Part shown: positions 1-64,000 of the stretch, piece after piece | Numbering within the stretch: the first letter of the stretch is position 1 | Layout of the letters: each line of letters begins with the position of its first letter | Source: Ureibacillus sinduriensis BLB-1 = JCM 15800 | Lineage (GTDB): Bacteria > Bacillota > Bacilli > Bacillales_A > Planococcaceae | Length of the DNA: 64,000 nucleotides | Assembly (NCBI RefSeq): GCF_000772955.1 | Contig: NZ_JPVO01000053.1 | Span: 186,001 to 250,000 of the forward strand | Reading direction: 5' to 3' | Program-made: the position numbers and the translations under genes | The notes under the pieces: generated by a model | What the model saw: only the letters and a program-made list of their open reading frames with translations | The model's database searches: none | What the model was told of the DNA's origin: nothing

Positions 1-79
1 TATTTTAATTTATCTTGTTTCTAGGATACTGGGAAAAATTGAGAAGCTAATCAAAGAAAAAAGAACAAAAGCACTTTAG
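1..79 (+). CDS. C-terminal end of an unrecognised upstream gene (partial)
   Basis: An open frame enters the window at base 2 and stops with TAG at 77-79. The visible 25 residues start hydrophobic (ILIYLVSRI) and end in a Lys/Glu/Arg-rich tail (KEKRTKAL), as at the cytoplasmic end of a membrane protein. A good intrinsic terminator follows 20 bases later, which supports a real gene end. Too little is present to name a family. Confidence 0.4.
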   Translation, partial: ILIYLVSRILGKIEKLIKEKRTKAL

Positions 80-98
80 TTAAATAGGCATTATATTC

Positions 99-139
99 GA
101 CACAACTCCAGTAAAAAGGAATTGTGTCTTTTTAATTTT
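99..139 (+). terminator. Intrinsic terminator
   Basis: A 7-bp stem GACACAA/TTGTGTC (99-105 with 122-128) is followed by TTTTTAATTTT. It sits just past the stop codon of the gene entering from the left and probably ends that transcript. Confidence 0.6.
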
Positions 140-310
140 CTCTGAAAAGCAGATGACTCACGTATGAATGGAGGTAAAATATTTTAAATAAAATTAATTC
201 TATTAAGGTCTTATTTAACAGCAAATAAAGAACTCCATTTTTAAAAAAATGATTAAAATGGATGCTGCTTCAAAATCTGGCACCTTGTTAAATAAACAAC
301 TTTATTCTTA

Positions 311-336
311 AACCAGGGATAGTTACCTGGTTTTTC
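311..336 (+). terminator. Short hairpin with T-tract
   Basis: ACCAGG (312-317) pairs with CCTGGT (326-331), followed by TTTTC. No gene is visible between 140 and 311, so this may end a short untranslated transcript or simply insulate the promoter that starts at 340. Confidence 0.45.
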
Positions 337-339
337 TTA

Positions 340-395
340 TTGTCAAAACAAGAACATTTGTTCTATAATTAACATAAAATAAGGACGGTTGTTCG
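340..395 (+). promoter_or_regulatory. SigA-type promoter with two LexA (SOS) boxes
   Basis: The -35 TTGTCA (340-345) and -10 TATAAT (364-369) are 18 bases apart. A perfect inverted repeat AGAACATTTGTTCT (351-364) lies in the spacer and touches the -10. It matches the Bacillus LexA operator pattern CGAAC-N4-GTTCG with A/T at the outermost bases. A second, weaker copy AGGACGGTTGTTCG is at 382-395, just ahead of the Shine-Dalgarno. LexA bound here would block RNA polymerase, so the three downstream genes should be DNA-damage inducible. The assignment rests on the sequence match only. Confidence 0.75.
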
Positions 396-413
396 ATAAT
401 GTGGAGGGCAGAA

Positions 414-635
414 ATGAAAAATCAATTAATGAAATTGTTTGAACGTGGTCAATTAGTGGATATGATGTACATTGCTCAAAGCGGTGAAATTAGTAAGAGA
501 CGTATTAAAATTTCTAAACTGTTAGATGATAAATTCACGGCTTATTGTTTTACAAAGCATGCCAATCGAACTTTTATAATTGATAATATTTTGGCCCTTG
601 CACCTGTAATTAGAAAAGAGCGTGAAGTCATTTGA
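414..635 (+). CDS. Small WYL-like domain protein, first gene of SOS-type operon
   Basis: A 73-residue protein. The pattern IAQSGEISKRRIKISKLLDD...FTAYCFTKHANRTF resembles the ligand-binding WYL fold of small YolD-associated proteins: strand, basic turn, a Y-C-F core and a conserved Arg-Thr-Phe. The start at 414 is chosen because GGAGGG at 403-408 sits five bases upstream; an ATG at 399 in the same frame has no good ribosome binding site. The stop overlaps the next start by four bases (TTGA), so the genes are probably translationally coupled. The LexA boxes upstream suggest SOS control. Function is unknown; a regulatory or DNA-repair accessory role is inferred from context. Confidence 0.65.
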   Translation: MKNQLMKLFERGQLVDMMYIAQSGEISKRRIKISKLLDDKFTAYCFTKHANRTFIIDNILALAPVIRKEREVI

Positions 636-982
636 TTAATCGAGAAGTTGTAGGACTAACTCATAAACAAATTATTACCGACTTAACTATTCGAACTCTT
701 GAGCGCGATCGTAAATATATTGGAGATTTCAAAATGCAACGAGCATTTGACATGTGGTTTGATAATCAAATCATGATGCTGCACAGTGATTTGAAAAACA
801 TTAAAGCGGAGTTAGGGAAGAATGGAGTTAAACTACAAGGGAGCAAACCAGATGGAGATTTTACTGTCTATACAATAGTAGAAAAAGGAATGGTGTCAGA
901 AGAAAAAAGATATTCAAACATCGCGCTAAGAAACCATTGTGAAGTGGAAATAAAACGTTTATTGGGATTGGAGGGTAAGTAA
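632..982 (+). CDS. Unrecognised protein in the WYL/YolD SOS-type operon
   Basis: A 116-residue, mostly helical and charged soluble protein with no signal peptide or membrane segment. It starts with TTG overlapping the previous stop and ends directly before the ATG of the YolD-like gene, so it is the middle gene of a tight operon. Visible features are an N-terminal amphipathic helix (LTHKQIITDLTIRTLERD), a central aromatic stretch (AFDMWFDNQIMML) and a basic C-terminal helix. I do not recognise a family. In many Bacillales the partner of yolD is a Y-family DNA polymerase gene; this protein is far too short for that and shows no polymerase motif. Confidence 0.6.
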   Translation: MINREVVGLTHKQIITDLTIRTLERDRKYIGDFKMQRAFDMWFDNQIMMLHSDLKNIKAELGKNGVKLQGSKPDGDFTVYTIVEKGMVSEEKRYSNIALRNHCEVEIKRLLGLEGK

Positions 983-1312
983 ATGTTGAAAGATAGAGGT
1001 AATAAGAAATGGACGGCCATGATGTTAACAGAGCATGTTACAGATTTAAGGAATTGGTACGAGAGCGATAATGATATTCCTGAACCTGAATTTGATGAAT
1101 TTAGTTTGAATTCTTTGGCTGACGATTTAAATATTGCATTTCAAACAAAATCAAATGTTCGCATCACGTACTGGAGCAATAAAAGAACGGAGAATTACGA
1201 AGGGGAAATAATAGAATTGCTTCCTAATGAACAAGCAGTAAGAATTAAAATAAATGATTACAGTATTAAGCTACTCTTGAAAAACATTGTAAAGCTTAAT
1301 GTGTACGATTAA
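983..1312 (+). CDS. YolD-like family protein
   Basis: A 109-residue protein. The opening LKDRGNKKWTAMMLTEHV is the signature of the YolD-like family (consensus around DRG-x-KWTAMMLPEH). The family is widespread in Bacillales, usually beside SOS-induced Y-family polymerase genes (uvrX/yolD, yqjW/yqjX), and its biochemical role is not settled. The second half (ITYWSNKRTENYEGEI) is a small beta-rich region typical of the family. The ATG follows the preceding stop with no gap, and GGAGGG lies at the end of that gene. No polymerase gene is visible, which is unusual. Confidence 0.8.
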   Translation: MLKDRGNKKWTAMMLTEHVTDLRNWYESDNDIPEPEFDEFSLNSLADDLNIAFQTKSNVRITYWSNKRTENYEGEIIELLPNEQAVRIKINDYSIKLLLKNIVKLNVYD

Positions 1313-1333
1313 AAAAAGCCACTCAAATGAGTG
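1311..1333 (-). terminator. Terminator of the lipoprotein gene
   Basis: CACTCA (1320-1325) and TGAGTG (1328-1333) form a tight hairpin. Read on the minus strand it is followed by GGCTTTTTTT. It lies just past the minus-strand lipoprotein gene and may also slow convergent transcription from the YolD-like gene. Confidence 0.65.
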
Positions 1334-1345
1334 ACTTGTCATTTA

Positions 1346-2008
1346 TTATTTATTAACCTCTATTACATGTTTAACATCTTCGCCGACTTTATCAAAGTTT
1401 GAGTTAGTTGGGGCAGAGATACGAATTTCGATAGAAGTTAAATCTTCTACAGCTGAATTTTTAAGGATATATACATTATGGCCTTCTTGCCTTACTTGAC
1501 CTAAATAATCGCCTTCAATATGTTCAGAAAGTAACATGTCAGGTTCTAATTGTTCTTTTGTATTTGTGATAATTACAGCCTGCCCTAAATAAAAAGACAT
1601 ATCTTCTTCAGAAGTGTTTTCTCCAGCCATCTCAATTGTAATAGCATTTACTTCATCACCAATCGCTACTTCAAACAGATCGGCAGCTTCTTGAGTTTTT
1701 GGAGTAATTTTCTTTAACTGTACAGCTGGAATTTCGTACTTCATTGGTCCGACTTCACCAGTGATACCAAGTTCTTTATTGGTATAAGTATTAACATTTT
1801 TTATGTTTTCATCTTCTTGTATATCCTCATCCTCAGAAGATTCTTCCTTATTTGTTTCTTCATTAGCTACTTCTTCTTTTTCAGTTGTCTCATTGCTACT
1901 TGCTGAATTTGATTCTTCTTTTGGCTCGCTAGAAGTTTCTTCTTGTCCTCCACAAGCTGCTAGAACAAGAATCATTAACATTACAAAACCGATTAATATT
2001 TTTTTCAA
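1346..2008 (-). CDS. Lipoprotein with acidic Ser/Glu linker, unknown function
   Basis: A 220-residue predicted lipoprotein. MKKILIGFVMLMILVLAAC is a type II signal peptide with lipobox LAAC, so Cys19 would be lipidated and the mature protein held on the outer face of the membrane. Residues 20-75 are a low-complexity Ser/Glu/Asn linker, common in Gram-positive lipoproteins as a wall-spanning spacer. The C-terminal domain (about 75-220) is mixed alpha/beta with several conserved-looking strands (NAITIEMAG, QAVIITNT, IEIRISAPTNS), but I recognise no family. It is transcribed alone, between the SOS-type operon and the permease, with its own terminator. Confidence 0.75.
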   Translation of the reverse strand: MKKILIGFVMLMILVLAACGGQEETSSEPKEESNSASSNETTEKEEVANEETNKEESSEDEDIQEDENIKNVNTYTNKELGITGEVGPMKYEIPAVQLKKITPKTQEAADLFEVAIGDEVNAITIEMAGENTSEEDMSFYLGQAVIITNTKEQLEPDMLLSEHIEGDYLGQVRQEGHNVYILKNSAVEDLTSIEIRISAPTNSNFDKVGEDVKHVIEVNK

Positions 2009-2067
2009 CTAATATCATCCTCCTTAATCTAATTACATTTTATTGGTAAATGATTGGAAAAGCTATA

Positions 2068-2100
2068 ATAAAAAACAGACAACCATTATAGCTATCTGTT
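2068..2100 (-). terminator. Terminator of the permease gene
   Basis: On the minus strand AACAGA and TCTGTT (2074-2079 with 2095-2100) form a stem followed by TTTTTTA. It is 18 bases past the stop codon of the permease, which argues that the protein ends there naturally. Confidence 0.5.
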
Positions 2101-2117
2101 TAATAAATGTTTTATGT

Positions 2118-3389
2118 CTATGTAGGTGTACCTCCACCAACCCAGATAGCAGCAATTTGGCCAAGCGCTGTCAGAGTGGCTGTTCCTTCACCTATCGCAG
2201 TCCCAAAGAGGTTGGCAATGGATCCAGCCAACGTAATTCCCGAAAAACCAGATCCGTCCAACCCCGTGATCGCCCCAACCGCAGTTAAAGTCATTGCTGC
2301 AATTTCTCCTGTTAATGGGACAATATCTGCAAGGGCGACACCGAGGTCATTGACAATCCCTTGAGACCCAGTTGGTAAATATTCACCAAGTACCGCAATA
2401 AATCCTGAATCGCCGAGATAGAAAAAGGCGGCAATAGGAATCACTGGACCAAAAACTTTAAACCCGAATTGGAAACCTTCTATTAAATAGCTTGTCGTTT
2501 TTTCCAACCCATCATTTTTATGGGCAAAAACTGCAAGCAAAATCAGTATGAAGACAGTCGTTCCACCTACTAAAGCAGTTGCATCGCCACCCGAAAGATT
2601 AAAGACGGACATCCCGACAACATCGAGGATAAAAGCAATTGGAATTAACAAGGCAAAAAATTTCCGCTGTCCTAAAGTTAATAAGCTAGTGTTCATAGCT
2701 TCTTCTATTTTCTCACGATCAAACGTCCCAACCATTTCCAAGTTGCCGCGTTTCATATCCCTTCTCAGCATGAAAAATGCAACGATTGTAGTCACAGCCC
2801 CCATCACGATCACAAGGGGAATACTTGCCGTAATGACTTCTGATACAGGGAGTCCAGCTGCATCGGCTGTTAATTTGGGGGCACCCTGTATGATAAAGTC
2901 ACTGGACAGTGCAATCCCATGACCGAACAAGTTCATCGCCATTGCGACTCCGAGCGCAGGGAGACCTGCACGTATGGCAACCGGAAGAAGTACTGCACCA
3001 AGAAGAGCCACTGCCGGAGATGGCCAGAAGAACCAGGAGATGATCATCATCAAAATTCCGATTGTCCAATAAGCAAGGGTTGAATTTTTAATGATCTTGG
3101 TAAAAGGGGAAATCATGACTTCATTAATCCCTGTTTTCATCAAGACACGACTCATCGCCACAATAACGGAGATAATGAGAATGGTCGATAATAGTTCCTT
3201 GATGGCGTAGATAAAGCTGTCAAATACCCCACTAATCGAAGCAGTAAAGTCACCGGTTGCCACAATGGCAATAACGAAGATTCCCACAATACATATTAAA
3301 GACGTATCCCGACGTCTGACCATAAACCCGATGATCAACACAATAAACGTAACATAAATCCAATGCAACGCCGACAAATCAACACCCAT
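2118..3389 (-). CDS. Ion-transporter-superfamily permease (GntP/CitMHS-like)
   Basis: A 423-residue polytopic membrane protein with about 11-12 hydrophobic segments over its whole length and two re-entrant-looking Gly/Ala/Ser-rich stretches (FWPSPAVALLGAVLLPVAIR near 115-135 and GLDGSGFSGITLAGSIANLF near 375-395). Such paired motifs are typical of ion-transporter-superfamily carriers that move organic anions or cations by elevator-type transport. The substrate cannot be read from sequence. It starts at ATG 3389 and ends abruptly after WVGGGTPT; relatives in this superfamily often continue with another helix, so mild C-terminal truncation is possible, but a terminator follows. The gene is monocistronic, and its 5' region has a decayed second copy at 4.6-4.75 kb. 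Confidence 0.6.
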   Translation of the reverse strand: MGVDLSALHWIYVTFIVLIIGFMVRRRDTSLICIVGIFVIAIVATGDFTASISGVFDSFIYAIKELLSTILIISVIVAMSRVLMKTGINEVMISPFTKIIKNSTLAYWTIGILMMIISWFFWPSPAVALLGAVLLPVAIRAGLPALGVAMAMNLFGHGIALSSDFIIQGAPKLTADAAGLPVSEVITASIPLVIVMGAVTTIVAFFMLRRDMKRGNLEMVGTFDREKIEEAMNTSLLTLGQRKFFALLIPIAFILDVVGMSVFNLSGGDATALVGGTTVFILILLAVFAHKNDGLEKTTSYLIEGFQFGFKVFGPVIPIAAFFYLGDSGFIAVLGEYLPTGSQGIVNDLGVALADIVPLTGEIAAMTLTAVGAITGLDGSGFSGITLAGSIANLFGTAIGEGTATLTALGQIAAIWVGGGTPT

Positions 3390-3451
3390 AAGCTATCCCC
3401 TCTATTCTTTTAACCATAGAATATGAGGCGAAAGTCTAATGGGTGTGTGCT
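3366..3451. repeat. Duplicated permease 5' end and upstream region, copy A
   Basis: These bases cover the first codons and upstream region of the permease. They recur with a few substitutions at 4665-4755: both copies share CAACGCCGACAA, then CAACACC, then GAATATGAGGC and GTCTAATGGGTGTGTGC in the same order and spacing. Confidence 0.75.
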
Positions 3452-3554
3452 TAAGGAATTTATGGAAATTACATTCCTTGATTAAGGGAAAATGTTTAAG
3501 AATCTTGTATAATAAGTTTAAAAGATTTTTTTACAGAAAATAGGGGATATTAAA

Positions 3555-4406
3555 ATGAATAATAAAATAGTTAAAAGTATAAGAGAAGGTTTAACTGCTG
3601 ATTGTTCTAAATGCTTTGGACTCTGTTGCACAGCACTTAATATTATTGCATCAAAAGATTTTCCGATTAACAAACCTGCCGATACTCCCTGCACAAATTT
3701 ACAATCTGATTATCGTTGCCAAATTCACAGCCAGTTAAGAGAAAAAGGTTTTAAAGGTTGTACGGTATTTGACTGTTTAGGTGCTGGACAAGTGGTTTCT
3801 CAAGTTACTTTTAATGGCCAAAGTTGGCGAAATAATCCAGAAACTGCGGGAAAAATGTTCCAAGTGTTTCCTATAATGGGACAAATCCACGAAATGATAT
3901 CATATGCAGCAGAAGCATTAACATACGATATTCCAAGTGCTTTATCAGATGAGTTGAGTGAGAACTTAAAGGGTTTACAAAACTTAACGAAATTAGCTGC
4001 TGATGAATTATTATCTCTTGATTTGATGACATACCGCGTGGCATTAAATGAATTGCTTACAGCAGCAAGCGATTTTATTAGAGAAAATACTATTGCAAAG
4101 TTACCTGGTGCTAAAAGGCTTAAAGATTTTGACCATGCAAGAGCCGATTGGATGGCAAAAAAATTAAAGGACAAAGACTTGAGGGCAACCAATTTTAGGG
4201 GAGCATATTTAATTGCTGCCGATATGCGAAATACAGATTTAAGAGCGGTGAATTTAATTGGTGCAGACTTGCGGGATACTGATTTTAGTGGGACTGATCT
4301 CTCTACAAGCATGTTTTTAACACAAATGCAAATCAATTCAGCTAAAGGCGATGTAAAGACAGTATTGCCTTCTCATATTCAACGTCCTTCCCATTGGATC
4401 AACTAA
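3555..4406 (+). CDS. Cys-cluster plus pentapeptide-repeat protein
   Basis: A 283-residue soluble protein with two parts. Residues about 18-85 are Cys-rich: CSKCFGLCC, then PC, RCQIH, GCTVFDC. The CxxCxxxCC arrangement resembles YkgJ-type zinc or iron-sulfur clusters. The middle (90-205) is helical. Residues about 205-265 are pentapeptide repeats of the A(D/N)LxX type (DLRATNFRGAYL, ADMRNTDLRAVN, GADLRDTDFSGTDLS), which fold into a right-handed beta-helix. Proteins with this architecture are known in Bacillales and actinobacteria without a proven function. Pentapeptide proteins can mimic DNA and protect gyrase (Qnr/MfpA), but this repeat block is short, so that role is not claimed. Start: ATG after AGGGGATATTAAA. 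Confidence 0.75.
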   Translation: MNNKIVKSIREGLTADCSKCFGLCCTALNIIASKDFPINKPADTPCTNLQSDYRCQIHSQLREKGFKGCTVFDCLGAGQVVSQVTFNGQSWRNNPETAGKMFQVFPIMGQIHEMISYAAEALTYDIPSALSDELSENLKGLQNLTKLAADELLSLDLMTYRVALNELLTAASDFIRENTIAKLPGAKRLKDFDHARADWMAKKLKDKDLRATNFRGAYLIAADMRNTDLRAVNLIGADLRDTDFSGTDLSTSMFLTQMQINSAKGDVKTVLPSHIQRPSHWIN

Positions 4407-4564
4407 TTTTGTTTGTTCATACTTCATATATCGAAAAAGCTTTTCTCGGTTCAATTGATACAGAATTACTTATGCTATTATCGAGCGCATTTTCAGTGGC
4501 TGGGACCGCATTTCTTCATCTAAAAGGGGTGCATTATAAAGGGAAAGTAAATACATATTTATAA
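4400..4564 (+). pseudogene. Possible gene fragment, unrecognised membrane protein tail
   Basis: An open frame from 4400 to the TAA at 4562-4564 encodes about 54 residues with a hydrophobic core (LLMLLSSAFSVAGTAFLHLK) and a basic end. It has no convincing start, and it begins inside the last codons of the Cys/pentapeptide gene in another frame. It looks like the 3' remnant of a membrane protein gene, but a chance open frame is not excluded. Confidence 0.3.
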
Positions 4565-4598
4565 AAAAGCGGCGAATCATGCCCATAGAGGCTCCATT

Positions 4599-4697
4599 TC
4601 AAGTACTTTGTCGCCCCGTTATGCTAAGAAGATAATTCAACACCTTTATAAAGTTGTCCCAAACCAACGCCGACAAGTCAACACCTAAATGACCCAT
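4599..4697 (-). pseudogene. Remnant of a second permease copy (5' end only)
   Basis: A 32-codon minus-strand frame starts MGHLGVDLSALVW, close to MGVDLSALHW at the start of the intact permease at 3389, and is preceded by the duplicated upstream region. After about 13 residues the similarity stops and the frame ends at TGA. The simplest reading is a tandem or dispersed duplicate that lost its body. Confidence 0.6.
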
Positions 4698-4755
4698 GTT
4701 CTTCCTCATTTCTTTTACGCTTAGAATATGAGGCATAAGTCTAATGGGTGTGTGC
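4665..4755. repeat. Duplicated permease 5' end and upstream region, copy B
   Basis: The degenerate second copy of 3366-3451, in the same orientation. The GTCTAATGGGTGTGTGC block is identical in both copies. Conservation of the upstream part beyond the coding part suggests a shared promoter or operator, or a recent duplication. Confidence 0.75.
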
Positions 4756-5023
4756 TCAATTAATTAATTGGAAACTAATCTTAATACTGATTATTATTAA
4801 AGTAATTTCAAGCAATTTGTATCCCAGGAAAAAAGATGTTAGTATAGATACACGATAATGAGGGGACTGATGGATGGACAATGATTAACTAATCTATATT
4901 ATTATTTGGAATGAAAACTTCAAACTAAAAAATATAGGGTTAGTCCATTCATTTTTATAAATTTGTTCATCATTCATCAGGTGTCCAATTTCTAAAGAAC
5001 ATATTTATTATAATAAACAGACT

Positions 5024-5059
5024 AATCCTTCCATGAACCAACTGGGAGGATTTTTTTAT
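5024..5059 (+). terminator. Intrinsic terminator or attenuator upstream of the ABC-F remnant
   Basis: A 9-bp stem AATCCTTCC/GGGAGGATT (5024-5032 with 5044-5052, one G-U pair) is followed by seven T. It lies about 300 bases before the ABC-F start. Known ABC-F resistance genes are often controlled by ribosome-mediated attenuation, so this could be a relic attenuator. No real gene ends just before it. Confidence 0.5.
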
Positions 5060-5100
5060 TCTCTCAAAAAGGCAAATGATTATATAAAGAAGAGAGAAGA

Positions 5101-5359
5101 ATGGGCGATTCAGAAACGATTGTTACGCATGTATTACTCCGTATGAGTCGTTAAATCCATCAAACTTATACGGAGCAAATTTATCCTTTAACCAGTGGGG
5201 TAAACCCAGACTGAATGACGATAAAGCCCTCGCGGATGACTTACATTTCGTAAAATGGTGGACTCTTGTGAATTGAGTCCGTGGGTGCAATTGATATAGA
5301 TGGATTACCGACTTTGTATGAAAAATTAAAAAGAAATATACACAAAGGAGGAATAATTA
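5101..5359 (+). pseudogene. Frameshifted reading frame ahead of the ABC-F remnant
   Basis: Two overlapping open stretches lie here. One reads YACITPYESLNPSNLYGAN and continues to TGA at 5274. The other, shifted by one base, begins around 5272 (IESVGAIDIDGLPTLYEKL) and runs into the Shine-Dalgarno of the ABC-F gene. Together they look like the 3' part of one gene broken by an indel. I do not recognise the family. The stretch is protein-like in composition, but the call is tentative. Confidence 0.35.
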
Positions 5360-6211
5360 TGTCAATGATACAAGTTCAAGACTTAACATTTTCTTATCCC
5401 AATAGCTATGACAATATTTTTGAAGGGGTAAGCTTTCAAATCGATACAGATTGGAAACTTGGATTTATCGGAAGAAACGGAAGAGGAAAAACAACATTTT
5501 TTAATTTGTTATTAGGCAAATACGAGTATGGTGGTAAAATCACTTCCTCGGTAGAATTTAAATATTTCCCTTATCCAGTCCGGGATAACAGCCAATATAC
5601 TTATGAGATCCTAGGCGAAATCTGCCCCCAAGCAGAAGATTGAGAATTTGTACGTGAAATATCCTATCTTAATGTGGATGCGGAAATAATGTACCGACCT
5701 TTTAATTTACTATCAAATGGAGAGCAAACAAAGGTGTTGCTGGCAGCATTATTTTTGAATGAGGGCCAGTTTTTATTGATTGATGAACCAACCAATCATT
5801 TAGATACTGAAGGACGTAGAATTGTCTCTGATTACCTTAAGAAGAAAAGAGGGTTTATTTTGATCTCGCATGACCGGAATTTTTTAGATGGGTGTGTAGA
5901 TCATATCTTATCTATAAATCGGGCGAAAAAAGTTGTTCAAATCCATCCTGCGCAAAATGGACTTTGATCGCATTCAATTTGAGAAAAATATAGCTCATTA
6001 TTCTGGTGGGCAAAGGAAAAAATTGCTAATAGCCAAAAGTTTATGTGAAAAGGCTCATCTATATGTTTGGGATGAACCGTTAAATTTCATTGATATCTAC
6101 TCGCGAATGCAGATTGAAAAGCTGATTCAAGACTTTAATCCCACAATGGTTTTTGTGGAGCATGACCAAACGTTCCAACAAACAATTGCAACAAAGATTG
6201 CAAACTTGTAG
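5360..6211 (+). pseudogene. ABC-F ribosomal-protection ATPase (Lsa/Vga-like), broken
   Basis: ABC-F proteins have two ABC ATPase domains, no membrane part, and act on the ribosome; the Lsa/Vga/Msr group gives resistance to lincosamides, streptogramins A and pleuromutilins. Visible here: start MSMIQVQDLTFSY behind AAGGAGG, Walker A GRNGRGKTT, then an in-frame TGA at 5641-5643 where relatives usually have Trp (PQAED-stop-EFVREIS). The same frame continues with signature LSNGEQTK, Walker B FLLIDEPTNHLD and switch ILISHDR. After HILSINRA the frame breaks. The next piece (KSILRKMDFDRIQFEKN, signature YSGGQRKK, WDEPLNFID, FVEHD) is the end of domain 2 in another frame. The linker and the second Walker A are missing, roughly 200 codons compared with full-length relatives. 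One nonsense mutation plus one internal deletion make this non-functional. Confidence 0.85.
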
Positions 6212-6287
6212 TTTAAGACGAGAAGAGAACAAATCATGAATAAAAGTCGTTATTAAAAGTATAGTGCTTGAAAACAAATACCTTATA

Positions 6288-6336
6288 AAACAAAACCAAG
6301 AAGCTTATTGAAGAGCCTTCTTGGTTTTGTTTCATT
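6288..6336. terminator. Strong bidirectional terminator
   Basis: A 16-bp inverted repeat (6288-6303 with 6317-6332, core CAAAACCAAGAAG) has T-rich ends on both strands. It separates the plus-strand ABC-F remnant from the convergent gene at 6434-6862. Confidence 0.8.
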
Positions 6337-6433
6337 ATAAAAAATGATAAAAGACTTAGTGAGAAAAACAAAGAAAGTCATCCCCTCCATCTTTGGGAAA
6401 GTAGACCCTCCATCAACAATTGCAAGTCACTGA

Positions 6434-6862
6434 TTACAGTTTTGTCCAACGTTCCTCAAGCCAGTTCATAAATTGCGGACCTTTTTCACCTTCATACGCA
6501 TCATAAACATCTAATCGCATGCGTTTTAGCTTATCCGCAAACTCTGCGACTGTGTGGTCCCGTGGTAAGCTCTTTTTCACACGAAGAAAAATCTTATCAG
6601 TACCTTTGATAATATCAAAACGTGCAGGTGATGGCATTTCCACGTTTTCGCCGAATGCGGCAAGTGCTTCATAGGCAGCTAGTTGTACTTTATGGACTGT
6701 ATCATGTTCCATACGATTTTTTAGTAAATCGATTATTTTGTCATGTTGATAAGCCGATAACTTTTCGACTGCTGCTAAACGCTCACGCCAACTTGATGTA
6801 TAATTGGCTTGTTTTTTTAATGTTTCGTACTGTTCGGGTAATGCTGTTTCAAACTGATTCAA
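6434..6862 (-). CDS. Small HEAT-like helical repeat protein
   Basis: A 142-residue soluble protein. The segments SSWRERLAAVEKLSAYQHDK and VHKVQLAAYEALAAFG look like paired amphipathic helices of HEAT/PBS-lyase-like repeats, a protein-interaction scaffold. The C-terminal half (KIFLRVKKSLPRDHTVAEF, MNWLEERWTKL) is also helical. Start: TTG at 6862, because GAGGTG lies six bases upstream on the minus strand. An upstream ATG at 7018 in the same frame would add 52 residues of Arg/Ser-rich sequence with no ribosome binding site, which I regard as untranslated. Function unknown; the partner protein cannot be inferred from the neighbours. Confidence 0.65.
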   Translation of the reverse strand: MNQFETALPEQYETLKKQANYTSSWRERLAAVEKLSAYQHDKIIDLLKNRMEHDTVHKVQLAAYEALAAFGENVEMPSPARFDIIKGTDKIFLRVKKSLPRDHTVAEFADKLKRMRLDVYDAYEGEKGPQFMNWLEERWTKL

Positions 6863-7159
6863 ATAATTGCACCTCTTTTTTTGACTAGAGGAAAAATAAA
6901 TTCTTCTCCTGCTTCTTTTATTATACGTTGTTTGGAAGGAAAAAGCGAAGTGATGCTTATTCGTATTGAAACTCCTTAAATTGATTAGTGGAAATTCAGG
7001 ATGCTTCAGAAATTTCAAAACATCTGTTCTCTTGCATCATTGTCTCCAGTGATGGGAGTCTCTGTTTTCAAAAAAACAGGGAAACTGCTATTTTAAGAGT
7101 TTTGTAAGAAGTTAGTAGTAGAATTTAGGCTTGATTTGAAATAAATGGAGGGGGTTAAT

Positions 7160-7723
7160 ATGGAAAAGAAATATTTTAATCCTTTTGACTTGATAGATGA
7201 ACAGACTGAAGATGTGGATATATGGAAGTATTTAGCTCTTCATCACGAACTGACTGAGCTTCCGAATAGGCGTATGCTCCATATGTCCATGGATGGTTAT
7301 CTAAAGATGGCAAAGGAGAATGGAACTAGCCTTGCTGTAGTCATTATCGATTTGGATAAGTTCAAGAAAATCAATGACATTTTCGGCCATTTCACCGGTG
7401 ATGCCCTACTGATTGATGTAGCATCACGTTTAACTGCATTATCAGTTTACGGTATACACGCATTTCATATGAGCGGAGATGAATTTGTGCTGTTAATCGA
7501 ACAAGCCGATGAACTGGATGGAAAATTAAAGCTGCTTAAAGAGATTTTTGATAAACCGTTTTATGTTGAAAACAAACAGATGCCCATTGGTGCAAGTATA
7601 GGGATTAGCTTGTTTCCCAAACATAGCCTGGATGCAGGAGAGTTACTCGAATACGCAGATCGTGCAATGTACAAAGCGAAGTCATCCATCGAAAACCGAT
7701 GCAAATTTTATGAAGATGCTTAG
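7160..7723 (+). CDS. Short GGDEF-domain protein with SGDEF motif
   Basis: A 187-residue protein that is almost only a GGDEF domain: HHELTELPNRRML (28-40), the metal/GTP-binding DLDKFKKIND (64-73), SGDEF at 105-109 and the C-terminal ADRAMYKAK helix. The first Gly of the signature is Ser. SGDEF-type proteins can keep diguanylate cyclase activity or act as degenerate binders, so activity is uncertain. No RxxD inhibitory site is present five residues before the signature, so product feedback is unlikely. There is no transmembrane or sensor domain, so the protein should be cytosolic. Start: ATG 7160 behind GGAGGGGG; the ATG at 7145 lies on the Shine-Dalgarno itself. Confidence 0.8.
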   Translation: MEKKYFNPFDLIDEQTEDVDIWKYLALHHELTELPNRRMLHMSMDGYLKMAKENGTSLAVVIIDLDKFKKINDIFGHFTGDALLIDVASRLTALSVYGIHAFHMSGDEFVLLIEQADELDGKLKLLKEIFDKPFYVENKQMPIGASIGISLFPKHSLDAGELLEYADRAMYKAKSSIENRCKFYEDA

Positions 7724-8200
7724 GAGTATGGAGATTCCAGAGAAACATGATCATTAATGAGGAAAATGGATAATATAACTTTTTTTACAATACAATAACT
7801 TGGTGTTCTTCTGAAATGGTATAACGCCATTGTTAATAAGCTCCCTTTAGTAGACAGATAGAATGACAAAATCTGTTTATTTATAGGGTTTTTTTATATG
7901 GCAAGTATGTTTAATTTAGAGTAGCAATTTTAATCTATTTTCTTGTGCTCCTTTGTTCAGTTTGCTACCACTAAAAGATTCCTTTGATTCGTTCATTATT
8001 CTTGTTTTTTCATCACAGCCATTTTCAAATTTTAAATGATATGATGACATGTCTAGCTTAAATGAGCGTTTCAGGATAGTTTTTGAAACTTGACATCAAA
8101 TAATCGTGTAAAAGGAAGTCTATGTGAAGGATATGATCTTGAGACTAATATCATGTATGGATTTATATAAAAACAACAAAATAAATAGGAGGTGATTAAT
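7724..8200. other. Intergenic, 477 bases: leader of the WxL operon
   Basis: No convincing open frame. A weak hairpin ACAGAT/ATCTGT (7854-7859 with 7871-7876), followed 12 bases later by seven T, may end the GGDEF transcript. TTGACA at 8090-8095 could be a -35 element, but no good -10 follows at the right spacing. A clean Shine-Dalgarno AGGAGGTGA at 8188-8196 precedes the WxL start. Confidence 0.5.
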
Positions 8201-8959
8201 ATGGAACTTTTCACAAGACACGAAGTTCGTGAAGAGAGAAGCGGGTTAACAACAGTTATCTTACACATGAAGCCAAGATTTGCGCTGGTCGAATTTTCCC
8301 AGGAATTTGGATATTCAGTTAAAGACAAAGACGAGAGTATTAGCCAACATGCAATCAATTATATTAAGAAAAATTTACCAAAGACGAAGGTGAATTTAAT
8401 AAAAATCATGGCAGGCTCGCTACTAGTCACAACTGTTCTAGCTGCTCCTTTAGCATTGGGTGCGGACAATAACAGGGCACATGCGGCAGATGCTTCAATT
8501 ACAGGATCCAACTTATCGGTAAGTAGTTTGGTTGTTGGAAGCTTTACCGCTGTGGTTTTGAATGGTAGAACGCAAAATACGTTTGCTAATATCGATGCGT
8601 TCACAGTTACAGACCCAACAGGTACAGGGGAAGGATGGAATGTAGTGATGAAAGCCTCTCAATTTTCGACAGGTGGCGCCACGCCCCTTACTTTGCCAGT
8701 AGGTTCTTTAACGGCGGCTACCCCTTCACTAACTGCGAATGACGAGGGAGCAAGTGATGCTGCCGAAGTTGAAAAATCGGGAGGTTTGATTGATACTGGA
8801 ACAGGCTTAAAGATTCTTTCAGCACCAGCTGGTGGAGGGATGGGAGAATATACTACTACATTCCCTACCAACGCACTTGATTTGAAACTTCTACCCAAAG
8901 ATGTAAAAGCAGGGACTTATACTTCTACAATCTCTGTTACCATTAATTCAGGTCCTTGA
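8201..8959 (+). CDS. WxL-domain surface protein with N-terminal cytoplasmic extension
   Basis: A 252-residue protein. The C-terminal two thirds are a WxL domain: ASITGSNLSV, the Trp motif GEGWNVVMKASQF, and the family ending MGEYTTTFP, LDLKLLP, AGTYTSTISVTINSGP. WxL domains bind peptidoglycan non-covalently and display proteins on Gram-positive walls. The second W-x-L element is L-x-L here. Unusually, a charged segment of about 60 residues (MELFTRHEVREERSGLTTVI...) comes before the hydrophobic segment at about 66-86, which must act as signal or anchor. Export should cut near AHAADAS. Start: ATG 8201 behind AGGAGGTGA. The stop codon overlaps the start of the partner gene (TGATG), so the two are coupled. 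Confidence 0.8.
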   Translation: MELFTRHEVREERSGLTTVILHMKPRFALVEFSQEFGYSVKDKDESISQHAINYIKKNLPKTKVNLIKIMAGSLLVTTVLAAPLALGADNNRAHAADASITGSNLSVSSLVVGSFTAVVLNGRTQNTFANIDAFTVTDPTGTGEGWNVVMKASQFSTGGATPLTLPVGSLTAATPSLTANDEGASDAAEVEKSGGLIDTGTGLKILSAPAGGGMGEYTTTFPTNALDLKLLPKDVKAGTYTSTISVTINSGP

Positions 8960-9981
8960 TGAGAATCTTCTTGAGTTTTTTCCTCTTTCTGATTTCACTG
9001 GTCGGAGTACAATCCACTATTTTGGCACAGGAAACACCTCTTGAGGTCCACCCTGTCTATCCAATGAACCAAAAAGAGGAAGTAAAAGGCTACTTTCAAT
9101 TAGCAGTTAACCCTGATGAACAGCAAACGGTAAAAGTAAAGTTGGTGAATAAAACTGTCGAATCTTTGAATGTCAGAATAGAGCCATCCAACGGTTATAC
9201 AAATCCTGAAGGCGGTATGTTGTACGAAAAGGAATTAAATTCAGAAGATGCCTCTCTTTTGCGGGAGGCTTCGGAAGCAAAAAACTTTTTTAAAGTGAAA
9301 GAATCTATCACCCTCGAGCCACAGCAGACACTGGAAATCCCTATTGAAATAATTGTGCCTTCTAGGGCGAACGGGACATTCTTAGGTGCCGTGAAATTTG
9401 TTGTCGAAGGGAACAAGGAAAATGAAAAAAAAACAAAAAGAGGTGAAGCGAACTTCGTTTTGAAAACGGAAATAGCTCACGCCATGGCCATTCAATTGGA
9501 TATAGGTGAATTACCTCCTCCGGAATTTACCTTGGGGGATGCCGGCTTCAATCAGATTATCGGAAAAGTTTATATTACAATGATAAATCAAGCACAGCGT
9601 ATACAAGAGGCGATAGAGGGGACATACCTTTTGCAGAATGAACAAGGTGAAATAGTCAGTGAGGGAGAGTTCGGTCCATTTAAAATGGCGCCAACAACTC
9701 GAATTCGTTTTCCTTTTGCTATGGGAACTAAGCCTCTAAGAGAGGGCACGTATCGATTAGCAGTCACAATGAATGTAAATGGAAAAGAAATAATTGAAGA
9801 AAAAGATATTATTATAGGAAGTAAAGCATTGGAAGAATTTGCAGAGCGGTCTTCTTCCACAACTGTCGCAGTACAAGGGAATGGAATGCCAGGTTGGGGT
9901 TGGGCGCTAATCGGTGGACTTGTTGCTGTGATTATATTTTTTCTATTCGGTATCTTTAGGAGTCTGCAAAAGAAAACTTGA
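8959..9981 (+). CDS. WxL-interacting protein (DUF916/DUF3324)
   Basis: A 340-residue membrane-anchored partner of the WxL protein. Signal peptide at 1-24 (FLSFFLFLISLVG, cleavage near ILAQE). The DUF916-type Ig-like domain spans about 25-150 (VHPVYPMNQ, GYFQLAVNP, LEPQQTLEIPIEI) and the DUF3324 domain about 150-290 (FVLKTEIAHAMAIQL, GPFKMAPTTRIRFPF, EGTYRLAVTM). One transmembrane helix lies at about 308-330 (GWALIGGLVAVIIFFLFG), followed by basic residues. Proteins of this class bind WxL domains and peptidoglycan and help assemble the surface complex. The TGATG overlap with the WxL gene indicates coupled synthesis. In lactic acid bacteria and enterococci these genes come in larger clusters; here there are only two. 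Confidence 0.85.
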   Translation: MRIFLSFFLFLISLVGVQSTILAQETPLEVHPVYPMNQKEEVKGYFQLAVNPDEQQTVKVKLVNKTVESLNVRIEPSNGYTNPEGGMLYEKELNSEDASLLREASEAKNFFKVKESITLEPQQTLEIPIEIIVPSRANGTFLGAVKFVVEGNKENEKKTKRGEANFVLKTEIAHAMAIQLDIGELPPPEFTLGDAGFNQIIGKVYITMINQAQRIQEAIEGTYLLQNEQGEIVSEGEFGPFKMAPTTRIRFPFAMGTKPLREGTYRLAVTMNVNGKEIIEEKDIIIGSKALEEFAERSSSTTVAVQGNGMPGWGWALIGGLVAVIIFFLFGIFRSLQKKT

Positions 9982-9983
9982 TA

Positions 9984-10010
9984 ATAATTGTTTCTAACAA
10001 TAATTTTTTT
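9984..10010 (+). terminator. Terminator of the WxL operon
   Basis: ATTGTT-TCT-AACAAT (9987-10001) followed by AATTTTTTT, immediately after the stop codon at 9981. Confidence 0.6.
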
Positions 10011-10473
10011 CTTACAAGTATGTTTGCCCGTGCAAAAAACTCATTTTTATTCCCAATCTTCCGGACGGTATGGGCCCTACCTAGGAGTGGGGTTATAAAT
10101 AAAAGCTAAAGTGTAACAATTTAATAAAACATATAAAGTCAGCAAAATGAAATGCTGACTTTTTTATGCTCTAATTTCAATTATTTGCATACTCAAATTT
10201 GTTAGCCATTATAGTGCACCTTAAATTAGAAAGCAGTTATGCTATTACTTCAAAGTGCCTAAGATAATAACGTTATTCCATTAAGTTCTAGATGGCTAAG
10301 TAAAGCTATCTAGAACAATTAGCAACTTTTGAAGAAATATACTCAAAATACTGGTTCAGGTTTGTTTATTAAGGGAATATTTAAATTAGGTATAAGAGTG
10401 CTGTATTGTAACCGTGTGAAAAAGAGTATATTCACTGTTAATTCATCAACACAATGAAAAGTAGGTTATAAAG
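10011..10473. other. Intergenic, 463 bases, with a structured GC-richer core
   Basis: No open frame of note. Bases 10055-10100 are richer in GC than the surroundings and contain a near-palindrome GGTATGGGCCCTACC. A strong terminator follows at 10136-10166. This is compatible with a short untranslated RNA between about 10040 and 10166, but no promoter or known riboswitch consensus is clear. The last 300 bases before the 10474 start show nothing definite. Confidence 0.35.
10136..10166 (+). terminator. Strong intrinsic terminator with no gene before it
   Basis: AGTCAGCA/TGCTGACT (10137-10144 with 10153-10160) and six T. The WxL operon already has a terminator 130 bases upstream, so this one probably ends a separate short transcript or a readthrough product. 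Confidence 0.75.
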
Positions 10474-13257
10474 ATGCTAGAAAAACAACATTACATCCAC
10501 TTACAAACGATAGTGCAAGCTAGTCCGGATATTATAGTGTTAAAAGATGCACAAGGAAGATGGTTGGAAACTAACAAGAGGGTTTTGGGGATTTTTGGTT
10601 TGGATGAAAATTATAAATATAAAACTGAGGAAGAACTAGGAGAGTTTTACCCTCATTACAAGGCTCTCGTTCCTTTTTTTCAAGAGTCCGACAAGCAAAC
10701 ATGGGAGAAAGGAGAACAACTTAAATTTGAAGAGGTTGTACCGGTAAATGGTGAAGAGTGTATTTTTAATGTAGTGAAAGTACCTATCTATGATAGTAAT
10801 GGCAAGCCAGATGCACTTCTTGTATTAGGACGAGATATAACTGAAAAACTAAAAACAGAAAAAATTTACAAAACTTTATTTGAAGAAAGTTCTGCTGCTA
10901 TTTTTTTATTAGATATCAATGGCTATTTTAAGGAAATTAATAAACAATTTGAGAAAATATGGGGTTATTCGATTGATGAATGTCGTGAGACAAATTTTCA
11001 ACAAGTTGTAGTATCTGAAGATTTGGAAAAAACTAATGATAACCTTAGTAAAGTAAAGAAAGGAACCCCCAAAACTAGTGAAGTCAGAGTAATTCGGAAA
11101 GATGGAGAGATTAGAGATGTTGAATATAAGACTATTCCTATTTCTTTTTTAAATAAAATTATTGGGATTTATGGAATAGCTATTGATATAACAGAGAAAA
11201 AAAAGGCAATTCAAGAAGCAAACGAAATGGAAAACACGCTAAAAGACACAGTTAGACAGCAGCAAGGCATCATTTTTAAATATACGAAAAAAGGAGAAGA
11301 GTTTGTTCATACGCTTTTTGATGGCGAATTGGCATATACCATAGATTTGACTCCAGATCTTGTGGTAGGAAAAACACTGAAACAAATTCTTGATGAAGAA
11401 GAAGCAGCTAGAATAAACAATTTTTATGAAAAAGCTTGGTCAGGAGAAATAGTGAATTATGAAGGAACTCTCAAAAATAGTTCACTCGTATATTTTGGAG
11501 CACTACGTCCAATTTATAAAGAAGGGAAAGTGGTAGAGGTAATTGGTTCGGTAGTTGATATAACAAAAAGAATACAAGTGGAAAAAGAACTTAAGGAAAG
11601 CGAGGAACGTTATAGAATTATTAGTGAAAATTCAAGTGATATGATTCGTATTTTAGATCCTTCATTCCATATAACTTACGCTTCGCCTTCAAACGAAAAA
11701 GTACTGGGTTTTACCCCGGAATTTTTGATAGGTAAAAACATTTTAAGTTTTATTTATCCTGATGATTTGGAATCGGCTATTGAGGTAATAAAAAAAGTAT
11801 TAACTCATGCCACTAGCTTCTCGTCAGTAGCTCGTTTAAAAACCATAGATAACAACTGGAAATGGACTGAAAGTATATTATCTCCTGTTTTACAAGATAA
11901 TGAAGTGACATCAATAGTCGTTGTTTCCAGAGATATAACAGAACGTAAAGAGTTTGAAGGACAGCTCCGTTACTTGGCTTACCATGATATGTTGACAGGA
12001 TTGCCTAATAGGCGGTTGTTTGACGAAGAATTAGAAGACTATATTAATCAAGCAGAGATGTCTAACCAAAACTTCGCAGTCTTTTATTTGGACTTAGACC
12101 GTTTCAAGGTTGTAAATGATACTTTGGGACATCATATAGGTGACCAGCTTCTAGTGGAAGTAACAAAGAGGTTGAAAACCCAGATAAGACCACATGATTT
12201 ATTAGCAAGGATGGGTGGGGATGAATTTGCCTTGTTGGTAAAGAACTTGGCAGATTTGAGGCAGATAGAAGATTTAGCAAAGAAAGTTTTATCTTCTTTT
12301 GATGCTTCTTTCAATGTGAATGGAAATAAAATCCACACCTCATCAAGTATTGGAATTAGCCTTTACCCTACAAATAGTAAAGATAGCCAGGAACTTATGA
12401 AGCAAGCGGATATTGCCATGTACTATTCTAAAGAAAAAGGGAAAAATATGTACCAATTTTTTCAGATTACCGACCCTGACCAAAAGTATAATAAACTTTA
12501 CTTAGAAACCAACTTACGAAAAGCAATTTTGAACAATGAGCTTTTTGTAATGTATCAACCAAAAGTGCAACTAAAAACAAACCAAATTATTGGTTGCGAG
12601 GCTCTCGTTAGGTGGAAACATCCGGAATTAGGTCTAATATCTCCAATGGAGTTCATTCACATAGCAGAAGAAAGCGGTTTTATTATACCAATGGGTGAAT
12701 GGATTGTGAAAGAAGTGTGCAGAAACATCAAGGAATGGCAGACAAATGGTCTTCATACTGTACCAGTGGCTATCAATCTTTCTTTAAAGCAAATTCTATC
12801 GAGGGATTTTGTTTATTTTGTAAAAGACATCCTACAAAATTACCAAGTCGAACCAGGTTATTTAGAGTTTGAAATAACAGAAAGTGCCATGATGAAAGAT
12901 CTCGATACAACTGTATATGTACTTAATGAATTAAAAAATATTGGTATTTGTATCGCCATCGATGATTTTGGAACAGGATATTCCTCCTTGGCTCATTTAA
13001 AACGTTTCCCGATAGATATTTTAAAGATAGACCGAAGTTTTATTAAAGATATACCAAATGATGAGGAAGATATGGCTATAACTTCACTCATTATTTCAAT
13101 GGGAAAACATTTGAACTTGAAGATTGTAGCAGAAGGTGTCGAAACAGAAGAGCAACTTCACTACTTAATGGAGCTTGGTTGTGATCAATATCAGGGTTAC
13201 TATTTTTCGCCTCCGTTAGCTGGTGATGTAATGTCTGCACTTTTACATGAAAAATGA
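10474..13257 (+). CDS. 4xPAS-GGDEF-EAL c-di-GMP cyclase/phosphodiesterase
   Basis: A 927-residue cytosolic protein. Four PAS domains lie at about 5-125, 130-245, 255-365 and 375-495, each ending in a DITEK/DITKR/DITER-type motif. The GGDEF domain is at about 500-660: DMLTGLPNRR, DLDRFKVVND, intact GGDEF at 581-585, and the inhibitory RxxD (RPHD) five residues before it. The EAL domain is at about 675-925: CEALVRW with Glu709, AINLSL, FEITES, DDFGTGYSS from 830, LKIDRSF, AEGVET. Both catalytic sites look complete, so it could make or degrade c-di-GMP depending on PAS input. No transmembrane segment, so the signals are intracellular (redox, gas or small ligand). The Shine-Dalgarno (AGTAGG) is modest. 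It stands alone between two terminators. Confidence 0.92.
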   Translation: MLEKQHYIHLQTIVQASPDIIVLKDAQGRWLETNKRVLGIFGLDENYKYKTEEELGEFYPHYKALVPFFQESDKQTWEKGEQLKFEEVVPVNGEECIFNVVKVPIYDSNGKPDALLVLGRDITEKLKTEKIYKTLFEESSAAIFLLDINGYFKEINKQFEKIWGYSIDECRETNFQQVVVSEDLEKTNDNLSKVKKGTPKTSEVRVIRKDGEIRDVEYKTIPISFLNKIIGIYGIAIDITEKKKAIQEANEMENTLKDTVRQQQGIIFKYTKKGEEFVHTLFDGELAYTIDLTPDLVVGKTLKQILDEEEAARINNFYEKAWSGEIVNYEGTLKNSSLVYFGALRPIYKEGKVVEVIGSVVDITKRIQVEKELKESEERYRIISENSSDMIRILDPSFHITYASPSNEKVLGFTPEFLIGKNILSFIYPDDLESAIEVIKKVLTHATSFSSVARLKTIDNNWKWTESILSPVLQDNEVTSIVVVSRDITERKEFEGQLRYLAYHDMLTGLPNRRLFDEELEDYINQAEMSNQNFAVFYLDLDRFKVVNDTLGHHIGDQLLVEVTKRLKTQIRPHDLLARMGGDEFALLVKNLADLRQIEDLAKKVLSSFDASFNVNGNKIHTSSSIGISLYPTNSKDSQELMKQADIAMYYSKEKGKNMYQFFQITDPDQKYNKLYLETNLRKAILNNELFVMYQPKVQLKTNQIIGCEALVRWKHPELGLISPMEFIHIAEESGFIIPMGEWIVKEVCRNIKEWQTNGLHTVPVAINLSLKQILSRDFVYFVKDILQNYQVEPGYLEFEITESAMMKDLDTTVYVLNELKNIGICIAIDDFGTGYSSLAHLKRFPIDILKIDRSFIKDIPNDEEDMAITSLIISMGKHLNLKIVAEGVETEEQLHYLMELGCDQYQGYYFSPPLAGDVMSALLHEK

Positions 13258-13316
13258 TAAGAGGATATAGCTGGATCTTCTTCGGCCCGCCTCTGAGTAT
13301 ATGTAATTAAACTGAG

Positions 13317-13343
13317 GCACCCATGGAATATGGGTGCTTTTTC
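13317..13343 (+). terminator. Terminator of the PAS-GGDEF-EAL gene
   Basis: GCACCCAT (13317-13324) pairs with ATGGGTGC (13330-13337), followed by TTTTTC. Clear rho-independent form. Confidence 0.85.
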
Positions 13344-13803
13344 ATTATTGTGACATATTGTTGAAGGATATCTAGAACTTTTGTATTGCTAAAAAGTGTA
13401 TAACGGCTGCAATATTAATGATTTTGACCTGGGCCGAAATTAGCTGATGTTAATTATCTAGGTGTAGTAAATACCATTCCGGTAAAAGAATGTGGCTGAT
13501 AGATTGTGGTAAATTTGAGTTTAAAGTTATTTTCTGAAAATAAGAAATTATAATAGGAAGTAGGACTTAACTTCAAAAAATAGATTTCGTTGATTTTTTA
13601 CTAATGCTCTTAAATGAAATCTTAGCTAAAGTTGTTGTTGATACTTTCCAATTTCACTTCAAGAAGGCACAATGTGATTATAAAAATCCGGGCATTCTAC
13701 TCGAACAAGAGATTCTCATGTTAATAATTGTCACCCAAATTTAATATAAAAGTCGAAATATATCGTTTATACTAATAGTAATATCATTCGAGAGGGGGAT
13801 TAA
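13344..13803. other. Intergenic, 460 bases
   Basis: I see no coding frame, RNA gene or repeat here. It is AT-rich sequence ending in the Shine-Dalgarno of the small gene at 13804. Confidence 0.4.
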
Positions 13804-13965
13804 ATGGATATTGATAAGAATAAATCACCAGTACCTCGCTTAGATGAAAACCCGAAAGATAATTATGACACCGATGGTAGTGAAGTTCCATTAACCATTA
13901 CGGAAACTATCGCGAAAAATAAAGAATCGATTGACAAAAGTCTCGAATTTCTTAAGAAGCAATAA
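13804..13965 (+). CDS. Small acidic protein, unknown function
   Basis: A 53-residue protein, MDIDKNKSPVPRLDENP at the start and IDKSLEFLKKQ at the end. The first half is polar and probably disordered (Asp/Pro/Asn-rich); the second half is an amphipathic helix. A strong AGAGGGGG lies five bases before the ATG and a clear terminator 75 bases after the stop, so the gene looks real despite its size. No signal peptide or metal motif. I do not recognise a family. A spore-related or regulatory small protein is possible but not shown. Confidence 0.55.
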   Translation: MDIDKNKSPVPRLDENPKDNYDTDGSEVPLTITETIAKNKESIDKSLEFLKKQ

Positions 13966-14319
13966 ATTCGGACTGAACTTTTTCGGTAAGGGTATAGAGC
14001 CGAAATAGAGGAAGCCAAGCAATTCTATATCAAATACCGGACGCTTTCCTAGAGCCAAGGAAAGTGTTTTTTTTATAAGAGTAATTTTGCGGTCGAAGTT
14101 AATGATCGAAAAATGACCTGAATGTGTGTGGTTAAAATAGTAATTAATAATATAAAATTACATAATGAGCGTTTCTATCAGCTATTACGGCTTGCAGCAC
14201 AACAGTGCGAAAGTTTATATAACACTCTGAATTAGAATAATAGTAAAACGGTGGCGCAAATCATATGCTATAATTAAGGTGATTTTTTTACATTTCATAC
14301 AATCATTTTTGGAGGATTT
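13966..14319. other. Intergenic, 354 bases: leader of the TIR-like gene
   Basis: Apart from the terminator at 14041-14075 there is no coding frame. TGCTATAATT near 14266-14275 contains an extended -10 (TATAAT) and could drive the TIR-like gene; no good -35 is visible. GGAGG lies four bases before the ATG at 14320. Confidence 0.4.
14041..14075 (+). terminator. Terminator after the small acidic gene
   Basis: A 10-bp stem ACGCTTTCCT/AGGAAAGTGT (14041-14050 with 14058-14067) and eight T. Confidence 0.8.
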
Positions 14320-15324
14320 ATGAGCATTCTAAAACCCAAATTGTTTATTGGATCTGCAAGAGAATCTATCCATTATGTTGACGCGATACACGAACTTCTT
14401 CACTATGATGCTGAAATTACCCCTTGGTCTGCGGGTGTATTTTCCGCTTTGGAATACCCGATGGAAAGCCTGGAAAGACAATTGGATGAAAGTGATTATG
14501 CCATCTTCGTCTTTTCCCCGGATGATGTTGTGACCACAAGGGGTAGTACTGTTTTTAAAACGAGAGATAACACAGTATTTGAAATGGGATTATTTTGGGG
14601 AAGATTGAAGCGTGGTCGTGTGTTTTTTATTATACCGGAAAGCATTTCGAATGAAGAAGCGACAGAAGGATTCCGATTGCCCAGTGATCTGGCAGGTTTA
14701 TCTGTTTTAACATATGAAATACGCTCCGACAAAAACTATGAAGCAGCCGTTAATAGGGCATGCAAAGTAATCAAAACAAAAATACAAGATCTCCGGTTTT
14801 TTAATGATCCGGCAAAACTATTAGAAGATGCAAGAAATAACATAGAAAAAGATTATGCAATCATCCGCCTGCTTAGAAAATTATCAAAGGGATTAGTCAA
14901 CAATCCAGCGAGAAAATATGATTATTTGGCTGAAGGGGTTTTGACGGGCTATCAACCACCGGAATCTTTTTCGATAGAAGGAATCGGTATTTGGAAAGCA
15001 GAACAACATGGCTTAAGACAGATTGCCGGAAGCGAAGGTCGAACCCTGTTTTATGAGTATGGAGTGAACGAAGGGAAGCGGGATGCTGAAAGGATTATCG
15101 TGGTTGATTGCTTCATGAAAAATGAAGAATCCGTTCTTCGCAAAAGCGATATACACTTTGATAAAAGATATGGATTATGTTATCCTGTAGGCAATCAACT
15201 GGTTCTTATCGTTTCAATTACTGGTACAAAAACATTAAGTGAAGAAGAAATAGACGATATCTTTAGACATAATTATAACTTGATGAATACTATAAATTAT
15301 ATTTTTGGAGGTGATTCTGCATGA
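14320..15324 (+). CDS. TIR-like (CAP12/Pycsar-effector-type) nucleotide-binding protein with C-terminal sensor-like domain
   Basis: A 334-residue soluble protein. Residues about 6-130 match the TIR-like nucleotide-binding family (Pfam family now named for CAP12/Pycsar effectors): KLFIGSARES, a Trp-turn (EITPWSAGVF), ESLERQLDESDYAIFVFSPDD, and the hallmark RDNTVFEMGLFWGRLKRGR with FFIIPE. Several members hydrolyse NAD+ when activated and act in anti-phage immunity. A helical linker (135-200) leads to a C-terminal domain (about 205-325) with strands FSIEGIGIWK, TLFYEYGVN, RIIVVDCFM, YGLCYPVGNQLVLIVSI, reminiscent of a GAF-like fold. GGAGG lies four bases before the ATG. The last codons overlap the next gene (ATGA). 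No cyclase or CBASS gene lies beside it, so the trigger is unknown. A defence role is inferred, not shown. Confidence 0.75.
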   Translation: MSILKPKLFIGSARESIHYVDAIHELLHYDAEITPWSAGVFSALEYPMESLERQLDESDYAIFVFSPDDVVTTRGSTVFKTRDNTVFEMGLFWGRLKRGRVFFIIPESISNEEATEGFRLPSDLAGLSVLTYEIRSDKNYEAAVNRACKVIKTKIQDLRFFNDPAKLLEDARNNIEKDYAIIRLLRKLSKGLVNNPARKYDYLAEGVLTGYQPPESFSIEGIGIWKAEQHGLRQIAGSEGRTLFYEYGVNEGKRDAERIIVVDCFMKNEESVLRKSDIHFDKRYGLCYPVGNQLVLIVSITGTKTLSEEEIDDIFRHNYNLMNTINYIFGGDSA

Positions 15325-15494
15325 AAAAATCCGGTCGTTTAACAGGGAAAAACTCTCATAAAATCGGGGAAGCTGTCAGAGGCACTCAGGTAGTTATTCC
15401 TGCCAAAAATGGAAAAGAGGAATCGGGGATTGTTGTCTATAAAAGAAAAGCGGAATACAATGACGATCCTTATGAGAAAAGGATAAGGGCTTAG
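15321..15494 (+). CDS. Small basic protein coupled to the TIR-like gene
   Basis: A 57-residue protein rich in Lys/Arg (MKKSGRLTGKNSHKIGEAV ... YEKRIRA), without membrane segment or metal motif. Its ATG overlaps the stop of the TIR-like gene (ATGA), and a strong GGAGGTGA at 15308-15315 lies inside the end of that gene. Tight coupling suggests a matched partner: an inhibitor/antitoxin, an activator or a nucleic-acid-binding subunit. The middle (GTQVVIPAKNGKEESGIVVY) looks like a beta-hairpin. I do not recognise a family. Confidence 0.6.
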   Translation: MKKSGRLTGKNSHKIGEAVRGTQVVIPAKNGKEESGIVVYKRKAEYNDDPYEKRIRA

Positions 15495-15839
15495 GTTTTT
15501 AATATTCATGAATTTTAAGCCGAGAAGGCACCTTCTTGATCTCGTGTATTGAAAATATTACTAGTAACAAATACGAACTATTATAGATTACAAGGGTCTT
15601 TAAAGCCACCTTCATCGACAAAGAAGGTGGTTTTGTATTTTGCAAAAGCATAGTCAACCAGTGTGTTGGTTAGCTATAAATAGTGTATTTGCTAATCCAT
15701 GCTCGGCACGTGCAACACCATCCAAACGCCTAATGAAAAGCGATTCCATCAGTACTATCCCTTTCCATAACTTCGGCACCTTCCAAAGGGTATGTTCAAA
15801 AAGGAGCAATATCATCTGAAAAGTTGCGCCCCTGGTTTT
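15495..15839. other. Intergenic, 345 bases
   Basis: Contains the TIR operon terminator. On the minus strand, 15720-15800 reads EGAEVMERDSTDGIAFH before a stop, which may be a trace of an old gene, but it is too short to assign. Confidence 0.3.
15606..15642 (+). terminator. Terminator of the TIR-like operon
   Basis: CCACCTTC (15606-15613) pairs with GAAGGTGG (15623-15630), followed by TTTTGTATTTT. A second weaker hairpin (AGAAGG-CA-CCTTCT) lies at 15533-15546. Confidence 0.7.
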
Positions 15840-16262
15840 CTACTCTTTTTTTCTATATGGTAGGTACTCCAAAAATTTTCTGGAAGCGAGTGAGAGAGAT
15901 TTCTGCTGTCTCATTGCTATCCCGATATTCCGAAAAGCTGGATCCTCAAGCTCCTTCTTTACGATTTTGTAGGGAGTACGTTGTAAAATTAATTCTGGTA
16001 ATATACTAATCCCTAAACCGTTTTCCACCATAGACATAATGGCATAATCGTCCCAAGTTGTGAAATGTACACGTGGGGCGATTTGATGTTGAACGAAGAA
16101 TTCAGAAATTTCAGATTTTTCTCCTTTTTCCAAAAGCATAAACGGACTGTTCGATAATTCATGCATTGGAAACTTGTCATATTTAGCCAGAGGATGTTCC
16201 TCAGGAATTACAACTACTAGAAAATCAAGCGGTTTTAGAAACCAGAGCAAATCAAGCGATGA
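15840..16262 (-). pseudogene. LysR-type regulator, C-terminal fragment
   Basis: About 136 residues match the second half of a LysR substrate-binding domain: FLVVVIPEEHPLAKYDKF, SPFMLLEKGEKSEI, the MVENGLGISILPE motif that is almost universal in the family, and a basic end. The N-terminal helix-turn-helix and first half of the effector domain are missing, and the fragment abuts the start of the EamA gene. It was probably the divergent regulator of that transporter and has lost its 5' half, so it can no longer bind DNA. Normal length would be about 290-300 residues. Confidence 0.75.
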
Positions 16263-16282
16263 GAGGAGGGAGGGGGATAAAA

Positions 16283-17154
16283 ATGAAAAATGTATACTTT
16301 AAATATATAGTGGCACTGCTCTTATTTGGCTCTAAAGGCATTGTGGCAAGTTTTGTTTTGCTTAATAGCTATGAAATTGTTTTTTTCAGGACACTTATTG
16401 GTAGTCTATTTCTAATCATTGTATTTGCTCTCACGAAGTCGAAATTCGGATTTTGGAAGAGAAAATCCACGGGTTGTACCTGGTCATTTCTGGGGCGGCA
16501 ATGGGTGGTAGCTGGGTTTTATTATTTGAGGCATACACACAAATCGGAGTTAGCATAGCTACACTGGCTTACTATTGTGGACCAGTGATTGTTGTGATTT
16601 TATCTCCTATCATCTTTAAGGAAAAGATGACAAGTGCTAAAATTCTGGGCTTCCTAAGTGTCATTGTTGGAATGATCTGGGTAAATGAGAAAGCTTTTTT
16701 ACAAGGGGAAATTTCTCTAGGACTATTATACGGTTTATTGGCAGCAGTCATGTATGCAGTAATGGTAATTTTCAATAAAAAAGCAGAAAGTATTACTGGG
16801 CTTGAAAATGCTACTTGCCAGTTAGTCATTAGTTTTCTGACAGTAGCCATTTATCTAGGTATGAGGCAAGGATTTTCCGTCGATTTGGTGGAGGGAAATG
16901 TTTTGGCAATAGTAATATTAGGAGTAATCAATACCGGAATTGGCTGCTATTTCTACTTTTCATCTATTGGTCTATTACCAGTGCAATCTGTGTCCATCCT
17001 AGGATATGTGGAACCTCTATCAGCATTGATTTTCTCAGCCGCTATTTTAGGTGAAATGTTAAGTGTTGGGCAAATAGCCGGAGCAGTCTTGATATTAGGG
17101 GGCGTAGCGTATGGGGAGTTGCTTGGCAAGAAGACTAAATTACTAAAAAAATAG
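16283..17154 (+). pseudogene. EamA/DMT-family transporter with frameshift
   Basis: Drug/metabolite transporters of the EamA family have ten helices in two repeats. The first frame begins MKNVYFKYIVALLLFG behind GGAGGGAGGGGG and runs in frame to about 16460 (FALTKSKFGFWK). From about 16453 the continuation is in another frame (EEKIHGLYLVISGAAMGG) and goes to the natural end at 17154 (GGVAYGELLGKKTKLLKK). All ten helices are present if the two pieces are joined, so a single small indel near 16455-16470 is the only visible defect. A sequencing error is possible, but the neighbouring LysR gene is also broken, which favours real decay. Confidence 0.75.
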
Positions 17155-17572
17155 GTTAATCATCAATCCAAGAAGAACAAGAATTTTAGTTGAACGGGGA
17201 TTTCGAACATCATTAAATGAATATAATGGTGAGTAAAAAGAAATATAAACAATGGCTTGTATTTAGGATGATTCCGTATCGTATCGTATTAAGATGTGCC
17301 CGATAAACATACAGAGCTCTTCAATGTTTAGCGATTCATGCATGGATTTTTTATGAAGGAATACTCCTGCTGTTAAATGTACCTCTAAAGGAATTTGATA
17401 ATGAATGCGGGGCTATTTGCCTTTTAATCGATTTTAAGTTCGATGAAGCATTAAAAAAAGCGACAACCGGATAATGATCGCAAGATAATCCAATTTTGAA
17501 ACATTCGGTTGTCGCCGAGATTTTCGTAAATTCAATAAATGTTTTATTAATCAGACAAATATTACATAGAGC
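17155..17572. other. Intergenic, 418 bases
   Basis: No supported open frame. Near 17275 there is a short repeat CGTATCGTATCGTATT. The only clear element is the minus-strand terminator at 17453-17515. Confidence 0.4.
17453..17515 (-). terminator. Terminator of the sigma/anti-sigma operon
   Basis: A 10-bp stem GCGACAACCG/CGGTTGTCGC (17460-17469 with 17506-17515) with TTTTTTT on the minus strand. Confidence 0.75.
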
Positions 17573-18262
17573 TTAATTCTCCATTTGTTTGTCGTTCACA
17601 AAGATTAAATACTCCTGAGCTTTCACAAACTCGTCCTGTAATTCTGAAGGAATAGAAGCGACATCTGGTGCCCCTGATATTCCCAGTTGTGCCATTGTCG
17701 TTTCATAAACCATTAAAGCTTGAATGTATTGCTCATATTCTTCTGCAGTTAACACCTCTTTGCTTGATGGTAATCCGTTTAATTTGTCAAAGTATGGCTG
17801 AACCTCGTACATTGCTACTGTTATTTCCTCTAATTTCTCCGCAGGAACTTGTGCATAGTCTATGTTTCCATTCTTATCGCCATATTCAAGTTTTGCATTA
17901 GTAAATACACTCAATAGAGTTTTAAATTGTTCGAATTCTTCTTTCTCCAAATCACCTTTTGCTTGATCTAATTTTGCATTAAACAATAAGTAACTTTCCA
18001 TAGTAGCATTAACGATATGGTTTTTCAGCTGATCAAATGAACCATATAAGTCATCCGCAAGTAAGGTTTGATAGGCAAATGCACCTGTTGGGAGCATTAA
18101 ACAAGCAGAAATAACAGCGATAGCCAGTCTCTTTTTGGCTATTCGCTTCAATTTCCCGCCCATTTCATTCTTGGCGTTGCGAATACCCATTTTGCTCCAT
18201 TCATGAAGCTCCATTGGAATTTCAATCTTTGATAATTCTTTTTTTAGATGTTGATTATCCAT
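17573..18262 (-). CDS. DUF3600-type anti-sigma factor
   Basis: A 229-residue single-pass membrane protein. The N-terminus (1-42, MDNQHLKKELSKIEIP) is cytoplasmic and basic, one transmembrane helix lies at about 44-64 (RLAIAVISACLMLPTGAFAY), and the outside part is a helical domain of about 160 residues, similar to DUF3600 proteins paired with ECF sigma factors in Bacillus. The cytoplasmic part should hold the sigma factor at the membrane; the outside helical domain would sense envelope conditions. It overlaps the sigma gene by eight bases, so synthesis is coupled. No zinc anti-sigma (HxxxCxxC) motif is present. Confidence 0.75.
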   Translation of the reverse strand: MDNQHLKKELSKIEIPMELHEWSKMGIRNAKNEMGGKLKRIAKKRLAIAVISACLMLPTGAFAYQTLLADDLYGSFDQLKNHIVNATMESYLLFNAKLDQAKGDLEKEEFEQFKTLLSVFTNAKLEYGDKNGNIDYAQVPAEKLEEITVAMYEVQPYFDKLNGLPSSKEVLTAEEYEQYIQALMVYETTMAQLGISGAPDVASIPSELQDEFVKAQEYLIFVNDKQMEN

Positions 18263-18773
18263 AGTTACCTACCTCCTTTATATTTTGACGAAGCTTCTCT
18301 AAAGCCCGGTATAGAACAGACTTTGCGGTCCCAAGCGGGATTTCCAATATCTCTGAAATTTCCTTTAATGTACGGTCATCGTAGTATTTCAACAAGATGA
18401 CACTTTTTTCATCCTCTTTCAAAGTATCAATAAGCTTATGTAAAGAGATTGAAAGGGCAATGTCTTCCTCTTCTGTTCCAATTTGTATTTCCGAATTTAA
18501 CGGTAGTACGTTCTTATTTTTATTAAGCAAGTTCAGTGCGCAATTGATTGTTATTTTCATGAGCCACGTCTTGAAATACTCCGGATTTTTCAATGTTCGG
18601 ATATTCTTGAAGGACTGATAGGCCACTTCTTGAACAAGATCCAAGGCATCGTCTTTATTTTTTACATAGACATAAGCCATTCGATAAATATCTGTTTCAT
18701 ATTGCTGAAAAAGCATGAGGTATGCTTTATCATTTCCTTTTTGCGCTTTCTTGACTAGACGTTCCATTTTCAT
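18255..18773 (-). CDS. ECF RNA polymerase sigma factor
   Basis: A 172-residue group IV sigma-70 factor. Region 2 spans about 10-75: YETDIYRMAYVYVKNKDDALDLVQE and the -10-binding helix with YFKTWLMKITIN. Region 4 spans about 115-170: LKEDEKSVILLKYYDDRTL, then the helix-turn-helix EISEILEIPLGTAKSVLYRALEKL that reads the -35. Start: ATG 18773, because AAGGAGG is seven bases upstream; an ATG ten codons earlier lies before that site. The next gene overlaps by eight bases and encodes the membrane anti-sigma factor. The pair probably autoregulates from a promoter just upstream and answers cell-envelope stress; the target genes cannot be listed from this window. Confidence 0.9.
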   Translation of the reverse strand: MKMERLVKKAQKGNDKAYLMLFQQYETDIYRMAYVYVKNKDDALDLVQEVAYQSFKNIRTLKNPEYFKTWLMKITINCALNLLNKNKNVLPLNSEIQIGTEEEDIALSISLHKLIDTLKEDEKSVILLKYYDDRTLKEISEILEIPLGTAKSVLYRALEKLRQNIKEVGNYG

Positions 18774-19089
18774 CACTATTCCTCCTTTCGTTTTGTTATA
18801 CATCTATTAGACAACCGGGAAAGTGATTTGGCTTAAATTTTTCCAAATTAATTTATGTATGTGGATGTATTTAATCTTTTTTTAGTGTGCATGCTTCGGC
18901 ATTGCTTGATGCGAAGCGACATTGTATCTAAAAAATGGAAAAATGAGGGACAATATAATTTAACCACATTATGAAAAAACCATATAGCCGTAATTCTCTT
19001 ATTCAAATTCAAAATGTATTAGATATTTAAAGGGAATTGGAAGCGTTTGGTGAATACATTAATGAGGAAATATGAAAGGAATGATAAGG
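18774..19089. other. Intergenic, 316 bases between divergent genes
   Basis: Holds the ECF-type promoter candidate on the minus strand. The plus-strand half shows only AT-rich sequence with GAGGAAAT and AAAGGA Shine-Dalgarno candidates before the next gene. Confidence 0.4.
18803..18836 (-). promoter_or_regulatory. Possible ECF-type autoregulatory promoter
   Basis: On the minus strand TAAGCC, 15 bases, then TTGTCTAATAG. Bacillus ECF promoters typically carry an AAC-like -35 and a CGTC/TGTCTA -10 followed by TAATA. The -10 part fits well, the -35 poorly. It is in the right place, 30 bases before the sigma start codon. Confidence 0.4.
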
Positions 19090-19491
19090 ATGAAATTAAC
19101 AATCATCAACAGTACGAGAACGAATAATTTTAGCGATGATCTTATGCTGGAAAAAATAACTGATTTGTGGAAGAGTGCTTCCCATTCCCTGGTAGGAGAT
19201 GAGAACACTAAATACGGTATTTATCATAATTATGAAAGTGACTATAAAGGGGATTATTCGTTAAGTATCGGGATAGAGTGCGATGGCGAAGAGCCAACGC
19301 TTGTAATACCGCAAAACGAGAAGTATGTGATATTTAATGTCGAACCAGGGGATGAACAAGGGGTCTTTAATACTTGGACCGACATTTGGGCTCAAGAAGA
19401 AGAGGGCACATTAAAGCGCGCTTACACATATGATTTTGAAAAATACGATCCTAAAGGAGAAATAGCAATATATATAGCAATTAAGCAATAA
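19090..19491 (+). CDS. GyrI/AraC-type effector-binding domain protein
   Basis: A 133-residue stand-alone domain resembling the effector-binding (GyrI-like) domain that follows HTH regions in AraC/MerR regulators: a strand pair MKLTIINSTRTNNF, YGIYHNYESDYKGDYSLSIGIE, and the conserved ending TWTDIWAQEEEGTLKRAYTYDFEKY plus GEIAIYIAI. Such free domains bind small hydrophobic ligands or, in SbmC/GyrI, inhibit gyrase. No DNA-binding domain is attached. Start: ATG 19090 with AAAGGA nine bases upstream; ATG 19072 behind GAGGAAAT is an alternative that would add six residues. Confidence 0.75.
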   Translation: MKLTIINSTRTNNFSDDLMLEKITDLWKSASHSLVGDENTKYGIYHNYESDYKGDYSLSIGIECDGEEPTLVIPQNEKYVIFNVEPGDEQGVFNTWTDIWAQEEEGTLKRAYTYDFEKYDPKGEIAIYIAIKQ

Positions 19492-19678
19492 ACTACACTT
19501 CAATGAGAAAGCAACCGTTTAATGATTGATAGAGCAATAATTAACGTTCCATAAACTTACTGGAGCTTGGGCTAAATCGTAAGAAAAATGGACGAGCTTT
19601 AAATACAAAGTGGATAGATTCGCTAACAGCATTTTATACTAAACAACAAGATCATTATGATTAAAGGAGGATTCACAT

Positions 19679-20062
19679 TTGGAAATCATTGTTACCAGTA
19701 TATTCGTAAATAATCAGGACAAGGCACTAGAATTTTATTCTAGAAAGCTTGGATTTATAAAGAAGCATGACGTGCCTTCCGGTGAATACAGATGGATCAC
19801 GCTTGTTTCGCCCGATAACCAAAATGGTACGGAATTATTACTTGAACCGAATAACCATCCAGCGGCAAAGGAATATCAAGAGCGGTTATTTTCAGAAGGG
19901 ATCCCGGTAACAATGTTTGGGGTTGCCGATCTTGACGCCGAGTACAACAGGTTAATCGAAGAGGGTGTGAAGTTTACTATGAAACCTACGAACATGGGAA
20001 ATATTAGTATAGCTGTTTTTGATGATACATGCGGCAATCTTATCCAGTTGATTCAACAGTAA
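19679..20062 (+). CDS. VOC/glyoxalase-superfamily protein
   Basis: A 127-residue vicinal-oxygen-chelate protein with the two beta-alpha-beta-beta-beta repeats: VTSIFVNNQDKALEFYSRKLGF, then RWITLVSPDNQNGTELLLEP, VTMFGVADLDAEYNRLIEEG, and ISIAVFDDTCGNLIQLIQQ. The final D-x-x-GN-x-I-x-L is the usual end of dioxygenase/glyoxalase-like members. Metal ligands are not obvious beyond Glu in TELLLEP and the C-terminal region, so the reaction (dioxygenase, resistance protein or isomerase) is unclear. Start: TTG 19679 behind GGAGG. No operon partner; the next gene follows after 73 bases on the same strand. Confidence 0.8.
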   Translation: MEIIVTSIFVNNQDKALEFYSRKLGFIKKHDVPSGEYRWITLVSPDNQNGTELLLEPNNHPAAKEYQERLFSEGIPVTMFGVADLDAEYNRLIEEGVKFTMKPTNMGNISIAVFDDTCGNLIQLIQQ

Positions 20063-20135
20063 TTTTATAACGAAGAGCTTCATTATTTTGAGGGGCTATA
20101 TGAATGTTCTAGAATATTGACCTAGGGGTGAAATC

Positions 20136-21035
20136 TTGAAAATAGCGATCACCGGGGGTACAGGTTTTATCGGTAGTAAATTAACCGAGCTTCTAATTAA
20201 CGAAGGACATGAGATTGTGATTCTTACAAGAAAGGAAAAACACCCGAAAAATGGGGTTTCGTATGTAAAATGGCTTGAGGAAGGCGCAGCTTCAGAAAAC
20301 GGCTTGGAAAATATTGATGCGTTTATTAACCTGGCAGGTATTTCAATCAATGGTGGGAGATGGTCCAGGAAACATCAGAAACAAATCTATGATAGCCGGA
20401 TGGAAGCAACAGGTGAGTTATTGAGGATAATTGAATTATTGCCTAAAAAGCCTTCTATTTTTATCAGTGCAAGCGCAATCGGCATTTATCCTGTATCATT
20501 GCAAGCTGTATATACGGAAAATTCAGAATGCCAAACTGATGACTTCTTGGGACGGACGGTTTATGATTGGGAGATGAAGGCAAGGAAAGTAGAGAAGTAT
20601 AATGTGCGAACGGTACTTATGAGATTTGGCTTGGTATTGGGTCGGGATGGTGGTGCACTTCCATTAATGACCTTGCCATATAAATTTTATGCAGGAGGGA
20701 CTGTTGGATCTGGTAGGCAGTGGGTGTCTTGGGTACATATCGTGGATGTTGTGAGGGCTATTTCGTTTGCACTTCATCAAACTAGAATCATCGGACCGGT
20801 CAATGTAACATCTCCCGCTCCTCTGACGATGGAGGAATTTGGCAAAACAATAAGCCTAGTAATGAATCGCCCACATTGGATGCCTGTCCCGTCCTTTATC
20901 ATGAGACTGGCACTTGGACAAAAAAGCAAACTCGTACTCGAAGGTCAAAAAGTACTGCCAAAAGTACTCCTGGATGAAGGATTCCAATTTGAATTTCCAA
21001 AACTTGATTCAGCGTTGAGCGACTTATATAAGTAA
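20136..21035 (+). CDS. yfhF: TIGR01777-family NAD(P)-dependent epimerase-like protein (YfhF-like)
   Basis: A 299-residue atypical short-chain dehydrogenase. The Rossmann start KIAITGGTGFIGSKLTELL binds NAD(P). FINLAGISINGGRW and RMEATGELLRII are hallmark segments of this family (SulA/YfhF/SDR39U1). SASAIGIYP replaces the classical Ser and YDWEMKARKVE the Tyr-Lys region. The C-terminal DUF1731-like part is about residues 250-297 (HWMPVPSFIMRLALGQ, EGQKVLPKVLLDEGFQFEFP). Start: TTG 20136 behind AGGGGTGA. The natural substrate of this family is unknown. Length and motifs are full, so the gene looks intact. Confidence 0.85.
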   Translation: MKIAITGGTGFIGSKLTELLINEGHEIVILTRKEKHPKNGVSYVKWLEEGAASENGLENIDAFINLAGISINGGRWSRKHQKQIYDSRMEATGELLRIIELLPKKPSIFISASAIGIYPVSLQAVYTENSECQTDDFLGRTVYDWEMKARKVEKYNVRTVLMRFGLVLGRDGGALPLMTLPYKFYAGGTVGSGRQWVSWVHIVDVVRAISFALHQTRIIGPVNVTSPAPLTMEEFGKTISLVMNRPHWMPVPSFIMRLALGQKSKLVLEGQKVLPKVLLDEGFQFEFPKLDSALSDLYK

Positions 21036-21039
21036 ATAA

Positions 21040-21082
21040 AAAATAGCTTAGGAAAGAAATTAATTTTCCTGGCTATTTTTAG
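21040..21082. terminator. Bidirectional terminator between convergent genes
   Basis: AAAATAGC/GCTATTTT (21040-21047 with 21072-21079) plus an inner AGGAAA/TTTCCT. A-tract on the left and T-tract on the right serve both strands. Confidence 0.8.
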
Positions 21083-21090
21083 ATTGTATC

Positions 21091-21531
21091 TCATTTAATC
21101 AGCTTGTACATAACAATATGAGGGCCGATTGACGGGGAATCGAAGACATCACCATATGTCTGAAAACCAATTTTGTAATAATACTCCTTCACTGTTGTCC
21201 TTGCGTTGCACCACAATAAATCAGCCTCTTTTGATTTAATTACCTCTTCTGCAAAACTTACTATCTTTCTTCCGGTTCCTAGATTTCTAAACTCATCCAA
21301 CGTGGCCATACCTCTTAGACGATACTGCCTTTTTGCAGGAAAAGCAGGATGAATCTCTATATTAAAGGAAGCTATACTCACAAGTTGATTTCCAACAAAG
21401 GCTCCCACATGAAAAGTACCATCGGAATGATCGGTATCGTACATGCAATCCTTTAATTCCATATGAGGTCTTAAGATACGATGCCTTAGATTATACGTTT
21501 CTTCCGCTTGAATTAATTTCACTTTCGACAT
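21091..21531 (-). CDS. GNAT-family N-acetyltransferase
   Basis: A 146-residue acetyltransferase of the Gcn5 type. The order of motifs is typical: VGAFVGNQLVSIASFNIE (strands 2-4), the acetyl-CoA loop YRLRGMATLDEFRNLGTGRKIVSFAEE with RNLGTG as the phosphate-binding loop, then LLWCNARTTVKEYYYKIGFQTYGDVFDSP, where YYKIGF is the usual GNAT ending. The substrate cannot be inferred. It is transcribed alone toward the bidirectional terminator, with AGGAGGAAGAGAA before the ATG. Confidence 0.85.
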   Translation of the reverse strand: MSKVKLIQAEETYNLRHRILRPHMELKDCMYDTDHSDGTFHVGAFVGNQLVSIASFNIEIHPAFPAKRQYRLRGMATLDEFRNLGTGRKIVSFAEEVIKSKEADLLWCNARTTVKEYYYKIGFQTYGDVFDSPSIGPHIVMYKLIK

Positions 21532-21812
21532 TTCTCTTCCTCCTTAAAGCAATAATTAACAGTACAGTATTACATTATATATTTTCTCTAAATACTATAA
21601 TAAATCCTTTAGATTGTTTGAAAGTGTCTAAGTAAAAGTAAAACTTCCAAATCTTAACCTCACAATAGGATAAAGGAGGAATTTAGATAGGAACTACCGG
21701 AAGCTTTTTAGTTAACCTATAAACTTTATACATCCCTCTAGAAATAATTGTAAATAGCATATTTTTTGATAAGATATGTATATTAAAAGGTAAGGTGATT
21801 AAAGGGGGGTGA

Positions 21813-23018
21813 ATGACAATTATAAAGAAGTACTTTTTATTGATCGGTTTATTAATATTCGTTTCTGTTGTTCATCATAACCTTTCTAAAGAAAATGAGA
21901 ATAAGGGAACCGCCGGAACGCAAGTGATTGAAAAGAATATTTCGGACAATAAAGAAGAGATCATAAAGCTGGATATGAAGCCAGAATCGTATACTGCAAC
22001 CATTTCGGCGATTGGTGATATTCTGGCGCATAGCCCGGTCTATAAAGAAGCATACATCGGGAAGGACCAATATGATTTTACGAAGATGTTTACGAAAGTA
22101 AAGCCATACATAGAGAGAGCGGATATTACCGTTGCAAATAGCGAGAGTATCATTGGCGGCCAGGGACTCGGTGTCTCGAGTTACCCTCAATTCAATAGCC
22201 CTTACGAGTTGGCCGACATTTTGAAGGACGTTGGGGTGGACGTAGTCAATATGGCCAATAATCATACATTGGACCGGGGAGAGCAAGCGATACAAAACGC
22301 AGCGAATTATTGGAACGAGTTGGGGATAGAGTATATAGGAGCTGCGACTAGCCCGACAGAATCTCAGCAGATCAAAACGATGACCGTAAATCAAATCACT
22401 TTTTCATTTCTAGGCTACACTTACGGAACAAATGGATTAGAAGTGCCTAATGGAAAAGAGTATCTTGTTAGCTATATTGATGAAGAAAAAATGATTGAAG
22501 ACATCCAAAAGGCAAAAGAGATATCTGATCTGGTTGTATTAAACTTGCATATTGGCGAGGAATACAGCCGTACTCCTAATGAATATCAGGAAAAAATTGC
22601 CCAATTAGCTGCGGACAATGGAGTTCATATCATTTTTGCCCACCACCCGCACGTATTGCAACCTGTAAAATGGTATACAGGTATCGAGGGAAATCAAACA
22701 TTTGTTATTCATTCGTTAGGAAACTTTCTTTCATCTCAAGATCAATTGTACCGGCAAATCGGCGCAATATTGGAGTTGGAAGTCGAAAAGACGATAACTT
22801 ATACTGAACAGGGCGACACAACTACATTAATCGAAATTAAAAATCCAAAATTATTGCCAACATACGTGAAATTTGCGAATTGGAAGGATTTCGAGATTAT
22901 CCCGATGTATCAATTAACTAATGAGAGTTTGCCAAATGCAGCCTCAATTTATGCAGAAATCAAAAAGCATATGTCTCAATACGTAGGCGATCTGGAATTT
23001 ATCGAATCCTTGGAATAA
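21813..23018 (+). CDS. CapA-family protein (poly-gamma-glutamate capsule type, metallophosphatase fold)
   Basis: A 401-residue protein with an N-terminal membrane anchor (about 5-23, KYFLLIGLLIFVSVV) and a calcineurin-like CapA domain outside (about 60-330): SAIGDILAHSPVYKEA, VANSESIIGG, VNMANNHTLDRG, LNLHIGEEYSRTP, FAHHPHVLQPV, HSLGNFLSSQ. The Asp, Asn-His, His and HxH residues needed for a metal centre are all present. CapA/PgsA proteins help make or export poly-gamma-glutamate. Here no capBC genes lie nearby, so this stand-alone copy probably has a different wall-related or polymer-related task. GGGGGGTGA directly precedes the ATG. A terminator follows the stop. Confidence 0.85.
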   Translation: MTIIKKYFLLIGLLIFVSVVHHNLSKENENKGTAGTQVIEKNISDNKEEIIKLDMKPESYTATISAIGDILAHSPVYKEAYIGKDQYDFTKMFTKVKPYIERADITVANSESIIGGQGLGVSSYPQFNSPYELADILKDVGVDVVNMANNHTLDRGEQAIQNAANYWNELGIEYIGAATSPTESQQIKTMTVNQITFSFLGYTYGTNGLEVPNGKEYLVSYIDEEKMIEDIQKAKEISDLVVLNLHIGEEYSRTPNEYQEKIAQLAADNGVHIIFAHHPHVLQPVKWYTGIEGNQTFVIHSLGNFLSSQDQLYRQIGAILELEVEKTITYTEQGDTTTLIEIKNPKLLPTYVKFANWKDFEIIPMYQLTNESLPNAASIYAEIKKHMSQYVGDLEFIESLE

Positions 23019-23026
23019 ATAGATTG

Positions 23027-23067
23027 AACCAAGTGAGAAGGATTTATCCTTTTTAGCTTGGTTTTTC
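23027..23067 (+). terminator. Terminator of the CapA-like gene
   Basis: AACCAAG (23027-23033) pairs with CTTGGTT (23057-23063), with an inner AAGGAT/ATCCTT, followed by TTTCT. Confidence 0.7.
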
Positions 23068-23131
23068 TATTCATAGAGCCACTTCACTTGGTTATGTTAA
23101 TTAGTAAGAAACTTTAGGGGCGAATCCAATT

Positions 23132-23341
23132 ATGCAGGAATTCAAAGTGACTTATTTTTTTGATGAGCACCACTATGTGAGAAGATTTATACATGTCGAA
23201 TCACAAGAAGTAGCAGAAGAGATTATCCGAAAAGAAAGAGATCAATTTATTGAATTTACGGATAGTCGTGGTATTTATCACGAATTAAACACAGGAAATG
23301 TTCGGGTAACCCAAATTTCTGCCTATCACCATAAGAAGTAA
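23132..23341 (+). CDS. Small unrecognised protein
   Basis: A 69-residue soluble protein with a simple beta-alpha-beta look: strand FKVTYFFDEHHYVRRFIHV, helix SQEVAEEIIRKERD, strands FIEFTDSRGIYHEL and VRVTQISAYHHKK. It ends His/Lys-rich. Start ATG 23132 with AGGGGCG 11 bases upstream. It lies 57 bases before the alpha/beta hydrolase on the same strand and may be co-transcribed. No family is recognised. Confidence 0.55.
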   Translation: MQEFKVTYFFDEHHYVRRFIHVESQEVAEEIIRKERDQFIEFTDSRGIYHELNTGNVRVTQISAYHHKK

Positions 23342-23398
23342 TATTATGAACCGATTTATCGGAGGTATACCAAATCTAAATAAGAAGGGAGTTAACCA

Positions 23399-24298
23399 AT
23401 GCCACTACATCATTATATTGAGCAATATTTCCAGCAAAATTTAGTAGCCAGGAGTAAAGGGATTCCATTCGAAAACCCAGCCCTGGAGAAACGCCCGAAA
23501 GTTTTAAATGTAGAAGACCGAAACATCGATGCGAAAACCCATCAAATCCCCATTCGCATCTACACACCGGATGATGAGGTGGCATTTTATCCACTTTTTG
23601 TATTTTTTCACGGTGGAGGATTTATCCACGGCAATCTGGAATCCCACGATGTCTCTTGCCGATTGCTTTGCCAGCTATCCGGTTATAAGGTAATTTCGGT
23701 GGACTACCGTTTATCTCCAAATCATCCTGCTCCTGCCGCATTTCATGATTGCTACACCGCCACAGAGTGGGTTATCAGAAACGCATCCGAACTTGGCGGC
23801 CGTCAAGAGGAAGTAGTGGTGGGAGGTCCAAGTGCGGGAGGAAATTTAGCTACCGTGGTCGCTATGAAATCCATTATGACCAAGGACTTCCAATTAGCAA
23901 AACAAGTACTTCATTATCCAATCCTCGATATTGACGTCTCCATTAAAGGGAGCGACTATCAATCAAGGGACCTGTATAACGCAAAGTATGGCGTGGACAT
24001 TACGAAAAGCCATGCAGATTTACTGCATAATGGGCAAGCGGGTCAGCAATATGAATCACCACTTTTAGCAGACGAAAATACCCTTTCACAAATGCCGAAA
24101 ACTCTTATTTTTACGGCTGAATATGACCCCCTATGTGATGAAGGGGAATTTTATGCAGAAAAATTGAAAGAAGTAGGGGTTGATGTAAAGCTGGTAAGAT
24201 TTGATGGAGGTATTCATGGCTTCATGCAAAATTTCCCCGGTTCGCCCGATTATATGCGGGGTTATGATATTACGAGTGAATTTTTGATAAGTGATTAA
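23399..24298 (+). CDS. Alpha/beta hydrolase, hormone-sensitive-lipase-type esterase
   Basis: A 299-residue carboxylesterase of bacterial family IV. FFHGGGFIHGN is the oxyanion-hole HGGG motif, VGGPSAGGNLA holds the nucleophile Ser in GxSxG, ISVDYRLSPNHPAPAAFHD is the conserved DYRL(A/S)PEHPFPA segment, the acid is Asp in FTAEYDPLCDEG, and the base His is in GGIHGFMQNF. All three catalytic residues are visible. No signal peptide, so it is cytosolic. Substrates are probably short acyl esters. AAGGGAG lies before the ATG. Confidence 0.88.
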   Translation: MPLHHYIEQYFQQNLVARSKGIPFENPALEKRPKVLNVEDRNIDAKTHQIPIRIYTPDDEVAFYPLFVFFHGGGFIHGNLESHDVSCRLLCQLSGYKVISVDYRLSPNHPAPAAFHDCYTATEWVIRNASELGGRQEEVVVGGPSAGGNLATVVAMKSIMTKDFQLAKQVLHYPILDIDVSIKGSDYQSRDLYNAKYGVDITKSHADLLHNGQAGQQYESPLLADENTLSQMPKTLIFTAEYDPLCDEGEFYAEKLKEVGVDVKLVRFDGGIHGFMQNFPGSPDYMRGYDITSEFLISD

Positions 24299-24301
24299 TA
24301 A

Positions 24302-24344
24302 GGGGTAGCACGATTTCCATGACGGATTCGTGCTGCTCCTTTCT
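24302..24344 (+). terminator. Terminator of the esterase gene
   Basis: AGCACGA (24307-24313) pairs with TCGTGCT (24328-24334), with flanking G/C pairs, followed by CCTTTCT. It lies immediately after the stop codon. Confidence 0.6.
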
Positions 24345-24428
24345 ATTAGAAAAATCTTTTATCGAGAAATTTCAAACCTCCTCATACGTATACATAAAGT
24401 AATAGTCGTGAAGGAGTGTGCTTAATAA

Positions 24429-24884
24429 TTGGAAATCCTTTTTAAATTTTTATTGTCCATTCATATTCTTGGTGCTATTTGTGGATTAGGTGCCACATTT
24501 GCTTCACCGTTTGTCATGAAAAGTGCACGTAATGTGAGAAGTGCATTTACGGCTCATATGGTAAATGCGAAAATTGAAAAATTAGCTAAAATTGGAAGTA
24601 TTGCCTTGGTGGCTTCCGGACTTGTAATGGGTTTTATACATCCGTATCTATTTACGACCGGCTGGTACATTGCATCCATTGTTTTATATATCCTGACTCA
24701 GCCGGTTGTTGCCTATGTATTGCCAAGATATGAAAGAGCCATGCTTGAAATACTGGGCCAAACAAAAGGAGATGATCTACCCAGCGAGTATATTCAAGTA
24801 GCCAATAAAACGAAACCTTTTACATTCACAACTTATTTTCTCTTGATCCTGTTAGTATTTTTAATGGTCTTTAAGCCATTTTAA
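24429..24884 (+). CDS. DUF2269-family membrane protein
   Basis: A 151-residue integral membrane protein with four helices: about 3-25 (FKFLLSIHILGAICGLGATF), 52-72 (IGSIALVASGLVMGFIH), 78-98 (WYIASIVLYILTQPVVAYVL) and 130-149 (TTYFLLILLVFLMVF). Histidine and Gly positions in helix 1 (IHILGAI) resemble the DUF2269 family, relatives of small haem-binding or copper-related membrane proteins, but the function is not known. Start: TTG 24429 with AAGGAG 12 bases upstream, which is longer than ideal. The gene is monocistronic with a terminator after it. Confidence 0.7.
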   Translation: MEILFKFLLSIHILGAICGLGATFASPFVMKSARNVRSAFTAHMVNAKIEKLAKIGSIALVASGLVMGFIHPYLFTTGWYIASIVLYILTQPVVAYVLPRYERAMLEILGQTKGDDLPSEYIQVANKTKPFTFTTYFLLILLVFLMVFKPF

Positions 24885-24892
24885 TCTGCTGT

Positions 24893-24927
24893 CCCAAAGA
24901 TGCTTAGTATCTTTTGGGGCTTTTTTA
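24893..24927 (+). terminator. Terminator of the DUF2269 gene
   Basis: CCCAAAGAT (24893-24901) pairs with ATCTTTTGGG (24909-24918, one bulge), followed by GCTTTTTTAA. Confidence 0.8.
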
Positions 24928-25150
24928 ATTTCTAAGATTACCCGTTGGCTGTTTGTGAGCTTTTGGTCACGGATGGAAAAGAAAGATGTGAGACCAAAAA
25001 TAGGAACAGGTTCCTATTAAAAATAAGAGTTATCGGCGATATGTATTCACTCTAGCAAGGTCTATCATGTACTTATCCTTGTAATTGACATTTTTTACAA
25101 CTCTAGAACGGATATATTATTTAACTAACCATGGAACTGGGAGGATTTTT

Positions 25151-28111
25151 ATGGAATTTTCAATCTTACCTAAAATGACGAAAAATAAAACCGGAAAACA
25201 ACACAAATCTACACTCCAAAGTGACAACTATCCGAATGCGGCCATCTTTCAGGCCATGTTCGAGAAGCATCCCGATGCCGTATTTACACTATCGCTCGAA
25301 GGTAAGGTGGATCTTTTCAATGCGTCATTACTTTCCATCTTCGGCTATTCAGAAAAAACAATTGTATCAGACTTTAATCATTTTTTCTTTCATCAAGAAG
25401 TTCAGAAATCGTTCGAATTGGCACTTAACGGCGAGGCACAAAGTATCATAGAACTTGTAAAACATAAGAACGGAAATGAAGTGAATATCGGTCTCACCTT
25501 GGTACCATTCATGAATCGGGACAAAGAGGTGCTTTTCATTTATGGAATGGCGCAAGATATCACCGGGTATGTCCAACATGAGCAAAAGATTCAAAATATC
25601 TTGAATCGATTGGAACTGGCCCAAAGCTGCGGGAATATTGGTTCGTGGGACTATGACATCGAGAAGGATGAGATTTATTGGTCGAACCAGCTCTATATCA
25701 TTTGCGGCAGGGAAATCGAGGAAGGTTATACACCCAATATCGCCGAAGGATTAGAATATGTTCATCCTGCCGATCGTGAAAAGTATTTAAACTATTTTAA
25801 TGATATTATCGAAAATGGCGCTGGAAATACACTTGAGTACCGGTTGCTTCGCGGGGATAATACAATCCGTTATGTTTATGAAAGAATTTCGGTAGTCAAA
25901 GATCCAACCGGAAAACCCAGTCGCTTGATTTGCAATACACAGGATATTACAGATAGAAAATTAGCAGAAAAAGAACTTCTGGAATCAAAACAAAGGTTTG
26001 AGCATATCTTTGATAATTTATCGCCGGGCATTCGATCTTACGATACAGTGAACGATCGAATTACTCTTGTTACGGCCGGCATTGAATTAATACTTGGCTA
26101 CCCAACTGAAATGTTTTACCAAAAGGGGAGTCTGGAAGATTTGATCCATCCGGAAGACAAACTGCATTATAGTAAATCTTATGCCGAAGTCTTGAAAGGA
26201 AAGGGCTTTGATATTCAGTATCGGGTTTTCCATAACAACGGGGACATCATTTGGGTCCACGACAAGACACTCCCTGTATTAAACGACCATGGGCAAGTGA
26301 TTCGGGTTGATGGAATTATCTCCAATATTACTGAGCATAAAAACTATGAAGACAAAATTCATCAACTCGCTTTCTATGATAACCTCACCAATTTGCCGAA
26401 TAGTATTTTGTTTAATCAAAAAGTCGAACATCTAATAGGACAAGCGAAACCGTTTACCGTCCTGTTCCTCGATTTGGACCGCTTCAGAAATATTAACAAT
26501 ACCCTCGGACATGAAATCGGGGATATTGTTTTGAAACAATTTTGTGAGCGTGTCAATAATTTATTGACTGGCACTTTCTTGTTTTCAAGGCTTGGAGGAG
26601 ATGAGTTCGGGCTCATATTATGGGAATATGATGAAAGCAACTATCCCGAATTGATTGCCAAGAAAGTAATCGATCATTTAAGCGACCCTTTTTTGGTAAG
26701 AGAATTTGAGCTTTACGTCTCAGCAAGTATCGGGAGTAGTGAGTTTCCTACTAATGGCAAAACGGCGGTCGAAGTTTTAAAAAATACGAGTTCTGCAGTC
26801 TTGCGGGCCAAACAAAATGGGAAAAACAGCTATCATATTTATTCGCCGACCCTCAATATATCTTCATTCAAAACGTTTGAATTGGAGCGTGATTTGAGAA
26901 AATCGATTGTGAATGATGAATTGGTTCTCCACTTTCAACCGAGGGTAGATGCCCAAACTGGCAAATTGCTTGGTGCGGAAGCGTTGGTTCGTTGGCAACA
27001 TCCTGTTTGGGGCTTGGTTTCTCCAGGAGAGTTTATTCCGATAGCAGAAGAAAGCGGTTATATAAATGAGATCAGTGATTGGGTATTCAAGGAAGTATGC
27101 CGCTCAATTGACAGGTGGAGGAAGGGGAATTTACAAATTGTACCGATTTCCATCAACATCACATCCCAAAGATTTTTAAAAAGTGATTGGGTTACATTGA
27201 TTTTGTCACTATTAAATAAATATAAAATTGAAGCTTCCCTAATTGAATTTGAAATTACGGAAACTACCTTGATCGAGCATGAGAAAGAAGTGGAATTTGC
27301 TATTCAGTTTTTAAAGGAACTTGGGATCAAAATCGCATTGGATGATTTTGGCACAGGCTACTCTTCTTTGGCGCATATTAGTGATTTCCCTATCGATACA
27401 ATCAAAATCGACAAATCGTTTACTCAGCTGATCAAGCAAGATGAAAAAATGGACATTATCATTATTTCTCTTATTTTCATGGCTAAAGGAATGGGAATGA
27501 ACCTTGTTGCAGAGGGTGTCGAGACAATCGAACAGCTGGAATTTTTAAAGGAACAAGGATGCAAAGAAATCCAGGGCTATCTTTTTAGTGAGGCTGTCCC
27601 GGAGGCAGAGTTCCAATTATTTTTGAAAAATATCTACCTGAAATCGAAGATTATTAGTGATACTCCAGAGCAAATGGAAAGAAGAGCATTTTCCCGAATC
27701 GAATTATTTTATCCATTAAGCAGCCAAATGACTTTAACATCTTTCCAAGGAAGAAAAGTGAAACTAGGTAAAACGAAAGTAGTCATCGACAGTATTGGCT
27801 TAGGTGGCCTAAAGTTTACATCCAATATGCAACTACCCGTTCGACCTGACGTGATGTATCTTTTCGAATGCACCATTATGAGTAATCCGATTGTCCTGAA
27901 TGGTTTCATCGTTTGGAAGACTGAAATTAAGGATGACTTTTTTGAATATGGAGTTGAGTTTTCAATCGATGAAAATGAAAGGAATCACTTACTAGAAATT
28001 CTCAGAAGGCTCTCTTTTGAACTAAAGCAACATGCGTTCGCTTCGAATTGTGATTTTGTGCACGAAGATAAATTTCACTACTTAAAAAATGTGGCCAATG
28101 GCGCCAGATAG
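25151..28111 (+). CDS. 3xPAS-GGDEF-EAL-PilZ c-di-GMP protein
   Basis: A 986-residue cytosolic protein. Three PAS/PAC units lie at about 28-140, 145-275 and 280-400 (PAC ends MAQDITGYV, NTQDITDRKL, GIISNITEHK). GGDEF: DNLTNLPNS, DLDRFRNINN, intact GGDEF at 482-486, no RxxD inhibitory site. EAL: AEALVRW with Glu610, SINITSQ, FEITETTL, DDFGTGYSS, IKIDKSF, AEGVET, complete. The last 140 residues are PilZ-like: the RxxxR motif at 845-849 (RAFSR) and IDSIGLGGLKF, a slightly altered D/NxSxxG motif, then a beta-barrel (VLNGFIVWKTEIKDDFFEYGVEF). PilZ domains bind c-di-GMP, so this enzyme may sense its own product or substrate. Start ATG 25151 behind GGGAGG; an upstream in-frame start at 25085 has no ribosome binding site. 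Confidence 0.9.
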   Translation: MEFSILPKMTKNKTGKQHKSTLQSDNYPNAAIFQAMFEKHPDAVFTLSLEGKVDLFNASLLSIFGYSEKTIVSDFNHFFFHQEVQKSFELALNGEAQSIIELVKHKNGNEVNIGLTLVPFMNRDKEVLFIYGMAQDITGYVQHEQKIQNILNRLELAQSCGNIGSWDYDIEKDEIYWSNQLYIICGREIEEGYTPNIAEGLEYVHPADREKYLNYFNDIIENGAGNTLEYRLLRGDNTIRYVYERISVVKDPTGKPSRLICNTQDITDRKLAEKELLESKQRFEHIFDNLSPGIRSYDTVNDRITLVTAGIELILGYPTEMFYQKGSLEDLIHPEDKLHYSKSYAEVLKGKGFDIQYRVFHNNGDIIWVHDKTLPVLNDHGQVIRVDGIISNITEHKNYEDKIHQLAFYDNLTNLPNSILFNQKVEHLIGQAKPFTVLFLDLDRFRNINNTLGHEIGDIVLKQFCERVNNLLTGTFLFSRLGGDEFGLILWEYDESNYPELIAKKVIDHLSDPFLVREFELYVSASIGSSEFPTNGKTAVEVLKNTSSAVLRAKQNGKNSYHIYSPTLNISSFKTFELERDLRKSIVNDELVLHFQPRVDAQTGKLLGAEALVRWQHPVWGLVSPGEFIPIAEESGYINEISDWVFKEVCRSIDRWRKGNLQIVPISINITSQRFLKSDWVTLILSLLNKYKIEASLIEFEITETTLIEHEKEVEFAIQFLKELGIKIALDDFGTGYSSLAHISDFPIDTIKIDKSFTQLIKQDEKMDIIIISLIFMAKGMGMNLVAEGVETIEQLEFLKEQGCKEIQGYLFSEAVPEAEFQLFLKNIYLKSKIISDTPEQMERRAFSRIELFYPLSSQMTLTSFQGRKVKLGKTKVVIDSIGLGGLKFTSNMQLPVRPDVMYLFECTIMSNPIVLNGFIVWKTEIKDDFFEYGVEFSIDENERNHLLEILRRLSFELKQHAFASNCDFVHEDKFHYLKNVANGAR

Positions 28112-28318
28112 CTGCTTGCTCTAAACATCAAATGAACATCTCAATGGAAAGAAGATCTTAAAGTAGATTTCTAGATTCATTATTCACTACTTTAGTCCTG
28201 ATATTCTAAATTAAAGTTATTTCCTCTAGGGAGTTTATATCTCCCATCCTTTTAAACACTATGGTATTCTAGTACTACCAAATTATTAGAGGTTAATAGT
28301 AAAGGGTGGGGAGAAAAG

Positions 28319-30385
28319 ATGAATCAAAAGGATCGAATAAACATTCTATTGGTAGATGATCGTCCGGAAAACCTATTAGCTTTGGAAGCAATCATAGAAA
28401 GAGATGAATATAATTTAATAAAAGCTTATTCAGGTGAAGAAGCACTCAAATATTTATTGAAATATGATTTTGCGGTCATTCTCCTTGATGTCCAGATGCC
28501 TGGTCTGGATGGATTTAGTACAGCCAAAATCATTAAGGCGCGAGAAAAAACAAAGCATATTCCGATTCTCTTCATTACGGCAAACAATCTTGATTCGGAA
28601 CACATTTTCATGGGGTATTCCGTTGGCGCCATTGATTATATTTTAAAACCTTTTGACCCTCTTATTTTGAAATCGAAAGTTGAAAGATTTGTGGAGCTCT
28701 ATCTGTTAAACAAGAAAATTGTCGCACAATCTAAAAGCCTCGAAGAAAAGAACCAAACGATAGAATATATGGCCTATCATGATGGGTTAACGAATCTACC
28801 GAATAGAAGAAAGTTTCATGACGTCCTGCTCCAAACTTTGACGAAGGCTAAACAGAGCAACGAGACGCTCGGATTGATGTATTTGGACTTAGACCGTTTT
28901 AAATCGGTAAATGATTCCCTCGGCCATGTAATCGGGGACAAGCTACTGCAACAGGTTTCCAAGAGACTTCTTAGTTCAGTTAGAAAGACGGACTTTGTCG
29001 CACGAATCGGTGGAGATGAATTTATCATACTTCTATCAAATAGTGATCGTGAAGGGTGTCTAGAAGTTGCTGAAACATTGTTAGACAGCTTTAAAGAACC
29101 TTTTTATATTGATAGTTTTGAATTTTACATGACAACTTGCATCGGGCTTTCCATTTTCCCTTATGATGCCGAAGATTCAAGCACTTTAATGAAAAATGCG
29201 GATGCCGCTCTATATCTTGCAAAAGAACAAGGGAAAAATAGATATAAGGTTTACCATTCAGGAATGAATATGGAGTCTTATCGAAAGTTCTTAATGCAAC
29301 ATGAGTTAAGGAGAGCAATTGAACTAGATCAATTTTCCCTTGTTTATCAGCCGAGGATCGATCTTCAGACGGGCAAGGTAGTCAATGCCGAAGCACTTAT
29401 TCGATGGAATCATCCCGAGTGGGGAATCGTCAGACCGGATGTTTTTATACCTATTGCTGAAGAGTCAAACTTTATATACGAAATTGATAAGTGGGTATTA
29501 AAAACAGTTTGCACACAACTCAATTGCTGGAAAGAACAGCTACCTTCCTTGAAAATATCCGTTAACTTTAATGCACAGCATTTTCTGCAAAGAAACCTGG
29601 TGGAACATCTGAGAGAAATTCTCGAAGCTTCAAAGGTGGATCCCTCTTTGCTGGAAATAGAAGTAACCGAGACGGCTCTTTTGCACAATGAAGAAATTGT
29701 CAAAAGTTCACTGGAGAAAATAAAGAAGCTTAATATTAATATTGCGCTGGATGATTATGGGACCGGCTATTCATCAATCAATTATTTGAGGGAATTTCCT
29801 TTTGATACCATCAAAATCGATAAATCATATATCCAGGAAATAACCGACCCACAAAAAAATAGCCGTATCATTGTCGAATCAATCATCACTCTAATTAAAA
29901 ATCTGAATTTCCGTGTCATTGCCGAAGGTGTGGAAACAGAAGATCAACTCAACTTGTTGAAAAAGATGCAATGTGATGAAATACAAGGCTACTATTATAG
30001 TCAACCATTGTCACCAGGTGAATTTGTTCAATATGCAAAGAGAAAGAACCACGAAAATATAAATACAGTCCCATTAAAGAATAAAAACCTCGATAATGTC
30101 ATTAGGTTGGATGCAACTGAGGAAATGGGAATCAATAAATCCCTCATTGCCCTCGCGATTCAAAAAGTTAAACAAGACAACTTGCTTTCCACCCGGGAAG
30201 TGGATGTCTTCTCACTAATTGTAGAGGGACTAAGCAACAAGGAAATATCGGAAAAACTATTTATAAGTGAACATACTGTAAAAAATCATATAACGAACAT
30301 TCTTTCAAAGTTGAATCTTTCCGATCGGGTTCAGGCAATCGCTTTAGTTTATGAAACATGTATTAATGAAAAAAAAGTTAGATAG
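28319..30385 (+). CDS. Response regulator REC-GGDEF-EAL-LuxR HTH fusion
   Basis: A 688-residue protein joining three functions. Receiver domain 8-125: acidic pair Asp13/Asp14, phospho-acceptor Asp57 in ILLDVQMPG, Lys110 in ILKPFDP. GGDEF about 150-310: DGLTNLPNRR, DLDRFKSVND, intact GGDEF at 231-235, with inhibitory RKTD five residues before. EAL about 325-570: AEALIRW with Glu358, SVNFNAQ, IEVTETAL, DDYGTGYSS, IKIDKSY, AEGVET. LuxR/GerE-type HTH 622-685: LSTREVDVFSLIVEGLSNKEISEKL then EHTVKNHITNILSKL. It should be phosphorylated by the kinase encoded next and combine c-di-GMP turnover with DNA binding. First gene of an apparent operon; GGGGAG precedes the ATG. Confidence 0.92.
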   Translation: MNQKDRINILLVDDRPENLLALEAIIERDEYNLIKAYSGEEALKYLLKYDFAVILLDVQMPGLDGFSTAKIIKAREKTKHIPILFITANNLDSEHIFMGYSVGAIDYILKPFDPLILKSKVERFVELYLLNKKIVAQSKSLEEKNQTIEYMAYHDGLTNLPNRRKFHDVLLQTLTKAKQSNETLGLMYLDLDRFKSVNDSLGHVIGDKLLQQVSKRLLSSVRKTDFVARIGGDEFIILLSNSDREGCLEVAETLLDSFKEPFYIDSFEFYMTTCIGLSIFPYDAEDSSTLMKNADAALYLAKEQGKNRYKVYHSGMNMESYRKFLMQHELRRAIELDQFSLVYQPRIDLQTGKVVNAEALIRWNHPEWGIVRPDVFIPIAEESNFIYEIDKWVLKTVCTQLNCWKEQLPSLKISVNFNAQHFLQRNLVEHLREILEASKVDPSLLEIEVTETALLHNEEIVKSSLEKIKKLNINIALDDYGTGYSSINYLREFPFDTIKIDKSYIQEITDPQKNSRIIVESIITLIKNLNFRVIAEGVETEDQLNLLKKMQCDEIQGYYYSQPLSPGEFVQYAKRKNHENINTVPLKNKNLDNVIRLDATEEMGINKSLIALAIQKVKQDNLLSTREVDVFSLIVEGLSNKEISEKLFISEHTVKNHITNILSKLNLSDRVQAIALVYETCINEKKVR

Positions 30386-30423
30386 GCACTATAGTTTTAA
30401 ATGTTTTGGACGGGGCGTGAAGC

Positions 30424-33400
30424 ATGAAAATTAAGACAAAAATGTTATTGGCATTATCATCTCTGCCTATCCTGCTTCTATTGGTGATTGGTAGTGGATT
30501 TGTGAGGATTTCGCACTTAAATAACACAAGCGACGAGATCCATAAAGGCTTTGATTCATCTATCCTTGCAGGGTCTATTCGGGTAGACATTAAAGATCAA
30601 GGAATGAATTTAAGAAATTTAATCATCTACACAAATGAAAATGCCATCAACGATGAAATAATTAAAATAGAAGCAGAGTCAGAAAAAATCCAAAAAAATA
30701 TACAAACACTGGAACAAATTGCAACAAATAAGAAACAGAAGGAATTAGTCGGCAAATTAAACAGTGTAAATAGTGAGTTTGAAGCATATAAAAATCAAAT
30801 GGTATCACTAATTAATGCCAATAAAAAAGAAGAGGCAAGGCAATTGATCGATGAAAGTTCCGAACAGCTGCATGAAAATTTTACGCTTGTTCTTAGGGAG
30901 ATAACTTCCGATTATGATGCAGAACTAGAGAAATCACTGAACAACATGGTCGACAATACACAAAGCGAAACAAGCTTAACTTCCATCATGCTGGCTGTCG
31001 CAATCGTCATTATTATGTTGATTATCTTGAGACAGGTTTTGTCCTTTACGAGACGAATTACTACTATGTCAAAAATTATGAAGAACATTGCGGCAGGGAA
31101 GATAAGCCTCACGACCAAAATTGATGTCATTTCCAATGATGAGTTTGACGGAGTGGCCAACTCCTTCAACCAAATGACGGATACTCTGGATAAACAAATC
31201 CAAATAGAAAAAGAATTAACGTGGAGGAAGTCCCATATAGCGGAAATATCATCCTCCATTACCGGGAAACGCGACCTGGAGAAGTTGGGGAAAACGTTGC
31301 TTTCAAAAGTTGTTCCTTTAATTGAAGGAAACTACGCTGTATTTTATGTTAGAGATATTAAAACACATAACAATGAGGTCTTTCATCTCATCTCGACCTT
31401 TGCACTGCAGCCACAAGCATTGAAAAAGACAATCCAACCAGGCGAAGGGCTTCTAGGGCAAGCAATTATCGAAAAAAGACCAACCATTCTTACCGATGTG
31501 CCAACTGACTATCTTCGCATCTCTTCAGGTCTTGGTGAAGCAACTCCGGCGGAAGTAGTAATCTTGCCCATTTTGTTTGAGGGAGAAGTAAATGCAGTGC
31601 TTGAAATCGCTTCTTTAAAAGCAATCAGCCCTACGCACCATGTCTTCCTGGAAGAATTGGTGTTAAATTTAGGAATCGTGCTAGAGAGTGTGATTGGCAG
31701 GATACAATTAACAAGCCTGCTTGAAGAAACGCAAACACTAATGGAGGAGATTCAAGCACAATCCGAAGAATTACAAAATCAGCAAGAAGAATTAAAAGCT
31801 ACCAATGAAGAATTGGAAGAACAAACTCAAAGTTTGCGCCACTCGGAAACGAAACTGCAAATGCAGCAAGAGGAACTGGAGCAGACAAATGCAGAGCTAG
31901 AGGAAAAAGCAAAAAGTCTTGAAAAGCAAAACATGAAGTATGAAGAGGCAAACCGAATCGTGGAGCAAGCGAGAAGAGAGTTGGAAATCAAAGCAGAGCA
32001 GCTTGCTTTAAGTTCAAAATATAAATCGGAATTTTTGGCTAATATGTCTCATGAATTGCGCACACCATTGAATAGTCTAATTATCCTCTCAAAATTATTA
32101 GCAGATAACCCAAGTGATAATTTATCCGACAAACAGGTCGAATATGCAAAAACAATCTATTCATCTGGCAATGATTTGTTGGTTTTAATTAATAATATCT
32201 TGGATTTAGCAAAGATCGAATCCGGAAAAACTGACATCATACCTACCGATGTTTCCATCCAAGAGTTGGTAGAATTCGTTGAAAGTAATTTTGCCGCAAT
32301 CGCAGAGAGCAAAAATATCAGTTTCAAGGTCCATGTAGAAGAGAATGCCCAAGCGGCAATTTTCACTGATCAAATTCGTATTCAACAAATATTAAAGAAT
32401 CTGCTTTCCAATGCATTCAAGTTTACTTCCACAGGAGAAGTAGCCTTGTTCATTTCGCAAGATTCATATAAAACTAGAAAATACGGAAAACCGATTATGG
32501 CATTTTCAGTCGTCGATACGGGTATAGGGATATCAAATGATAAACTAGAACTCATCTTTGAGGCTTTCCAGCAAGCAGATGGAACGACAAGCAGAAAATA
32601 TGGCGGTACAGGTTTGGGGTTGTCCATCAGTAGAGAGCTCGCAGCACTTCTGGGAGGAGTAATAGAGGTAGAAAGTAAAGAAGGAAAGGGAAGTAAATTT
32701 ACGTTCTATGTCGGTAACTTCGAGGGCCATCCCTATGTGGAAGAACCGATTTTGCGCCCATCGGAAGTGGCAGCTGCCGAGTTGGACGACAATACGGGTA
32801 TATTGCAACATGATATTCAGGCAGTTAGTGAACCAATCACTAGTCAATCTACACAAACCAGCCACATCAAACGTTTGCTAATTGTCGATGATGACCTTAA
32901 CCAACGAAATAGTTTGATGGAGCTCATCGGGAACATGGACTTCATAATTAAAGGAGTATCATCAGGCAAAGAAGCAATTGAAACATTGAAGGTAGAGGCA
33001 ATCGATTGTATCATCCTTGACTTGGGCTTACTCGATACCAATGGTTTTGATCTACTGGCACAAATAAGAAATAATGATGCCAATCAGCACATTAGTATCT
33101 TTATTTACACTGGCCGCGATTTATCGCTTAAAGAAGAAAATGAGTTAAATAAACTCGCCCAAACGATTATTATAAAAAATGAGCATTCTCCCGATAGATT
33201 AGTGGCGGAGCTCCAAGATTATCTTGAAGCTTCTAGCAGGCAGTCGGACTTTGTGACCGTAGATGCGCAACAAGTCCAGCCGAAGCAAGGTCTATTAGGA
33301 AAGAAAATTTTGCTTGTCGATGATGATATTCGGAATGTCTTTGCCTTATCGAGCGTTCTAGAACAGGCAGGAATGGATGTCGTATTTGCGGAAAACGGAT

Positions 33401-33663
33401 TGGAAAGCCTTGCGATGTTGGATGCGCATCCAGACGTTGAGATCGTATTAATGGATATCATGATGCCTGAAATGGACGGATACGAAGCCATTGCAAAAAT
33501 TCGCCAAATGCCGATCCACCAAAACTTGCCGGTGATAGCCCTTACTGCGAAAGCGATGAAAGAAGACCGCGAAAAATGCCTGGAAATTGGTGCATCCGAT
33601 TATATTGCAAAACCTGTGGAGCCCGACCAATTAATTTCTCTTATAACAGTATGGTTATATTAA
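30424..33663 (+). CDS. Hybrid sensor histidine kinase, 4HB-HAMP-GAF-HisKA-HATPase-REC-REC
   Basis: A 1079-residue membrane kinase. Helix 1 at about 7-27, an extracellular four-helix-bundle sensor at 30-185, helix 2 at about 186-205 (TSIMLAVAIVIIMLIIL), HAMP at about 206-260, GAF at about 275-425, and a coiled coil at about 435-535 with repeated EELxxxxEELEE. HisKA with phospho-acceptor His543 (SHELRTPLNSL). The ATPase has LLSNAFKFTSTGE, VDTGIGISND and GGTGLGLSISREL. Receiver 1: RLLIVDDD, Asp866. Receiver 2: KILLVDDD, Asp1011 in LMDIMMPEMDGY, Lys in DYIAKPV. It starts 38 bases after the REC-GGDEF-EAL-HTH gene and is its likely phospho-donor. The layout resembles chemosensory-type hybrid kinases found with CheR/CheB. 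Confidence 0.92.
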   Translation: MKIKTKMLLALSSLPILLLLVIGSGFVRISHLNNTSDEIHKGFDSSILAGSIRVDIKDQGMNLRNLIIYTNENAINDEIIKIEAESEKIQKNIQTLEQIATNKKQKELVGKLNSVNSEFEAYKNQMVSLINANKKEEARQLIDESSEQLHENFTLVLREITSDYDAELEKSLNNMVDNTQSETSLTSIMLAVAIVIIMLIILRQVLSFTRRITTMSKIMKNIAAGKISLTTKIDVISNDEFDGVANSFNQMTDTLDKQIQIEKELTWRKSHIAEISSSITGKRDLEKLGKTLLSKVVPLIEGNYAVFYVRDIKTHNNEVFHLISTFALQPQALKKTIQPGEGLLGQAIIEKRPTILTDVPTDYLRISSGLGEATPAEVVILPILFEGEVNAVLEIASLKAISPTHHVFLEELVLNLGIVLESVIGRIQLTSLLEETQTLMEEIQAQSEELQNQQEELKATNEELEEQTQSLRHSETKLQMQQEELEQTNAELEEKAKSLEKQNMKYEEANRIVEQARRELEIKAEQLALSSKYKSEFLANMSHELRTPLNSLIILSKLLADNPSDNLSDKQVEYAKTIYSSGNDLLVLINNILDLAKIESGKTDIIPTDVSIQELVEFVESNFAAIAESKNISFKVHVEENAQAAIFTDQIRIQQILKNLLSNAFKFTSTGEVALFISQDSYKTRKYGKPIMAFSVVDTGIGISNDKLELIFEAFQQADGTTSRKYGGTGLGLSISRELAALLGGVIEVESKEGKGSKFTFYVGNFEGHPYVEEPILRPSEVAAAELDDNTGILQHDIQAVSEPITSQSTQTSHIKRLLIVDDDLNQRNSLMELIGNMDFIIKGVSSGKEAIETLKVEAIDCIILDLGLLDTNGFDLLAQIRNNDANQHISIFIYTGRDLSLKEENELNKLAQTIIIKNEHSPDRLVAELQDYLEASSRQSDFVTVDAQQVQPKQGLLGKKILLVDDDIRNVFALSSVLEQAGMDVVFAENGLESLAMLDAHPDVEIVLMDIMMPEMDGYEAIAKIRQMPIHQNLPVIALTAKAMKEDREKCLEIGASDYIAKPVEPDQLISLITVWLY

Positions 33664-33681
33664 TCTGAAGGGGAAAAAACG

Positions 33682-34533
33682 ATGGATCAAACCACTTTAC
33701 AAAATAATAACCAGGGAGATGAACTTGAGAAACTGGAGATTCATCTTCTCCTTGAGGGCATTTACTTAAAGTATGGATATGATTATCGCGATTATGCCTA
33801 TCCTTCGATAAGAAGGCGGGTATGGCATCGGGTCCATGGAGAGAAATTAACCACGATATCCCGCCTATTGGATAAAGTTTTGCATGATGCAACCTGCTTT
33901 GAGAGACTGATAGCCGACTTTTCCATCAACGTTACTGAAATGTTTCGAGATTCCTTGTTTTTCAAATCGTTTAAAGATAATGTCATTCCCCAACTAAAAA
34001 CGTATCCATCTATTCGGATCTGGCATGCGGGTTGCTCTACCGGGGAAGAGGTCTATTCAATGGCCATCCTTTTACATGAGGCGGGGCTTTATGAAAAAAC
34101 GAAAATTTACGCGACGGATATTAACACAGATGTTTTAAAAACCGCGAAGAATGGATGTTTTTCTTTGGAGCGTATGAAAAAATATACAAACAATTATATG
34201 CAAGCGGGTGGTGAACAAGCATTTTCGGATTATTATAAAGTCACGGATGGCGGAGTGAAATTCCATCCCTACTTGACGAAAAATGTAGTATTTGCCCAAC
34301 ATAATCTTGTAACAGACCACTCGTTCAATGAGTTTCATGTCATACTTTGCCGTAATGTATTAATATACTTCAACAAGGACTTACAAAATAAGGTGCATCA
34401 TCTTTTCCATCAAAGTCTAGGGAAATTTGGCGTCTTATGTCTTGGCAATAAAGAATCACTGAACTACACAAATTATTATAAGTTGTATGAAGAGATTAGT
34501 TCGTCGCAAAAAATTTATAAAAAAATAAAATAA
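33682..34533 (+). CDS. CheR-type protein-glutamate methyltransferase
   Basis: A 283-residue SAM-dependent methyltransferase. The N-terminal CheR helical domain (about 15-85) includes YGYDYRDYAYPSIRRRVWHR. The catalytic domain has INVTEMFRDSLFFKSF, the SAM loop IWHAGCSTGEEVYSMAILL, the acidic ATDINTDVL strand end and VILCRNVLIYFNKDLQ, all hallmark CheR segments. CheR adds methyl groups to Glu residues of chemoreceptors. Here it starts 18 bases after the hybrid kinase, so the substrate may be that kinase's sensor or coiled-coil region, or the MCP 1.4 kb downstream. No CheB methylesterase is visible. A strong terminator follows. Confidence 0.9.
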   Translation: MDQTTLQNNNQGDELEKLEIHLLLEGIYLKYGYDYRDYAYPSIRRRVWHRVHGEKLTTISRLLDKVLHDATCFERLIADFSINVTEMFRDSLFFKSFKDNVIPQLKTYPSIRIWHAGCSTGEEVYSMAILLHEAGLYEKTKIYATDINTDVLKTAKNGCFSLERMKKYTNNYMQAGGEQAFSDYYKVTDGGVKFHPYLTKNVVFAQHNLVTDHSFNEFHVILCRNVLIYFNKDLQNKVHHLFHQSLGKFGVLCLGNKESLNYTNYYKLYEEISSSQKIYKKIK

Positions 34534-34545
34534 AATTATTTCTCG

Positions 34546-34582
34546 CTCGAAAATGCATATCGATGTATTTTCGAGTTTTTTT
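34546..34582 (+). terminator. Strong terminator of the REC/kinase/CheR operon
   Basis: CTCGAAAAT (34546-34554) pairs with ATTTTCGAG (34567-34575), followed by seven T. Confidence 0.9.
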
Positions 34583-34709
34583 GTAGCGATAATGTTTGCT
34601 TCGATGACATTTCATTGCCTAAAGGCTCCCTGAATGATGAGCAGGGACGTTTTCACCCCCTTCTGAATACATTAGTAATTGGAGAAAAATGTCGAATAGG
34701 GGGCGTGCA

Positions 34710-35681
34710 ATGAAAGCACTTTTCATTTTGGTTATGTTCGTATTATTAGTTGCGTGTACCGACCAAACGGAACGTATCACAGAAAATCCTCTCATAGAAA
34801 AAGACGATGAATTCGTTAATACAGAAAAAACGCTTGAGAAGCCGGTCTTGGAAGAAGAAAAAAAACCTTCTTATTTAATTCATCTAATCGACCCGAACAC
34901 AGAGGAAACTATCACTACCATATCCACAAAAGAGCTAGGTTTTCATACGGATTATGCCAATTATGTCAACCAAATTGAACTGCTGGCAAAAGACCTTGCA
35001 CGGGGGACAGAGTCAAGAGAGGGCTATGACCGACGAATGGTCCTGGATTTTGTGAATGAAAAAGGCGAACTCGTCGAAGGGACGCCTATGCTTGTATTAA
35101 AAGAGAGTGAGCTCATCGAAAGGATTCTTGCTGTTTCCCCGGATGGAGGAAATGTTGAATTACCGCTCTATCTAACAGAAACCGGCTATGATCGAACCGA
35201 ATTCGACACCCTGGATGAGGTAATTGTGGCTTCCTATACGACTTATTACGATAGTTCTGTGAGTGGTCGTGCGCATAATATCAAGCGATCTTCGGATGCG
35301 ATATCCAGAGTGATTGTTGGAGTGGACGATTATTTTTCGTTTAATACTACGGTAGGCCCAAGAACAAAAGAAACCGGCTATCAAGAAGCACTGGAAATCA
35401 TCAATGGCGAATTTGTAACAGGAATCGGCGGGGGAATCTGTCAGACGTCCTCGACACTTTTTAATGCTGTAGATCAATTGGGTGTTTCCTATGTTGAGAG
35501 GCATCATCATTCACGTGACATTGGTTATGTTCCAAGGGGAAGGGACGCAACCGTCTCCTATGGAACACTCGACTTCAGATTTCAAAATACAACCGGCATC
35601 CCTTTTATGATCGTTTCGACAACTTCCGGAAATTCGATAACTGTCGAAATCCGCACCTCACAAGAATATGTCGATCATTGA
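34710..35681 (+). CDS. VanW-family lipoprotein
   Basis: A 323-residue predicted lipoprotein. MKALFILVMFVLLVAC gives lipobox LVAC with Cys16 as lipid anchor, followed by an acidic linker and a first domain (about 50-160). The VanW domain (about 170-318) is clear: GRAHNIKRSSDAISRVIVG, YFSFNTTVGPRTKETGYQ, the signature GIGGGICQTSSTLFNAV, ERHHHSRDIGYVPRGRDATV, DFRFQNTTGIPF. The GGGxCQ(T/V)STTL motif is near-invariant in VanW proteins, whose exact role in the envelope is unresolved. Start: ATG 34710 behind AGGGGGCG rather than ATG 34689. A close paralogue without lipobox is at 42020; the two bracket the MCP and the germination operon. Confidence 0.88.
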   Translation: MKALFILVMFVLLVACTDQTERITENPLIEKDDEFVNTEKTLEKPVLEEEKKPSYLIHLIDPNTEETITTISTKELGFHTDYANYVNQIELLAKDLARGTESREGYDRRMVLDFVNEKGELVEGTPMLVLKESELIERILAVSPDGGNVELPLYLTETGYDRTEFDTLDEVIVASYTTYYDSSVSGRAHNIKRSSDAISRVIVGVDDYFSFNTTVGPRTKETGYQEALEIINGEFVTGIGGGICQTSSTLFNAVDQLGVSYVERHHHSRDIGYVPRGRDATVSYGTLDFRFQNTTGIPFMIVSTTSGNSITVEIRTSQEYVDH

Positions 35682-35702
35682 TGTCAGTTGAATGGTACAA
35701 TT

Positions 35703-35729
35703 AGACACTTTCAAAGGTGTCTTTTTTTG
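35703..35729 (+). terminator. Terminator of the first VanW gene
   Basis: GACAC (35704-35708) pairs with GTGTC (35717-35721), followed by seven T. Confidence 0.7.
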
Positions 35730-35960
35730 TTTGGAAAGCAAATTAATTCAAATAAGCTATCAATAATTTTAAAAAGTTATACTTTATAACTAATTTAAAT
35801 TTTTCTTTTAGTAGTAATGTTCTAAATTTATATTTTATTAATATTATTTTTAGTATATAATTAATTCTGAAAATATTTCTCAAAAAGGGAGGGTTTTACA
35901 ATTTAAACTTCATTATTCAAACAATTGAATATTGGAATCGCATCCGGGGGGGCTACTTTA

Positions 35961-38069
35961 TTGATACCAAAATATAAAAAGCCAAAAAAGAAGAAGAATC
36001 CAGTTAACCAAACTGAGAAGAAAAAACAGAAAATTCAAAAGGGTTCAACGAAGATTCGAAAGCAAAAGAGTCAGAAAGAACTAAGCAAGCAAGGACGAAT
36101 GATCAGTATCCGAACTAGATTCATAAGTGCCATTCTATTGATTTCGATCATCCCGCTAATCGCTGTTGCATTTTTTATTCAAAATAATAATAGTGGTATT
36201 TTGATAGAGAAAGAACAAGATGCCATGCAGAAACTTGCAGTGAGTAAGGCGCAGTCCATCGAACAATGGTTCAGCTCGCAATTATCCGAAATGCAAGTAG
36301 CTGCTGCTAGTGATGTCATGAAAACAATGAATGCTGAACGAATCTTGCCTTATATCAATATGTTGGAAAATCGTTCAGATGAATTTGAAACGATGTTTGT
36401 TATTGATAAAGAAGGAACGGTATTGACCCACACATTAAAAGGGAGTATCGGGGCGGATTATAGCAAGCAAAGTTATGTACCGAGTGTATTTGGAGGTAAA
36501 TCTGTATTCTCCGAGGTATTAATTTCTGAAGAGACAGGGAATCGGGTTGTCATTGCGGCCACGCCGATCATTAATGACAAAGGGTTAATTGTAGGAATAC
36601 TTGCTGGTGCAGCAAACCTGGAAGATTTGATTGATACATATTTGGCGGAGGAAGAAAGTTCCAACTCAATCACACTGGTTGACGGGCAAGGCATTATTCA
36701 AGAACATCCTTCAGACGATTTGATTGGAAGTAAGTTTGAGGAAGCTAATATCGGAGCTTTAAGATCATATATAGAGAAAAGTACTCAAGAAGCAGGCATT
36801 TCTAGATTTGATTATGAGAATGAAGAGTACATCATCACCTACACACCGATTCAATCGATCGGCTATGGACTAAGTATTTATACACCTTCCGACGAAATAC
36901 TTGCTGACTCAAATGCTCTAAAAAATACGACAATCCTCATGATTTGTATTGCAGCTGTCCTCATCGTTCTAGTAACTTTTATTATTGTAAGAAGCATTAC
37001 GAAGCCTATTCTTGTCCTTTCAGCAAAAATGGAAAGAATCGCCACTGGGGATCTTACGACTAGGGTTATTAATACAAAACGACGAGATGAAATTGGGCAA
37101 CTCTCAAACAACTTCAATCTAATGATTGATAATATTAAGCATCTTGTCTCAGAAATTAAAAAGGCGTCGGATAACGTACTTTCTTCTTCCGAAGAGCTAT
37201 CGGCAAGTTCGGATGAAACTGTTCAAGCTACAGAACAGATTGCAGCTTCGATCCAAACGATTGCGTCCAACACGGAAACACAAGTCAGCTTTACGGACAA
37301 CGCAAAAACAGTCGTTACGAATATATCTAATGGTATAACGGCAATCGCGGATAATATCCAACAGACGAACGAAATTTCGAGCAAAGCAGTTGATGCTTCC
37401 AGCTCTGGTTCCGAAGTGATTGGCAATACGATTACCTTTATGAAAACGGTTGAAGAAAAAACGAATGCAGCATCTGATACAATCAATGGACTTGGGAAAA
37501 AATCATCGGAAATCAATGACATCATTTCTGTAATTACCGACATTGCCAGCCAAACAAACTTGCTAGCACTTAATGCGGCTATTGAAGCTGCAAGGGCAGG
37601 CGAATATGGAAGAGGTTTTGCCGTTGTTGCCGACGAGGTGCGCAAACTTGCTGAACAATCAAGTAAAGCATCCGGACAAATTAGTGATTTGATCAAGGAT
37701 ATACAAAATGAGATTGCTTTATCCATTCAAGCAATGGATGAGGGAAATTCAGCCGTAAACGATGGAAAAGAATTAGTGATAAGAGCTGGCAGTGAATTTG
37801 AAAATATTGCACAAGCTGTCGACAAAGTTTCCATTCATATGAAAGAAATACTAAATGAAAGTCAACACATTAAAAGCTCTTCAGAAAAAATGGTTGATGA
37901 AATTGAACATATATCCAAAATATCGATTGAAGCTTCACGCAATACGCAAGAGATTGCTTCGGCTTCCGAACAACAAAATGGTTCAATGGAAGAGATCGCG
38001 GCTTCAGCGGATAATTTAGCAATTATGGCGGAGAATCTGAAATCCGCTGCGCAAGCTTTTAAAATGTAA
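35961..38069 (+). CDS. Methyl-accepting chemotaxis protein with Cache-type sensor
   Basis: A 702-residue chemoreceptor. Residues 1-45 form an unusual Lys-rich cytoplasmic tail ([13 protein letters not shown]...). TM1 is at about 52-71 ([20 protein letters not shown]), the extracellular dCache-type sensor at about 75-315 ([33 protein letters not shown]), TM2 at about 321-341, then HAMP, and a long signalling helix with the conserved hairpin tip [20 protein letters not shown] and [19 protein letters not shown]. Start: TTG 35961 because seven G lie eight bases upstream; an earlier in-frame TTG at 35925 lacks a site. The substrate class is unknown. CheR at 33682 may methylate it. A very strong terminator follows. 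Confidence 0.92.
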
Positions 38070-38073
38070 AGTT

Positions 38074-38118
38074 ATAGGCAATTTTTTCGTTAATTAAGCG
38101 AAAAAATTGCCTATTTTC
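38074..38118 (+). terminator. Very strong terminator of the MCP gene
   Basis: A 15-16-bp stem with core TAGGCAATTTTTTCG (38075-38089 with 38098-38112) and an 8-base loop, followed by TTTTCTTT. Confidence 0.9.
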
Positions 38119-38192
38119 TTTGCAAAATTAAAAAGTATAGTTCAATTCTTTATCGACATCCTATGTAAAGATAGGAAATGGAGAGAAGTTTT

Positions 38193-39722
38193 ATGTTCAG
38201 AGAACCAAAAAAAAATGCAACGAATTCAAATGAACAACAGAATAAAGAGGAACCTGAAAAATTACCAATTCCAGCATCGAAAAGGGAGTTTCTCGATGTT
38301 CTTAAAGAGAAGGTTCATTCACCCGCAGATTTGGTTATCAAAAATATTAGTGCCACAGTTACTATTGTCTATCTGGACTTTCTCATCGACGGGAAAATTT
38401 TGAACGAACAAATATTGCCTATTTTAGAAAAAGAACAAAGTGCCCCACCAAAAACGATAAAAGAAAAACTTCCTATTGCGGAAATAGACTTATCTGCGGA
38501 GCTTAATAAAAGTGTATTGGAAATGCTGATAGGTGCTGTATTAATTCATTCGGAAGGCCATTCCGAACTGGTCATTGCCAAAATATCCTCCTACCAATCG
38601 AGAGGTTTATCCGCACCGGAGAACGAATCCCAAGTAATCGGTTCACAGGTGGGCTTTAATGAAAACCTGGCGACAAATATATCATTGATTCGCCGTTATA
38701 TTACCAATCCCAATTTGTGTAATGAAAAGTTTACTTTAGGGAAAGACACGATGACTTCATTATCGGTGCTATATATTGACGGCATTGCATCCGAGCAGCA
38801 TGTCAATACAATACGTCAAAGGATTGAAGATCTTGATATTTCGGACTTGCTTGACAGTGCCGTATTATCGGAATTGATAGATGATAACTCATTTTCTATG
38901 TTTCCTCAGTTGTTATTAACAGAAAGACCCGATAGATTCTGCGATGGCCTTCTAAGCGGGAAAGTAGGGATTGTTGTTAACGGCAGTTCCATGGCGATCC
39001 TCTGTCCATATACATTCATTGAATTTTTTCAAAGCAGGGAAGACCAAAACCTTCGTTGGCAAATAGCAACATTTATCCGCTTGCTACGTTTTATGGCAAT
39101 GATAATTTCTATTTTTTTCACCCCTATCTATGTTGCGGCCCTAACCTTCCATTATGAAGTTATCCCGCAGCCATTATTGGTTCCTTTGAGTGAATCAAGG
39201 GCAATTGTTCCTTTCCCTCCAATTATTGAAGCTTTGGTGCTGGAATTGATTATTGAGTTGCTTCGGGAGGCCGGGGCAAGATTGCCAACAAAGGTCGGGC
39301 AAACGATCGGGATTGTTGGTGGTATCGTACTGGGAACAGCAGCTGTTGAAGCAGGTATCACAAGCAACATATTGATTATTATCATCGCTTTATGCGCACT
39401 AGCATCGTTTACAACCCCTAATTACCTGATGGGTAATGTCATTAGGATATTACGTTTTCCAATCATAATATTGGCAGGTTTTTGGGGATTTTTCGGTGTA
39501 ATGCTGGCGTTTTGTTTCCTTATTATTCATTTATTAAGACAATCGAGCTTGGGAGCACCGTACATGGCACCGATTTACCCGCCAAGGTGGAAAGACTGGC
39601 CGGATAGTTTTATCAGGATGCCATTACCGTTTATTAGTCGCCAATCAGTAAATTCAAGAGCACAGAGTAACAATCAGGAAACAAACGAAAACCTTGCAAA
39701 AGAAGAGAAGGTGATCAGGTGA
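38193..39722 (+). CDS. Spore germination receptor A subunit (GerAA/GerKA family)
   Basis: A 509-residue GerA-family A subunit. The cytoplasmic N-terminal half (about 1-285) has the conserved SPADLVIKNI, VTIVYLDFLIDGKI, YIDGIASEQHVNTIRQRI and LTERPDRFCDGLLSGKVGIVVNGSSMAILCP. The membrane half (about 295-470) has five to six helices including VALTFHYEVIPQPLLVP and PTKVGQTIGIVGGIVLG. With the B and C subunits it forms the inner-membrane receptor that detects nutrients and starts germination, acting in the spore. Start: ATG 38193 behind GGAGAGAA; ATG 38178 lies on that site. It overlaps the B gene by four bases (GTGA). Expression in the forespore (sigma G) is expected from the family. Confidence 0.93.
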   Translation: MFREPKKNATNSNEQQNKEEPEKLPIPASKREFLDVLKEKVHSPADLVIKNISATVTIVYLDFLIDGKILNEQILPILEKEQSAPPKTIKEKLPIAEIDLSAELNKSVLEMLIGAVLIHSEGHSELVIAKISSYQSRGLSAPENESQVIGSQVGFNENLATNISLIRRYITNPNLCNEKFTLGKDTMTSLSVLYIDGIASEQHVNTIRQRIEDLDISDLLDSAVLSELIDDNSFSMFPQLLLTERPDRFCDGLLSGKVGIVVNGSSMAILCPYTFIEFFQSREDQNLRWQIATFIRLLRFMAMIISIFFTPIYVAALTFHYEVIPQPLLVPLSESRAIVPFPPIIEALVLELIIELLREAGARLPTKVGQTIGIVGGIVLGTAAVEAGITSNILIIIIALCALASFTTPNYLMGNVIRILRFPIIILAGFWGFFGVMLAFCFLIIHLLRQSSLGAPYMAPIYPPRWKDWPDSFIRMPLPFISRQSVNSRAQSNNQETNENLAKEEKVIR

Positions 39723-40837
39723 AATCCACTCTCCAAATCGGCAATGACGAGAAGTTTAATGCCTCTCTCTTCTTTTTTGTCATTGCAGCAGCTCAAGTAG
39801 GTGTCGGTATTCATGGTTTTCAGCGTGTCGTTGTAAAAGATGCCGGTCATGATGCTTGGATTTCTGTTATATTAGCTGCTCTATTTTCACATATTGTTGT
39901 TTTTTTCATGATAAAGACGCTCGAATTATACCCTTCCAACGACCTATATGGTATTCATCTGGACATATTCGGCAAGTTCATCGGCAGTATTGTAAATATC
40001 ATTTATGTTCTCTATTGTACATTTGCTTTCTATTCAGTAATCAAGAACTATATTGAAGTCATCAACACATGGGTATTTCCCGATCTGTCACAGTCATTCA
40101 TTACAACGGTTTTGTTAATACTTGTAATTTACGCATTTACCGGCGGGTTAAGAGTCATGCTAGGAGTATGCTTTTTCAGTTTCATGACGGGCCTTTGGAT
40201 CTTGATTGTGGTGTACATGCCATTGAAGTATGCACATTATAATCATTTGTTGCCTCTATTTGGCCACGATATAACAAGCATTTTTAAAGGGGCTTATTCG
40301 ATGACCTTTACAATCGTCGGATTTGAGGTCATCAATACACTTTATCCATATGCCAAGGAAAAAAATAAAGTTCAAAAATACGTTCACCTTGCTCTTCTTT
40401 GTACATTATTCATTTATTTGTCCGTCATACTCGTATCACTTGTTTATTTCAGTGAAGCCCAATTGGAAAGAACTCTTTGGGCAACCCTGACTTTATTTAC
40501 CGTTATCAAACTCCCGTTTATAGAAAGAATCGAAATTATCATTATTTGTTTCTGGACCATTATTATATTGCCGAATCTTTGTTTATTTGCTTGGTCAGCT
40601 TATCGCGGCGTAAAACGATTTAAAAATGTTAAGGGAACGACGTTTATTTGGCTTTTTAGCATCTTGATGTTTATCGCCAACATTCCGATGCAATCACGTA
40701 CCCAAATAGATGATATAAACAATTTTTTTGCACAAATCGCTTTTGTCATCGTTTTTCTCTATCCTATCCTGCTCTATATCATGGCAAGTTTAAAAAATGT
40801 ATTGAGAAAAGGGGGAAGAAAAAATGAAAAAGGGTAA
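39719..40837 (+). CDS. Spore germination receptor B subunit (GerAB/GerKB permease)
   Basis: A 372-residue integral membrane protein of the amino-acid-permease-like GerAB family, with about ten helices. It begins with cytosolic KSTLQIGNDEKFN and the typical AAAQVGVGIHGFQR in helix 1. ELYPSNDLYGIHLDIFGKF and LFGHDITSIFKGAYSMTFTIVGFEV match conserved family positions. This subunit binds the germinant in studied GerA receptors. Start: GTG 39719 overlapping the A-subunit stop; the Shine-Dalgarno (AGAAGAGAAGG) lies inside the A gene. It overlaps the C gene by 14 bases. Germinant specificity cannot be read from sequence. Confidence 0.92.
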   Translation: MKSTLQIGNDEKFNASLFFFVIAAAQVGVGIHGFQRVVVKDAGHDAWISVILAALFSHIVVFFMIKTLELYPSNDLYGIHLDIFGKFIGSIVNIIYVLYCTFAFYSVIKNYIEVINTWVFPDLSQSFITTVLLILVIYAFTGGLRVMLGVCFFSFMTGLWILIVVYMPLKYAHYNHLLPLFGHDITSIFKGAYSMTFTIVGFEVINTLYPYAKEKNKVQKYVHLALLCTLFIYLSVILVSLVYFSEAQLERTLWATLTLFTVIKLPFIERIEIIIICFWTIIILPNLCLFAWSAYRGVKRFKNVKGTTFIWLFSILMFIANIPMQSRTQIDDINNFFAQIAFVIVFLYPILLYIMASLKNVLRKGGRKNEKG

Positions 40838-41942
40838 TATTCTCATTGTTTTGCTACTTAGTTGCATTCTCGTCACCGGTTGTACAAGTCAGGAAATCCT
40901 TGAAAGGATAGGTCTGGTTACCTTGATTGGTTATGATGCAGCAGAAGAAGATAAAGTGACAGCTACCTCCGTCATCAGGCAAATTAATCCTGAACTGCAA
41001 AGTAAAGTGGAAGTCCAATCCGAAACTGAAAGCACAAGTCGGGGGACTCGCGTTAAGGTGGATATGAAAACTTCTAAAAAACTGGCAGCCGGCCAATTGC
41101 GAGTCATACTATTCGGTGAGGACTTGGCGAAAAATGGCATAGAAGATGCATTGCACACCACCATGATGAATAATGAAATTAGTACAAGCATTTATTTGGC
41201 TGTTGTAAAAGGTACGTCAAAATCGCTTCTTGAGTACCCTTACAAGGATGTTACGGATGTCGGCCAACATATTTACAATTTGATGGACCACAATATTGAA
41301 CAACAGCACATTATTTCCTCGACATTGCACGAAATTGTCCGGGATAATTACTCTGAAGTGAGAAATTTTGCTTTGCCCATTCTACGCAAAAACGGCGAAT
41401 TCATTCAATTCGATGGAACTGCTTTTTTTAGCCATGGGAAAATGGTTGGGAATCTTCCGGCTGGGGATAACTTCTACATCTTAATGATGCAGGATAATTT
41501 CAAAGACAGTACGCTCGAGTTAGTTTTAGATGGACAATCCATCGACTCATCCAAATTTGAAGAAAAGCAATTGCAAATCGCCATCGATTCCATCAAAACC
41601 AAAAGAAAAATCAAAGTGGTGAATCCGGAACAAAATGAGTTTGACCTGACCATCGATATGAAATGCAGACTATTGGAAATCAATTCTTTAATTCCAACCA
41701 GTGATGCAAAGTTGTTGGAAAAAATTGAAAAAGCTATAAACGAAAAGGTAAAGAATGAACTTTCACGGATCCTGAAATATAGTCAAGAGGTGAATTCCGA
41801 TATTTACGGTTTCGGGGAACAGTATCGAGCGCAAGTTCGGGGTGCAAAATTAACTGACCAAAAGTGGAGAGAAATGTTCCAGGACATGAAAGTAAATGTA
41901 GATGTTGATGTTGAAATCATTCGGAACGGCGTGTTTGAATAA
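40824..41942 (+). CDS. Spore germination receptor C subunit, Ger(x)C lipoprotein
   Basis: A 372-residue lipoprotein. Signal peptide LIVLLLSCILVTGC with lipobox VTGC, Cys20. The Ger(x)C domains follow: ILERIGLVTLIGYDAAEEDK, the RGTRVKVDMKTSKKLAAGQLRVILFGEDLAKNGI segment, SSTLHEIVRDNYSEVRNFALPIL, GTAFFSHGKMVGNL, and the C-terminal domain with FGEQYRAQVRGAKLTDQKW. It is the outer-face subunit of the germinant receptor. GGGGGAAG precedes the ATG inside the end of the B gene. Gene order A-B-C matches the gerA/gerB type of B. subtilis rather than gerK (A-C-B). Confidence 0.93.
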   Translation: MKKGNILIVLLLSCILVTGCTSQEILERIGLVTLIGYDAAEEDKVTATSVIRQINPELQSKVEVQSETESTSRGTRVKVDMKTSKKLAAGQLRVILFGEDLAKNGIEDALHTTMMNNEISTSIYLAVVKGTSKSLLEYPYKDVTDVGQHIYNLMDHNIEQQHIISSTLHEIVRDNYSEVRNFALPILRKNGEFIQFDGTAFFSHGKMVGNLPAGDNFYILMMQDNFKDSTLELVLDGQSIDSSKFEEKQLQIAIDSIKTKRKIKVVNPEQNEFDLTIDMKCRLLEINSLIPTSDAKLLEKIEKAINEKVKNELSRILKYSQEVNSDIYGFGEQYRAQVRGAKLTDQKWREMFQDMKVNVDVDVEIIRNGVFE

Positions 41943-42019
41943 TTAGTGCCCCTTCATATTTCGATAGGTTTGGGGAATGCTAAGCCTATGAACATAGGTT
42001 AGGTTAGGTGTAAAGGCAA

Positions 42020-42970
42020 ATGAAAAATAATCAGGTTCTCTTTATTGTACTCGTCCTTTTTCTTGCATTGAATAGCACGGAAATTGCAGCTGAGGAAGCA
42101 ACTGAGGGTGATTCGTTCGCTGAAAGAACGATTGCAATCATCGATCCATTCACAAAAGAAATAGTTAAGAAAATATCTCCTTCCGATTATGAATTGGTAG
42201 CCGACTTTTCACGATTTAAAAATGACGTTGAAAAATGGGTCCATCAATTTGCAAATGGTACCGAGAACAGCGGTGGTTATTTGAAACCGATGATTCTGGA
42301 TAAAATAGGTGATCACGGAGAAATCATAAAAGGCAGACCACTTATCAAAGTAGATGAAGAGGGGCTTGTGGAACAAATTATTCAACATTCTTTTTCAGGA
42401 GGAGAAATTGAATTACCTCTAAAGTATATACAAAGTGATTATAGCGAAAAGGATATTCCTTATCTTAACGAAGTGGTGCTGGCATCCTATAGCACAAACT
42501 TTAAAGCGTATAAAACCGGAAGAAGCAAAAACATCGAATTATCTGCACTAGCCATTGATAATGTGATTGTGGGCAATAATGACATTTTTTCGTTTAATTC
42601 CGTTGTCGGCCCAAGAGACGTCGCAACAGGCTATCAAATGGCACCTGAGATTATTAAAGGTAAAATGGTCATGGGAATTGGTGGTGGAATTTGTCAAACA
42701 TCTTCCACTTTGTTTAATGCGGTGGATAAATTGGATCTAAACATTATTGAAAGGCATAATCACTCAAAGGACGTAGGATATGTTCCGAAAGGAAGGGATG
42801 CAACGGTATCCTTCGGTGGTTTGGATTTTAAATTTCAAAACACATTAGGCGTTCCTTTCCTGGTGAAAGCTTATTATCAACCAGGCACTATAACCATTCA
42901 AATTAAAACTTCCAAAGAATACGAACAAATCTTGAAAAATGAACTAAGTCAATTACCTGAAGACACGTGA
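42020..42970 (+). CDS. VanW-family exported protein downstream of the germination operon
   Basis: A 316-residue protein with a cleavable signal peptide (VLFIVLVLFLALNSTEIAA-EE) and no lipobox. It shows the same two-part layout as the VanW lipoprotein at 34710: N-terminal domain with IIDPFTKEIVKKISPSDYEL, VanW domain from about residue 165 with GRSKNIELSALAIDNVIVG, DIFSFNSVVGPRDVATGYQ, GIGGGICQTSSTLFNAV, ERHNHSKDVGYVPKGRDATV. It starts 77 bases after the C subunit with no terminator between, so it is likely the fourth gene of the germination operon. A wall or coat role during sporulation or germination is inferred from this position. Confidence 0.88.
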   Translation: MKNNQVLFIVLVLFLALNSTEIAAEEATEGDSFAERTIAIIDPFTKEIVKKISPSDYELVADFSRFKNDVEKWVHQFANGTENSGGYLKPMILDKIGDHGEIIKGRPLIKVDEEGLVEQIIQHSFSGGEIELPLKYIQSDYSEKDIPYLNEVVLASYSTNFKAYKTGRSKNIELSALAIDNVIVGNNDIFSFNSVVGPRDVATGYQMAPEIIKGKMVMGIGGGICQTSSTLFNAVDKLDLNIIERHNHSKDVGYVPKGRDATVSFGGLDFKFQNTLGVPFLVKAYYQPGTITIQIKTSKEYEQILKNELSQLPEDT

Positions 42971-42987
42971 CTCCCGTGTCTTTTTCT
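42961..42987 (+). terminator. Terminator of the ger-vanW transcript
   Basis: GACACG (42962-42967) pairs with CGTGTC (42975-42980), followed by TTTTTCTTTTT. The stop codon of the VanW gene lies in the loop. It closes the whole transcript from 38193. Confidence 0.75.
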
Positions 42988-43110
42988 TTTTGTAAGCAAA
43001 AAGCCTTGCTTGAGGAATAGGGAAGAAAATAGCATAATGAGATTAGTAGAAAAAGCAACAATCTCCAAAACAGGTTTATCTTTAATTTATTTTGAAAGGT
43101 TGGTTTTTAA

Positions 43111-44688
43111 ATGAAAGAATTATGGTATGGTGGTCCCATATATACAATGGTTCAAGAAAATGAAATGGTTGAAGCGGTACTGGTAGAGAACGGCAAAATT
43201 GTGGAAATAGGGTCAATCGATAAACTGAAAATGAAAGCGGATGCATTTGGCGATCTTGAAGGGGCTGCGATGTATCCAGGATTTGTCGATAGTCATCTTC
43301 ATATCCTTTTCCATGGGGAAAAGTTAATTCGACTAGATTTGTCAAAAGCTGCTTCGGCAGAAGAAATGCTAGCAATGGTGCGAGATGCTGCTAAAAATAC
43401 GCCTTCAGATAAATGGTTATTTGGGGAAGGGTGGAATGAAAATAATTTCAGCGACAAACGGATACCCACAATGCAAGAGCTCGATGCTATCCGAACAGCC
43501 CCGATCCTTTTAACCCGCGTTTGTCACCATGTAATTTTGGGGAATTCCGCGGCTCTACAAGCAGGTGGCATTCAAGAAGATACTGAATCACCTGCAGGCG
43601 GCAAGATTGGACGAGATCATCAAATGAAGCTAAATGGCCTTTTATATGAGCAAGCCTGCAACATGGTGACCAATGCTATACCACGGGAAGGAGAAGCATA
43701 TATACAAGATCTAGTCGGGTCATTAAATCTAGCCATTGATGACATGTTGTCAAAAGGTTTGACGGGTGGACATACTGAAGATATGAGCTATTTTGGCGTC
43801 TTTACGAATCCTCTTACGGCATATGAGAGAGTAATCGGGGAGAAACATCACTTCCGAGTGAATTTATTGCGGCACCATACTGTATTTGAAGAGATGATGA
43901 AAGCCGATTTGTCATTTGATGAGCCATTTATTGAACCAGGTGCCATGAAAATATTTGCGGATGGTTCACTAGGTGGGGCAACTGCAGCGCTCATTGAACC
44001 ATATTCCGATCAGCCATCGAATAAAGGTCTACTCATTCATACAGATGACCAACTCGAGGAACTTGTGAAGTTAGCACGCAAGTACAATGAAGCTATTGCC
44101 GTACACATGATTGGAGATGCGGCGGCGGAACAAGTTGTCAAGGCAATCGAAAAATACCCTATCACCAAAGGAAAACGTGATCGATTAATCCACTGTTGCG
44201 TGTTAAATGAAGATTTACTGAATCGAATGACGAAATTACCAGCGGTAATTGACATCCAACCAGCATTTGTCTCTTCTGATTTCCCATGGGTTAGAGAAAG
44301 ACTTGGAGAAGCTCGTCTTGAATACGCTTATGCATGGAAAAAAATGCTGGATAGCGGCATGATGTGCGCAGCAGGAACAGATGCCCCAATCGAAGACATT
44401 AACCCAATTGCTTCCATTTATGCAGCAGTTGAACGTAAAAAGCCATTTTCTGACAATGAAAGCTATCTTCCGGAAGAGAAGCTTACGCGTTTTGAGGCAA
44501 TCCGCGCCTACACCTATGGCAGTGCCCAAGCTATTGGCAAAGAGGATGTGCGAGGGCTTATTCAACCGGGGTATGATGCTGACTTTTCTATTTTTAATCG
44601 AGATTTATTTGATGGTACTTCTGAAGATATGTTGCAAGCAAAGGCTGTTAAAACGGTCGTTGCTGGACGAATCGTTTTTGAATTATAA
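43111..44688 (+). CDS. ytcJ: Amidohydrolase (YtcJ-like, amidohydro_3 family)
   Basis: A 525-residue metal-dependent hydrolase. The N-terminal beta-sandwich begins KELWYGGPIYTM. The metal-binding HxH is in PGFVDSHLHILFHG. DKWLFGEGWNENNF is characteristic of YtcJ/NfdA-type enzymes. Then MKIFADGSLGGATAALIEPY, a metal His in AVHMIGDAAAEQ, His in DRLIHCCVL, and the C-terminal Asp in CAAGTDAPIEDINP. It ends with the YDADFSIFNRDLF sandwich strand. The family cleaves N-acyl or imide bonds, including formamides; the natural substrate of YtcJ is not known. Single gene, with AAAGG before the ATG and a G/C-rich hairpin after the stop. Confidence 0.85.
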   Translation: MKELWYGGPIYTMVQENEMVEAVLVENGKIVEIGSIDKLKMKADAFGDLEGAAMYPGFVDSHLHILFHGEKLIRLDLSKAASAEEMLAMVRDAAKNTPSDKWLFGEGWNENNFSDKRIPTMQELDAIRTAPILLTRVCHHVILGNSAALQAGGIQEDTESPAGGKIGRDHQMKLNGLLYEQACNMVTNAIPREGEAYIQDLVGSLNLAIDDMLSKGLTGGHTEDMSYFGVFTNPLTAYERVIGEKHHFRVNLLRHHTVFEEMMKADLSFDEPFIEPGAMKIFADGSLGGATAALIEPYSDQPSNKGLLIHTDDQLEELVKLARKYNEAIAVHMIGDAAAEQVVKAIEKYPITKGKRDRLIHCCVLNEDLLNRMTKLPAVIDIQPAFVSSDFPWVRERLGEARLEYAYAWKKMLDSGMMCAAGTDAPIEDINPIASIYAAVERKKPFSDNESYLPEEKLTRFEAIRAYTYGSAQAIGKEDVRGLIQPGYDADFSIFNRDLFDGTSEDMLQAKAVKTVVAGRIVFEL

Positions 44689-44693
44689 CATGG

Positions 44694-44728
44694 AATCCCC
44701 CCTTGTTAATGGAAAGGGGGGATTTATT
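44694..44728. terminator. Hairpin between convergent genes
   Basis: An 11-bp perfect stem AATCCCCCCTT/AAGGGGGGATT (44694-44704 with 44714-44724). The T-tract is weak on both strands, but the position between two convergent stops suggests a shared terminator. Confidence 0.65.
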
Positions 44729-45648
44729 CAGAATTTAAATGTAACACCGGTTAGTTCCTCCGACAATGTCCATAGATTACTGGATACATTTTCAACAAAC
44801 TGCTCATTTAACAGTTCCAATTCGGCAGGAAAACCTTTAATCCCTTTTCGTCCATCTGGCCCGATATATTCTCCCCCTCTTATGGAGTGCTCTGTTGCTG
44901 CGTATAAAATTGGGTATGCAGCCGCCTCCGCGCTCTGACCAATCATTTTTAGTGAGGCACGGGTCAATCGAGCTTTAAGACTTCGGGAACCTTTACCGAA
45001 TAAATAAGTTTGAGCTATTCCCGGATGACAGGCAATACTTTTGGAATCAATGTTCCGGGATCGCAACCGGTATTGGAGCTCCTTTGCAAAATACATACAA
45101 GCAAGCTTACTTTGACCATAGCTTTTCAGCTCTGTGCTTTTGTATTTCTTTCCAGTAAATTTACCAAACTCAGGTTTCAAGTTATGCGCTGCTAGACTTC
45201 CAACAGAAACAACCCTTGAATCAGGAGTTTTGATAATTAAATCGAGCAACAGGCCAGTCAGAGCAAAATGCCCTAAAAAGTTAATGCCGAACTGTGCTTC
45301 AAATCCATCTTTTGTTTCTTTGCGGGGAGGCATCATCACGCCTGCATTATTTATAAGCAACGATAATGAGCGGAATCGCATTTTAAATTCGGCTGCAAAT
45401 TCTTTCACACTTTCTAAATCGCCTAAATCCAATTTCAACACGTGGACGTCTGCATTAGGACATCCTTTTTTGATTTTATCGACCGCTTCATGCCCCTTAT
45501 TCATATTTCGAACTGCTAGAATGACCGTTGCGAAGTTTTCGGCAAGGGCTAGACTTGTTTCAAAGCCGATTCCACTATTTCCTCCGGTAACAATTGCTAC
45601 TTTTCCTGTTAAATCTCCAATGTCTCTTTTAGTCCAACCTCTAGGCAA
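44728..45648 (-). CDS. Short-chain dehydrogenase/reductase
   Basis: A 306-residue SDR similar to retinol-dehydrogenase-like oxidoreductases of Bacillales. Cofactor loop TGKVAIVTGGNSGIGFETS (TGxxxGIG), LDLGDLESV, NNAGVMMPP (NNAG), catalytic Ser in VVSVGSLAA and Tyr-x-x-x-Lys in SYGQSKLACMYF, then CHPGIAQTYLF. All catalytic residues are present. Arg in AVRNMNKG after strand 2 suggests NADP. The substrate is unknown. Start: TTG 45648 with AAGGAG ten bases upstream. Alternative in-frame starts downstream would cut into the cofactor domain. Confidence 0.85.
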   Translation of the reverse strand: MPRGWTKRDIGDLTGKVAIVTGGNSGIGFETSLALAENFATVILAVRNMNKGHEAVDKIKKGCPNADVHVLKLDLGDLESVKEFAAEFKMRFRSLSLLINNAGVMMPPRKETKDGFEAQFGINFLGHFALTGLLLDLIIKTPDSRVVSVGSLAAHNLKPEFGKFTGKKYKSTELKSYGQSKLACMYFAKELQYRLRSRNIDSKSIACHPGIAQTYLFGKGSRSLKARLTRASLKMIGQSAEAAAYPILYAATEHSIRGGEYIGPDGRKGIKGFPAELELLNEQFVENVSSNLWTLSEELTGVTFKF

Positions 45649-45860
45649 CTTTCACACACTCCTTTTTACCCTAATAATTGATGGGGTTAACGTTCTATAT
45701 GAAGTCTAGTAGATTATGTTCTATTATATGTTCTAAACTTGGAAACAGAAGAAAACGGAGGATGTTGTTTTAAGAAGCATGCAAGGAGTTTGCATATATT
45801 GAAAGAGGAAGGGCAAAAGACTTTCTACTCGCTGATACGAATTGTACTGTATTTCACCGT

Positions 45861-45892
45861 CAAAAAAGCGACACAACTTCTCGCTGTGCCGC
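45861..45892 (-). terminator. Terminator of the 3-hydroxyacyl-CoA dehydrogenase gene
   Basis: GCGACACA (45868-45875) pairs with TGTGCCGC (45885-45892, one mismatch) with TTTTTTG on the minus strand, seven bases past the stop. Confidence 0.7.
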
Positions 45893-45898
45893 AATAAT

Positions 45899-46795
45899 TT
45901 AGCTGTCTAGAAATCCCGGTTCCAAATAGCTTGGGTTTGGATAGCTATAAAAACCTTGTTTTGTTCCAGTCCCTAATTTTCCTTTATCAATATACTCTGA
46001 CTTCAATACGTTCGCTAATTTTTTAAATTCTTCATTTCCGGCTTCTCCTTTTGCATTGGCAATGTTATAAGCCGTGTTGATGCCTACTATATCCAGTATT
46101 GCAAAAGGACCTTTTGGTGCGCCTGTAGCAATCATCCAAGTTTTGTCTATAGTTTCGACATCTGCAATCTTCTTTACTAAAAGCATCTGGGCAGCCTCCA
46201 AGAATGGCACGAGTAATGAGTTTAAAATATATCCTGGTTGTTCCCTTTGGATCGGCAACGCGACCATACCGATAGATTTAGCAAATTCGATGACATCTTC
46301 GAAAACCTCTTTCTCGGTATTGGGATGTTTCATAATTTCTGCTGTATTATTAAGCCAAATTTCATTGGCAAAATGCAACGCTAAATATTTATGGGGTCTC
46401 CCGGTAATTTCGGCAAATTGGCTTGGCAGCATCGTTGACGAATTAGTAACAAATACCGTCTTCTCTGGAGCGACTTGACGCAGCTGTTGATAAAAAGCTT
46501 TTTTAATTTCCTCCACTTCAGGCACTGCTTCTATTACTAAATCCGCCTCTGTAACGGCTTCTGAAAGATCTTTATGAAAAGACATGCGATTATAAGCCAA
46601 GTTTACTTCTTCATCTGTAGCCCCTAAATCTTGTTGATAGCGGACTTTTAAATTCATCATTCGGTTTTTTCCTTGATCGATTGACTCATCACTAATATCG
46701 TAAACTGCAACATCATATCCTTTAAAGGCGGTTTGAAACGCAATTTGACTACCTAACACACCACTGCCTGCAACCACTATTTTTTTATAATTCAT
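45899..46795 (-). CDS. 3-hydroxyacyl-CoA dehydrogenase family protein
   Basis: A 298-residue NAD-dependent enzyme. Rossmann motif IVVAGSGVLGSQIAFQTAFKG followed by an acidic residue (YDIS) for NAD. ADLVIEAVPEVEEIKKAFYQQL and FVTNSSTMLPSQFAEITGRP are family hallmarks; catalytic His in ALHFANEIW, with Glu/Asn partners (NTAEIMKH). The C-terminal domain starts near 190 with PGYILNSLLVPFLEAA and ends GKLGTGTKQGFYSYP. The family interconverts 3-hydroxyacyl-CoA and 3-ketoacyl-CoA in beta-oxidation or butyrate metabolism. The enzyme stands alone without thiolase or enoyl-CoA hydratase genes, so chain length and pathway are open. GGAG lies seven bases before the ATG. Confidence 0.88.
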   Translation of the reverse strand: MNYKKIVVAGSGVLGSQIAFQTAFKGYDVAVYDISDESIDQGKNRMMNLKVRYQQDLGATDEEVNLAYNRMSFHKDLSEAVTEADLVIEAVPEVEEIKKAFYQQLRQVAPEKTVFVTNSSTMLPSQFAEITGRPHKYLALHFANEIWLNNTAEIMKHPNTEKEVFEDVIEFAKSIGMVALPIQREQPGYILNSLLVPFLEAAQMLLVKKIADVETIDKTWMIATGAPKGPFAILDIVGINTAYNIANAKGEAGNEEFKKLANVLKSEYIDKGKLGTGTKQGFYSYPNPSYLEPGFLDS

Positions 46796-46959
46796 GCTAA
46801 AACTCCTATCTAAACATGTAGTTTTTTGTTCACTTTACATAATACACATGCTACATTTTTTTAAACATCTATTAGAAGTTTCTTCATCAGGCTAGTTACG
46901 GTCGTGAGTTCTTTCAGATGTTGAAAATGAATAAGATAGTAGGAAAGGAGCGAGTATAC

Positions 46960-47508
46960 ATGTCGATTGCAGTCATTTATGGAAGTACCCGTGAGAATGG
47001 GAATACGGAATGGTTAACGGAGGAAGCGGTAAGTGGGGTGCCCGTTGAAAAGTTTTATCTTCGCGAGTACAATATTTTGCCCATTAAGGATGAACGTCAT
47101 ACAAATGCTGGGTTTCAGGAGGTTCTTGATGATTACAATCATCTTATAGGAAGAATCTTGATGCATGACGTATTTATCTTTGCTACCCCTGTTTACTGGT
47201 ATAGCATGAGCGGGACAATGAAGCTGTTTATTGATCGGTGGTCTCAAACTTTAAGAGATAAAAATTATCCAGACTTTAAGGAAAGTTTGGCGAAAAAAAG
47301 TGCCTATGTTATTGCAGTAGGAGGAGATAAGCCGGCAATTAAAGCACTGCCGATGATTCAACAGTTTCAGTACATTTGCGACTATTTCGGGATGGCTCTC
47401 GAAGGTTATGTTATCGGTAAAGCAAGTAAACCCGGAGAGATTCAAGGGGATGCAAAAGCAATTGCCGCTGCAAGACAGTTGAGAGAAACATTACTCCAAC
47501 ACCTGTAA
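46960..47508 (+). CDS. NADPH-dependent FMN reductase / flavodoxin-fold oxidoreductase
   Basis: A 182-residue flavoprotein. The FMN phosphate loop is at the start (VIYGSTRENGNTEWLTEEA), then FIFATPVYWYSMSGTMKLFIDRW, the conserved (T/S)PVYW-x-x-x-(S/T)G-x-MK-x-F(I/L)DR signature of this family, and VIAVGGDKP plus CDYFGMALEGYVIG at the end. It probably transfers hydride from NAD(P)H to quinones, nitro or azo compounds through FMN. Start: ATG 46960, eight bases after AAAGGAG; an earlier in-frame ATG at 46918 has no site. Single gene with its own terminator. Confidence 0.85.
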   Translation: MSIAVIYGSTRENGNTEWLTEEAVSGVPVEKFYLREYNILPIKDERHTNAGFQEVLDDYNHLIGRILMHDVFIFATPVYWYSMSGTMKLFIDRWSQTLRDKNYPDFKESLAKKSAYVIAVGGDKPAIKALPMIQQFQYICDYFGMALEGYVIGKASKPGEIQGDAKAIAAARQLRETLLQHL

Positions 47509-47566
47509 TGAAGTAGGAGAATAGAAATATAGTGAAACTGTCTTGGATGGATAAAATAGATGGTCA

Positions 47567-47600
47567 AACGAGTTGATTGCTTAGGGTCAGCTCGTTTTAT
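47567..47600 (+). terminator. Terminator of the flavoprotein gene
   Basis: AACGAGTTGA (47567-47576) pairs with TCAGCTCGTT (47587-47596, one G-U), followed by TTAT. Confidence 0.65.
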
Positions 47601-47852
47601 ATTGGATGTTTGCTATCAGCTTAGTAGTTTATAAATATATGGTTGAATAAACCCTTTATATTCGTGTTTTGTGTTCTCGAGAAGTTGCAAGGGTAATAAT
47701 AGGCTCATGCTCTCCAACATCCCACCTGACAAACCCCAATTTCCTTCGGGGCGTTGTTGCAGCAATATTTCTATCTTTCTATTCACGAAGACTACGACCG
47801 AACCTGGTAATATTAATGGTCTCTAAAGCTTGAAAAACCTTCATCGGTAGCA
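47601..47852. other. Intergenic stretch between convergent transcripts
   Basis: The full gap 47509-47898 holds only two terminators. In between there is no supported open frame. CCCCAATTTCCTTCGGGG near 47735-47755 is a small hairpin of unknown meaning. Confidence 0.35.
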
Positions 47853-47892
47853 AGAAAAAAGCGAGAAGTCATTTTACAATCACTCCTCGCTT
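47853..47892 (-). terminator. Terminator of the plsY-yneR transcript
   Basis: AAGCGAGAAGT (47859-47869) pairs with ACTCCTCGCTT (47882-47892, one mismatch) with TTTTTTC on the minus strand. Confidence 0.75.
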
Positions 47893-47898
47893 GGACCT

Positions 47899-48189
47899 TT
47901 ATTTTATATAGTCATATTTCAGTTCTTCGGTTCCTGCATTCACATCGACAAGTAAATCATGGTCATTAAAAAACCAAAGGTCATTCTTTTCTATATAAAA
48001 ATGAACCTCATCTATTATTTTCTTTACCCCTACATCATGAGGTTCTTCACGATTCATGCCCAAAGAAAATCCTTCATGAAAAGGAGAAGAGCCTCCATAC
48101 CTTGCGTAGAAGCGAATCATATCGCCAGCAGACACTTCCATTTCTTCTTTAAACCATCGTAATGCTTCTTCGGTAATTTTTATGTTCAT
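47899..48189 (-). CDS. yneR: HesB/IscA-like protein YneR
   Basis: A 96-residue protein matching the YneR subgroup of the HesB/IscA-like fold: MNIKITEEALRWFKEEM, MIRFYARYGGSSPFHEGFSLGMN, HFYIEKNDLWFFNDHDLLVDV. Unlike true IscA/SufA carriers it has none of the three cluster-binding Cys residues, so iron-sulfur transfer is doubtful and the function of this subgroup is unknown. Start: ATG 48189 behind GGGGAGG; a start 12 codons upstream would run through that site. It lies 26 bases after plsY on the same strand, the same neighbourhood as in B. subtilis (yneR, plsY, parE, parC). Confidence 0.85.
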   Translation of the reverse strand: MNIKITEEALRWFKEEMEVSAGDMIRFYARYGGSSPFHEGFSLGMNREEPHDVGVKKIIDEVHFYIEKNDLWFFNDHDLLVDVNAGTEELKYDYIK

Positions 48190-48215
48190 TCCATAGCCTC
48201 CCCTTAGGCCTGTCT

Positions 48216-48818
48216 TTAAATCCATTTTACTTTCGGTTCAGTGCCTTCTTTTATGCGCTTTATATTAGCGCGGTGTCGATAGAAAATAAATACTGTCAAC
48301 AGCAAAATTAAAATTAGCAAGGAGTAGTCTCCCGTTATCACCACATAGATGATACTATAAATTACTGCAACAATTGATATGATCATTGAAGATAAGCTGA
48401 CCATTTTCGTAATTTTCAATGCTATAAGGAAGCTCACAACCAATAGGAGGAATAGAGGCCAGGCATATCCTAATAAGACACCCCCGGAAGTCGCTACAGC
48501 CTTTCCACCACGGAATCCTGCGAAAATAGGGAACATATGACCAACAACGGCTATACCGCCTAAAATAAGCGGATGAATCGCTGTGTCAGCAAAAAAGGGA
48601 ATCAGTGGAAGTAGTGTTGCTGCTGTCCCTTTTAATATGTCCATGATTGTTACAACAAGTCCTGGTTTCTTTCCCAATACCCGAAAAGAATTTGTCGCCC
48701 CTAAATTTCCGCTGCCGTGTTCCCTGATATCCGTTTTATAAAAAATCTTGCCAATCCAAAGGCCAGAAGGTATTGAACCGATTAAATAAGCACATAAAAG
48801 TATAATTGCATAGACCAT
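48216..48818 (-). CDS. plsY: Glycerol-3-phosphate acyltransferase PlsY
   Basis: A 200-residue membrane enzyme that transfers the acyl group from acyl-phosphate to sn-glycerol 3-phosphate, the first acylation of phospholipid synthesis in Gram-positives. Motif 1 SGNLGATN with the preceding DIREHG, motif 2 [19 protein letters not shown] (glycerol-3-phosphate site), and motif 3 near the C-terminus ([18 protein letters not shown]) are all present. Five helices; length is normal. Divergent from parE; AAAGGAA precedes the ATG. Its substrate is also the inducer in the glp regulon at the right end of the window. Confidence 0.95.
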
Positions 48819-53707
<4,889 letters not shown>

Positions 53708-53716
53708 TGTGTATGG

Positions 53717-53754
53717 ATATGCAAAAACGCTATGTCGTTTTTGCATATTTTTTA
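53717..53754 (+). terminator. Terminator of parEC
   Basis: A 13-bp perfect stem ATATGCAAAAACG/CGTTTTTGCATAT (53717-53729 with 53736-53748), followed by six T. Confidence 0.92.
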
Positions 53755-53843
53755 TGAGCGAATTTACGTATTCAACTTTTCACATGTATTTTTGTTTCTA
53801 TCAGCTTGGATTGATGTTGTGTGGATTAATATGGTGAATTATA

Positions 53844-54083
53844 TTAAAGATGGGGAACGATCGCTCGCAAGTTAAGTACATAAAAGGCATTTCCAGAGGA
53901 ATCAGTATGATTGACCTGGAAATGCCTTTTATGCTTTTTATTTATTTTATTTAGTGCTTCTACTTTTGTCTTAGTCATTCGCACGTGTGTACTGAAATCT
54001 GCTTGCCTACGCTGTATCGTAACATCTTTTCCTCGTTCGCGTAATTCTTTCAACCTTTTTTTCTTTGCTTTGGAGTTGGCCAA
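53844..54083 (-). CDS. Small basic protein with MANSKAKK-like start
   Basis: A 79-residue, very basic protein beginning (L)ANSKAKKKRLKELRERGKD, similar in style to a small Bacillales family that starts MANSKAKK and has no known role. High Lys/Arg and a helical middle (VRMTKTKVEALNKINKKH) suggest nucleic-acid or ribosome contact, but this is inference. Start: TTG 54083 with GAGGTGA upstream. The last 30 codons contain a 15-bp perfect inverted repeat (53882-53896 with 53916-53930), so the 3' end of the mRNA folds strongly inside the coding sequence. Part of the C-terminus (FYVLNLRAIVPHL) is not typical of the family and may come from readthrough into former spacer. Confidence 0.6.
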   Translation of the reverse strand: MANSKAKKKRLKELRERGKDVTIQRRQADFSTHVRMTKTKVEALNKINKKHKRHFQVNHTDSSGNAFYVLNLRAIVPHL

Positions 54084-54151
54084 TACATTCACCTCTTATG
54101 ATTATTTATTATTATCATATTCCATTGAAGGGAAAAAGGGAAGGGGAAATA

Positions 54152-54183
54152 AGAAAACCCCGAGCTCCTAAGAACCCGAGGTT
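54152..54183 (-). terminator. Terminator of the DUF485/SSS operon
   Basis: On the minus strand AACCTCGGG and CTCGGGGTT (54175-54183 and 54156-54164) pair with two G-U, followed by TTC. It lies 12 bases past the symporter stop. Confidence 0.65.
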
Positions 54184-54194
54184 AAACTTTTAAA

Positions 54195-55739
54195 TTAGTG
54201 AGATACGTCTTGAACAGAAATACCAGTTTGAGCTTTCACGTCAACTTCACGATATTTAGCTTCATCTGTTTCCTTAGAAAGAATCGTACCGATCCATCCA
54301 CCAATGAAACCAAGTGGAACAGAAACAATTGCTGGATTTCCTAGTGGGAATAAAGCTTCCCCTACGAAAATCGCTGCACCTTCAACTGGATTCCAAACGT
54401 TTGGTGAAAGTGCCACCAAGACTAACGCTGAGATTAAACCTGTTAACATACCAACTACTGCACCATTTGTATTGAAACGTTTCCAATAGATTGTGTATAT
54501 AATAACTGGCAAGTTTGCCGAAGCAGCGATACAGAATGCCAATGAAACTAGGAAGGCAACGTTCAAACTTTGAGCGCCTAATGCCAAAATAATCGATACT
54601 ACTGAAATAATGATAGATCCTACACGAGCAGCAACCACTTGTTCTTTTTCTGATACTTTACCTTTTTTAATGATTTGACCATAAATATCATGTGAAAGGG
54701 CAGATGCACCTGAAAGTACAAGACCTGCTACTACCGCTAAAATTGTTGCAAAGGCAACCGCACATACGAAGGAGAATAGAATATCTCCACCTAGGGCTTG
54801 AGCAAGAAGTGGGGCAGCCATGTTACCGGCAGCATTAGCAGCTACGATTTCCTCTTTACCAACGAATGCAGCAGCACCGAATCCTAAGAAGATTGTTAAT
54901 ACGTAGAAAATCCCTACAATCCAAGTTGCCCAAATTACGGAAGAACGAGCTGTTTGCGCATCTTTTACAGTGAAGAAACGCATTAAGATGTGTGGTAAAC
55001 CAGCTGTACCCAATACTAATGCAATTAACATAGAGATCGTGTCAATTCCATTTGTATATTTTAAACCTGGGTTTAAGTAAGCAGCCCCAGCTTCAGTTTT
55101 AGTTGCCATTTCTGAGAACATTGTTAAAATGTTGAAATCGAATTTAGCTAAAACTAAGAATGAAATAATTACTGTACCTAGCATTAATAAACAAGCTTTA
55201 ATGATTTGTACCCATGATGTTGCAGTCATACCACCGAATAGTACATAAACAGTCATCATGAATCCTACAAGAAGTACCGCTACCCAATAGTCGATACCTA
55301 ATAATAATTGAATAAGTGCACCAGCTCCAACAAGTTGTGCAATCATGTAGAATAAAACGATAACGATTGAACTTAAAGCAGCAGTTCCACGAACTTTTTT
55401 TGCATCAAATCGAGCAGAAATCATATCCGCTAGTGTAAACTTACCAAGATTACGTAATGGCTCAGCTACGATGTATAAAACAACCAAGTAAGCTACTAAG
55501 TAACCTAGAGAGAAGAAGAATCCATCAAATCCAGCTAGAGCAATCGATCCCGCGATACCCAGGAAAGATGCCGCTGATAGGTAGTCACCGGAAATGGCTA
55601 GTCCATTTTGCCAACCGCTCAAACCTCCGCCGGCAGTATAGAAATCACTGGCACTACTTGTTCTTCTAGAAGCCCACCATGTGATAACTAACGTTAAGCC
55701 TACGATGGCAACGAACATAATAATTGCTGTAATACTCAT
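54195..55739 (-). CDS. actP: Sodium/solute symporter, acetate (ActP)-type
   Basis: A 514-residue SSS-family symporter with 13 predicted helices. ITWWASRRTSSASDFYTAGG at the start, SGDYLSAASFLGIAGSIALAGFDG (Na+ site helix), LVAEPLRNLGKFTLADMISARFD, LGTAGLPHILMRFFTV and AGLVLSGASALSHDIYGQII are hallmarks of the cation/acetate symporter branch. It should import acetate or a similar short monocarboxylate with Na+. The start overlaps the DUF485 stop by one base (TAATG), so the two subunits are coupled. No acetyl-CoA synthetase gene lies in the window. The substrate is assigned by family, not shown. Confidence 0.88.
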   Translation of the reverse strand: MSITAIIMFVAIVGLTLVITWWASRRTSSASDFYTAGGGLSGWQNGLAISGDYLSAASFLGIAGSIALAGFDGFFFSLGYLVAYLVVLYIVAEPLRNLGKFTLADMISARFDAKKVRGTAALSSIVIVLFYMIAQLVGAGALIQLLLGIDYWVAVLLVGFMMTVYVLFGGMTATSWVQIIKACLLMLGTVIISFLVLAKFDFNILTMFSEMATKTEAGAAYLNPGLKYTNGIDTISMLIALVLGTAGLPHILMRFFTVKDAQTARSSVIWATWIVGIFYVLTIFLGFGAAAFVGKEEIVAANAAGNMAAPLLAQALGGDILFSFVCAVAFATILAVVAGLVLSGASALSHDIYGQIIKKGKVSEKEQVVAARVGSIIISVVSIILALGAQSLNVAFLVSLAFCIAASANLPVIIYTIYWKRFNTNGAVVGMLTGLISALVLVALSPNVWNPVEGAAIFVGEALFPLGNPAIVSVPLGFIGGWIGTILSKETDEAKYREVDVKAQTGISVQDVSH

Positions 55740-56062
55740 TAATTAACACCTCTCTCATACTCTTCGATAATTGCTTTCGCTTCCTTATCGAAAGAATTTG
55801 CCTTCGCTACATACAAGTGAGCTAGTCCCCATGTCATGATGAACAGCCCAGCAGAGTAGAACCACACCCAAGTGATTTCTCCGACAGCCTTGTGATGCAG
55901 AATTTCAGTGAATGACGTTAAGATAGGTAACAACAAGTAAGCAGCAAGAAAAATTGCTGTAAGAGTCCATAAAAAATTATTCTTCTTTTTAGTTAACTGT
56001 TTGAATGATTCCATTTCTGCGATCTTGTCGTAATTAATGTTTTCTCTAATATTCCCCGCCAT
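55739..56062 (-). CDS. DUF485 membrane protein, partner of the SSS symporter
   Basis: A 107-residue protein with two helices at about 29-50 (NFLWTLTAIFLAAYLLLPIL) and 62-82 (ITWVWFYSAGLFIMTWGLAHLY), the YjcH/DUF485 pattern found directly upstream of actP in many bacteria. It probably assists the symporter. Start: ATG 56062, six bases after GGGGG on the minus strand; the ATG two codons earlier touches the Shine-Dalgarno. The promoter should lie in 56070-56160, but I cannot define it with confidence. Confidence 0.85.
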   Translation of the reverse strand: MAGNIRENINYDKIAEMESFKQLTKKKNNFLWTLTAIFLAAYLLLPILTSFTEILHHKAVGEITWVWFYSAGLFIMTWGLAHLYVAKANSFDKEAKAIIEEYERGVN

Positions 56063-57735
56063 AAACATCCCCCTTTTTTTAGTTGTTTTTTTCTACTTTG
56101 TGTTCGTAAAATTCTATTTTAATAGTTTTTACATTTCTCATTTTATTTAAGCGTTCACAAAATTGCAATACTTTTTATTTAAATAAAGTATAATTTTTTT
56201 AAAATTTTAAGGATTATTAGAGAATTTCTATACAAAAACGATTAAAAATGAGATTTATTCAATTAAAAATACCTATTTCAACATGTAAGTGAACCAGAAA
56301 ATATGAAAATATTTGATTATTGACAAATGCTATTATTTTCATTACTACGATACAGAACAGTTCATAACTTAAAAATATTATTCTGTTAATCACATTTCCA
56401 ATTATGGAGAAGCCAAAAGAGAAACTATATGTTGAATTGATATTCCTAAAATTAACATTTCCCTTACGTATCTATTAAGTATATTCCAAGGATATATAAA
56501 ATTGTAAAAGGGGACAGATTCGTCTACAACTCAACTCTGCGTATGTTTTAGAGATGATATGGCAGTCAATCAATAAATCGGCGAATTACATGGAAGCCAT
56601 CAATTTTGCGTATAATGATGAAAATTTTGATTAACTTATAGCGTGACAACTTAATTTTAGATTATTATTTGAATATATAAATTTCCTACGAATCTAAGAT
56701 CAATAAATAGTAGTATTATGATTAAGTTAAATTAAGTCAAAATAATGGGGAAGCAATGGAGAAGTAAAAATTGGAAGTTTGTTGGAGGTCGCAATCATAG
56801 AATTTTAAAACCATTTTGCAAATTCATGGTATATATAAGCGAAATTCATCTTCAATTCGAAGCCTAGTTACATTGCGAAATCTCATCAATTGCTGAACGC
56901 TTGAAACCGGCAAGAAGAATAGCGAATTTATTTTTAATTTTAAGGATTAATGGACTGAAGACTTTTTGTTATTTGGAAAGAGACTTTTATATAAATTATT
57001 TAATATAATTGAATTCAGTATTTGTTACCGTATCGATACAGAAAAATGAATCGTGTTTAAAATTCAAAACGATCAATACGGGTAATTTTTTAATCCTGTC
57101 TCACTATTATAAGTATACTTTTGAAATGAAACACAACTTCCTATAATAGATATTATGTAAACTAGAAAAAATTCCGAGAGTACTTCACACATTTTTTAAA
57201 GTTCCTCTATCTCCTTTCTTTTCTGTACATTGACTTCAATTGGACAAACTATTCAGCATATCGGAGTTCTTGTGGCTCTTATTTCATTAACAATTATTAT
57301 AATACCTATTGGCTTATAAATTTGTCTAATTCTATTTCTTCTCAATTGATTGAAGTATTTTCTACTAGATCAGCAACCTATATAAAACCAGACAATTGGA
57401 TTTCTTTACCTTATGCCTATAATTATCTTCACCGTTGATCATTATGCAGCATTATTAAACATAAACATTTTTCCGATAACATTATTGAATTATGCTCAAT
57501 CCGTATCAAAATTTCCTTCAATTTAAAATATAGTTCCTCAATGAAAAGAACACATTCTTTATTAAAGGATATCCACGGTTTGCTGATTATAAATTGCATA
57601 CTCTTAACTACATATGTCTCTTCATTTTGTATTGCTGCACATTAATCTATTGAGGATAATAAATCTATTACAAAATTGTGCCAGAATGTAGTATATACAT
57701 TTGATCAGGTCTAAAACATGTTCCGATCATTGATG
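56063..57735. other. Gene desert, 1.67 kb, very AT-rich
   Basis: No intact gene on either strand. Base composition is more AT-rich than the flanks and stops are dense in all frames. The only coding-like trace is at 57229-57540 (separate entry). Possible reasons are decayed DNA from an old insertion or a long regulatory spacer. No transposase, terminal repeats or tRNA scar are visible to me. Confidence 0.6.
57229..57540 (+). pseudogene. Possible decayed membrane-protein frame
   Basis: One plus-strand frame reads IGQTIQHIGVLVALISLTII, then stop, ICLILFLLN, stop, LKYFLLDQQPI, stop, and NQTIGFLYLMPIIIFTVDH to a final stop. The hydrophobic pattern through three in-frame stops suggests a degraded multi-helix protein. 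AT-rich DNA encodes hydrophobic runs by chance, so this is weak evidence. Confidence 0.25.
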
Positions 57736-58773
57736 TTACCGTCTTGTTATTTTCTTGGAGCATTTATAAACAGTATCTCCAAAGGAGCGAATATCTTTTA
57801 GATAATCGTAGCCTTCTGGTGAACCATATCGGTTGAACATTCTTACTGCTACTACCTTTTCTTCTGGAATGACGAGCAGGGCAACATTTGTATAGCCGAG
57901 TAATTGATAGGAGCGACTTGGAACTGCATCTCCTATTTGATTAAAGCTATCGTTTTTGTCTTTCTCGAACCATAAAAATCCATTCTTTTGAATAAGATGT
58001 TTATGGTTTGGCGTCTGAATGGAGGTTGCCATTTGAATAATTTCTCTAGGAATGATTTGTTTTCCTCCCCATTTCCCTCCTGTTAAATGGATGTAACCCC
58101 ATAGAGTAAGCTCTTGGGCAGACGCATACATATTCATTCCAGATCCATCTACTACATCTGTCTCTGTCCAGAAAATGCTATCTGAATCTCTTAAAGTGTC
58201 TGCAATTTTTAAATGAGGCTGACTCATCTTAATCCATTCGGTGGATTGCAACCCCATTTGCTCAATGACTTGCTCATTTACAATATCGGCAACAGATTTT
58301 CCCGTTGTTTTTAGGATAATAGATGTCAACAAATCAATACTAGGACCTCTATATGCCCATGATTCACCGGGTTTATATTCACCTATTAATATACTTTTCT
58401 CTATTTTTTATCCATGTGTGTGAGTTAATAAGTGACGGATGGTTACACCATTGTATGCTGATAAATGAGCGTCTTCAACAAACTGTCGGATCGGATCATC
58501 AATGGAAAAGTAGCCATTGTATATAGCGTAGGCAGCAGCAAAGCCGATATAAGCCTTTCTTACAGAGGCAATGTGGAATTGAGTATCTGATTTTACATTC
58601 CTGGCGTGTGTATCAATGGACTGTTTACCAAAATAAGACTCTGTTACAACTTTTTCGTTCTGTATAATAAATAAAGCTCCTCCACTGGAACCTATCTTTT
58701 CAGCAGTATCTTTTACGTGAGTATAAACTTCTTCAAACAAATTTGTGTATTGTTTTTCTAAAACCACTTTCAC
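57736..58773 (-). pseudogene. Beta-lactamase-fold serine hydrolase with one in-frame stop
   Basis: Two minus-strand pieces in the same frame are separated only by TAA at 58408-58410. Piece 1 (121 residues) begins MKVVLEKQYTNLFEEV and holds the nucleophile motif S-x-x-K in FHIASVRKAYIGFAAAYA, then IRHLLTHTHG. Piece 2 continues IGEYKPGESWAYRGPSIDLL, MYASAQELTLWGYIHLTGGKWGGKQII and ends near CSKKITRR. The family (class C beta-lactamase, esterase, D-aminopeptidase) needs both halves, so the gene is inactive unless the stop is read through or is a sequencing error. Joined length would be about 345 residues, normal for the family. Confidence 0.8.
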
Positions 58774-58948
58774 TACCCCCTTGCAAATTTACTGTTTTAT
58801 CCATAAAGGATTCCAACAAAATTCAATTCGTTTTACAAACTGTAAAACCTATTATTCGTTTTATATTAGTACACCTAATTGATTTTTCCATGTAACCAAG
58901 TTTACTCAACTATAACTATTCTCGGTGTACCTGAAAACATCTTGGTTT

Positions 58949-59566
58949 TTATTTGCTTTGTGTGGCGTCGACGGCTATGTATGTATTGCTATAAAAAAGC
59001 ATGTGAATTCTCTTTATATTCCACAGTTCCTTAAAATCATTGATCGGAACTTTACGGTTATAATGCTTGCGTTCATCAACACAATTCGCCAGACGGCTTG
59101 ATGAATCTGAAAGGTAAAAGTAATCATTGTCATAGCCTACAACAGGGACAAAATGCAAATGATTAAGATCCTTCTGTGTTTTAATAAAAACAATCACGGG
59201 AGTTCCTTTACTAACCTCGCACTTTAATGTGTTAATATTTCCCTTATAATAGTTTGTTTTAAAGCCATTATTTCTTAACACCGTACGGATTCCCTTTGGG
59301 TACACAGTGCCTGCAGTCGTTTTACTTGGAAAATGCGCATACAAAGCTTGACCTTCAGCCTCTATGCCAAAATGACGCAACAGAAAAGCCGTTGAAAATG
59401 CTGCACATTCGTTATTTTTTTGGAAATCGATTCGATTGTTTTGTTGAATTAGATAATTATCCGGATAGTCTTTTTTGCGTAAAACAGGCATTGGGAATGT
59501 CATTAAATATGTATTAATGATAGTTGATATAATGATCCATACAAGCACTTGGCTAACTATAAACAT
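58949..59566 (-). CDS. Membrane-anchored C39-like cysteine peptidase
   Basis: A 205-residue protein. One helix at about 3-24 (IVSQVLVWIIISTIINTYLM) anchors or exports it. The rest is a C39-like papain fold: the oxyanion Gln region NNRIDFQKNNECAAFSTAFLLRHFG with catalytic Cys, GTPVIVFIKT, the catalytic His in LNHLHFVPVVGYDNDYFYL and Asp in SDSSS. Stand-alone C39-like proteins in Bacillales are thought to act at the cell surface. No bacteriocin precursor or ABC exporter lies nearby, so a leader-peptidase role is unlikely. Start ATG 59566 with GGGGGAAGTGT upstream. Separate from the broken hydrolase by 175 bases. Confidence 0.75.
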   Translation of the reverse strand: MFIVSQVLVWIIISTIINTYLMTFPMPVLRKKDYPDNYLIQQNNRIDFQKNNECAAFSTAFLLRHFGIEAEGQALYAHFPSKTTAGTVYPKGIRTVLRNNGFKTNYYKGNINTLKCEVSKGTPVIVFIKTQKDLNHLHFVPVVGYDNDYFYLSDSSSRLANCVDERKHYNRKVPINDFKELWNIKRIHMLFYSNTYIAVDATQSK

Positions 59567-59696
59567 ACACTTCCCCCATTTCTTTATATCAATCGACTAA
59601 TTATTCAAAGTCGTTCTTTCACTTACTTGCCTCATAAAATATAATTACTCACAACTTATACTAAATTTTAACATAAATATCCAAATCTGATTTATG

Positions 59697-59732
59697 CAAA
59701 AAAAGATGATCCCTATTAATATAGGAATCATC
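59697..59732 (-). terminator. Terminator of the glpFK transcript
   Basis: GATGATCCCTAT (59705-59716) pairs with ATAGGAATCATC (59721-59732, one mismatch) with TTTTTTT on the minus strand. Confidence 0.8.
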
Positions 59733-59794
59733 CTCTTTGCATAAACTCAATATATAGCAAACTAGCGTTTAACTTTATTTCAATTTTTGAAGAA

Positions 59795-61300
<1,506 letters not shown>

Positions 61301-61316
61301 CTATTCTCCTACTCTT

Positions 61317-62114
61317 CTACTCTTCTACTTTCGAAATAGTTGCTTGTGCTGCTGCAAAGATTGCTACTACAACAACACTGAAAATCCAAAATAATGAAGC
61401 GTCTTCCCCGTTCCAAAAGAAACTATAAAACACCGCACCATATACACCACCAATAATCGGTGCTACAACTGGCACCCAAGCATACCACCATGCAGAATCA
61501 CCTTTACCTGGAATCGGTAAAATTGCATGAGCGATACGTGGACCTAAGTCACGGGCAGGGTTGATGGCGTAGCCTGTTGGACCACCTAATGCCATACCGA
61601 TTACGAGAACCAAAATCCCGACCAAGAAAGGATTCAAACCTGATGTTAGCTCATTTGTACCAAGTACTAAAATCCCCAACACTAAAGCAAATGTACCCAC
61701 CATTTCGGCAATCATGTTAGAAGGGATATGCTTGATTGCTGGTGTTGTCGCAAATACACCAAGCTTTGCCCCTGTGTCTTTCGTACCTTTCCAATGCGGC
61801 AAGTAAACAAAGTATACTAAAACTGCACCAATAAAAGCACCGATTAGTTGCGCCAAAATAAACATAGGAACATCCGCCCATGCAAAGTTACCAATCGTTG
61901 CCAGAGCGATTGTTAAGGCAGGATTTAAGTGCGCACCACTAATTCCCCCTACTGCATACGCCGCTAAAGCTACTGCAAATCCCCAACAAATCGTAATAAT
62001 TGCCCATCCAGGACCTGCCCCTTTTGACTTATGTAAGGAAACTCCTGCTACGACACCACCACCAAATAAGATAAGAAGCATTGTACCGATTAGCTCGGCT
62101 GTAAAAGTTGACAT
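61317..62114 (-). CDS. glpF: Glycerol uptake facilitator (aquaglyceroporin)
   Basis: A 265-residue MIP-family channel with six helices and two half-helices. The first NPA box is in SGAHLNPALTIALATIG, the second in GYAINPARDLGPRIAHAI; the Asp in NPARD is typical of glycerol-conducting channels. ELIGTMLLILFGGGVVAG begins helix 1. Start: ATG 62114 behind GGGAGG; an in-frame ATG eight codons earlier lies before that site. It lets glycerol diffuse in for GlpK, encoded next. Expression should depend on antitermination at the leader at 62152-62207. Confidence 0.96.
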   Translation of the reverse strand: MSTFTAELIGTMLLILFGGGVVAGVSLHKSKGAGPGWAIITICWGFAVALAAYAVGGISGAHLNPALTIALATIGNFAWADVPMFILAQLIGAFIGAVLVYFVYLPHWKGTKDTGAKLGVFATTPAIKHIPSNMIAEMVGTFALVLGILVLGTNELTSGLNPFLVGILVLVIGMALGGPTGYAINPARDLGPRIAHAILPIPGKGDSAWWYAWVPVVAPIIGGVYGAVFYSFFWNGEDASLFWIFSVVVVAIFAAAQATISKVEE

Positions 62115-62138
62115 AGTTTTACCTCCCAAGTTATACAC

Positions 62139-62264
62139 GCATTACAAGACGAAAAAATCCGCAAATAACCGTTCTATACGTTATGTATAAGACGGTAAAT
62201 GCGGATTCCTCAACTCAACCACGTGTTTATTGACCTAGTTCTCATAATAGTTTGAAATCAATGA
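62139..62264 (-). promoter_or_regulatory. glpFK leader with GlpP-type antitermination hairpin
   Basis: Between glpP and glpF the minus strand carries a long hairpin (62156-62207): outer arm AATCCGCA/TGCGGATT, then ACCG(T)/(A)CGGT, then an inner TATAC/GTATA, followed by TTTTTTCG. In B. subtilis, GlpP bound to glycerol 3-phosphate prevents termination at just such leader hairpins before glpFK and glpD. The glpP gene directly upstream supports the same control. No catabolite-response element is clearly visible. Confidence 0.75.
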
Positions 62265-62831
62265 TTAGTCAACACTTTTTTGGAAACGTTTCCATAGTTC
62301 TTTATTCGATGTAGTAATGGCCACTGCCCCTGCCTCAATTGCTCGAGTGATTTGTTCATCTGACCGAATTAAGCCACCCGTAATAACTGGAATTCCCGTA
62401 CGCTCGTATACTTCCTCAATCATCTCCGGAATAACACCTGGCAACAGCTCAATATAGTCCGGGGCAGTCTGTTCAATAAGCGAGTAACTCTTTTCAAGCG
62501 CAATTGTATCGATTAAAAATACACGCTGAATGGCCATGATTCCACGCGACTTCGCCTTCACAATCATATTGGAACGCGTCGAAATAATACCTGTAGGACA
62601 AATATCATTGCATAAGAAGTCCGCAGCAAAATTATCGGTTTTCAAGCCATGAACTAAATCAGCATGAATAATTAACTTTTTCCCATAACGATCAGCTTCT
62701 TGCTTTAATGAACGTAAATGACTTATGTGAACTTCCAATAATACAATATATTCAAAATCACTTTTTACTACTTGCTCGAATTGTTTAATCGTTCGCGCTG
62801 CAGGAATAAGCTTTATATCACTCAATGACAT
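62265..62831 (-). CDS. glpP: Glycerol uptake operon antiterminator GlpP
   Basis: A 188-residue TIM-barrel-like regulator. Family hallmarks: IPAARTIKQFEQVVKSDFEYIVLLE, HISHLRSLKQEADRYGKKLIIHADLVHGLKTDNFAADFL, GIISTRSNMIVKAKSRGIMAIQRVFLIDT, YIELLPGVIPEMIEEV and IPVITGGLIRSDEQITRAI. It binds glycerol 3-phosphate and stabilises read-through of glp leader terminators. AAGGAGAA precedes the ATG. It sits between glpD and glpF on the same strand, while in B. subtilis glpP precedes glpFK and glpD comes last. Confidence 0.95.
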   Translation of the reverse strand: MSLSDIKLIPAARTIKQFEQVVKSDFEYIVLLEVHISHLRSLKQEADRYGKKLIIHADLVHGLKTDNFAADFLCNDICPTGIISTRSNMIVKAKSRGIMAIQRVFLIDTIALEKSYSLIEQTAPDYIELLPGVIPEMIEEVYERTGIPVITGGLIRSDEQITRAIEAGAVAITTSNKELWKRFQKSVD

Positions 62832-62872
62832 ACTATTCTCCTTAATATGAAAATATAAAATTTGATAATTCA

Positions 62873-62911
62873 GCTCATCATATGAAGTTTAAATATCTTC
62901 ATATGATGAGC
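62873..62911. terminator. 15-bp perfect palindrome between glpD and glpP
   Basis: GCTCATCATATGAAG (62873-62887) pairs fully with CTTCATATGATGAGC (62897-62911) around a 9-base loop. The T-tract on the glpD side is poor (TGAATTATC), so it may be an mRNA-stabilising hairpin or a weak terminator rather than a strong stop. Confidence 0.5.
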
Positions 62912-62939
62912 AATAATTTTTAATATATTATATTCTACC

Positions 62940-64000
62940 TTATTTCGCAGTTGTTGCACGAGTAATTTCATGATTTAGCTGTTCTGTAAATAGCGAGAGC
63001 TGTTCATTTGACCAACCGAGTTGCTGCGCCATATGTTCAACGACTGCTTCTTTATGTGCCTTTACGCTCGCGATATTGAAAAAAAGGTTGCCTGTACGAC
63101 GGACAAAGAAATCAACCGGATGCGCTACTAACTCGTGCTCAATGCCGTATTGCAGCTGGGCGAACAATGCGGCTGGCATGGATTCATTCGCTTGTGCAAC
63201 ATAACTATATACTTTCTCCACATTTGAACCGTAATGACCAGCCAAGTAAGCGGCCTCTTCTTTTGTTAAACCTGCTTTGATGCCAAGCTCAGTCTTTTTT
63301 TCGATAAACGCTTGTAGATGTTTTGAACCACCGACTTCTCCGCCTGAAATGGGCATGTTTTTCGTTATACAAGGTTTACTTGCAATGCCAAACTCCGTCT
63401 GCAAACTTGTGGCAATACGATCTACAACCGCTTCGGCCATTTTGCGGTAACCAGTTAATTTCCCACCGGCAATTGTTACTAAACCTGCTTTTGACTCCCA
63501 TACTTCATCGTGCCGGGATATTTCTGATGGGCCCTTGCCTTCCTCATGAATTAAAGGGCGCACACCTGCCCAGCTCGATTCGATATCTGCATCTGTTACG
63601 TTGACACTCGGGAACATATATTGAATTGCATTCATTATATAATCACGATCCGATTGCTCGATGTTCATGTCGCGTGGATCCCCTTCATAAAACGTGTCTG
63701 TTGTCCCGACGTATGTTTTGCCATCACGTGGAATCGCAAATACCATGCGACCATCCGGTGTATCGAAGTAAATGGCTTGCTGAAGCGGAAATTTCGACTG
63801 ATCAAATACGATATGCACACCTTTTGATAGAATCAAATGCTTACCGTTCGTTTGCCCTTCAATTGCTCTCACATCATCCACCCATGGACCCGCGGCGTTC
63901 ACTACTTTTTTCGCTTGAATTTGAATCTTTTGCTCTGTCATTAAATCAATTGCTTCAATACCGATTATTTTTCTCTCATCGTTGTATAAAAAACCGGATG
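62940..64000 (-). CDS. glpD: Aerobic glycerol-3-phosphate dehydrogenase (partial, runs off window)
   Basis: About 353 residues, the C-terminal two thirds of GlpD; the frame stays open to the right edge, so the start is outside. It oxidises glycerol 3-phosphate to dihydroxyacetone phosphate with FAD at the membrane. Visible: KKVVNAAGPWVDDVRAIEG, SKGVHIVFDQSKFPL, RMVFAIPRDGKTYVGTTDTFY, ESSWAGVRPLIHEEGKGPSEISR, VTIAGGKLTGYRKMAEAVVDR, all typical, then the C-terminal cap with AHPVDFFVRRTGNLFF. It ends about 110 bases before glpP on the same strand. Confidence 0.95.
   Translation of the reverse strand, partial: SGFLYNDERKIIGIEAIDLMTEQKIQIQAKKVVNAAGPWVDDVRAIEGQTNGKHLILSKGVHIVFDQSKFPLQQAIYFDTPDGRMVFAIPRDGKTYVGTTDTFYEGDPRDMNIEQSDRDYIMNAIQYMFPSVNVTDADIESSWAGVRPLIHEEGKGPSEISRHDEVWESKAGLVTIAGGKLTGYRKMAEAVVDRIATSLQTEFGIASKPCITKNMPISGGEVGGSKHLQAFIEKKTELGIKAGLTKEEAAYLAGHYGSNVEKVYSYVAQANESMPAALFAQLQYGIEHELVAHPVDFFVRRTGNLFFNIASVKAHKEAVVEHMAQQLGWSNEQLSLFTEQLNHEITRATTAK

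Follow-up and report, generated by a model that had tools for sequence, protein, structure and literature searches.

The window analyzed here, a stretch of 64,000 nucleotides of DNA from Ureibacillus sinduriensis BLB-1 = JCM 15800, encodes a response regulator with four distinct domains, which is the first gene of an operon that continues with a hybrid histidine kinase and then a CheR-type methyltransferase. The features of this operon are:

28319..30385, + strand: response regulator REC-GGDEF-EAL-HTH (LuxR/GerE), 688 aa (ORF, Pfam, ortholog alignment)
28343..28681, + strand: REC domain, residues 9-121, with Asp57 (Pfam Response_reg, 2.5e-23)
28772..29242, + strand: GGDEF domain, residues 152-308 (Pfam, 1.4e-47), with the A-site GGDEF at 231-235 and the I-site RxxD at 222-225
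29303..30007, + strand: EAL domain, residues 329-563, including Glu358 (Pfam, 6.6e-77)
30182..30346, + strand: LuxR/GerE-type HTH, residues 622-676, with the recognition stretch ISEHTVKNH (Pfam, 1.6e-20)
30424..33663, + strand: RsbK-like hybrid histidine kinase, 1079 aa (Pfam, S-helix alignment, His543 motif)
33682..34533, + strand: RsbM-like CheR methyltransferase, 283 aa (Pfam)

The regulator ORF (28319-30385) runs from an ATG to a TAG stop codon, and each of its four Pfam domains scores over the curated cut-off, which bears out the claim of the earlier note that REC, GGDEF, EAL and HTH are united in one chain of 688 residues. The presence of the REC phosphoacceptor together with GGDEF and EAL on a single chain makes it a GGDEF-EAL response regulator, and the score of its HTH against PF00196 (72.9 bits; gathering score 23.5) places this domain in the NarL/LuxR (GerE) class, with GerE (1fse), VraR and NarL among the related solved structures. 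RsbY is a PP2C output protein; no PP2C or SpoIIE domain was matched by Pfam in the regulator, which thus falls outside the RsbY-type REC-PP2C proteins. In an AlphaFold2 model computed from a 19-row alignment (A3; mean pLDDT 86.5, pTM 0.46), the REC domain is predicted to be followed by a long helix (114-153), the GGDEF and EAL domains and a low-confidence stretch (580-603, pLDDT <50), after which a helix (599-621) would lead into a four-helix HTH (625-684; helices 625-635, 640-647, 651-665 and 670-684). As the pTM is low, the relative placement of the domains in this model is unreliable. An internally initiated, separately translated HTH is unsupported: the reading frame is unbroken in all 21 aligned orthologs, the nearby in-frame ATG (Met603) is a Met in the window copy only (1/21), and the one other internal start considered, Leu597, is a Leu in 7/21 at the residue level.

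These 21 orthologs, comprising 17 copies from the same genus and four from a second genus (g18), show strict conservation of several sites. In the REC domain D13, D14, D57, T87 and K110 are invariant (21/21), and the stretch ISEHTVKNH of the HTH is identical in all 21. Asp57, GGDEF 231-235 and Glu358, which had been described as intact, were correctly identified and are likewise invariant. Among the positions that we take to be catalytic, metal or I-site residues of the two enzyme domains, the GGDEF motif is kept in 21/21, the cyclase metal residue Asp190 in 17/21 (Asn in the other four), and the I-site residues Arg222 and Asp225 in 18/21 and 21/21. This retention would suit a protein acting chiefly as a diguanylate cyclase, or with cyclase and phosphodiesterase activities in balance, whose HTH does no more than tether it to the chromosome or a single promoter so that c-di-GMP signaling stays local, and the intact GGDEF motif of the window copy could indeed support an active cyclase or a bifunctional enzyme. 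However, while Asp190 has become Asn in four of the 21, the ten EAL residues examined (E358, N416, E446, E448, D478, D479, K499, E536, E539 and Q556) are all invariant, and we regard this alternative as decidedly improbable. The pattern favors instead an enzyme engaged mainly in hydrolysis of c-di-GMP. The copy at L045 has LNLYRFK instead of LDLDRFK in its GGDEF domain, with Asp changed at both 190 and 192; these two altered positions suggest that it has lost the cyclase activity. Among the 17 genus copies the best-conserved domains are REC and HTH (mean pairwise identity 86% and 80%), followed by GGDEF (65%) and EAL (61%). Because the HTH is conserved above the enzyme domains, this argues that DNA binding by the regulator matters.

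The association with the kinase and CheR genes is also conserved. Across 19 wide neighborhoods (15 of the genus and four of g18) holding 20 regulator copies, together with the window, the kinase lies directly after the regulator in 21/21 copies and CheR follows the kinase in 20/21, the lone copy without CheR being in a tandem duplication in genome G002. At this locus (L035; G002:C10:19000-38900) the regulator-kinase pair is duplicated in tandem and CheR is kept by one copy only. In the 19 single-copy loci the intergenic gaps, as measured from longest-ORF starts, are 14-48 nt between regulator and kinase and -8 to 59 nt between kinase and CheR. A CheR of 63-100% identity (E<=1e-60) is found in exactly those 16 of 25 genus genomes that have the regulator and in none of the other nine, a raw co-occurrence that is uncorrected for relatedness; a separate CheR of 52-55% identity occurs in six genomes at the same threshold. 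This context was missed by the earlier note; as the operon is conserved and its kinase and CheR resemble RsbK and RsbM, the input of the regulator is probably a methylation-tuned kinase.

The kinase shows the layout 4HB_MCP-HAMP-GAF-S-helix-HisKA(His543)-HATPase-REC-REC. RsbK of Bacillus cereus contains CHASE3, HAMP, GAF, S-helix, HK, CA and REC, and its S-helix is methylated by RsbM in an RsbK-M-Y module (PMC4574943). The window kinase resembles RsbK in its membrane sensor, in its HAMP, GAF and S-helix segments, and in a kinase core with REC, and the operon resembles RsbK-RsbM in that a CheR-type gene adjoins the kinase and the output protein bears a REC domain. In contrast to RsbY, the output in the window is REC-GGDEF-EAL-HTH rather than REC-PP2C, and, unlike RsbK, the window kinase has two REC domains; its sensor scores as 4HB_MCP, whereas that of the RsbK-like kinase from the same genome scores best as CHASE3. 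A second set of genes in this genome (L161) encodes a REC-SpoIIE/PP2C protein, a CheR and a CHASE3-GAF-HK-REC kinase, and a SigB gene, scoring over the family cut-off, lies on a separate contig (C53). When the S-helices of the two kinases are compared, LMEEIQAQSEELQNQQEEL in the window kinase lines up with MTEELQAQSEELQSQSEEL in the RsbK-like kinase from the same genome. Since a [SAT]EELQ.Q-like stretch is present in 21 of 22 author-chosen, aligned kinases with every output type, this motif marks the type of stalk and not RsbK alone. With a hybrid kinase that combines GAF, S-helix, HK core and REC, and a CheR-type neighbor in 20/21 copies, the window operon is, at the level of sequence, a clear parallel of RsbK-RsbM, and we infer that its CheR might methylate the S-helix of the kinase.

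Kinase-CheR stalks of this kind carry interchangeable regulators. In 34 author-chosen neighborhoods, drawn from 64 CheR matches in 62 of 398 genomes of the class, the output is REC-PP2C in 21, the HTH type in one (G438, L162) and neither in 12. Among the best 80 of 584 loci, at least 12 have, next to a hybrid kinase and CheR, a REC-GGDEF-EAL protein in which no HTH was detected, namely ten proteobacterial loci (gammaproteobacterial examples being L056, L057 and L060) and two from Domibacillus (L076, L088), and at least four more have REC-GGDEF beside kinase and CheR. The HTH went undetected with Pfam in L076 and L057, and elsewhere with window-derived queries, which are less sensitive than Pfam. 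These REC-GGDEF-EAL loci share the kind of stalk and the core of the regulator with the window, but, unlike the window regulator, show no C-terminal HTH. In the Coxiellaceae MAG with L056 (L056:7890-11550), the hybrid kinase and CheR are followed by two successive REC-GGDEF-EAL genes. A REC-kinase protein is a further type of output, and Pfam confirmed all 16 of the 16 tree rows so labeled. The tree of CheR proteins was built by a quick method from 68 author-chosen rows, leaving out near-duplicates and incomplete loci, and includes 18 of the roughly 25 HTH-type modules collected; all 18 lie on one side of a single branch (SH-aLRT 97). The output labels, which are of six types, require seven changes on this tree, compared to a minimum of five and a mean of 41.5 for shuffled labels. 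As the HTH-type modules form one clade in the CheR tree, there was probably a single gain, or a single retention, of the HTH in a lineage of Bacilli with a stalk-linked REC-GGDEF-EAL protein.

The full-length regulator occurs in 16 of 25 genomes of the genus, the own genome included, with two copies in G002; the remaining genus copies share 59-80% identity with that of the window and span the query from positions 1-5 to 684-688. A family search at E<=1e-140 yields matches in 20/261 genomes and 2/19 genera, i.e. 16 genomes of the own genus and four of g18, and the order-level search covers the same 261 genomes. Domain scans of two of the four g18 proteins gave REC-PAS-GGDEF-EAL-HTH for both. 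In the class sample of 398 genomes eight have a match at E<=1e-130, a limit below which more divergent members may fall, and the match extends into the HTH only in the own genome and G438. A scan of named genomes with two short peptide patterns, which covers the best 80 of 584 relatives and possibly leaves out the own genus, recovers at least six REC-GGDEF-EAL-HTH loci, found in Bacillus sp. FJAT-27245, Neobacillus piezotolerans, Sporosarcina thermotolerans (a genus placed in Caryophanaceae in the NCBI taxonomy), Neobacillus citreus, Ornithinibacillus halotolerans and a MAG labeled Paenibacillus (L054). Pfam analysis of five of these six loci reveals an extra PAS domain in four, the one without PAS being L054, which is in this respect like the genus of the window. 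Over all scans, PAS-bearing versions come from Sporosarcina-like, Neobacillus and Ornithinibacillus genomes. No kinase was seen beside the L054 regulator, whose contig stops about 3 kb beyond it. Among plasmids, 26 records match at E<=1e-100 and none covers >=80% of the query; the sole match to reach the HTH region among the ten plasmid matches listed, from Geoalkalibacter (H2), was discarded because it spans two annotated genes, one for an EAL protein and the other for a protein with RHS repeats. The Pullulanibacillus match (L061, residues 148-675) was also rejected as an HTH fusion, Pfam giving PAS-GGDEF-EAL-PAS-histidine kinase. This 1142-aa protein of Pullulanibacillus pueri (L061:8769-12194; PAS-GGDEF-EAL-PAS-HisKA-HATPase) joins a GGDEF-EAL enzyme and a histidine kinase in one chain. 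In the open-licence literature, searched by title and start of abstract, no description of REC-GGDEF-EAL-HTH was found among the matches listed, which is a weak absence, and a search by hyphenated architecture name gave EAL-HTH only, again among the matches listed. The regulator is composed of ordinary domains in an uncommon combination, within a conserved operon. The earlier note had held the joining of both outputs to be rare; this stands as far as the counts from the family and the class sample go, but the union of a c-di-GMP enzyme with a DNA-binding domain as such has precedents in PdeL and VieA.

VieA of Vibrio cholerae has a C-terminal HTH, giving REC-EAL-HTH, and a linked hybrid kinase, VieS; VieA is not known to have a GGDEF domain or a CheR partner. 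A receiver with an EAL output is common to VieA (PMC5498567) and the window regulator. PdeL (YahA) of Escherichia coli likewise unites a complete EAL domain with an HTH of the LuxR type on one chain; its HTH is N-terminal and linked to the EAL, with a receiver or GGDEF domain unmentioned in the available text (PMC5052742), whereas the HTH of the window regulator is C-terminal. PdeL turns on its own expression when c-di-GMP is low, and trigger phosphodiesterases were described from PdeR and PdeL (PMC5052742). With an EAL domain that has complete catalytic residues and an HTH on one chain, the window regulator has the domain make-up of a PdeL-like trigger phosphodiesterase, and the earlier suggestion of a trigger enzyme agrees with the conservation pattern to the extent that the HTH and the phosphodiesterase residues are kept and the cyclase metal site is altered in some copies. 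The two outputs might instead be uncoupled, with phosphorylation governing an ordinary LuxR-type factor and an ordinary GGDEF-EAL enzyme in parallel. Residues 564-617, which link the EAL domain to the HTH, are very variable (26% mean pairwise identity among the 17 genus copies) and in part disordered in the model, so that the HTH may be loosely tethered, and HTH-less REC-GGDEF-EAL proteins are found in stalk relatives such as the Domibacillus and proteobacterial loci. Nevertheless, the predicted helix 599-621 right before the HTH could relay dimer signals, and c-di-GMP interferes with transcription activation by PdeL (PMC5052742); we therefore consider uncoupled outputs unlikely.

A comparison of upstream regions within the genus revealed a candidate promoter of the regulator gene:

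28241..28270, + strand: candidate promoter, CTCC, 15 nt and extended -10, TATGGTATTCT (genus upstream comparison)

The extended -10 (TATGnTATn[CA]T) is present in 17/17 genus upstreams, about 48-68 nt before the start, and the exact CTCC-N15-extended -10 in 9/17, with start positions uncertain for 5/17. In 2000 rounds of shuffling, the exact form was found 0 times and the relaxed form on average 0.0045 times (12/17 observed), statistics which overstate the element because its pattern was derived from these same 17 upstreams. With a spacer of 14-16 nt the element has a single match in the own genome, that of the window, and a backwards-read control also has one there; genus-wide there are 17 matches in 16/25 genomes versus five control matches. 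Nine of these 17 are at the regulator and eight elsewhere, six of the latter (in six genomes) preceding a gene that reads as transglycosylase/PBP-like. In G009 and G010 the element stands before this transglycosylase/PBP-like gene and the regulator is absent. The combination occurs in 0/10 upstreams of other lineages, where some starts are uncertain and looser -10 forms went uncounted, and the exact extended -10 among these ten is confined to L063. As a binding site for the HTH the element is a suggestion at most, being non-specific (six unrelated upstreams and the control matches). It is possible that the regulator controls its own promoter.

Taken together, we give reasonable, though not strong, credence to the view that the phosphorylated regulator is the output of an RsbK/RsbM-like stalk and couples c-di-GMP turnover, mainly hydrolysis, to transcription. 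The membrane hybrid kinase would sense a stress-type input, with CheR probably adjusting its activity by methylating the S-helix, which is rich in Glu/Gln, and would pass phosphate to Asp57 of the regulator. Phosphorylation probably alters how the dimer packs, by way of the long helix 114-153, and would in this way control the C-terminal LuxR-type HTH, the GGDEF-EAL enzyme, or the two together. Most likely this enzyme chiefly hydrolyzes c-di-GMP, its GGDEF domain responding to GTP or cyclizing it weakly, and c-di-GMP, bound or hydrolyzed by the EAL domain, could tune the binding of target DNA as in trigger phosphodiesterases. Points in favor are the regulator-kinase-CheR order (20/21), the co-occurrence of CheR (16/25), the 80% identity of the HTH, the ten EAL residues kept in 21/21 while Asp190 is Asn in 4/21, and the S-helix alignment with the precedents of RsbM (PMC4574943) and of self-activation by PdeL (PMC5052742). 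Against it stand the intact cyclase motif of the window copy and the want of specificity of both the S-helix motif and the candidate promoter. Furthermore, PMC5498567 reports the phosphodiesterase activity of VieA, and by inference that of BsmR, to be independent of receiver phosphorylation, and the receiver may therefore control mainly DNA binding.

More tentatively, the operon might represent a rewired RsbK/RsbM-type stalk, which turns on the sigma-B stress response in B. cereus, in which a methylation-adapted, phosphorylation-gated trigger phosphodiesterase is itself the transcription factor, beside a separate RsbK/RsbM/RsbY-like set and SigB. Such a protein of the Bacilli would read phosphorylation and c-di-GMP together and act directly on promoters, so that His-Asp phosphorylation, adaptive methylation and c-di-GMP would all feed into transcription through one protein, with no separate receptor for c-di-GMP. 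Control of DNA binding in cis by c-di-GMP turnover has been argued, in the review PMC5052742, from E. coli PdeL, and these operons would offer a compact system for asking whether it occurs.

Two further PAS-GGDEF-EAL genes lie upstream of the regulator (25085-28111 and 10474-13257), giving three GGDEF-EAL proteins within about 20 kb. In the upstream PAS-GGDEF-EAL protein of 1008 aa, the last 170 or so residues match no Pfam family, and at the corresponding place L044 has an EAL-only protein of 276 aa. The region after the operon (34689-42970) contains the genes for a chemoreceptor and for two proteins with VanW domains, as well as a spore germination operon of the gerA type at 38178-41942, and germination genes are found near the regulator operon in many loci of the genus.
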